NCBI GenBank assembly: GCA_012517875.1
Contig: JAAYUB010000047.1
Span: forward strand, 1-32,427
Direction: 5' to 3'
DNA: 32,427 nucleotides
Source of the DNA: Acidobacteriota bacterium
GTDB taxonomy: Bacteria > Acidobacteriota > JAAYUB01
Shown in pieces: positions 1 through 32,427 of this stretch (its first letter is position 1; every line of letters begins with the position of its first letter). Below the pieces are notes generated by a model. It worked only from the letters and a program-made list of their open reading frames with translations, was not told the DNA's origin and ran no database searches. The position numbers and the translations under genes were made by a program.

Positions 1-560
1 GGCCGCATCCAGATTGGTAGACAGGAGCAATATAGTCTGTGACTCCGGAAGCAATCACCACGTCCAGACAGAACGCGCCCCTCTCCAGGGGAAGGGTGTG
101 TTTTGTCTTGACGGGAGCGCTCTTCTCATAGATGAGGGTTGATGGGTGAGGATTGGAAACGAACCCCGAGCCCCGAGCCGCGAGCCAAGGTGCCAGAACC
201 CAGGTCCGAGTACGATTACGAATTACGAGCACGCCATCTGAATTCCGATGTCCGATTTACGAAGTCCGAATCATTCACCACGAAGGCACGAAGGACACAA
301 AGCATTTTGAGGGTTAGTGCTCGTAATCGAAATCGTGATCGGCGCGTCATCGACGGTGACGGGGTCGGATCAATCAGCCATCGCGCCACGATCCCGGCCC
401 TGGCGGGCCGGGCGCGTGCCGAACGCTCAACGATCAACCGTTTCCAACCTGCGAACTTGAGAACCTGTGAACTTGGGAACCTGGGAACCTGGGAACGTTC
501 CAACCTTCAAATTTTCAAACGGCTCGGTCACGATCACGATGACGATTACGAGCACGAAAT
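1..560. repeat. gene-free spacer with composite repeat block A
   Basis: I support no gene here. Bases 1-140 are ordinary-looking sequence. An open minus-strand frame runs off the left edge, but it has no start codon or ribosome binding site. From about 139 the spacer is built of short degenerate modules: runs of cgtaat/cgattacg-type 6-mers, a stretch resembling 'caccacgaaggcacgaag', a GC-rich core at 334-438, and gaacctgg-type 8-bp units at about 455-505. The same modules recur in the spacers near 8.2, 11.2-11.6 and 12.4-12.7 kb, in either orientation. Open frames across this block follow from the repeats, since both strands are open, and are not genes. Confidence 0.8.
334..438 (+). repeat. 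core repeat element, copy 1
   Basis: This segment of about 105 bp is found again at 11299-11406 and 12551-12658 in the opposite orientation with only scattered substitutions. It contains a hairpin with a CCGGCCC/GGGCCGG stem and a TGGC loop, and a second small hairpin with a CGTCA/TGACG stem. In copy 2 the loop of the large hairpin differs while at least six stem pairs are kept, so the fold rather than the exact sequence may be selected. It carries no coding signal and is not near an obvious transposase. Confidence 0.8.
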
Positions 561-1931
561 CTAAAGCCCGATGAAAAGCTCCAGCAGGGCCAGGTCCAGG
601 ACGTCCAGGAGACCATCAGCGTTCATGTCGCCGTTCCAGGAGGCCGGGATCTCCGTCTCGACCAGACTGTCGGCCAGCAGCCGGGCGAGAAGCTCGGCGT
701 CGATGGCGTCGACCGCCCCGTCCAGGTTCAGATCCCCGAGCAGCGGCGGGGCGGCATAGGCGATCCCGGTGAGGTAGCCGCCGGCGCCGAGGGTGTTTTG
801 GGGCTGCGTGCGGAGATTGGTCAGCACTCCCGTCGAGGGATTCACAGCGAAGGTGGTCACGTTCCGGTGGCCGGTGTTGGCGACGAACAGGTGGGTGCCC
901 GCCCGGCTGAGAGCCATCGCCGTGGACCCCATGCCGCCCGCCTGAAAGGGCGAGCCGGCCACGGCGGTCAGGAGCGTGCCGGCGCCGGCGCCGGTGATCC
1001 GGAACACCCCCACCCTGCTGTAGGTCCGGTCGACGACCATGTAATAGCCGGCTGGATGGCGGATGCCGAAGATCCCATCATCGAGTCCGGAGACGAAGGG
1101 GTTGCCGGAAACCGCCGTGGGGACGCCGGCCGCAAGGGTGTACGCCTCGCTCTGGCCGACGGTCTGGTTGTGATACGAATACATGAACAGCCGGCCCCGG
1201 CCGTCCGTCGCGTAAGCCAGCGGCCAATGGCCGTCGCTGGTGAAGGGGGAGCCGGGCAGAGGGTTGAGCGCCCCCGTGGTCGCGTTCACACCGAAGCCGG
1301 CGAAAAGCGTGGTGGCCCGGTTGCCGCCCGTGTAGACGGACGTCCCATCGCGGCTGAACGCCAGTGCGTACGGGAACACCCCGTTTCCCACGAAACAGGG
1401 GCTGTCGGCGGACAGCGCGGCGGTTGATGCGGTGATGACGAAGCTGGCCAGTTGGCCCGGCTCCACCGCTTGATCGAGTTGGTCCCGGGCGACCACCAAG
1501 GGCGAACCGGACGGATGCACGGCCACCGCGGCCCAGGCCCAGCGGTTCACCGGATCGGCCGGCCCGGGTGGCAGAGTCAGGGGGCTGAACGGCATAGGAG
1601 TGAGCGAGCCGTTGTCCAGGTTGACCGAGTAGGCACTCAGGGTGTTGGATCCCCCGTTGATGACGTACAGCCGCGCGTGGGCGGGATCGAAACACATCCG
1701 CTGGCACATCAGGTTCTGGGAACCGTTTCCTCCGGTGGTCATGGGAAAACCGGAGAGCAGCGTCAGCGTTCCGTCCGCCTCGTTCACGCCGTAGCCGTAT
1801 AGCTGGTTGGGGCCTCCGTTCACGTCATTGAGCACATAGAGGAAGCCGGCCTGGACGAATGAGGCGCCGGATGCGCTGACTAGCAGACCGCAGAACACCC
1901 ACAGCCACACGGTGTGTTTTGACTGAGTCAT
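561..1931 (-). CDS. secreted beta-propeller protein with dockerin-like C-terminus
   Basis: A 456-residue exported protein. The ATG at 1931 is chosen because it is preceded by GGGGAG at a spacing of 3-4 nt and begins a clear signal peptide (residues 1-28, hydrophobic core WLWVFCGLLVSA, cleavage near VQA). The body has at least five repeats of the type 'LYV-N-G-N-L-Y-V---TG-L-P---SPF', typical of YncE/lactonase-like seven-bladed propellers. The last 60 residues hold two calcium-loop motifs, GDLNLDGAVD and GDMNADGLLD, each followed by a short helix as in type I dockerins or EF-hand repeats. No scaffoldin or cohesin is visible, so the tail may simply be a calcium-binding or anchoring module. Family members bind ligands or act on lactones, but the role here is unknown. 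It is transcribed alone. Confidence 0.88.
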   Translation of the reverse strand: MTQSKHTVWLWVFCGLLVSASGASFVQAGFLYVLNDVNGGPNQLYGYGVNEADGTLTLLSGFPMTTGGNGSQNLMCQRMCFDPAHARLYVINGGSNTLSAYSVNLDNGSLTPMPFSPLTLPPGPADPVNRWAWAAVAVHPSGSPLVVARDQLDQAVEPGQLASFVITASTAALSADSPCFVGNGVFPYALAFSRDGTSVYTGGNRATTLFAGFGVNATTGALNPLPGSPFTSDGHWPLAYATDGRGRLFMYSYHNQTVGQSEAYTLAAGVPTAVSGNPFVSGLDDGIFGIRHPAGYYMVVDRTYSRVGVFRITGAGAGTLLTAVAGSPFQAGGMGSTAMALSRAGTHLFVANTGHRNVTTFAVNPSTGVLTNLRTQPQNTLGAGGYLTGIAYAAPPLLGDLNLDGAVDAIDAELLARLLADSLVETEIPASWNGDMNADGLLDVLDLALLELFIGL

Positions 1932-1968
1932 GATCTCCCCGTTGTAGCAGCCCGGATGTATGTCTACT

Positions 1969-1997
1969 ATCTTGCCGATCTGCGGGGATTTTGTCAA
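1969..1997 (-). promoter_or_regulatory. candidate sigma-70 promoter for the beta-propeller gene
   Basis: On the minus strand a perfect TTGACA (1997-1992) is followed after 17 bp by CAAGAT (1974-1969). The -35 is consensus and the -10 is weak, with three of six matches. The expected transcript would start about 30 nt before the ATG at 1931. Confidence 0.35.
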
Positions 1998-2149
1998 CAG
2001 GGTGACGCCACGCGGCCGGACTGTCCGGAGCTCGCCGGTCGAGCGTCGCCCCCCGAGCTCCGAAGTCTGCGGGACGGCTGATTCAGCGCGCAGGACCCGG
2101 AGGGCACGGAGGGATGCATCGGGTATTGACAATCGGCGAGTCGGAGAAT

Positions 2150-2490
2150 CGGGAGACGGGAGACGGGAGACGGAGCAACCATGAACGATCAGCCATCAAC
2201 CATTTCGAACTTGTGAACCTGCACACATCGAAACATCGCCCGATTTTGACACGATGATTCTCGAAGGCGGGCGCCCGGCCCGCAGGGCCGGACTGGATCT
2301 CCGGTTGGTGGGAGCCATCACCATCGTGCCTGGCGCCACGACCCCGGCCCGCCGGGCGCGTGACGAAAGGGGTGTCGGATCCGATCCCGTTGCTGACGCT
2401 AACGCGCATGATCATGATTACGAGCACGCAATCCGAATTCCGATGACCGCGAGCCTCGAGCCACGATCATGATCACGATCACGATCACGA
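2150..2490. repeat. diverged composite repeat block B
   Basis: This spacer lies between the beta-propeller gene and the phosphofructokinase gene. It contains three exact tandem copies of gggagac (2151-2171), a GC-rich stretch near 2330-2365 resembling part of the core element found at 334-438, and gatcac/gatcat 6-mer runs at 2404-2425 and 2464-2490. The rest of 1932-2578 shows only the two candidate promoters and no gene. Confidence 0.65.
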
Positions 2491-2521
2491 ACGGGCCCTG
2501 AGTCCCGGCGGGAGCGGCGTG

Positions 2522-2530
2522 TGGTAGAAT
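2522..2530 (+). promoter_or_regulatory. extended -10 promoter for the pfk operon
   Basis: TGGTAGAAT matches the extended -10 pattern TGnTAtAAT with one mismatch in the hexamer. No good -35 lies 16-18 bp upstream. It would give a leader of about 40 nt before the ATG at 2579. The subtilase gene at 20923 has the same arrangement. Confidence 0.45.
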
Positions 2531-2578
2531 GGTCGCAACGCGTTCGATGCTCACCAAGACTCGGGGCTGGAGGTGGCC

Positions 2579-3688
2579 ATGGCCGGAGCCGGGATCCGAA
2601 AGATCGCCATCAACACGGGCGGCGGCGACGCGCCCGGACTCAACGCGGTGATCCGCGCGGCGGTCATCGCCGCGCTCAACCGCGGCTGGGAGGTGTGGGG
2701 CATCCGCGACGGCTACCACGGCATCCTCAGTCCGGAAAAGTACCCGAACGGCGGCGTGATCCGGCTGACGGCCGACTCGGTGCGCGGGATCACCCACTTG
2801 GGCGGCACGATCCTGGGCACCACCAACTGGGGCAACCCCACCAAGTACCCGATGCCGGGCCCCGATGGCCAGCTCCGGGAGGTTGATCGCACCGGCGAGA
2901 TTGTCGACTACTTCGGCCGGGAGGGGATCGACGCCCTGGTGGCCATCGGCGGCGACGGTTCGCTGACCATCGCGATGGAGCTGGTCCGCAGGGGGCTCAA
3001 GGTCATCGGGGTGCCCAAGACCATCGACAACGACCTGGACAAGACGGTCATCACGTTCGGCTTCGACACCGCGGTGTCGTTCGCCACCCAGTGCATCGAC
3101 CGGCTCCATTCCACCGCCGAGGCACACCACCGCGTCATGGTGGTGGAGGTGATGGGCCGCTATGCCGGTTGGATCGCCCTGAACACGGGCATCTCCGGCA
3201 CCGCCAACGCCATCCTCATCCCGGAGATCCCGTACGATCTGGCCCAGGTGGCCGAGAAGATCCGCCAGCGCGAGGCCCGCGGCCGGCATTTCTCCATCGT
3301 CGTGGTGGCCGAGGGCGCCAAGCCGAAGGACGGCACGGTGACCGTGGTCTCCAAGGAGGTGGGCAGGCTGGAGCGTCTGGGCGGCGTGGGCGCCATCGTC
3401 ACCGATCAACTCCAGCAGCTCACCGGCAAGGAGTGCCGCCTGGTGGTGCTGGGCCACCTGCTGCGCGGCGGCAGCCCCACCACCTTCGACCGGCTGATCG
3501 CCCTGCGATTCGGCGCCGCGGCGATCCGGGGCCTGTCCGAAGGGCGGTGCGGCTGCATGGTGGCGCTGGACCCGCCCACGGTTCGCTACGTGCCCCTGGA
3601 GGCGGCCACCAGCCGGATGAAGTCGGTCCCCCTGGATTGCGATTCCATCCTCACCGCCCGCGAACTGGGCATCTGCTTCGGCGACTGA
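2579..3688 (+). CDS. pfkA: 6-phosphofructokinase, mixed ATP/PPi-type active site
   Basis: A 369-residue PfkA-family enzyme that phosphorylates fructose-6-phosphate to fructose-1,6-bisphosphate in the cytoplasm (glycolysis). The ATG at 2579 is preferred over the GTG at 2573, because GGAGG (2569-2573) is correctly spaced for the ATG and overlaps the GTG. Visible motifs are NTGGGDAPGLN (residues 12-22, nucleotide loop), GGDGS (124-128), PKTIDND (146-152, catalytic Asp) and MGRYAGW. The residue pair that separates donors is Gly in GGDG, as in ATP enzymes, combined with Lys in PKTIDND, as in PPi enzymes. In characterised families this Gly/Lys pair occurs in ATP-using enzymes of the PPi-related lineage, so ATP is the more likely donor, but the choice is not certain. 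It is the first gene of an operon with the permease at 3720. Confidence 0.95.
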   Translation: MAGAGIRKIAINTGGGDAPGLNAVIRAAVIAALNRGWEVWGIRDGYHGILSPEKYPNGGVIRLTADSVRGITHLGGTILGTTNWGNPTKYPMPGPDGQLREVDRTGEIVDYFGREGIDALVAIGGDGSLTIAMELVRRGLKVIGVPKTIDNDLDKTVITFGFDTAVSFATQCIDRLHSTAEAHHRVMVVEVMGRYAGWIALNTGISGTANAILIPEIPYDLAQVAEKIRQREARGRHFSIVVVAEGAKPKDGTVTVVSKEVGRLERLGGVGAIVTDQLQQLTGKECRLVVLGHLLRGGSPTTFDRLIALRFGAAAIRGLSEGRCGCMVALDPPTVRYVPLEAATSRMKSVPLDCDSILTARELGICFGD

Positions 3689-3719
3689 GCGCGGGCCGGA
3701 GTCCGGCACAGGAGGGCCG

Positions 3720-5489
3720 ATGCTGCTGCTGTTCCTCATCGTCACGGGCGCCGTGGTCCTCTTCTTCACCGAAGCGCTGCCCGTTGAGCTGACCGCCCTG
3801 CTGGTGCTGGCGGCGTTGCTGGTGACGGGGGCGGTGACGCCTGAGGAGGGGCTGACCGGCTTTTCCAACCCGGCGACGGTCACCGTCACGGGGTTGCTGG
3901 TGATGAGCGCGGCCATCGAGAAGACGGGCGCCCTTCAGATCGTCGCCCGGCGCATCCTGAAGCTGTCCCGCCACGCGCCGGGCCGGGTGATGGCCATGCT
4001 GACCGGGGCGACGGGTGCGCTGTCCATGTTCCTGAACAACACCCCCGTGGTGGCCATGCAGCTCCCCATCGCCATCTCGCTGGCGGAGAAATCGCGGCTG
4101 GCGCTCTCCCGGCTGCTCATGCCCATCTCGTTCGCCGCCATTCTCGGCGGCACCTGCACCATGATCGGCACGTCCACCAACGTGCTGGTCGGCGCCCTCG
4201 CCGCCGAGCGGGGCTGGCGCATCGGCCTGTTTGACATCACCGGCATCGGCCTGGCGTACTTCGCCGTGGGCATGGCGTACATGGCCGTGGTGGGCGTCCG
4301 GCTGATCCCCGACCGGGACCGGCCGCAGGAGCTGTCCGAAAAATACTGCCTGCGGGAGTACATCGCCGAGGTGGAGGTGCTGCCCGGCTCGGCGTTGGTG
4401 GGCCAGCCGGCCGGTCCGCGCCTGACGCTCGACGGCGGGGAGCCGGTGGGCGTCGGCATCCTGGCGGTGGTGCGCGGCGAGCACAAATACCCGCCCGGAG
4501 AGGCACCCGCGCTCACCGCCGGCGACCTGCTCATCGTCAACGGCGCGGTGGACCGGCTGCTCCGGCTGCGCGAGCTGCCCGGCCTGCGCATCCGCCACGA
4601 CTTCCACCTGGATGACCGGGCCCTGCAGTCGGGGCAGATCGTGCTCGCCGAGGGGATCCTGGCGCCGGCGTCGCGGCTGGTCGGCGCCACCCTGAAGGAG
4701 GCGGATTTCCGCCGCACCTACGGCGTCGTGGCGCTGGCGGTGCGGCGGCACGGCAAAATCCTGCGGGAGAAGGTTGGGCGGGTTCGGCTGAGTTTCGGCG
4801 ACACGCTGCTCCTCCAGGGCGACCGCCAGCGGATGGATCAGCTGGGCAGCGTCGCCGACTTCCTCATGCTGGAACGGATCAAGCTGCCCCAGCCGCGCCG
4901 GGACAAGATCCCCCTGGCCGTGGGCATCTTCCTGACATGCCTGGTGCTGATGGGCGCCGGCGTGCTGCCCCTGACCACCGCCGTGATCGTGGGCGCCCTG
5001 CTCATGCTGCTGACGCGGTGCCTCCGGCTCCAGGAGCTCTACAACGTGCTCCCCTTCAAGATCATCCTGCTGCTGGGCTGCCTCATCCCGCTGGAGCGGG
5101 CCATGGAGCGCAGCGGGGCGGCCGACGGCATCGCCCACGCCCTGCTCCGCGTGGCAGGCGACGGGCGGCCGCTCCTGGTTCTGGCGCTCCTGGCCGTGGT
5201 CACGCTGGTGCTGACCGAGATCATGTCCAACACGGCCTCGGCCGTCCTGATGGCCCCCGTCGCCTTCGCCCTGGCCGCCCAACTGGGCGTCTCGCCCAAG
5301 CCGCTCGTGCTGGCAGTGATGTTCTCGGCATCGTTCTCGTTCCTGACGCCGGTGGGCTACCAGACCAACACCATGATCTACGACGTGGGCGGTTACCGCT
5401 TCACCGACTTTGCCCGGGTGGGTGCGCCGCTCACCGCGCTGCTGCTGAGCGTGTCGGTGGCGCTGATACCGTTGTTCTGGCCATTCTGA
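3720..5489 (+). CDS. SLC13/DASS-type anion permease with central TrkA-C domains
   Basis: A 589-residue inner-membrane protein. The start is set by GGAGG at 3711-3715. Residues 1-200 and 400-589 are strongly hydrophobic, with several transmembrane helices in each half. The signature FLNNTPVV near residue 105 and TMIGTSTNVLVG near 145 are the sodium/anion-binding SNT-like hairpins of the divalent anion:sodium symporter (CitM/ArsB superfamily) fold. A second matching hairpin, EIMSNTASAV, and the late VGYQTNTMIY lie in the C-terminal half. The soluble middle part (about 205-385) looks like two RCK_C/TrkA-C regulatory domains, the usual layout of bacterial SLC13 permeases annotated for sulfate, dicarboxylate or citrate. 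The substrate cannot be read from the sequence. It lies 31 bp downstream of pfkA and 11 bp upstream of the DUF2270 gene, so all three are probably cotranscribed. Confidence 0.9.
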   Translation: MLLLFLIVTGAVVLFFTEALPVELTALLVLAALLVTGAVTPEEGLTGFSNPATVTVTGLLVMSAAIEKTGALQIVARRILKLSRHAPGRVMAMLTGATGALSMFLNNTPVVAMQLPIAISLAEKSRLALSRLLMPISFAAILGGTCTMIGTSTNVLVGALAAERGWRIGLFDITGIGLAYFAVGMAYMAVVGVRLIPDRDRPQELSEKYCLREYIAEVEVLPGSALVGQPAGPRLTLDGGEPVGVGILAVVRGEHKYPPGEAPALTAGDLLIVNGAVDRLLRLRELPGLRIRHDFHLDDRALQSGQIVLAEGILAPASRLVGATLKEADFRRTYGVVALAVRRHGKILREKVGRVRLSFGDTLLLQGDRQRMDQLGSVADFLMLERIKLPQPRRDKIPLAVGIFLTCLVLMGAGVLPLTTAVIVGALLMLLTRCLRLQELYNVLPFKIILLLGCLIPLERAMERSGAADGIAHALLRVAGDGRPLLVLALLAVVTLVLTEIMSNTASAVLMAPVAFALAAQLGVSPKPLVLAVMFSASFSFLTPVGYQTNTMIYDVGGYRFTDFARVGAPLTALLLSVSVALIPLFWPF

Positions 5490-5500
5490 CAGGAGGCATC

Positions 5501-6235
5501 ATGACGAACGATGCGCGCGCCGACAGCAACTTCCCCAATTTCGAGAACCAACCGCTCACCCGGGGGGAGTACATCCAATCGGTGATTCACCTGTACCGCG
5601 GCGAGATGCAGCGGGCGGTCACCTGGCGCTCGCGGCTGGACACCACCACCAACTGGGCCATCGTGGTCACCGTCACTGCGCTGAGCTATGCGTTCGGAGC
5701 TGTGGAGCACCCGCACATCATCATCATCCTGGCCAACGTCATCATCCTGACGCTGCTCTGGGTGGAGGCGCGGCGCTACCGCTACTACGACGTCTGGCGG
5801 ACGCGCCTGCGCAAGATCGAGGAGAACTTCTTCGCCCCGCTCCTGCGGCGCGACCTCCAGAGCCCCGACGCGCGCTGGGGCAGCATCGTCGCCGAAGACT
5901 TCCTGCACCCCCGCTTCAAGATCGCCTTCATCCACGCCCTGAAGGCGCGGCTCATGCGCAACTACGCCACCCTGTTCCTGATCACGCTGGCGGCCTGGCT
6001 GGTAAAGATCAGCGTCTGGTCGCCGCGGGGCCACCTGGAGGAGGGGCTGGCGTTTTCCTGGGCGCGGTTCTACGGGGCCATGGGCTTCTCGACCCTGTCG
6101 CCGGCCGTTGTCCTGGCCGTCCAGGCCGCCTTCTACGGGTTTCTGGCGGTGGTGATGCTCTTCGTCCGGGTGCCGTACGGCTACAGCGGGGAGATCCACG
6201 AGATCACCCCGGACCGCGAGTTCTGGGACCGCTGA
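5501..6235 (+). CDS. DUF2270 family integral membrane protein
   Basis: A 244-residue protein. ATG 5501 follows AGGAGG with a 4-nt gap, and the gene begins 11 bp after the permease stop. Residues 20-60 are polar with many Arg, then come two close hydrophobic helices (about 50-88), a cytoplasmic-looking central part with RRYRYYDVWRTRLRKIEENFFAP, and two further helices (about 155-175 and 200-225). This matches the DUF2270 family of predicted membrane proteins, whose biochemical function is unknown. The third place in an operon with phosphofructokinase and an anion permease suggests an accessory role in transport, but that is only inference. Its stop codon lies inside a perfect inverted repeat shared with the convergent gene. 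Confidence 0.85.
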   Translation: MTNDARADSNFPNFENQPLTRGEYIQSVIHLYRGEMQRAVTWRSRLDTTTNWAIVVTVTALSYAFGAVEHPHIIIILANVIILTLLWVEARRYRYYDVWRTRLRKIEENFFAPLLRRDLQSPDARWGSIVAEDFLHPRFKIAFIHALKARLMRNYATLFLITLAAWLVKISVWSPRGHLEEGLAFSWARFYGAMGFSTLSPAVVLAVQAAFYGFLAVVMLFVRVPYGYSGEIHEITPDREFWDR

Positions 6236-6259
6236 CGGCGGCCGCCGGCCGCCGTCAGC
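6231..6259. terminator. perfect 13-bp inverted repeat over two convergent stop codons
   Basis: GCTGACGGCGGCC and its exact reverse complement are separated by a 3-nt loop (GCC). The TGA of the DUF2270 gene (6233-6235) and the TGA of the opposite gene (6255-6257) both lie inside the stem, at symmetric positions. The hairpin would be very stable in either transcript. There is no T-run on either side, so it is not a classic intrinsic terminator. It could protect or define both 3' ends. Confidence 0.65.
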
Positions 6260-8063
6260 CGATGTGGGCGGTGGGCTCCACGATTTCCAGCCAGGAGAAC
6301 CAGAGCGGGTGCCGCCGCTTGTACCAGCGGAGCACCTCCAGCAGCTTCGCCTGCTTCGCCTCGGGGATGGCCTCGGGCAAGATCCGGTCGAAGTAGATCC
6401 GGATGTGTTCGTCGCCGCAGAACTCGAGGGCCTCGGTGCAGAGCGTCTGCAGTTCGTTGCGGATCCGGCCCGAATCCGAGATCTTGACGGGGCGGGTCTC
6501 GTAGTCCTCGCCGGCCAAAAAGCGGTTGAGCAGCGGGTTGAACACCAGCCGGCTCTGGTTCGGCGTCTCCATCATGCGCAGGGTGAAGGTGATCAGCTTG
6601 TCCCCGCGCGGGGCGGCCAGCCGGACGGTGGACCGGAACACGTTGGTTTCGATCTGCTTCACGCCCGGTGCCCCGGAGTACGGGTCCGCCTGCATGTAGC
6701 CGCAGACGGCCAGCACGTCCCATTCCTTCTCAGGGAAGAAGTCGTCCACGTGGATCAGCGGCTTGTGCACCGGGATGCCGGCGTCGATCCCCTCGTGGAT
6801 GAGGCGGCGGAACTCCTGCACCGTGGCGGCGTCGGCGGAGCGGCCGATGATCGCCTCCAGACGGGCCTTGAAGTCGTCGGCGTCGGGGTTGAGGCTCATC
6901 ACGTCCTGCTCGCGCTGGTACGGCAGGTCGAAGCGCGAGGTGAAGGGGACCAGCGAGGCCTCGAGGTTCAGCATGGGGGCCAGGCTGGCCGCCTGGATGG
7001 CCTCGGCCGACGCAGCGTAACCGTCCACGAGGAACAGGTGGAGGTCGCCGCCGGCGTCGCGCCAGGTGCCCACGCGATAGGTGGGGGCGTAGGTGCCCGA
7101 CTCGGTGAACGCCTCCAGCCCGGAGGGAAGGACGAACCCGTCGTCGATGATGTGCACGCCCTGGGCCGCCCACTGCCGCCACAGCTCGCCGATGCGGGGC
7201 TCGCGGCTCTTACCGCGAAGGGTCCAGACGTGAATGTGATCCCGCTTGATGCCGGGGTAGCATTGCTCGATGGCCCGGACCACCAGCGCCCGGTCGGTGC
7301 GGAAGGTGATGAGCAGGGACTCGAGGGCCGCCCGCGCCACGATCTCGCGCGGCAGGAACAGGTTGCCCACGTAGCCCTCGTACGGCCGCGAGACACGCAG
7401 CGGCTGGTTGAACAGGTGCAGTACGGTGAGCGCCCCGTTGGGACTCCCCTTGGCGAAGCGGGAGGTGTTCTCGAGGGTGTCGATGGCCGCCCCCCAGACC
7501 GTGATCCCGCGCGCTTTGATCTCGCCGTAGAAATCCTCCCAGCGGTAGGACGGGTCGTTGAGCATGCGCACCACCCGCTGGTCCAGCCAGCGCGCCACTT
7601 CGGGGCGCGCGTACACCCGGCCGAAGCCGAGCTGCGGGTTGGAGCCCATCTCGGGGGTCTCGCCGGCCTTGGGCATGAGCCCCTCGCCCATGCAGACCAT
7701 GATGGCGTGGTTTTCGGGGAGCTGGCGGGTCAGGTACCAGAGGCTCTCGCTCAGCGCGTAGGCCGAGATCGCGTCGGCATCCTTCTTGACCTGGTTGAGG
7801 CCGGCCTTGTCGAGCTTGGCACCCTCGCCGAAGCGCCCGAAAAGCAGGGTGCCCAAGGCCGTCACCGCAGCGCCCATGGCGAAGAGCCGCTCCATGCGGC
7901 CGTCGAGGAAGGAAATCTCCCGGGTGAATTCCTTGGCCGGCTCGCCGCTGAGCCACCGGACCTCCACGTCGTCCAGCCAGAGATGGAACCGGCCCAGGAT
8001 GGGCCGGGTGTCGAATGCCCATTGGGCAATGAGATCTTGCTGGTCCTGCATCATTTCGTTCAT
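6255..8063 (-). CDS. conserved-looking protein of unknown function, 602 residues
   Basis: I do not recognise this protein. The ATG at 8063 has CAGGAG about 8 nt upstream. The sequence is soluble, rich in charged and aromatic residues, and has no signal peptide. The only mildly hydrophobic stretch is near residues 60-77 (FAMGAAVTALGTLLFGRFG). Codon use is strongly GC-ending throughout and the protein has well-mixed composition, so it is a genuine gene. Notable stretches are HAIMVCMGEGLMP, RDHIHVWTLRGKSREPRIGELW, GVHIIDDGFVLPSGLEAF and IHVDDFFPEKEWDVLAVCGYM. The C-terminal part (about 470-600) may form a separate alpha/beta domain. No nucleotide-binding or metal motif stands out. It is transcribed alone, convergent with the pfkA operon. 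Confidence 0.85.
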   Translation of the reverse strand: MNEMMQDQQDLIAQWAFDTRPILGRFHLWLDDVEVRWLSGEPAKEFTREISFLDGRMERLFAMGAAVTALGTLLFGRFGEGAKLDKAGLNQVKKDADAISAYALSESLWYLTRQLPENHAIMVCMGEGLMPKAGETPEMGSNPQLGFGRVYARPEVARWLDQRVVRMLNDPSYRWEDFYGEIKARGITVWGAAIDTLENTSRFAKGSPNGALTVLHLFNQPLRVSRPYEGYVGNLFLPREIVARAALESLLITFRTDRALVVRAIEQCYPGIKRDHIHVWTLRGKSREPRIGELWRQWAAQGVHIIDDGFVLPSGLEAFTESGTYAPTYRVGTWRDAGGDLHLFLVDGYAASAEAIQAASLAPMLNLEASLVPFTSRFDLPYQREQDVMSLNPDADDFKARLEAIIGRSADAATVQEFRRLIHEGIDAGIPVHKPLIHVDDFFPEKEWDVLAVCGYMQADPYSGAPGVKQIETNVFRSTVRLAAPRGDKLITFTLRMMETPNQSRLVFNPLLNRFLAGEDYETRPVKISDSGRIRNELQTLCTEALEFCGDEHIRIYFDRILPEAIPEAKQAKLLEVLRWYKRRHPLWFSWLEIVEPTAHIG

Positions 8064-8127
8064 GCGTCGGACTCCTGAAAAATGATGGTAGCCATGATGT
8101 TCATTATGTTGACGTTGGACAATACCA

Positions 8128-8156
8128 GTCTACGGCTTTCAGGCCGTTATTGCAAG
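8128..8156 (-). promoter_or_regulatory. candidate promoter for the 602-residue unknown gene
   Basis: On the minus strand TTGCAA (8156-8151), a 17-bp spacer and TAGACT (8133-8128) each match four of six consensus bases. The spacing is ideal and the start codon lies about 65 nt downstream. Confidence 0.3.
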
Positions 8157-8159
8157 ACC

Positions 8160-8425
8160 GATTCGCTTTGAGAGCCGGGAGCGGACATCGGACTTCGGAC
8201 ATCGGATATCGTGCTCGTCAGTCGTGATCGTGATCGTAATCGTGTTCGTAATCGGACTTGGGGCCTGGGTTCTGGGACCTTGGCTCGGGGCTCGGGGCTC
8301 CCGGTTCGGGTCTCGGGATCCGGGTTTCGTTGCCAACCCTCATTCATCAATCCTCAACTGTCCCCAACCTGCGAACTTGAGAACCTGTGAACCTGCGAAC
8401 GTTCTCAATTCACCCATTCACCCAT
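8160..8425. repeat. composite repeat block C
   Basis: It contains cgtgatcgtaatcg-type 6-mers, tctgggacctgggttc-type units, ggctcgggg runs, gaacctgtgaacctgcg units, and two copies of attcaccc at the right end. Read on the minus strand, 8345 down to about 8180 closely parallels the left half of block A (about 150-300) module by module, but the GC-rich core at 334-438 is absent. The spacer 8064-8561 holds no gene besides this block and two promoter candidates. Confidence 0.7.
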
Positions 8426-8462
8426 TGCTCCCTCTACCATTTGGTTGCGGCCGACATTCCCA

Positions 8463-8491
8463 TTGACAGGGCTGCAGCCATCCAGTAGCAT
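8463..8491 (+). promoter_or_regulatory. candidate sigma-70 promoter for pcnB
   Basis: TTGACA (8463-8468), a 17-bp spacer and TAGCAT (8486-8491). The -35 is consensus and the -10 matches four of six. It lies just outside the repeat block and about 70 nt before the chosen start at 8562. Confidence 0.45.
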
Positions 8492-8561
8492 GACTTGGAC
8501 GTGCCGTCCCGTCGGCACGGAGCATCCGGGCCGAGGCGGCCCGCTCACGAAGACGAAACGC

Positions 8562-9980
8562 ATGAACGGCTCCGATCCCCTGATCATCCCCCGCGCGCAG
8601 CATCCGATTTCCCGAAGGAATATCAGTTCGAACGTGCTCAAGGTGCTGGCGCACCTGCGCCGTAACGGCCACACGGCCTACATCGTGGGCGGCGGGGTCC
8701 GCGATCTGTTGCTGGGGCGCCGGCCCAAGGACATGGACGTGGTCACCGACGCCACGCCAGCCCGGATCAAGAAGATCTTCCGCAACTGCCGCCTGGTGGG
8801 CCGCCGCTTCCGGCTGGCCCACGTCCACTTCCGCGATGAGATCGTGGAGGTGGCCACGTTCCGCTCGCCCGTCGAGGACACCGATGACGCGCCGGCTGAG
8901 GCGCACGCCGGACCGGAGGAGCTGCCGCCGCGGCTGGCCGGCATCGTCAAGAGCGAGGACGGCCAGATCCTGCGCGACAACGTGTTCGGCACGCCGGAGC
9001 AGGACGCCCGGCGGCGCGACTTCACCCTCAACGCCCTCTTCTACAACATCGATGATTTCGCCATCATCGACTATGTCGGCGGCTACCAGGACATCCAGGA
9101 CCGCCGCATTCGCTCCATCGGCGACCCGAACCAGCGCTTCATCGAGGACCCCGTCCGGATGATCCGGGCGGTGCGCTTCGCCGCCGCGCTGGGCTTCACC
9201 CTCGACGCCGAGACGCACGCCGCGCTGCTGGCCCACCGCGGCCTCATCGTCAAGGCGTCGTCGGAACGGATGTTCGAGGAGGTCCGCAAGCTGCTGCTGC
9301 TCGGCTCGGCCCGCCCCATCTTCGAGCTGCTCCACGCGACGGGACTGTTCACCCTTGTCTTCCCGGTGGCGCAGGCTGCCCTACCCGAGGGGGAGGGGGG
9401 GTGGTATTACGAGCACCTGCGCCGCGTGCTGGACTGGGTGGACGCCCGCGTGGCCGCCGGCGAGGCGGTGGACCTGGCCCTGCTGTTCGCCCTCATGTTC
9501 GGCCCGCTCATCGAACGGCGGGCCGGCGATCTCCAGGGCGACGAGCCCATGAGCGCCGTGACGGCCTACAAGCAGACCGTCGGCGAGTTCGTGGCCGAGA
9601 TGGCCCCCAGCGTCCGGATCCCCAACATCGTCGGGCTGGGGATCCGGGACATCCTGAGCAACCAGTGGCGCTTCCACCGGAACCAGGGCCGCCGGGCTGC
9701 CCGGCTGCTGCGGATGCCGGTGTTCGCCGACGCCTGGACCTACTTCCGGCTCATCCACGGGAGCACGGGCCGCGGCCCGGAGCTGTGCGCATGGTGGGAG
9801 TCGTTCCTGCAGGGCCAGGCGGTGCCGGAGAGCGCCGCCGCGGCCGCCGGGTTCGCCCCGCCGGCCAAACGCCGCCGGCGGCGCCGCCGGAGAGGCCGCC
9901 GCGGGCCGGGCGAGGGGCCGGCCGCGCCGCCGAACGGGGAGCCCGCCGAAGGCTGGACGGGATCGGGCCTGAGTTTTTAG
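8562..9980 (+). CDS. pcnB: poly(A) polymerase / tRNA nucleotidyltransferase family protein (PcnB-type)
   Basis: A 472-residue class II nucleotidyltransferase. The N-terminus IPRAQHPISRRNIS, followed by VGGGVRDLLLGRRPKDMDVVTD with metal-binding Asp57 and Asp59, and then FRNCRLVGRRFRLAHV, is the PcnB pattern. The next motifs are RRDFTLNALFY and RFIEDPVRMIRAVRFAA, also as in E. coli poly(A) polymerase I, which adds 3' A tails to RNA and promotes its decay. The start at 8562 gives the usual PcnB N-terminus; its ribosome binding site is weak. Longer starts at 8445 or 8490 would include the promoter. The C-terminus (about 435-472) is a disordered, very basic tail with eight consecutive Arg, which could bind RNA. 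A CCA-adding role cannot be excluded. The HD-domain gene starts 22 bp downstream. Confidence 0.92.
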   Translation: MNGSDPLIIPRAQHPISRRNISSNVLKVLAHLRRNGHTAYIVGGGVRDLLLGRRPKDMDVVTDATPARIKKIFRNCRLVGRRFRLAHVHFRDEIVEVATFRSPVEDTDDAPAEAHAGPEELPPRLAGIVKSEDGQILRDNVFGTPEQDARRRDFTLNALFYNIDDFAIIDYVGGYQDIQDRRIRSIGDPNQRFIEDPVRMIRAVRFAAALGFTLDAETHAALLAHRGLIVKASSERMFEEVRKLLLLGSARPIFELLHATGLFTLVFPVAQAALPEGEGGWYYEHLRRVLDWVDARVAAGEAVDLALLFALMFGPLIERRAGDLQGDEPMSAVTAYKQTVGEFVAEMAPSVRIPNIVGLGIRDILSNQWRFHRNQGRRAARLLRMPVFADAWTYFRLIHGSTGRGPELCAWWESFLQGQAVPESAAAAAGFAPPAKRRRRRRRRGRRGPGEGPAAPPNGEPAEGWTGSGLSF

Positions 9981-10002
9981 TCCATCACGGGGAGTGCCGA
10001 GC

Positions 10003-11163
10003 ATGAGGACGATCATCAACGCGCACCAGTTCCTGAGCCTGTCCGCGTCGATCAACTACCAGCTGTCGGCCTCGCCCATCAACTGGCGGGCCGTTCTGGC
10101 CCTGGTGGTGGGCAACCGCCTCGACGAGGCGGACAACGAGATCATCCTGGAGGCACTCCACTACCTGGGCGAGGCGTACGGGCAGACGAAGCGCCGCCTG
10201 GGGCCGTACGCCATCATCCACCCCATCCGCGCCATGGCCCTGCTCAGCCGCGCGGTGGAGAAGTTCACCCTCCTCGACCTGCTCACCATCCTCTTCCACG
10301 ACAAGCAGGAGGACATCACGGCGGACCGCTACCCGGCGGACGCCTGGCGGTCGCTGGAGGTGCATTACGCCGCCCTCATCCGCCGGCTCAAGCCCGAGGA
10401 TGAGTGGTTCCTCAACGAGCGGCTGGAGATCCTGGCGATCCAGCCCGGCGAGAAATACTACAACTACCTGGGCCGGATGCTGGAGCGCGCCCACCAGACG
10501 CCGGAGCTGGTCCGCATCAAGCTGGCCGACCGGTTGGACAACACGCTGGACCTGCGCATGGACCTGTACAGCGACAAGGCCGACATCGAGTGCTACGAAA
10601 TGATCTTCGCGCTGCTGTTCACCGAGACGCGCGCCCGCTTCTGCGTGCGACCACCCCACCCGGTGCCGGGGAAGATCAACGGCGCCCGCCGGCTGTACCA
10701 GATGTTCAAGAACGCGGTGTTTCTCTCGCTGCTCCGCGACGCCGGACTGGACCGCATCGACACGGCCTGCGAGCGCCTGTTCGCCACCATCGCCCGGACC
10801 AGCCTGTCGGAGGCGCAGCGCATCCTGCAGCACATCTTCATGTACCACCTGCAGGAGATGCAGGACCAGCGGGCGATCCTGATGGACGTGATGACGTACT
10901 GCCAGCAGGGCGCCGTCACGCGGGTCACGCCCACGAGCGCCACTCACCGGCTGGACGGCCTGTTCAAGTACCGCTTCGATCACGAGGACAAGGAGACCCG
11001 CAACCGCAGCCTGGACGAGCTCTACAAGGACAAGCCCCTGATGGCCGAATCGGCGCTGGCTTTTATGGCGGTGTTTTCCAGCTTTCTGATGGATCCCGAC
11101 TTCAAGATCCGGGGCATCGACGCAGCAGGCATCCATCCGGATTCGGCCGGGCCTGAGGCCTGA
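10003..11163 (+). CDS. HD-domain protein resembling the RelA/SpoT hydrolase domain
   Basis: A 386-residue cytoplasmic protein. GGGGAG at 9989-9994 fits the ATG at 10003; the upstream in-frame GTG overlaps that site. An HD signature is visible: His73 in IIHPIRAM, His99-Asp100 in FHDKQEDI with Glu103-Asp104, and Asp176 in KLADRLDN. Order and spacing match the (p)ppGpp hydrolase domain of RelA/SpoT (HP, HDxxED, KLADRxxN). No synthetase, TGS or ACT domain follows. The rest (about 200-386) is mostly helical and includes RARFCVRPPHPVPGKINGARRLYQMF. A manganese-dependent phosphohydrolase acting on a nucleotide is likely, but the substrate is unknown. The tight operon with a poly(A) polymerase homologue hints at RNA or nucleotide metabolism. 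Confidence 0.8.
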   Translation: MRTIINAHQFLSLSASINYQLSASPINWRAVLALVVGNRLDEADNEIILEALHYLGEAYGQTKRRLGPYAIIHPIRAMALLSRAVEKFTLLDLLTILFHDKQEDITADRYPADAWRSLEVHYAALIRRLKPEDEWFLNERLEILAIQPGEKYYNYLGRMLERAHQTPELVRIKLADRLDNTLDLRMDLYSDKADIECYEMIFALLFTETRARFCVRPPHPVPGKINGARRLYQMFKNAVFLSLLRDAGLDRIDTACERLFATIARTSLSEAQRILQHIFMYHLQEMQDQRAILMDVMTYCQQGAVTRVTPTSATHRLDGLFKYRFDHEDKETRNRSLDELYKDKPLMAESALAFMAVFSSFLMDPDFKIRGIDAAGIHPDSAGPEA

Positions 11164-11179
11164 TCGTCGCTGTTCACTC

Positions 11180-11640
11180 AAAGTTGAGGGTTCGTGCTCG
11201 TAATCGTAATTCGTAATCGTAATTCATAATCGTTATCGAACCGTTTGAATGTTTGAATGTTTGAACGTTCACAGGTTCTCAACAGTTGATAGTTGATGGT
11301 TGATCGTTGAGCGTCCGGCACGCGCCCGGCACTTTCGGGCCGGGATCGTGGCGCAATGGCTGATTGATCCGACCTCGCCACCGTCGATGACGCGCCGATC
11401 ACGATTTCATTATGAGCACGATTAAGAGCACGAACCCTCATAATTCTTTGTGTCCTTCGTGCCTTCGTGGTGAACGATTCGGACTTCGGAAATCGGACAT
11501 CGGATTTCGTGCTCGTAATTCGTAATCGTACTCGTAATCGTGATCGTAATCGGACCTGGGATCTGGGTTCTGGGCCCTAAGGTCCGAATTCCAGTTCCCA
11601 GCACCCAGGTCCCAGGTCCCGGATCCCATCTTCCATCAAC
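11180..11640. repeat. composite repeat block D with core copy 2
   Basis: From left to right: cgtaat 6-mers, three tandem copies of gtttgaat/c (11243-11266), gttgat units, the core element in reverse orientation (11299-11406), 'ccttcgtgccttcgtggtgaac', tcggac units, more cgtaat/cgtgat 6-mers and ctgggatctgggttctggg 7-mers. This is nearly block A read on the opposite strand. The spacer 11164-11880 otherwise holds the 8-bp tandem array and a promoter, and no gene. Confidence 0.8.
11299..11406 (-). repeat. core repeat element, copy 2
   Basis: It matches copy 1 (334-438) as its reverse complement and copy 3 (12551-12658) in the same direction. The large hairpin keeps CCCGGC/GCCGGG while its loop reads ACTTTCGG in place of CCTGGCGG. 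The second, small hairpin is weakened here. Confidence 0.8.
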
Positions 11641-11752
11641 CGCACGAATGGACTCGTATCTAGACAGCCAATAAAATTTAAGCAATAACCAATAATCCGA
11701 AATGACCAATGACCATTCTTCAATGAAAAATGATCAATGAATCCCTGTTCCC

Positions 11753-11807
11753 ATTCACCTATTCACCTATTCACCTATTCACCTATTCACCTATTCACCT
11801 ATTCACC
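11753..11807 (+). repeat. 8-bp tandem repeat, 6.9 copies of attcacct
   Basis: Six exact copies of attcacct (11753-11800) and a seventh lacking its last base. Related attcaccc units occur twice at the end of block C (about 8406-8423). Array length is likely to vary by slippage. An open frame through the array reads into the HAD gene but has no ribosome binding site. Confidence 0.95.
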
Positions 11808-11820
11808 ATCCTCCTATCCC

Positions 11821-11849
11821 TGGCCATGCCTCTCACTTGGGCATACAAT
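11821..11849 (+). promoter_or_regulatory. candidate promoter for the HAD gene
   Basis: TGGCCA (11821-11826), a 17-bp spacer and TACAAT (11844-11849). Four of six and five of six bases match consensus. It lies just after the tandem array and about 32 nt upstream of the GTG start at 11881. Confidence 0.4.
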
Positions 11850-11880
11850 AGATCAGTTACTTCATCGCCGGAGCGAGGCC

Positions 11881-12384
11881 GTGAACCGCAGCGAACGGTG
11901 CGTGCTCTTCGACTGGGGGGACACCTTGATGGTGGATTTCCCCGGTTGCCGTGGGCCGATGATCGGCTGGCCGAAGCTGGCGGCGCTGCCGGGGGCGGCC
12001 GAGACGCTGGCCGCCCTGCACCCCGCGTGGACGCTGGCGCTGGCCACCAATGCCGCCGATTCGGACGAGGCGCAGATCCGAGCCGCCCTGCGCCGGGTGG
12101 ATCTGGATCGATGGCTCGACCGCGTCTACTGCTACCGGCGGATCGGCCACCCCAAGCCGAGCGCGGCGTTTTTCGAATCCGTCCTGCGCGATCTCGGCCT
12201 GGTGGCGCCGCGCGTCGTCATGGTGGGCGACGATTACGACAAGGACGTGCAAGGGGCGCGGCAGGCGGGCCTGCGCGCCGTGTGGCTCAACCGGCGCACC
12301 GGCGACCGGCCGGAGGGAGAAGGTCTCCGAACCATCCTGGATCTGGGGGAATTGCCGGGCGTTCTGGAGAATTGGGAAAGGTGA
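11881..12384 (+). CDS. HAD-superfamily hydrolase
   Basis: A 167-residue cytoplasmic phosphatase-like protein. The GTG at 11881 is chosen because GGAG lies 7 nt upstream and the HAD fold begins directly (VLFDWGDTL, Asp11 nucleophile). An upstream ATG would add residues encoded by the attcacct array. Motif II is the T/N in LALATNAADSD, motif III the Lys in GHPKPS, and motif IV GDDYDKD with its acidic pair, followed by GARQAGLRAVWLNR. Motif I reads D-W-G-D-T. Compared with canonical DxDGT the third and fourth positions are exchanged, so the usual general acid at +2 is Gly. The cap is minimal. It resembles phosphoglycolate phosphatase/haloacid dehalogenase-like proteins of unknown substrate. It stands alone between repeat blocks D and E. 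Confidence 0.88.
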   Translation: MNRSERCVLFDWGDTLMVDFPGCRGPMIGWPKLAALPGAAETLAALHPAWTLALATNAADSDEAQIRAALRRVDLDRWLDRVYCYRRIGHPKPSAAFFESVLRDLGLVAPRVVMVGDDYDKDVQGARQAGLRAVWLNRRTGDRPEGEGLRTILDLGELPGVLENWER

Positions 12385-12394
12385 ATCGGTGAAA

Positions 12395-12735
12395 CGGTAT
12401 CCGTGCTCGTAATTCGTAATCGTGCTCGCAATTCGTAATCGGATCTGGGACCTGGGTTCTGGGTCCTGGGTCCTAGGGTTCGAATTCCAGGTCCCAGCAC
12501 CCAGGACCCGGTTCCCAAGTTCACAGGTTCGCGGATAGTTGATCGTTGATGGTTGATCGTTGAGCGTTCGGCACGCACCCGGCCCTGGCGGGCCGGGATC
12601 GTGGCGCGATGGCTGATTGATCCGATCCCGTCACCGTCGATGACGCGCCGATCACGATTTCAATTACGATCACGATTACGAATTACGATTACGAGCACGA
12701 ACCTTCAACTTTCAACCATCAACTATCAACTATCC
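12395..12735. repeat. composite repeat block E with core copy 3
   Basis: It carries cgtaat/cgtgct 6-mers, about five units of the ctgggtc type (12441-12477), gttgatcgttgat units, the core element at 12551-12658, then cgattacg 6-mers and caactat 7-mers. The order matches block D. It fills the whole gap between the convergent HAD and metallophosphoesterase genes, and no gene is seen in it. Confidence 0.8.
12551..12658 (-). repeat. core repeat element, copy 3
   Basis: The best-preserved copy. CCCGGCCC and GGGCCGGG form an 8-bp stem with a TGGC loop, and CGTCA/TGACG a smaller one. Orientation is the same as copy 2 and opposite to copy 1. Confidence 0.8.
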
Positions 12736-12746
12736 ACCATCATCGA

Positions 12747-13910
12747 TCAACTCTGCAGATTGAATGCGACCTCGATGAGCACGATTTCCGGGCGGTTGCC
12801 CACGCGGACGGGCGGGCCCCATGTGCCGAAGCCGCACGACACGTAAATCTGCGTGCCGCCAATCCGCCCGTACCCGTAGCTGATGGGATAGATCGAACGG
12901 GTGATCAGGCTGAGCGGCCAGAGCTGGCCGTGGTGGGTGTGCCCCGACACCTGCAAGTCCACGCCGTGCCGCGTCGCGTCGTCCAGCCGGAACGGCTGGT
13001 GGTCCATGAGGATCACGGGCCGGGCGCGGTCGGCGGCGCGGAGCACCTCGGCCAGCGGCCTGCGCTCGGCGCCGGTGAAGCGGCCCTTCATGCGGTCCTC
13101 GCGGCCGGCCAGCCAGATCCCGCCCGGCAGCGCCACCGCCTCGTCGCGCAGCACCCGGATGCCGTGCGCCTCCAGGTACCGCACCGCCGGCTCGGCGCCG
13201 CCGATGTACTCGTGGTTGCCGGTGCACGCCCAGACGCCCAGCGGCGCGCGCAGCTGAAGCAGCTGCCGGCCCAGGTCCTGGCGGATGACGGGCTCCAGGT
13301 CCTCATCCACGATGTCGCCGGGCAGGAGGATGAGATCGGGTCTCAGTCCGGCCACCGCGGTCACCAGGTCGCCCACGAGTGAGTTACCCACGAGGGTGCC
13401 CAGGTGGATGTCCGACGCCATGGCGATCCGCAGACTCGTCCGGCCCTCGACCACCTTGGGGATCGTCACGGCCAGGCGGCGCACCTGCGGACTGCGCGCA
13501 TTCCAGAAGCCGAAGCCCACGGTGAGGGCGGCGGCCGCCAACACCGCGGCGAAGGCAACCAGGCGGGCGCAGGGCAGATGGTCCGTCACCGCCGCCGGCA
13601 AGATGTGGAACCAGCGGTGCAGCAAGCGCAACAGGTCCACCAGCACCGCGCCGAGGATGAGATACAGCATCAGCGCCAGCCAGAAGGAGCCCACCCAGAC
13701 CAGCACCGTGGCCGGACCGATCCAGTCGGTGCGTTCCAGCAGGCGGCCGGCGATGAACGCCGCCGCGCCCAGTCCGAACACCACCGTGACGACGATCCGC
13801 CACGGCGAGCCGGCGGGGAGGGCCTGCCAGCCGCGCCGGAAGATGTAGGCGTTCAGCAGGAAGTACAGAATGAAAAAAACAGAAAAAAAGATGATGAAGC
13901 TGGCTTTCAT
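12747..13910 (-). CDS. membrane-anchored metallophosphoesterase (YaeI/YkuE-like)
   Basis: A 387-residue protein. The ATG at 13910 starts the first membrane helix (IIFFSVFFILYFLL); no strong Shine-Dalgarno is seen, but longer starts cross the divergent promoters. Four or five transmembrane helices occupy residues 1-145. A calcineurin-like phosphoesterase domain follows with all five metal motifs: SDIHLG (DxH), LPGDIVDED (GDxxD), TGNHEY (GNHE), the His in LMDHQPF, and SGHTHHGQLWP (GHTHxG). This layout is typical of YkuE/YaeI-type enzymes. Some relatives hydrolyse UDP-2,3-diacylglucosamine or other phosphodiesters, but the substrate here is not evident. It diverges from the DUF2914 gene with paired promoters. 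Confidence 0.92.
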   Translation of the reverse strand: MKASFIIFFSVFFILYFLLNAYIFRRGWQALPAGSPWRIVVTVVFGLGAAAFIAGRLLERTDWIGPATVLVWVGSFWLALMLYLILGAVLVDLLRLLHRWFHILPAAVTDHLPCARLVAFAAVLAAAALTVGFGFWNARSPQVRRLAVTIPKVVEGRTSLRIAMASDIHLGTLVGNSLVGDLVTAVAGLRPDLILLPGDIVDEDLEPVIRQDLGRQLLQLRAPLGVWACTGNHEYIGGAEPAVRYLEAHGIRVLRDEAVALPGGIWLAGREDRMKGRFTGAERRPLAEVLRAADRARPVILMDHQPFRLDDATRHGVDLQVSGHTHHGQLWPLSLITRSIYPISYGYGRIGGTQIYVSCGFGTWGPPVRVGNRPEIVLIEVAFNLQS

Positions 13911-13985
13911 GGCAGCGGCTTCTGGCGACCTCGCGAGGCGGCATCCGACGCGACGGCGACGCGCAGTCGGCCGGTTGAGACAGCC

Positions 13986-14014
13986 ATTGTAGGCAGACCT
14001 ACGGTGGCGTTCAA
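13986..14014 (-). promoter_or_regulatory. promoter for the membrane metallophosphoesterase
   Basis: Minus-strand TTGAAC (14014-14009), a 17-bp spacer and TACAAT (13991-13986). Four and five of six bases match consensus. It lies 24 bp from the opposing promoter at 14038-14066, so the two are divergent and do not overlap. Confidence 0.5.
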
Positions 14015-14037
14015 CGGCAAACTTGGGCCGGCCGCCC

Positions 14038-14066
14038 TTGACATCGCCGCCCTGTTGGTTTATGAG
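14038..14066 (+). promoter_or_regulatory. promoter for the DUF2914 gene
   Basis: TTGACA (14038-14043), a 17-bp spacer and TATGAG (14061-14066). The -35 is consensus, the -10 has four of six matches, and AGGAGG follows about 35 nt further on. Confidence 0.5.
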
Positions 14067-14111
14067 GGAGGCCACACCCCTGCGGGGGCAGGATCGGCGG
14101 AGGAGGCAACC

Positions 14112-14519
14112 ATGAAACACGTTGCGCGATGCGCGTTTCTGACAGCGGCGCTGGCGCTGCTGGCCGGCGCGGCGGCCGCCCAGGCGGTCGCCGGGCCCAT
14201 GGTGAAACTGGACCGGTTCGTCGTCTGCGCCAACGTGGAGAACCGCGAGCCGGTGGGCGAGGCAGACACGTTCCCCGCCACTACCGAGAAGGTGTTCGCC
14301 TTCGTGGAATTGAAAGAGGTCGCGGTGGACACTGAGATCGCCGTCGTCTGGTTTCACGACGAGCGCGAAGCGGGCCGGACCACCCTGGCAGTCCGGCAAG
14401 GAGCGCGCTGGCGCACCCACGCCTACAAGACGCTTCACAACCGCACCGGCGCCTGGCGGGTCGAGGTGCTCGATGCCGGCGGCGCCAAGCTGGGCGATGC
14501 TTCATTCACGGTGGAATAG
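14112..14519 (+). CDS. small secreted DUF2914 protein
   Basis: A 135-residue protein. ATG 14112 is placed by AGGAGG (14101-14106). A signal peptide is evident (residues 1-26, hydrophobic core FLTAALALLAGAAAA). The mature part matches the DUF2914 pattern: a beta-rich domain with FAFVELKEVAVDTEIAVVW, then WRTHAYKTL, WRVEVLDAGGAKLG and a final FTV strand. Family members are often periplasmic or membrane-tethered, and no activity is established. The gene has its own promoter and is convergent with the VWA operon, sharing the terminator region between them. Confidence 0.85.
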   Translation: MKHVARCAFLTAALALLAGAAAAQAVAGPMVKLDRFVVCANVENREPVGEADTFPATTEKVFAFVELKEVAVDTEIAVVWFHDEREAGRTTLAVRQGARWRTHAYKTLHNRTGAWRVEVLDAGGAKLGDASFTVE

Positions 14520-14541
14520 CGGCGCATGTTGGCGCCGCGAT

Positions 14542-14574
14542 AAAAAAAACGGGGCGGACCCGGTGTCCGCCCCG
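14542..14574 (-). terminator. intrinsic terminator of the VIT/VWA operon
   Basis: Read on the minus strand, a stem of 9-10 bp (GGGGCGGAC with GTCCGCCCC, loop ACCGG) is followed directly by eight T residues. It lies 64 nt beyond the stop of the VWA gene at 14638. It has no T-run in the plus direction. Confidence 0.9.
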
Positions 14575-14637
14575 AAGCCATGGGTAGGGAGGTAGGTCCC
14601 CGGCGGACGACCGCGCCGCCCGCCGGGACGGCGATGC

Positions 14638-15792
14638 TCATTTGTCGCCGGTGGCGTATTGGATGCCCTTGCTCTTGGCCTGCTCGGTGACGATGGCGCG
14701 CACCTGCTCGTCGAAGCCGCCCTTGCCCGCCGCCTTGCGCATCTCCTCGTTGATGTATTCCTGGCGCTTCTTCACCAGCTCGGCGATTCGGGCCTGGATT
14801 TTCCGGCGCTCCTCGGCCTTGGCCTTGAGGTAGGCCGCCTGCTGCTCTTTGGTCAGATTTTTCATCTCGGCGGGGAGTTCGTCCGCCTTTACCTCCTCGA
14901 GCTTGACCCGGTTGTCCTTCAGGTCGTCCACCAGGTCGCCGCCGCCCTGAACGGCCTTGCCGGTGCTGGCGTTGTAGGCCAGGCGGTCGGCCGCGGCGGG
15001 CGCGGCGGCGGCCTCGGCGGCCACCTGCTTGGCCATGACCTCGCCCCGTTTCCTCTCGCTGCCATAGGGGACCAGGGTGCGGCCGACTTCGGCGTTGAGT
15101 TTCGCCAGCTCGGCGTCCATGGGCGTGCTCACCACCTGCATGTCGCCCGACTGGCCGATGGCCACAAACTTCCCTTCGGCGCGGCCGGCGATGTCCTGCC
15201 AGACGGGGGTGGTCTCGCCGTGATTGCCGCACTGGACGGTGTTGATGATCAGGTCCTTCTTGACGGCAGCCTCGCAGGTCTTCGGGTACTTGACGTCATC
15301 GGGGTAGTCCATGTGGGGCGGGCAGTCGCCCACCAGGAAGATGATCTTGAGCACGCCCCGATCGGCACTCCAGGCCACCTTGGCCACGGCCTCGTGCAGC
15401 GCCTGGTTCACCGACTCGGGGGTGTCGCCGCCGCCGCCGGCCTGGAACTTCTGGAGGTTGGCATAGACGGCGTCGATGTCCTCGCTCAGGTCGTAGAAGC
15501 GGGTGACATATTCGTCGCCCCGGTCGCGGTAGCCGATGAGGGCGATCTTGAGCCTGGGCGTCGGTTTGGCTGAAACCATTTGGTTGGCGATGGACCAGAT
15601 CTTGAGCTTGGCCCCCTCGATGAGGCCGCCCATGGAGCCGGTGGTGTCCAGCACGAAACAGACCTCGATCCGGGGCGCCTCCGCGGCGGCGGCGGGCGTG
15701 TCGGCCTGGACGGCGGCCGCGGCCGGGGCGGCCGCAGCCGCCAGGAGCAGCGCCAGGACCAGGAGGGTGTGACGGGCGGTTCGGGTGTTCAT
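14638..15792 (-). CDS. secreted von Willebrand factor A domain protein
   Basis: A 384-residue protein. The ATG at 15792 has AAGGAG 6 nt upstream; an earlier ATG seven codons up lacks one. A signal peptide occupies about residues 1-28. The VWA domain follows, with the metal-ion-dependent adhesion site DTTGSMG at Asp49 (a DxTxS variant), GGGGDTPESV (Thr) and FLVGDCPPHMDY (Asp). Residues 270-384 are Lys/Glu/Ala-rich and look coiled (KNLTKEQQAAYLKAKAEERRKIQARIAELVKKRQEY). The protein probably binds a partner through magnesium. It lies 36 bp after the VIT-VWA gene in one operon, so the two may act as a pair at the envelope. Confidence 0.88.
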   Translation of the reverse strand: MNTRTARHTLLVLALLLAAAAAPAAAAVQADTPAAAAEAPRIEVCFVLDTTGSMGGLIEGAKLKIWSIANQMVSAKPTPRLKIALIGYRDRGDEYVTRFYDLSEDIDAVYANLQKFQAGGGGDTPESVNQALHEAVAKVAWSADRGVLKIIFLVGDCPPHMDYPDDVKYPKTCEAAVKKDLIINTVQCGNHGETTPVWQDIAGRAEGKFVAIGQSGDMQVVSTPMDAELAKLNAEVGRTLVPYGSERKRGEVMAKQVAAEAAAAPAAADRLAYNASTGKAVQGGGDLVDDLKDNRVKLEEVKADELPAEMKNLTKEQQAAYLKAKAEERRKIQARIAELVKKRQEYINEEMRKAAGKGGFDEQVRAIVTEQAKSKGIQYATGDK

Positions 15793-15828
15793 GTTCGTCT
15801 CCTTAGCATTCATGATGTCGGTTGCGGT

Positions 15829-18093
15829 TCATTCCACGATTTCGTAGACCGTATCGTCGAGTGCGACCTGGACGTTGCGGCCCACCGAAAGCCACTGCGG
15901 CATGCTGGGGTGCTTGCCCATCAGGTCGAAGTATTCGGCGGAGTTGAACTTGACCTGGACGCGCCGGGCGCCGGGCTTGGCCTGGACGTTGGCGTCGATC
16001 CACTGGCTGCCGTTCTGGAAGAAGTTGCGGCCGGCGATGAAGCGGCTGGCCTGGGCGCTGATCGCCTGGTCCACCCGCGTGCGCTCCGGGGCGGCGGTCC
16101 CGGCATAACCCTTGCGGGCGTGATCGTTGGCCTCCGCCGGGGCGGAGACGACCTCGGCCTGCTTCAGGGTGCTGTTCGACTGGACGCCGCCCACCACTCC
16201 GGCGCCGCTGGACTCGTCCTTCATCTCCTTGTAGCGGCGGCGGGTTTCGGTGACCAGCTTCTCGTCTCCGTCGATGGCCTGCAGGGTGCGGCTGGTCACC
16301 GGGACGTTGCGCCGGCTCTCATCCTCGACGATGAGGTAGGCGGTGTAGGGGGTGACGATGCCGTAGAGGCGGGCCAGGCGGGTGACCTCGTCGCGCAGTT
16401 CGGCGCTCTCGCCGTGCAGGCGGATCTGGTCCAGCAGGAAGCCCACCCGGCGCGTGGCCCACAGGCGGGCGATGAAGCCGTGCGCCGCGTCGCGGGCGGG
16501 GAACTCGGCCGCGTAGGTGAAGGTGCGGGCGCGGCCGTTGACGGAGCCGCTCAGCTTCACCGTGGCGGCGCCGCTGCCGGTGTAGCGGCCGAACAGCACC
16601 AGTTGCTCGCCCTTGAACAAATCGGGCAGCGCGGTGGGATAGGTCTTGGCGATCTTCACGGGGCCGGACACTTCCAGCCTGGGATTGGCCAGCACGGGCA
16701 TGCTGATCTTGGCGTAGAAGTTGGACACCTTGACCTCGATGTCCTCGCTGGGCAGCACGTACTGGCTGGCGGCGCGGGTCTCCTCGGCCAGGCGGTCGAG
16801 CAGCTTGGTGTTGATGTCGGTGCCGATGCCGAAGCAGAACACCCGCACCGCCCGTCCGCCTGCGGCCGAGCGGGCCCGGTCCAGGATCTGCTTCTCGTCG
16901 GTGCTGCCGATGGTGGGCTTGCCGTCGGTGAGGAACACCACCACGTACGGCCGGTCGGCGGCGCCCGCGCCCGCCGCGGGGGTGAGCGCCGCGGCCAGGG
17001 CGTCCTCGATGGCGGTGCCGCCGATGGGCTTGAGCTCCTTCACGAAGGCGGCGGCTTTGGCCAGATGGTCCGCGTCCGCCGGGGCCAGCCGGCTGAAGAG
17101 CGGCTCGGCTTCGGTGGCGAAGCGGACGATCTCGAAGCGATCGCCGGCGTTGAGGTTCTGCAGGCAGAACTGGAGCGCCCGCTTGGCTTGGTCCAGCTTG
17201 CCGCCGTCGGCCATGGAGCCGGAGGTGTCCAGGACGAACACCACGTCCTTCTGGACGATCTGCTCGCCGGCGAGCCGGACGGAGGGCGACGCCAGAAGCA
17301 GGAAGTAGCCGCCGTCGGTGTCGTCGCCGTTCCGGCTGGCGAGGAGACTCAGACCCACGTCTCCGTCGGGCCGGGTGGAGTAGAAGAGCTGGAAGTCGGT
17401 GTCGGGCCGCGCGTTGCTGGTCTCATAGCCGGCCACGGCATGGCGGGCGTCGGGGCGGCGCACCTCCACGGGGTGGCTGGGCGAGTAGACCGACTGCAGG
17501 TCGTGGGTGCTGCTCAACGCCACCTTGACGGAGACGCTGCCGACGGGCTGGGCGGAGAACTTCTCGGTGTTCAGCGGATAGACATACTCCACCAGCCCGC
17601 TCTCCTGGCGCAGCACCTGGGTGTAGCTCAGGCGCACGCGCTTGTCGCTGCGCGGCTCGATGGGGAAGATGCGCACCTTGAACAGCCCCTGCCCGGCGTA
17701 CTCCATCAGGGCCGGGTCGCGCATGCGCCGGACGATGTCCTCGTAGACCTGCCGCGCCTTGGCGGCGTCGAGCAGTTCCGCCTCGGTCATCTTGCCGTCG
17801 ATATCCATGGCGAAGCGGTCGATCTGGGCGCCCGCGGGGATCGGGAAGATGTACGTCCCCTCCAGCCGGGCGGACGTGGGATTGAAGAATGACTGGTCCA
17901 CTTCGGTCACGGCCACCTGGTCGGTGATCGTGACGGTGACGTGGTGGTACTTGACGGCCAGCGGCGCGAATGCGTACGGCTGACCCGGGCCCGGATGCGG
18001 GTGCGGGGCGATGATGAGCCCGTCGGCCGGGGCGAAACTGGCCGCCAGTGCGGCGATGCAGATGATCAGGGCGAGGTGGGAAATGCGTCTCAT
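15829..18093 (-). CDS. secreted VIT and VWA domain protein
   Basis: A 754-residue protein with AGGAGG just before ATG 18093 and a signal peptide (residues 1-23). The VIT domain (about 35-165) shows VTEVDQSFFNPTSARLEGTY, FPIPAGAQIDRFAMDI and a run of aromatic and acidic strands as in inter-alpha-trypsin inhibitor heavy chains. The VWA domain (about 283-460) has the complete MIDAS motif DTSGSM (Asp289), GGTAIEDAL and FLTDGKPT. The C-terminal 290 residues include a helical DEVTRLARLYGIVTPYTAYLI segment that is usual in this family. Bacterial members are surface or periplasmic proteins, some of them sortase targets, but no LPXTG or other anchor is visible here. It is the first gene of the operon with the VWA gene below it. 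Confidence 0.92.
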   Translation of the reverse strand: MRRISHLALIICIAALAASFAPADGLIIAPHPHPGPGQPYAFAPLAVKYHHVTVTITDQVAVTEVDQSFFNPTSARLEGTYIFPIPAGAQIDRFAMDIDGKMTEAELLDAAKARQVYEDIVRRMRDPALMEYAGQGLFKVRIFPIEPRSDKRVRLSYTQVLRQESGLVEYVYPLNTEKFSAQPVGSVSVKVALSSTHDLQSVYSPSHPVEVRRPDARHAVAGYETSNARPDTDFQLFYSTRPDGDVGLSLLASRNGDDTDGGYFLLLASPSVRLAGEQIVQKDVVFVLDTSGSMADGGKLDQAKRALQFCLQNLNAGDRFEIVRFATEAEPLFSRLAPADADHLAKAAAFVKELKPIGGTAIEDALAAALTPAAGAGAADRPYVVVFLTDGKPTIGSTDEKQILDRARSAAGGRAVRVFCFGIGTDINTKLLDRLAEETRAASQYVLPSEDIEVKVSNFYAKISMPVLANPRLEVSGPVKIAKTYPTALPDLFKGEQLVLFGRYTGSGAATVKLSGSVNGRARTFTYAAEFPARDAAHGFIARLWATRRVGFLLDQIRLHGESAELRDEVTRLARLYGIVTPYTAYLIVEDESRRNVPVTSRTLQAIDGDEKLVTETRRRYKEMKDESSGAGVVGGVQSNSTLKQAEVVSAPAEANDHARKGYAGTAAPERTRVDQAISAQASRFIAGRNFFQNGSQWIDANVQAKPGARRVQVKFNSAEYFDLMGKHPSMPQWLSVGRNVQVALDDTVYEIVE

Positions 18094-18389
18094 CGGGGTC
18101 CTCCTGGTGGCGGTGGCGCCGTTTGGTAACTATTTGACCCGTCCGGCGGGGAAACGGATCATCGGCGCGGTCACTTTAGAGACGGCGGCGGTGCGGCCGG
18201 CTTGCAACTTTTTTGCAGACAGGGCCACGGCCGCGCGGTTCATGGCGGTTAAGATGCTGCGGGCGGCTCATTTGGCGGCGTTGACAGGTACGGGGCTTCA
18301 GGGACCCGGGACACTCAGCCGGCCGCGGCGGAGGGGGCGTTTCGAGCGTCTCGTTCTCGGACGGCGCCGGCCGCGACCAGGCCTTGGCC

Positions 18390-18695
18390 GAGGCGGCGGA
18401 GGCGTCCATCCCGAGCCAGGCGGAGAGTGTGGCCAGGACGAGTTCCCGGTCGTCCAGTCCGCTGATGCGGATGCCGTGGTCCGCCCGCGGCTGGATGATC
18501 TTCAGCGTGACCGCCTCGCCGGTGAGCTCCACGGCGCAGGCGGTCCAGGGGAGCGCAGACGCTGTAGTCGGGGTCCGGGACGTATTTGTATGAGCAATGC
18601 CGCTGTAATGTTAGCCGGTTGGCGCCGGCGAACCGTCCGTCAACAGCCGCCTTGCATTCCCCGTGGGCATCTCGTAAGATAAACGCCGTCCCATC
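18390..18695 (-). pseudogene. possible frameshifted remnant of a small gene
   Basis: On the minus strand one frame (18695 to about 18545) is open, with a coding-like third-position GC bias over its last 20 codons (SYKYVPDPDYSVCAPLDR). The same bias then moves to another frame (about 18545 to 18390), which reads AVELTGEAVTLKIIQPRADH and on through GLDDRELVLATLSAWLGMD. A single shift near 18540-18550 would join them. No start codon with a ribosome binding site is found in the upstream frame, where a stop lies at 18696-18698. The remaining spacer 18094-18389 shows no other gene. Confidence 0.3.
18652..18680 (+). promoter_or_regulatory. weak candidate promoter for the CDF gene
   Basis: TTGCAT (18652-18657), a 17-bp spacer and TAAGAT (18675-18680). 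Three and four of six bases match. It is located about 28 nt before ATG 18708 and inside the putative gene remnant. Confidence 0.28.
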
Positions 18696-18707
18696 TCATG
18701 AACCCCC

Positions 18708-20159
18708 ATGGGAATGCAGTCGGGCGGAGTGACGCGGGTGGAATCCACGGATCTTCAGCGACAAGCGGCCAATCGCGAAAAGCGCCTCGTGGCCCTGAGC
18801 TCGGTGCTTGCGGCCGTCTTCCTCACCGGGATCAAGCTGGGCGTGGGCATCTGGACCAACAGCCTCGGCATCCTGTCGGAGGCGGCCCACTCGGGCCTGG
18901 ACCTGGTGGCGGCGGCGGTAACGCTTTGGGCGGTCCGTGTGTCGGGCCATCCGGCCGACCGGGACCACACTTACGGCCACGGCAAGGTGGAGAACCTGTC
19001 GGCGCTGTTCGAGACACTGCTCCTGTTCCTGACCTGCGCCTGGATCATCTATGAGGCCTTCCGCCGGCTGTTCAGCCCGGAGCCGGTGGTGGTGGACGCC
19101 AGCGTCTGGGCGTTCCTGGTAGTCATCACGTCCATTGTCGTGGACGTGTCACGGTCCCGGGCCCTGCGGCGGGTGGCGGAAAAGTACGGGAGCCAGGCTC
19201 TGGAGGCCGACGCGCTCCATTTTTCCACCGACATCTACTCGTCGCTGGTGGTTCTGGTGGGCCTGGCCGGGGTGCGTGCCGCCGCCGCGTTCCACCTGCC
19301 GGTGCTCGAGAAGATGGATGCCCTGGCGGCACTCGGCGTGGCGGTGATCGTGGTGTGGGTGAGTTTCCAGCTCGGGCTGCGGTCGGTGCGCGACCTGCTG
19401 GACGCCGTGCCCCGCGACCTGCCCGAACGGATGACCGGCCTGATCCGGAGCGTGCCCGGCGTGGCGCGGGTGATCCAGTTGCGCGTGCGGCGGAGCGGGC
19501 CTGACCTGTTCGCCGACGTGACGGTGGCGGCTGCGTCGGGACTGCCGCTGGAGCGCGTCCATGCCATTGCCGACGCGGTGGAGACGGCGATCCGGGACGC
19601 CCATCCCCGGGCGGACGTCGTCGTCCACGTGGAACCCGACGCTGCGGGGACTGAGGGGATGGTGGCCGCGGTGCGCCTCCAAGCATCCCGTCTGGGCCTG
19701 GCCGCCCACGCGGTGCGGTTCTACGAGCGGGACGCCAGGCGGTCGGTGGAACTGCACCTGGAGGTGGACGAGGGGCTGAGCCTGGACGAGGCCCACGGCC
19801 AGGCCGACCGGTTCGAGCAGGCCCTGCGGCGGGAGCTGCCCGGAATCGCTGACGTGGTGACCCACCTGGAGCCGGTGGGCGACGGCTCGGCGGCCTGCCG
19901 GGCGGAGGCCATTCCCGCCGGCCGCATCCACGACGCGATCGCCGAGTTCCTGGCCGGCGAGGCCATCGCGGCGCAACCGCATGACCTGCAGGTCCAGCGG
20001 CTGGCTGATGGACTGTCGGTCTCGCTACACTGCGCCCTCGACCCAGGGACCGGCATCCGCGACGCCCACGACCTGACCGAGCGCATGGAGCGCTTCCTGA
20101 AGGCGCGCGTGTCCGGCGTGGCGCGGGTGGTTGTCCACACCGAGCCGCGGGACGCGTGA
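18708..20159 (+). CDS. cation diffusion facilitator (metal efflux) with three C-terminal dimer-type repeats
   Basis: A 483-residue inner-membrane transporter. Residues 25-215 form the CDF membrane domain. Metal site A residues are His61/Asp65 (HSGLD in helix 2) and His171/Asp175 (HFSTD in helix 5), a set usual for zinc-type transporters; the loop HGKVE (91-95) is also typical. Standard family members have about 300 residues and one cytoplasmic domain. Here the tail holds three similar segments (about 240-315, 318-395 and 403-481), each ending in V-H-EP, as in ZT_dimer domains. Zn(II), Fe(II) or a related ion exported by proton exchange is likely. The start is uncertain: ATG 18708 and 18714 have weak ribosome sites, and GTG 18738 has GGAG at 9 nt. 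The DUF1232 gene begins 48 bp downstream. Confidence 0.9.
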   Translation: MGMQSGGVTRVESTDLQRQAANREKRLVALSSVLAAVFLTGIKLGVGIWTNSLGILSEAAHSGLDLVAAAVTLWAVRVSGHPADRDHTYGHGKVENLSALFETLLLFLTCAWIIYEAFRRLFSPEPVVVDASVWAFLVVITSIVVDVSRSRALRRVAEKYGSQALEADALHFSTDIYSSLVVLVGLAGVRAAAAFHLPVLEKMDALAALGVAVIVVWVSFQLGLRSVRDLLDAVPRDLPERMTGLIRSVPGVARVIQLRVRRSGPDLFADVTVAAASGLPLERVHAIADAVETAIRDAHPRADVVVHVEPDAAGTEGMVAAVRLQASRLGLAAHAVRFYERDARRSVELHLEVDEGLSLDEAHGQADRFEQALRRELPGIADVVTHLEPVGDGSAACRAEAIPAGRIHDAIAEFLAGEAIAAQPHDLQVQRLADGLSVSLHCALDPGTGIRDAHDLTERMERFLKARVSGVARVVVHTEPRDA

Positions 20160-20207
20160 AACTTGCGGCAATTTGCGCTATCCTGACAGGCACAAGGAGG
20201 ATGCGCC

Positions 20208-20615
20208 ATGGCCCAAGACGACAACCAGCAGGCAGTGCCCCGGCCCCTGCAGCAGATGGCCGAGTCGTTCGACGACAGCGACCGCGAGTACATCGCCCGG
20301 AAGCTGCCGGGAAAACTGGCGCAACTCGAGCGGGCCCACCGCGACGTGGGCTACATCAACCGGCTGCTCCGCCGGGCGCGGCTCTTCTTCGACCTGCTGT
20401 TCGACAAGTCGTTCAAGACGAGCTGGAAGGTCTATGCCGTGAGTGGTGCGGCGCTGCTCTATTTCCTCAACCCGCTCGATATCATCCCGGACGTGATCAT
20501 CGGGATCGGCTGGCTTGACGACGCCTACGTCCTGGGCTGGGTGATGAAGATCTACAACGACGAGATCGAGCGCTACATCGCCTTTCGCGGCCTGTCGGAC
20601 CGCGAGTATCGGTGA
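20208..20615 (+). CDS. DUF1232 (YkvA-like) membrane protein
   Basis: A 135-residue protein with AAGGAGG (20194-20200) 7 nt before ATG 20208. The N-terminal half is charged and helical. The core AALLYFLNPLDIIPDVIIGIGWLDD (cited here by its key parts: YFLNPLDIIPD and GWLDDA) is the DUF1232 signature: a hydrophobic hairpin around a conserved P-D-x-I-P-D and a following Asp pair. Family proteins are small membrane-associated proteins of unknown biochemical role. It probably shares a transcript with the CDF transporter. Confidence 0.88.
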   Translation: MAQDDNQQAVPRPLQQMAESFDDSDREYIARKLPGKLAQLERAHRDVGYINRLLRRARLFFDLLFDKSFKTSWKVYAVSGAALLYFLNPLDIIPDVIIGIGWLDDAYVLGWVMKIYNDEIERYIAFRGLSDREYR

Positions 20616-20629
20616 TCGGTTGCATCTCA

Positions 20630-20790
20630 TTCACCATTAAGGCACACAATACACGAAGGATTTTTAGGGTCGGGGGATTGGACATCGGATCCCGGTTCCC
20701 GGTTCCTGGTTTCCAGGTCCGATGACCGCGTTAAGGGAACGAGCCTCTAGCCTCGAGTCTCGAGCCTCGATAATGATCGCGTGATCTTCA
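20630..20790. repeat. short composite repeat block F
   Basis: Within the gene-free spacer 20616-20922, bases 20636-20665 resemble the 'caccacgaaggcac...ggacacaaag' module of block A. They are followed by 'ggttcccggttcctggtttccagg' units and repeated 'tctagcctcgag/tctcgagcctcga' words at about 20748-20770. The GC-rich core is absent. The right part of this spacer carries a terminator and a promoter. Confidence 0.6.
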
Positions 20791-20847
20791 ACTTTTTTCC
20801 GATCGGCATCATCTAACACCCCAGACAATGTTTGCTACCCATTTACG

Positions 20848-20879
20848 GCCGGTGACGCCTCCCGTCCACCGGCTTTTTT
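20848..20879 (+). terminator. intrinsic terminator upstream of the subtilase gene
   Basis: GCCGGTG (20848-20854) pairs with CACCGGC (20867-20873), with three more pairs beyond a one-base bulge. Six T residues follow (20874-20879). It insulates the subtilase promoter a few bases downstream from the CDF/DUF1232 transcript. Confidence 0.85.
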
Positions 20880-20883
20880 CTTC

Positions 20884-20892
20884 TGTTATAAT
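20884..20892 (+). promoter_or_regulatory. extended -10 promoter of the subtilase gene
   Basis: TGTTATAAT is a perfect extended -10 (TGn plus TATAAT). No recognisable -35 is present, because the terminator occupies that place. Transcription would begin near 20899, about 24 nt before the ATG. Confidence 0.6.
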
Positions 20893-20922
20893 CGGCCGAA
20901 TGAACGAAGCGGGAGCACGCCC

Positions 20923-22560
20923 ATGAACAGAATCCCGGCTGTGCTGGCCGCCGGCGCCTGCTGCGTGGCGTTCTGCGCCGGTGCGATCGGCGAGGCCGTC
21001 CCTGCGGACGACTGGCGGCACAAGGTGGATCCGGAGGTGGCGGCGCCGGGCGAGGCGCCGCGGGAGTTCCTGGTGGTACTGTCGGAGCAGGCCGACCTGT
21101 CCGGCTCCCGCCGGCTGGCCACCCACGCGCAGAAGACGGCGTGGGTGCATCGCCGGCTCCGCGAGACGGCGGCGCTCACCCAGGCCCCGGTGGTGGAAGC
21201 GCTCCGCGCCGCGGGAGCCGAGGTGCGGCCGTTCTGGATCGCCAATTTCATCTGGGCCCGCGGCGGTCACCACGCGGTGGCGGCGGCGGCCGCGCACCCC
21301 GACGTGGCGCTGGTCGAGGCCAATCCGCCGGCGGCGCCGGCGTTGCCGGTCCCGCAAGCGCGGCACACGGACAAGACCGTCGATATCCCGTGGGGGATCC
21401 TGAAGACGCGCGCACCCGAAGCGTGGGCGGCCGGCGCCCGCGGACAGGGCGCCGTTGTGGCGGGCGCCGACACCGGCTATGACTGGGATCACCCGGCGCT
21501 GATCCGCCAATACCGCGGCTGGGACGGCGCCGCCGCGACGCACGACCACAACTGGCACGACGCGGTGCACGCGGCGGGCAGCTCCTGCGGCGCCGACGCG
21601 CCCGAACCGTGTGACGACAACGGCCACGGCACCCACACCATGGGCACCATGGCGGGCGACGACGGCGCGGGCGCGGTGGTGGGCATGGCGCCGGCGGCCA
21701 CCTGGATCGGTTGCCGGAACATGAACGCAGGCTGGGGGACGCCGGCCACCTACATGGAGTGTCTGCAGTGGTTCGTCGCCCCCACCGACGGGGCGGGGCA
21801 GGATCCCGATCCGGCCCGGGCGCCCCACGTGATCAACAACTCGTACAGCTGCACCGCGTCGGAGGGGTGCAGCGATCCGGCGGCGCTGCTGCTGGCGGTG
21901 GAAAACGTCCGCGCCGCGGGAATCTTCATGGCCGTGTCGGCGGGCAACTCGGGCCCGGCCTGCGGCTCGGTGTATGATCCGCCGGCCATTTACGACGCGG
22001 TGTTCACCGTGGGATCCGCCGACGGCGACGACGTGGCCGCCTCATCCAGCAGCCGGGGGCCGGTGACCCGCGACGACAGCAACCGGCTCAAGCCCGACAT
22101 CGCCGCGCCCGGCGTCAGCGTTACGTCGTGCCTGCCGGGCGCCGGGTACGGGGTGATGTCCGGCACCAGCATGGCGGCCCCCCACGTGGCGGGGCTCGTG
22201 GCGCTGGTGATCAGCGCCAACCCCGACACCGCCGGCGACGTGGACTGGCTGGAGGCGCTCATCGCCCGGTCGGCCGTGGGTCTGATCAACGCGCAGGACT
22301 GCGAGGGATTTTCCGGGGGGGACATCCCCAACGCGATTTACGGCCATGGGCGGATCGACGCTCTGGCGGCGGTGGTCGCCGCCCGCTCCGACCTGGACCG
22401 CGACGGCCGGCTGACGGCGGCCGATCCGCCGTTGCTCGCCCGCTCGCTGGCGGGCAACCCCACGACGCCGGCCGCGGGTCGCAGCTCCGGTGATCGGGAC
22501 GGCGACGGCCGCCCCACCGTGGCCGACCTGCTCCGGCTGCGGCTCGACCTGGCGAAGTAG
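20923..22560 (+). CDS. secreted subtilisin-like (S8) protease with dockerin-like tail
   Basis: A 545-residue exported serine protease. ATG 20923 follows GGGAG with 7-8 nt spacing, and a signal peptide covers about residues 1-25. Residues 45-135 look like an I9-type propeptide ([15 protein letters not shown]). The catalytic triad is Asp183 (GADTGYDW), His235 (NGHGTHTMG) and Ser416 ([12 protein letters not shown]); the oxyanion Asn342 lies in AGNSGPACG. Several Cys pairs suggest disulfides. The C-terminal 55 residues hold two calcium loops, [12 protein letters not shown] and [12 protein letters not shown], as in dockerin repeats and like the tail of the beta-propeller protein at 561-1931. It probably degrades extracellular protein. 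mutM follows after 18 bp and may be cotranscribed. Confidence 0.95.
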
Positions 22561-22578
22561 CGACGGCGAGGAGGCGCG

Positions 22579-23373
22579 ATGCCGGAGCTGCCCGAAGTGG
22601 AAACCGTGGTCCGCGGCCTGCAGGGGGCCGTGGCGGGCCGCGTCATCACCGGAGTCACGGTCCGTTGGCCCCGGGCGGTCCGGCCGTCGGCCGCGGCGGT
22701 GGCGCGCGGCTTGCCGGGCCGGCGGGTGACGGCGCTGTCCCGCCGCGGCAAGTACCTCATCTTCCACCTGGACCGCGGCGCCCTGCTGATCCATCTCAAG
22801 ATGAGCGGCAACCTGCAGGTGGTCCCCGCCGGCGAGTGCCGCAGCCGGCACGCGCACACCGTGTTCGCCCTGGACAACGGATGCGAGCTCCGGTTCGAGG
22901 ACCCGCGCAAGTTCGGCCGCGTCTACCTCGCGGACGATCCCGTCGAGGTGGTGGGGCGGCTGGGCCCGGAGCCGCTGCCGGCCACCTTTTCCGCCGGCGA
23001 TTTCCGCGCCCTGTTCCGCGGCCGGCGGGGCCGCCTCAAGCCGTTGCTGCTGAACCAGGAGTTCATCGCCGGGATCGGCAACATCTACGCCGACGAGAGC
23101 TGTTTCGGCGCGCGGCTCGATCCCCGGCGCCGGGTGGAAACCCTGGGCGACGCCGAGCTGGGCCGTCTCTACCGCTCCATCCGCCGGGCCCTGCGTCGGG
23201 GGATCATGCTGGGCGGCGCCAGCCTCGACCATGTCTTCCGGGGCGGCCGCTTTCAGGACGAGTTCCGGGTGTACGGCCGCACCGGCCAGCCGTGTCCCGC
23301 CTGCGGTGCGACCATCCGCCGCGTGGTGCTCGGGGGGCGCTCCACACACTTCTGTCCCCGCTGCCAGCGGTGA
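22579..23373 (+). CDS. mutM: formamidopyrimidine-DNA glycosylase
   Basis: A 264-residue base-excision repair enzyme that removes 8-oxoguanine and formamidopyrimidines and nicks the abasic site. GAGGAGG precedes ATG 22579. The mature N-terminus Pro2-Glu3 (MPELPEVE) is catalytic, and Lys58 lies in RRGKYL. LLLNQEFIAGIGNIYADE is the helix-two-turn-helix. The C-terminal zinc finger CPACG...CPRC is complete, with GGRST before it. The length is normal for the family. It follows the protease gene closely with no promoter of its own seen, which is a chance neighbour functionally. Confidence 0.97.
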   Translation: MPELPEVETVVRGLQGAVAGRVITGVTVRWPRAVRPSAAAVARGLPGRRVTALSRRGKYLIFHLDRGALLIHLKMSGNLQVVPAGECRSRHAHTVFALDNGCELRFEDPRKFGRVYLADDPVEVVGRLGPEPLPATFSAGDFRALFRGRRGRLKPLLLNQEFIAGIGNIYADESCFGARLDPRRRVETLGDAELGRLYRSIRRALRRGIMLGGASLDHVFRGGRFQDEFRVYGRTGQPCPACGATIRRVVLGGRSTHFCPRCQR

Positions 23374-23412
23374 GCCGGCGGTCGGTTCATAGGACCGATC
23401 AGAGTGAATGGC

Positions 23413-25710
23413 TCAGTCGGTGCTTGTGACGGGGTACGTCTCGATGCGGTTGCGGCCGCGGGCCTTGGCCGCCATCAGCGCCTCGTCAGCCTGTTGCACC
23501 AGCTGGTCGAGGGCGCCCTGCTCGTCGCCGCTCTCCAGCGACAGCGTGGCGATGCCGATGGAGATCGTCACCCGGAAGGGCGTGCCGTCCGGAGACTGGC
23601 ACACCATCGCTTCGATGACCCCGCGGATCCGTTCAGCGACCTCGGTGGCGCTGCGGAGGTCGGTCTCGGGCAGGATCAGCAGGAACTCTTCGCCGCCGTA
23701 CCGGCCGACGAAGTCGGTGCCCCGGAGCGCCCCGGTGAGGACCTGGGCCACGCGCTTGAGGGTGATGTCCCCGGTGGGATGGCCGAAGTTGTCGTTGACC
23801 AACTTGAAGAAATCCATGTCGGCCATGCCCACGGCCAGCGGCCGGCCGTACCGGGTGGCGCGCCGGATCTCCTGCGCCAGCCGCTCGAAGACCGCCTCCC
23901 GCCGCAGCATGCCGGTGAGGCTGTCATAGGTGGCCGATTCGTAGAGCCGGGCGTTTTCGAATACCATCCCCACGTGGCGGGCCAGGAAGCTCAGCATATC
24001 CACCTGCTCGGCCCGGAACTGCTGGCCGCTCCGCTTCCGGCCCACGAGCAGGAGGCCGCTCAGCGCCTGGGCGCCGAAGAGCGGCACGACGATGGCGGTG
24101 CCGTAATGCTCCAGCAGGCCGGCCAGGCGCGTCTCCTTGGCCGTGATGCGCTCCACGGGGAGCGGCCGCTGAATTTTGCTCAACAGCTCGATGCCCGGAT
24201 CCTGCCGGCTGATGATGAGCGGGTCACCGGCGGGGATGGGCTCGTCGGCGTGCACCACGGCCGCAAGCGGCGACAGGATGCCGGTGGCCGGGTCCAGCGA
24301 GAGCACGGCGGCCGACCGGAGCTCGAAGATTTCCTGAAGCTGGGCCACCAGGTGGCGGCCCATCCGGGGCACCTTGCCGTGGGCCGGGAGCTGGCTGGCC
24401 AGGTCCAGCAGTTGCTGGCGGAAGGCCCGCTGCTCGGGGAAGAACCGCGCGTCCACCATGTGCTGGAACACCTCGCGCAGCGGCTGGAACACCAGGCCCA
24501 GCACCAGGGCCGTGCCTGCGAACAGCCAGATGGATGACGTGCCGCCGGGCAGGAGGCGGGTGAGCAGGAAGCTGCCGGCGCCCAGCGAACCGTAGAAGAT
24601 CAGCACCAGCGCGCCGGTGAGGGCGGAGTACATGAGCCCCTTGCGCACCACCACCTGGATGTCGAACAGCTGGTAGCGGTACATGGCGATGAAAATCGCC
24701 ACTGGGAAGGGGAAGACGATGAGCGGCCAGTACGTTTCCAGCCACTCCGGCAGGGGTAGGCCGAACAGACCTGATGTCGACGTGTAGAGCGCATAGAGCA
24801 GCCAGGGCGAGGTGCCGAGCAGGACCAGCAGCGCCTGGTGGCGACCCAGCGGCGTCGGATACCGGATCGCCTGGGTGCCGAGGAGGAGCAACAGCGACAG
24901 CGCCCAGACAGGGAACAGGTAGTAATCGATGATGTAACCGCCGAACGGCAGCGCCCCGAGGAACGACTGCCAGCCCAGCACAAAATTCAGAATGGTCAGG
25001 GCGGCATAGACACCGAGGCCGATTCCGACCACGTAGAACAGGCGGATCAGCCACGGGCGCCTGGCTATCCACGGGTGGACGTCGGGGATGGAGCTGGCCA
25101 AATGCAGTTCGGTGGCGAACTGGAGGCCGGTGAACAGGTAGAACAGGACGCCGGTGGCCAGTTCCACCATGGGGCTGCCGATGAGGCTGAACGGCGGGAG
25201 GGCGAATTCGAAGGCAATGGCCGCGGTGAACATGAACAGGAGCAACTTGCGGGTGTCCGGCGGCGGAAGCAGGAACGCCAGGATGCCGATGCCGAGGTAC
25301 GCCAGCACGATGGCCAGGCTCTCGATGAACTCTCCCCAGGGAAACTCGACGCCCGGCCGGATGGTGAACGTCAGTGTCTCGTCGCCCCGACGGACCTGCA
25401 GCTGGGCGGGCTGACCCGCTTGGTATCCGGCGGCGGCGCGGTCGTACTCGGAGTTGCTGCTCACAGGCTGGCCGTTGACGGCGACGATTTGGTCGCCCAC
25501 GAGCAGACCGCCCCGCTCGGCGGGCAGGCCGGGAGTCACGCCCGTGATGCGCAACTTGTTCTCGATCAGGATGCCCACCGTGTGGTCGGCGCGAAACTTG
25601 CGGCCCCACCACTGACTGAACACCAGCAGGGTGGCGAAGGCGGTGACCAGGATCACCGCGGTGATGCGCAGCTTATGGGCGGTGGCCTTGCCGTCTCGTT
25701 CCATGGACAT
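23413..25710 (-). CDS. membrane diguanylate cyclase with PDZ, 7TM-type, GAF and GGDEF parts
   Basis: A 765-residue signalling protein. ATG 25710 is preferred (GGGG about 10 nt upstream), though GTG 25722 and ATG 25704 are possible. Order: helix 1 (about 14-34), an extracytoplasmic PDZ domain (about 45-120, with GLPAERGGLLVGDQIVAVNGQPV), seven to eight membrane helices (about 130-405), a GAF-like domain (about 430-590) and the GGDEF domain (about 600-760). The active site is GGEEF at 672-676, with Asp in ADMDFF, and an inhibitory I-site RGTD lies five residues before GGEEF. It should therefore make cyclic di-GMP from two GTP with product inhibition. The PDZ domain may sense protein ends or misfolding in the periplasm (inference). 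No EAL or HD-GYP partner is in this window. Confidence 0.93.
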   Translation of the reverse strand: MSMERDGKATAHKLRITAVILVTAFATLLVFSQWWGRKFRADHTVGILIENKLRITGVTPGLPAERGGLLVGDQIVAVNGQPVSSNSEYDRAAAGYQAGQPAQLQVRRGDETLTFTIRPGVEFPWGEFIESLAIVLAYLGIGILAFLLPPPDTRKLLLFMFTAAIAFEFALPPFSLIGSPMVELATGVLFYLFTGLQFATELHLASSIPDVHPWIARRPWLIRLFYVVGIGLGVYAALTILNFVLGWQSFLGALPFGGYIIDYYLFPVWALSLLLLLGTQAIRYPTPLGRHQALLVLLGTSPWLLYALYTSTSGLFGLPLPEWLETYWPLIVFPFPVAIFIAMYRYQLFDIQVVVRKGLMYSALTGALVLIFYGSLGAGSFLLTRLLPGGTSSIWLFAGTALVLGLVFQPLREVFQHMVDARFFPEQRAFRQQLLDLASQLPAHGKVPRMGRHLVAQLQEIFELRSAAVLSLDPATGILSPLAAVVHADEPIPAGDPLIISRQDPGIELLSKIQRPLPVERITAKETRLAGLLEHYGTAIVVPLFGAQALSGLLLVGRKRSGQQFRAEQVDMLSFLARHVGMVFENARLYESATYDSLTGMLRREAVFERLAQEIRRATRYGRPLAVGMADMDFFKLVNDNFGHPTGDITLKRVAQVLTGALRGTDFVGRYGGEEFLLILPETDLRSATEVAERIRGVIEAMVCQSPDGTPFRVTISIGIATLSLESGDEQGALDQLVQQADEALMAAKARGRNRIETYPVTSTD

Positions 25711-25780
25711 CCGGTTCAGCACCCCGACCGGCGAAAAATCTTCGCGTCGGTGCAGATTTCAATCTGAGTATCCGACGACT

Positions 25781-25808
25781 ATTGTATGATTAAAACCATA
25801 GACGACAA
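25781..25808 (-). promoter_or_regulatory. promoter for the diguanylate cyclase gene
   Basis: Minus-strand TTGTCG (25808-25803), a 16-bp spacer and TACAAT (25786-25781). The leader to ATG 25710 is about 65 nt. The rest of the divergent spacer 25711-25991 shows only the opposing promoter. Confidence 0.45.
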
Positions 25809-25930
25809 TAACTATCTGCTGGATTTGTGCCGCCGGTCACAAAGTCGCCGTCACTCCGGTGCAGCGGTCCGGATCGGCTTGAGTTGGCAGCCGGCCTGCA
25901 GGGCAGGCGGCGGCATGGGGTTTGAATCCC

Positions 25931-25959
25931 TTTACCCCTCAGTGTCGTTGTGTCACAAT
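25931..25959 (+). promoter_or_regulatory. promoter for the Tat-exported phosphoesterase
   Basis: TTTACC (25931-25936), a 17-bp spacer and CACAAT (25954-25959), preceded by TGT as an extended -10. AGGAGG follows at 25979-25984. Confidence 0.4.
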
Positions 25960-25991
25960 GAACACAGCGCAATTCCCCAGGAGGCATTCCG

Positions 25992-27494
25992 ATGATCGAC
26001 CGGCGGGATTTCATGCGAGCGGCCGGTCTGGCCGCGGCCGGCTGCCTGCTTCCGGGTGCTGCGACCCGTGTCCTGGGCGCGCCCGCGCGGCCGGTGGCCC
26101 CGCCGGCCCCGTGGACGCCGGTCCGCGTGCGGGGCGTCGTGCGGGTGGGCGGCGTCGGGCGGGCGGGCGTCGCCGTGACCGACGGCCTCACCGTCGCCGC
26201 CACCGGGGCGGACGGCGCCTTCGAGCTGATCACCACCTCGCGCCGGCCGCATGTCTACCTGTCGCTGCCGGCCGATGCCGACTTCGGCGCCCCCGTCGGC
26301 GGGCCGGTGCGCTTCCACCAGCGCCTGCATCCCAACGCGGCCGGCGAGGCCGCGGCGGCCTTCGAACTGGCCCCGGCGGGGGTCAACAGCGAACGGCACG
26401 CCTTCTTCCTGCTGGCCGACCCCCAGGTGCAGACGCCGGCCGAGGTCCGCCTGTTTCAGACCGAGACGGTCACGGACCTCAAGGCGTCGGCCGCGCGGCT
26501 GGGCGGCCAGCCGCTGTTCGGCGTCTCGGCGGGGGATCTCGTGTACGACCACCCGGAACTCCTGGCCGGATACACGGCCGCGGTGACGGCGACGGGTCTC
26601 CCGTTCTTCCAGGTGTTGGGCAACCACGACGTGGCTCCGGACGCCCGCACCGACGGCCGATCCGCCGGCCCGTTCCTGCGGGCGTTCGGTCCGGCCCACT
26701 ATTCGTTCAACCGCGGTGCGGTGCACTACGTGGTGCTGGATGACATCCACTGGTTCGGCGGCTACATCGGCTACCTGGACCAGTCCCAGCTGGAGTGGTT
26801 GGCCGGGGATCTGGCCCTGGTGGAGCCCGGCCGAACGGTGGTGGTGTTTGTGCACATCCCGCCCTACAACGAGCAACATGTCCGGCACGGCCGCGAGAAG
26901 CCGAACCTGGCGGAAGTGGTGGGGAACCGGGAGGCTCTGTACGAAATCCTCGCGCCATACCGCGCCTACGCGCTGTGCGGGCACATGCACGAATGCGAGT
27001 ACCTGCGCGACGGCGGGGTCGACATCCACATCGGGGGCGCGGTCTGCGGCGCCTGGTGGACGGGGCCGGTCTGCCCCGACGGCACCCCGCGGGGGTACAC
27101 GGTGTACGAGGTCAGGGGCGTCGAGCTGACCCGGCGCTACCAGTCGGTGGGCCAGCCGCCCGACCACCAGCTGCGCGTCTATCCGGCGGGCAGCGATCCC
27201 GAGGCGCCCGACGAAATCGTGGCCAACGTCTGGGGCGCCGACGGCAGCTGGCGGATCATCGCCTACGCCGACGGGTTGCGTGCCGGCGAGATGACGCGCC
27301 GGACCGGCTGCGACCCGTTGGCGGTGGAACTCTACATGGGGGACGATCGCCCGGCCAAGCACCCGTGGGTGGAGCCCACCCGGACCGACCACCTGTTCTA
27401 CTTCAAGCCCCCGGCAGGCTCGCGCCGGGTGGTCGTGGAAGCCACGGATCCGTGGGGCCGGATCTACACGGCGTCCGTGCCGATGAACGGCTGA
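25992..27494 (+). CDS. Tat-exported calcineurin-like phosphoesterase with MetallophosN/C-type domains
   Basis: A 500-residue periplasmic hydrolase. ATG 25992 is set by AGGAGG 7 nt upstream. The twin-arginine signal is DRRDFMRAAGLAAAG (residues 3-17), so the enzyme is probably exported folded. A beta-sandwich N-terminal domain (about 43-130) precedes the metallophosphoesterase core. Metal motifs are LADPQVQ (Asp, with Gln replacing the usual His of DxH), SAGDLVYD, LGNHDVAPD, FVHIPPYN and CGHMHECEY. The C-terminal 130 residues form another beta-rich domain. This three-part layout and the DPQ variant are seen in phosphoesterases annotated with MetallophosN and MetallophosC. The substrate is unknown. 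The radical SAM gene begins 50 bp downstream, perhaps cotranscribed. Confidence 0.92.
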   Translation: MIDRRDFMRAAGLAAAGCLLPGAATRVLGAPARPVAPPAPWTPVRVRGVVRVGGVGRAGVAVTDGLTVAATGADGAFELITTSRRPHVYLSLPADADFGAPVGGPVRFHQRLHPNAAGEAAAAFELAPAGVNSERHAFFLLADPQVQTPAEVRLFQTETVTDLKASAARLGGQPLFGVSAGDLVYDHPELLAGYTAAVTATGLPFFQVLGNHDVAPDARTDGRSAGPFLRAFGPAHYSFNRGAVHYVVLDDIHWFGGYIGYLDQSQLEWLAGDLALVEPGRTVVVFVHIPPYNEQHVRHGREKPNLAEVVGNREALYEILAPYRAYALCGHMHECEYLRDGGVDIHIGGAVCGAWWTGPVCPDGTPRGYTVYEVRGVELTRRYQSVGQPPDHQLRVYPAGSDPEAPDEIVANVWGADGSWRIIAYADGLRAGEMTRRTGCDPLAVELYMGDDRPAKHPWVEPTRTDHLFYFKPPAGSRRVVVEATDPWGRIYTASVPMNG

Positions 27495-27544
27495 AGCGCG
27501 CCCGCCGCCGGATACGCGCGGCGGGGGTTGCGCAAGGAGCGGTT

Positions 27545-29038
27545 ATGAACATCCTGCTGGTTTATCCGAAATATCCCGACACGTTCTGGAGTTTCCGGCA
27601 CGTGCTCAAGTTCGTGAAGAAGCGGGCGGCGTTCCCGCCGCTGGGCCTGCTCACGGTGAGCGCCATGCTGCCGCCGGAGTGGGAGCGGCGGCTGGCGGAC
27701 CTGAACGTGGCCGAGCTGACGGACGAGCAGCTGGACTGGGCCGACCTGGTCTTCGTGAGCGCCATGCTGGTGCAGGGCGACAGCGCCCGCGAGGTCATCG
27801 CGCGGTGCCGCCGGCGCGGCAAGCGGGTGGTCGCCGGCGGCCCGGCCTTTACCACCAGCCACGCGGCGTTCGACGGCGTGGACCACTTCGTGCTGGGCGA
27901 GGCGGAACAGACCCTGCCGGCATTCCTGCGGGACCTGGCCGCCGGCAATCCGCAGCCGCTTTACACCGCCGAGGGGTGGCCCGACATCATGATGACACCG
28001 GCGCCCGACTGGCGGCTGCTGGATTTCCGGCACTATGCCACCATGGCGGTGCAATACTCCCGCGGCTGCCCGTTCGACTGCGAGTTCTGCGACATCATCG
28101 TCATGAACGGCCGTGTTCCCCGGACCAAGACGCCGGCCCAAGTGCTGGGCGAACTGGACGCGCTGTACGCCGCCGGCGGCCGCGGTGCCTTGTTCTTTGT
28201 GGACGACAACTTCATCGGCAACAAAACCCGGGTCAAGGAACTGCTGCCGGAGATCATCCGCTGGCAGAAGGCCCACCGCTACCCGTTCCGGCTCTTCACC
28301 GAGGCCAGCCTGAACCTGGCGGACGATCCGGAGCTCCTCAGCCTGATGAGCGCGGCGAACTTCTTCCGCGTGTTTCTGGGCATCGAAACGCCCTGTGCCG
28401 ACAGCCTGCGCGAGTGCGGCAAGATGCACAACGTGGGGCGGAACATGGGCGAGAGCGTCCGGATCATCCAGCAGCACGGCCTCCAGGTGATGGGCGGCTT
28501 CATCGTGGGCTTCGACCACGACCCCGACACCATCTTCGAGAGCCAGATCCGGTTCATCCAGCAGGTGGGCATCGTCACGGCCATGGTGAGCGTGCTCACG
28601 GCGCTGCCCCAGACGCGCCTCTGGCACCGGCTCAAGGCCGAGGGACGCCTGCTCAGCGCTGCCAGCGGCGAAAACACCGACGGCAGCCTGAACTTCGTCC
28701 CGCGGATGGACCGCGAGCGCCTGCTGGAAGGCTACCGGCGCATCATCACGACACTGTACGCGCCGCGGAACTACTACCGCCGGATCCACACCTTTCTCAA
28801 GACGTATCGCCCGACGGTGCGGGGAAAGCCATCCTGGACCGACTTCAAGGCCCTGTTCCGGAGCATGTGGCGCATCGGCGTGTTTTCCCGGAGCTGCCTG
28901 CTGTACTGGCGGCTGATCATCGGGACCGCGCTCACCCGCTTTCGCGCCTTTCCCATCGCGGTGGAGATGGCCATCTACGGCCTGCACTTCCAGCGGGTGG
29001 CCCGCCGCACCGCCCGTCCCCCCTCGACGCGCGTTTGA
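27545..29038 (+). CDS. B12-binding radical SAM protein, DUF4070 (HpnP/HpnR-like) family
   Basis: A 497-residue enzyme with AAGGAG 5 nt before ATG 27545. Residues 1-145 form a cobalamin-binding Rossmann-type domain (NILLVYPKYPDTFWSF, PPLGLLTVSAMLP, VVAGGPAFTTS, DHFVLGEAEQTLP). The radical SAM barrel has the cluster motif CPFDCEFC (Cys175, Cys179, Cys182), FFVDDNFIGN and GFIVGFDHDP. The C-terminal helical part (about 390-497) corresponds to DUF4070. The family includes the hopanoid methylases HpnP (C-2) and HpnR (C-3), and several of uncharacterised function, so a C-methylation of a lipid or other unreactive carbon is plausible. No hopanoid genes are in this window, so I do not assign that symbol. 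Confidence 0.9.
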   Translation: MNILLVYPKYPDTFWSFRHVLKFVKKRAAFPPLGLLTVSAMLPPEWERRLADLNVAELTDEQLDWADLVFVSAMLVQGDSAREVIARCRRRGKRVVAGGPAFTTSHAAFDGVDHFVLGEAEQTLPAFLRDLAAGNPQPLYTAEGWPDIMMTPAPDWRLLDFRHYATMAVQYSRGCPFDCEFCDIIVMNGRVPRTKTPAQVLGELDALYAAGGRGALFFVDDNFIGNKTRVKELLPEIIRWQKAHRYPFRLFTEASLNLADDPELLSLMSAANFFRVFLGIETPCADSLRECGKMHNVGRNMGESVRIIQQHGLQVMGGFIVGFDHDPDTIFESQIRFIQQVGIVTAMVSVLTALPQTRLWHRLKAEGRLLSAASGENTDGSLNFVPRMDRERLLEGYRRIITTLYAPRNYYRRIHTFLKTYRPTVRGKPSWTDFKALFRSMWRIGVFSRSCLLYWRLIIGTALTRFRAFPIAVEMAIYGLHFQRVARRTARPPSTRV

Positions 29039-29147
29039 TCCGATTCGATTACAGCGTGAACCGGCGCGGCGGCGAAACGGCGAACCGGCGATCCGGCGCA
29101 GCTCTGGTTTTCCGCGGGACGCGGACGTCGGGGGCTTGCAGTGAGAA

Positions 29148-29189
29148 GTGAACAGTAAACAGTGAACCGTGAACAGTGAACCGTGAGGC
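29148..29189. repeat. 7-bp tandem repeat (gtgaaca/gtgaacc), six copies
   Basis: Six consecutive heptamers vary in only a few positions. They are similar in style to the short-period repeats of the composite blocks. The surrounding gene-free spacer 29039-29535 also holds cgaaccggcgatccgg-type units near 29060-29095, the inverted-repeat element and the protease terminator. Confidence 0.85.
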
Positions 29190-29240
29190 GAAGGGATCAG
29201 GAACCGACTGGGGCAACGATCCCACAATCCTGCCGGCGCG

Positions 29241-29341
29241 CTCCGCGCAAATCCAGAGCGGCGTCATGCCGCCGCACTCCAGACCGCCGAGCCGCCTGTT
29301 TGGAGTGCGCCGACAGGTCTGCGCTTTGGATTCCCGCGGAG
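29241..29341. repeat. 101-bp inverted-repeat element (MITE/REP-like)
   Basis: The left arm 29241-29282 and the reverse complement of the right arm 29300-29341 agree at 32 of 42 positions. They begin at ctccgcg and end in the shared cgcactcca. A 17-bp spacer lies between. Both strands are open across it, reading ECGGMTPLW on the minus strand and ECADRSALW on the plus strand, which I recall as spurious peptides from repeat elements in other genomes (memory, not checked). No transposase accompanies it. Confidence 0.75.
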
Positions 29342-29478
29342 CAAAGCGGTGATGAATCAAAGCGGTTGCACAGAGAGGGAGAGGGGGGCAACACTGTGAG
29401 ATTAAGCAATCCGGATTGGTTTCGCTGGATTTAATCAATTGGATCCGAAAGTCCTTCGGAGTGGAACGCATAAAATAT

Positions 29479-29503
29479 AAAAACCGCCGGACTCTGCCGG
29501 CGG
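29479..29503 (-). terminator. intrinsic terminator of the metalloprotease unit
   Basis: Minus-strand hairpin CCGCCGG/CCGGCGG (loop CAGAGT) followed by TTTTT and an AT-rich run. It lies 32 nt after the protease stop codon at 29536. Confidence 0.85.
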
Positions 29504-29535
29504 ATGAATCAATCCAGTTAACAGGTAAACCGATT

Positions 29536-30372
29536 TCACCAACAGCCAAGATAAGTCGTGATCATGCTGACAATAACGGGTCGGTCGTTGACGTACACAT
29601 AGTCAATCTCGACCCGATACATCGGAGTGCAAGGAATACCGCTGCCACCCGTCCCGCCTCCGCCGCCAGAACCTCCAGACTCATAATACGGAGAAGATGT
29701 CGACGACAGCGCGTTGTTATCACAAGGCTGGGGAGATGAGGCTATGTTTCCGAAGAGATCGTTGGTGTCACATATCGCATTCATGACGGAGGCTCCGTCC
29801 TGTTGATCGCAAGGGCCTCCCGGAGGAACAGCTACGTCGTTCAAGCCCATGGTGTGACCGATTTCGTGTAGGGCGATCTTGTAATACACATCCTCCGCAC
29901 CCAGGTTGAACGGATCAAACATCGGAGTGGTCCCATCGCCGAAGAAAGCATCGGGGTAGAATGTGACAACGGCGGAATTCAGGGGCTTTCTGTTGTCCGG
30001 TAACGGCGTCCAAGTCCAATAGGTGATCTGAGCCGCGATCCCATCAATCGATGAGTTCCCGAATTGAAAGGAAAGGGTGCGTGCTCCAGTGGGCCCTAAT
30101 CCCGGGACAAAGTGAACGCCGGAACCATTCACATTGTTGGCCGCGTTCCAAGCATTGACGGCGGATTGAATCTGCGCCTGTGCATTCGGATCCGGAATCG
30201 TCGACAGATCATAATAAACGGTTGAATTCTTCGGCCAGGCCTGATGGCCGCTACTGGTGGTCGGGCATTGGGAATACATGAATCCCAGAGGAATCAGGAG
30301 GCCCATCGTCAGGAACCACCCGATGCGAACGGTAAAGGCATTAGGGGAAAGTAAGGGAAACTGACGAATCAT
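29536..30372 (-). CDS. secreted matrixin/snapalysin-like zinc metalloprotease
   Basis: A 278-residue exported protease. ATG 30372 is chosen because AGGGAGGGGAG lies 5 nt upstream and a signal-type segment follows (hydrophobic IGWFLTMGLLIPLGFM, about residues 17-33). The zinc motif is HEIGHTMGLND: His169, Glu170, His173 and Asp179, with Asp in place of the third His of true matrixins, as in snapalysins. A Met-turn SVMN (Met197) lies 24 residues after the motif, confirming the metzincin fold. The C-terminal part has a Ser-rich, then Gly-rich linker and a short final domain. Substrate unknown. It lies 16 bp after the lipoprotein gene in a two-gene unit with lower GC than its neighbours. Confidence 0.9.
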   Translation of the reverse strand: MIRQFPLLSPNAFTVRIGWFLTMGLLIPLGFMYSQCPTTSSGHQAWPKNSTVYYDLSTIPDPNAQAQIQSAVNAWNAANNVNGSGVHFVPGLGPTGARTLSFQFGNSSIDGIAAQITYWTWTPLPDNRKPLNSAVVTFYPDAFFGDGTTPMFDPFNLGAEDVYYKIALHEIGHTMGLNDVAVPPGGPCDQQDGASVMNAICDTNDLFGNIASSPQPCDNNALSSTSSPYYESGGSGGGGGTGGSGIPCTPMYRVEIDYVYVNDRPVIVSMITTYLGCW

Positions 30373-30388
30373 CGGCTCCCCTCCCTTC

Positions 30389-31183
30389 TCACCGGGCCCC
30401 ACGGAGGACAGCGGAGCGGATCTCGCCAAGGAAGCACAACTCGTCCATCGTCGGGATGTTGGTGGACTCAGTAGTTAGGGCGGAGGCTCTGCCGTCCTGC
30501 AGGTCGTAGGTTGCCACGCTGCCCAGAGCCTGATATGAGCCGGTCTTGACGATGTATCGCAAGAAGAGGACGTACCGCGACCCTTTCTGGAGGAGCGGGA
30601 ATGCTTCGTCCACGGCTTCCACGACCCGATCATCGATCCGGATCAGGCCGCCGGGCCGGCTGACGGTCAGGGCGGTCTTTCTCTTAATCGGATCGGCGGG
30701 ATTGTCCTTGAGGATTTCCTGGGGCGTCAGCGAGTAGTTGGTAAAAATGAAATCCCCGGTGTCCGTCAGCAGGGAGGTCTTGTCTTGAACGATTCCCACC
30801 ACCACCGCATCGGCGCTCCGGATGAGCTCCCGAATCGCCTCATGCTGGCTTTTAACAGGCTGATCCGGCAATCCGCCTGGCAGGCCAGTGTTCCGGCCGA
30901 AGCAGATGTATTCTCCCTCCTGGGAGGAGAGCAGGTCCCGCACGGTCGGGCCGCCGCTGTAGTGCCGGTACAGCCGGCTGTCGCCCTGCTGCTGCGCGGT
31001 CATCTGGATAGCCTGGACCGGCGTCGCTTCGGCTTTGGCACGCTCGATGGCGAGTTTTTGGAGCTCTTCCCCGGAGACGGTTCGTTTCTCCCGGTGAACC
31101 TGCTGTGCCTCCACGCAAGATGTGCATCCCACAACTGCCAGAATCAGAGAGATGATAAAAAAGATAAATGTACGTGAAATCAC
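30389..31183 (-). CDS. lipoprotein-like protein of unknown function, partner of the metalloprotease
   Basis: A 264-residue protein. The start is GTG 31183: AAGGAG lies 5 nt upstream, while the nearby ATG (31188) is out of frame and stops at once. The N-terminus is a lipoprotein signal (IFFIISLILAVVGC, lipobox Cys20). A helical, Gln/Glu/Ala-rich part (about 28-70) leads to a beta-rich domain with ADAVVVGIVQDKT, FIFTNYSLTPQEILK and VSRPGGLIRID. I do not assign a named family. The beta domain resembles small proteins often annotated as hypothetical in this kind of genome. The two-gene arrangement suggests it is a partner, regulator or substrate of the protease (inference). Confidence 0.78.
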   Translation of the reverse strand: MISRTFIFFIISLILAVVGCTSCVEAQQVHREKRTVSGEELQKLAIERAKAEATPVQAIQMTAQQQGDSRLYRHYSGGPTVRDLLSSQEGEYICFGRNTGLPGGLPDQPVKSQHEAIRELIRSADAVVVGIVQDKTSLLTDTGDFIFTNYSLTPQEILKDNPADPIKRKTALTVSRPGGLIRIDDRVVEAVDEAFPLLQKGSRYVLFLRYIVKTGSYQALGSVATYDLQDGRASALTTESTNIPTMDELCFLGEIRSAVLRGAR

Positions 31184-31511
31184 TGCATCTCCTTTCCACA
31201 GAAATTTGACCGTAACATTTTAATTGGACATCTCCGCGGAAATCCACTTGTTTTTGTTTGGACTGGACAAGACTGGAGAATGCCCACTGGAGAGGGGCAT
31301 CATGATCAATCCCCCGGCCCCAACCTGAAGGAATGGATGAAGAGCGCCTAGATGTGTTGGAACCGCTTCTTGAACGTAAGCCGGTTGTGGGGCGGATTCA
31401 CCGTCCAGTGGCGGGTCTGATTTTCATCAGAGTATTTATCTTGCTTCCGATCGCCGGCTCGCCGGTTCGCCCATTCGCCGGCTCGTCAAGGAGCGGAGCG
31501 ATGCCGTCGCA
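31184..31511. other. gene-free AT-richer spacer
   Basis: About 328 bp without a convincing gene. The part 31184-31300 is AT-rich. A plus-strand frame from ATG 31333 (MDEERLDVLEPLLERKPVVGR) resembles the start of IS5-type transposases over about 20 residues. It then reads through 'cgccggctcgccggttcgcc' repeats (31452-31490) and into the antisense of the next gene, so it is not called as a gene. Confidence 0.6.
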
Positions 31512-32427
31512 TCACGACCCGCCGGGCCACACGGCGCGGCCGTCGGGGGCCCGCCGGCGCACCACCAGCTTCGGCCAGCGGGGCGGGTAGGGCCGGCCGT
31601 ACTCGCTCCAGAAGCGCAGCTCCATGGCGCGGCGGGGGCAGACGTTGATGCAGCCGAGGCAGAGGGTGCAGGTGCCCCGGGCCCGGGGGCGGCCATCCTT
31701 CAGGTAGAGGCGTTGCGCCGGGCAGAAGGCGACGCAGATCCCGCAGCCGTTGCAGCGGCGACGCCAGGCGTAGTTGCGGTACAGGGGGGTGTCCACCCAT
31801 TTGTTGTCGATGAGGATGCCGCCGATGAAAAGCGGCAGGGGCCAGATCAGAAACGGATATCCGGCCGGCTCGTCCCGGCCGAAGGCGGCGCCGTGCGCCC
31901 GGACGGCGGCCGCGTCGGTGGGCAGCGGCACGAGGCGGTCCAGGAAGCGCCACAGGGCGCGCGGCCCCCACCGGAAGGTCGCCACGTTGAGGGGGTAGAC
32001 GCCCCACGACCGCCCGACGGGGCGCCAGCCCTTGCACCGCAGGATGAGCCACAGCAGCAGGTGGGCGTTTTCGGGGCCGCCGGCGGCGCTGTAAAGCACG
32101 TACGCCGGCCGTCCGCCGCCCCGGGGCAGGTCCCGGAGCAGCCAGGCCAGCATGGGCCAGGGCGGCTTGAAGCCGTAGATGGGAAAAGCGACCACCAGCG
32201 CATCGCCCGTCAGCTCCGCCCGGAAGTCGCGGTAGTAGTGAAAGCGGTGGACCGTCACCCGTGCGCCGGTTGACTGTACCCCGTCAACGAATTGCTGCGT
32301 CAGGTGCATGGTGTTGCCCGACGCCGAGTTCACGACCACGTCCACGGCGTGGGGCGGGGTGCGCGCTCCGGCGGTCAGGTTCAGCGCGGCGAGGGCCAGG
32401 GTGAGCGCGGTGGCCGCGACCACGGCC
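31512..32427 (-). CDS. flavodoxin/4Fe-4S ferredoxin fusion protein (EFR1-like), 5' end outside window
   Basis: About 305 residues are visible and the reading frame is open to the window edge, so the start is unseen (a GTG at 32423 is in frame but unsupported). A hydrophobic segment (AATALTLALAALNL) is followed by a flavodoxin-like domain with the FMN-loop-like SASGNTMH and a late AFPIYGFKPPWPM. Two complete ferredoxin motifs then follow, CNGCGICVAFCP and CTLCLGCINVCP, each binding one 4Fe-4S cluster. This combination is the EFR1-type redox protein layout. It probably carries electrons in an anaerobic or microaerobic reaction at the membrane, with partners unknown. Confidence 0.85.
   Translation of the reverse strand, partial: AVVAATALTLALAALNLTAGARTPPHAVDVVVNSASGNTMHLTQQFVDGVQSTGARVTVHRFHYYRDFRAELTGDALVVAFPIYGFKPPWPMLAWLLRDLPRGGGRPAYVLYSAAGGPENAHLLLWLILRCKGWRPVGRSWGVYPLNVATFRWGPRALWRFLDRLVPLPTDAAAVRAHGAAFGRDEPAGYPFLIWPLPLFIGGILIDNKWVDTPLYRNYAWRRRCNGCGICVAFCPAQRLYLKDGRPRARGTCTLCLGCINVCPRRAMELRFWSEYGRPYPPRWPKLVVRRRAPDGRAVWPGGS

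Follow-up and report, generated by a model that had tools for sequence, protein, structure and literature searches.

Spacer repeats in an Acidobacteriota genome: probable collapsed forms of a REPIN-like element linked to a Y1 transposase

What kind of element leaves three nearly identical sequences in the spacers of a single contig, in both orientations and with no transposase gene at hand? The question is raised by a stretch of 32,427 nt from an Acidobacteriota bacterium, referred to here as the window. A genome-wide search matched a core repeat of ~108 bp at positions 332-439 (copy 1, E 1.2e-42), 11298-11405 (copy 2) and 12551-12658 (copy 3), with 92-94% identity to copy 3. The E values of the copies in that search (<=1e-38) exclude chance similarity, and the three near-identical copies in both orientations described by the first-pass annotation are confirmed. 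Copy 1 lies on the + strand, reading from left end to right end, and is reversed relative to copies 2 and 3, which lie on the - strand. In pairwise comparisons the likeness extends slightly, giving 93% identity over 123 nt between 317-439 and 12551-12673, and 92% over 126 nt between 11284-11409 and 12537-12662. The earlier observation that every copy occupies a spacer with no transposase near it holds across the window, in which no Y1 transposase gene is encoded. Copy 1 is found past the end of a lactonase/dockerin gene (561-2132, - strand), copy 2 separates a gene at 9994-11163, which matches no Pfam family, from a HAD hydrolase gene, and copy 3 lies between the HAD hydrolase gene and a metallophosphatase gene whose transcription runs towards the repeat. 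A weak, possible decayed remnant, given no strand, is present at 2339-2419, with 71-72% identity to part of the core (E 1.3e-3 and 4.1e-4).

The sole hairpin constant across the three window copies is CCCGGCCC-NNNN-GGGCCGGG, located at 393-411 in copy 1 (loop TGGC), at about 11326-11343 in copy 2 (loop GAAA) and at 12579-12597 in copy 3 (loop GCCA). It corresponds to the main one of the two hairpins proposed before, while the second is not the same in the folds of different copies. Copy 2 had been said to keep its stem despite a changed loop, but one stem pair is broken in this copy. At the orthologous site a sister genome combines this very loop with a fully paired stem, so the loop change is no sign of compensation; judged from the sequences, it is a hairpin variant of old standing. 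Were the copies structured RNAs, terminators or mRNA-stabilising elements maintained for a role 3' of genes, this would agree with the GC-rich hairpins and with the location of copies 1 and 3 beyond the 3' ends of adjacent genes, which is common for REPs (PMC3733652). Against it, the search of the window in Rfam gave no match, the folding z-scores of the copies are modest (+0.1 to -2.6), and no covariation was found within the genus, where the nearly invariant stems are uninformative. With the broken stem of copy 2, and with an element form that varies between species at one site, the structured RNA offered by the first-pass annotation is left unsupported and quite improbable. An integron attC site was rejected by eye, the GTTGAGC/GCTCAAC boxes being wrongly oriented and partnerless.

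When the genome and its relatives were searched, more than three copies came to light, with related pieces on at least four other contigs as well as a longer form. Among 60 genomes, strong matches were confined to the window's own genome (G000) and two sister species of the same genus (G001 and G002). Weak partial matches were found in three distant genomes, and no match in the sole searched genome of the same family but a different genus. Copy counts for the genus combine search matches with the stretches examined and are lower bounds, because in these fragmented assemblies many contigs break off within an element. The genome-wide search gave two types of partial match, one to the first part of the core and one to its later part, ~290 bp apart on the same contig. 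The longer element is an inverted doublet with ~270 bp between its outer hairpins. Each end consists of an outer hairpin CCGGCCC-loop-GGGCCGG, a gap of ~10 nt, a TTAG foot and an inner hairpin CCAGGGGC-loop-GCCCCTGG, and the end sequence reads GGGGCGCA. Gene-less long versions have ~200 bp between the inner hairpins, and long forms are present in the window's own genome (contig C79) and in both sisters. In the short form a single outer hairpin with its flanks is kept and everything between the two outer hairpins is gone.

The ends of the long form lead to a transposase. A search for the Y1_Tnp family located an intact gene of 153 aa on contig C125 of G000 and at the syntenic place on contig C144 of G001, with one intact copy in each genome among the stretches examined. 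The gene is flanked by two inverted ends of the same two-hairpin kind as the gene-less copies, the inverted arms being ~48 bp long and the outer hairpins ~767 bp apart, and no accessory gene lies inside the element. The gene to the right of this locus differs between G000 and G001. The protein carries the motifs HVH and Y---Q--HH (YIDSQEEHH in the query) and scores 76 bits with PF01797; HxH and the tyrosine are invariant in the alignment. It passes the NCBIfam IS200 model just above the cut-off (57.2 against 55 bits) and falls far below that of the RAYT model (18 against 80 bits), by which a class 2 RAYT is ruled out as the mobiliser. The predicted fold (pLDDT 93.8) is nearest to the transposases of ISDra2 and IS608, followed by the E. 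coli RAYT, with a best PDB match of E 1e-8. G000 and G001 are 99.3% identical in the transposase gene and 87% in the genes on its left, which suggests recent spread or exchange of the transposase gene. The intact gene, the predicted fold and the pattern of copies point to a transposase that is probably active. By analogy with TnpA of IS608, it would bind the hairpins on single-stranded DNA and cut beside them, and the gene-less doublets would be moved by it in trans.

The three window copies are thus very probably what is left, after collapse, of a miniature mobile element of REPIN-like type that belongs to a Y1 (HUH) transposase. Among the observations in favour of this reading are the ends common to the transposase gene and the gene-less copies, and the occurrence of short and long forms at orthologous sites. 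The non-autonomous mobile unit put forward in the first-pass annotation is supported to this extent, with the qualification that the 105-bp unit is probably a collapsed remnant and not the moving form. Since enterobacterial REP elements bind IHF, DNA polymerase I and gyrase (PMC6006769), the repeats might instead be binding sites for a nucleoid protein or topoisomerase that were spread for such a role; the ends common with the transposase gene account for the copies without that role, and a binding site would come as a great surprise.

Presence of the same sequence at orthologous sites in all relatives had been set beforehand against mobility. The sites are indeed common to the relatives, but the form of the element differs between species. 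At the site of copy 3 the element is short in G000 and long in G001 (G001:C144:11493-11869), and the contig of G002 ends on long-form sequence; at the site of copy 2 it is short in G000 and G001 and long, with a tandem interior, in G002. A short form on contig C126 of G000 corresponds to a long form on C34 of G001 and to one on C83 of G002 that is long as far as the contig end. The short form on C100 of G000 corresponds, on C13 of G001 and C158 of G002, to a copy with a decayed transposase gene whose middle is missing. The short form would arise through deletion between the two outer hairpins; because these are palindromic, they form direct repeats in addition to inverted ones, and replication slippage is the most likely mechanism, acting independently on several occasions. 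As such a deletion predicts, the loop of the short form on C126, GTCA, is that of the left outer hairpin in the long form of G001. Furthermore, when the collapsed copies are read from left to right, some have loops of the left type (GCCA, GAAA) and others of the right type (TGGC, TTTC, TGC), which points to separate collapse events. The change would have run from long to short, as judged by the loops and by parsimony rather than by an outgroup at the same site.

A different origin of the short forms, doubtful though conceivable, is that they are excision scars of the transposase, the interior having been removed asymmetrically and one hairpin left, as proposed in Pseudomonas fluorescens. Asymmetric REPIN excisions leaving a few bases of one end serve as a precedent in that species (PMC3116915), several orthologous sites differ between long and short, and the genome has an intact transposase gene. 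The scars of P. fluorescens, however, retain ~6 bp and not an entire hairpin. Had the cut been made at the TTAG foot, two outer hairpins should remain where one is seen, and slippage accounts more simply for collapsed copies with either type of loop.

The flanks of the short form bear on a further alternative. Outside the outer hairpin most elements share few bases, around GGCA, and some share 25-60; the window copies have in common ~60 bp to the left and ~25 bp to the right of the hairpin that are absent from other copies. The 105-bp sequence could accordingly be an independent spacer repeat acting as a carrier, occupied in the long form by an inserted hairpin element and unoccupied in the short form. 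Such a carrier would be in keeping with the extended left and right flanks that the window copies share with several others and that other elements lack, and with spacers rich in other degenerate repeats. The short form nevertheless holds the outer hairpin with its loop, which is part of the element's own ends, and the difference between short and long is also found on C126 of G000, where the left flank is unrelated, making the carrier improbable. For the collapsed remnants, spread partly through duplication of spacer DNA may have contributed to the window copies.

At most comparable sites all three species carry an element. A MITE is judged by a target site duplication or an empty site, and no clean empty site, with flanks joined and the element absent, was found at five loci (C79 of G000 and C44, C34, C175 and C123 of G001), the search at C34 yielding a short/long pair instead. 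That the elements moved is what we infer, with no clean empty site at these five examined loci. One spacer of the window, 8203-8260 (no strand given), is without an element and holds half an element in both sisters (G001:C144:16297-16452 and G002:C33:9966-10119). This spacer is also an edge of a segment inverted in G001: the window's 394-8235 is inverted there relative to 8209-21666, and these elements are found at the edges of the inversion in G001. Between 2472 and 11169 the window and G002 are collinear.

In the open-access literature the nearest known systems are the REPINs with their RAYTs, the TIRtrons and the TnpAY1 classification, priority not being certain. REPINs and RAYTs (TnpAREP; Pseudomonas and E. 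coli) are likewise non-autonomous inverted doublets of palindromes in spacers, with ends common to a Y1 transposase gene and with singlet remnants (PMC3116915). Gene-less inverted doublets in spacers are what the long forms of the genus and of three other genomes are, the window copies being collapsed. The transposase here has Y---Q--HH and not the Y---NP of class 2 RAYTs, there are two hairpins per end, and the copy number seen is lower. The foot, GTAG or GTGG in REPINs, is TTAG in the window's genus and across phyla most often TTAG or GTAG. The IS200/IS605 family (IS608, ISDra2) has a Y1 transposase of the same predicted fold and catalytic motifs, and hairpins near its ends. Several autonomous copies without long terminal inverted repeats would be expected of it; here the terminal inverted repeats are long and have two hairpins each, the one intact transposase gene seen per genome is outnumbered by gene-less doublets, and the element holds no accessory gene. 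TIRtrons or TIRYTs are Y1 genes within long inverted repeats, some of them 'double palindromic', with dispersed copies (Di Nocera et al. 2013; PMC3733652), and thus resemble the long inverted repeats around the gene described here. All 26 TIRYT examples belong to class 2 subclasses and none to subclass 1.2 (PMC6006769); the present protein has a class 1 signature, and its ends do not match the TIRYT motif GGGGWSAS. TnpAY1 subclass 1.2 shares the Y---Q--HH signature, the short protein and the low gene copy number, but was described as generally without typical terminal structures and as mostly from Cyanobacteria and Bacteroidetes (Quentin et al. 2018; PMC6006769), whereas the relatives found here include many from other phyla and in the majority have inverted ends, mostly with two hairpins.

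These relatives were obtained by using the transposase as a query on 84,980 species genomes, from which 80 loci in many phyla were kept. The Y---Q--HH signature was present in 71 of 75 proteins. The best inverted repeat between the flanks scored at least 18 in 52 of the 73 loci with enough flank, against 2.2% in a control that paired flanks taken from different loci. In 66% of flanks, compared with 4.3% of dinucleotide shuffles, there is a double hairpin whose foot contains AGC; 39 loci have it on both sides. TTAGCC and GTAGCC are the feet met most often, and across phyla TTAG (20) is followed by GTAG (15) and then by others. Thirty-five loci were tabulated; they were picked for having the structure, so that their table describes it and does not test it. 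Their outer-hairpin stems are of 13 types with pairing kept, the loops are mostly GAA, GGA, AAA or AAC, and in 66 of 70 arms 9-13 nt separate the outer hairpin from the inner foot. Variation of the stems between phyla with their pairing retained points to selection on hairpins that end a transposable unit. Loops identical at the two ends are inverted copies in 16 of the tabulated loci and direct copies in none, by which the outer hairpin is part of the element and a target duplication is ruled out. Hairpins of the type C-GNA-G, such as GCGAAGC, are very stable in DNA, and stable loops of the GNA type would suit a single-stranded DNA substrate.

The geometry recurs in three distant genomes. The arm is repeated 28 times in a Pirellulales, 18 times in a Planctomycetota and 27 times in a Hydrogenedentes genome. 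Gene-less inverted pairs span 190-223, 221 and 240-279 bp, respectively, and the pair around the transposase gene 693, 687 and 791 bp; the same geometry in the window's genus gives ~270 bp without and ~767 bp with the gene. TnpAY1 subclass 1.2 thus likely comprises the transposases of widespread two-hairpin miniature elements, each genome having an autonomous copy of ~690-790 bp and gene-less doublets of ~190-280 bp, with outer loops mostly of the GNA type (GAA, GGA), in Acidobacteriota, Planctomycetota, Hydrogenedentes and probably many more phyla. Against the published description of this subclass, the data suggest terminal structures in most of the relatives found.

A transposase subclass without an assigned DNA partner would thereby gain one whose structure is open to in vitro tests. 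In distant phyla the geometry is constant, with two hairpins per end, a tagged foot, a nearly fixed doublet size and a gene-bearing version, and this suggests a REPIN-like system outside the RAYTs that is old and has been successful. The copies also lie at the borders of a segment inverted in one of the sisters, and the difference between long and short forms at orthologous sites would be a natural record of element decay, comparable to the solo LTRs of eukaryotes.

The spacers of the window are crowded with tandemly arranged, degenerate words, each 6-8 bases long (160-320, 440-500, 8180-8400, 11186-11310, 11436-11810, 12395-12520 and 12649-12752), among them CGTAAT, GTTGATC, CCTGGGT, GAACCTGG and ATTCACCT. 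Similar words were found at dozens of sites across the genus, and in a Verrucomicrobia genome (locus L130) a Y1 transposase gene adjoins an array in the same style as these spacer words.

Strong inverted ends, scored as the best inverted repeat between the two flanks of a Y1 locus, were absent (score below 18) in about 21 of the 73 Y1 relatives, several of them among loci L110 to L186. A second, diverged set of ends, whose foot reads GGCTATT and whose outer hairpins include CCGTCCCTCCGGGCCGG, was observed within the genus on contigs C94 and C62 of the window's own genome (G000), C26 of sister species G001, and C79 and C126 of sister species G002.

Relative to window positions 6243-6245, G002 carries about 1.65 kb of extra sequence (contig C33, 6221-7872), located intergenically between two flanking genes.

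In a comparison of loci L075 and L076 (1310-2090), which come from different species, the transposase gene was 99.3% identical whereas the adjacent genes were 87% identical; this difference in sequence identity suggests that the transposase gene was recently exchanged or spread, at a site common to both species.
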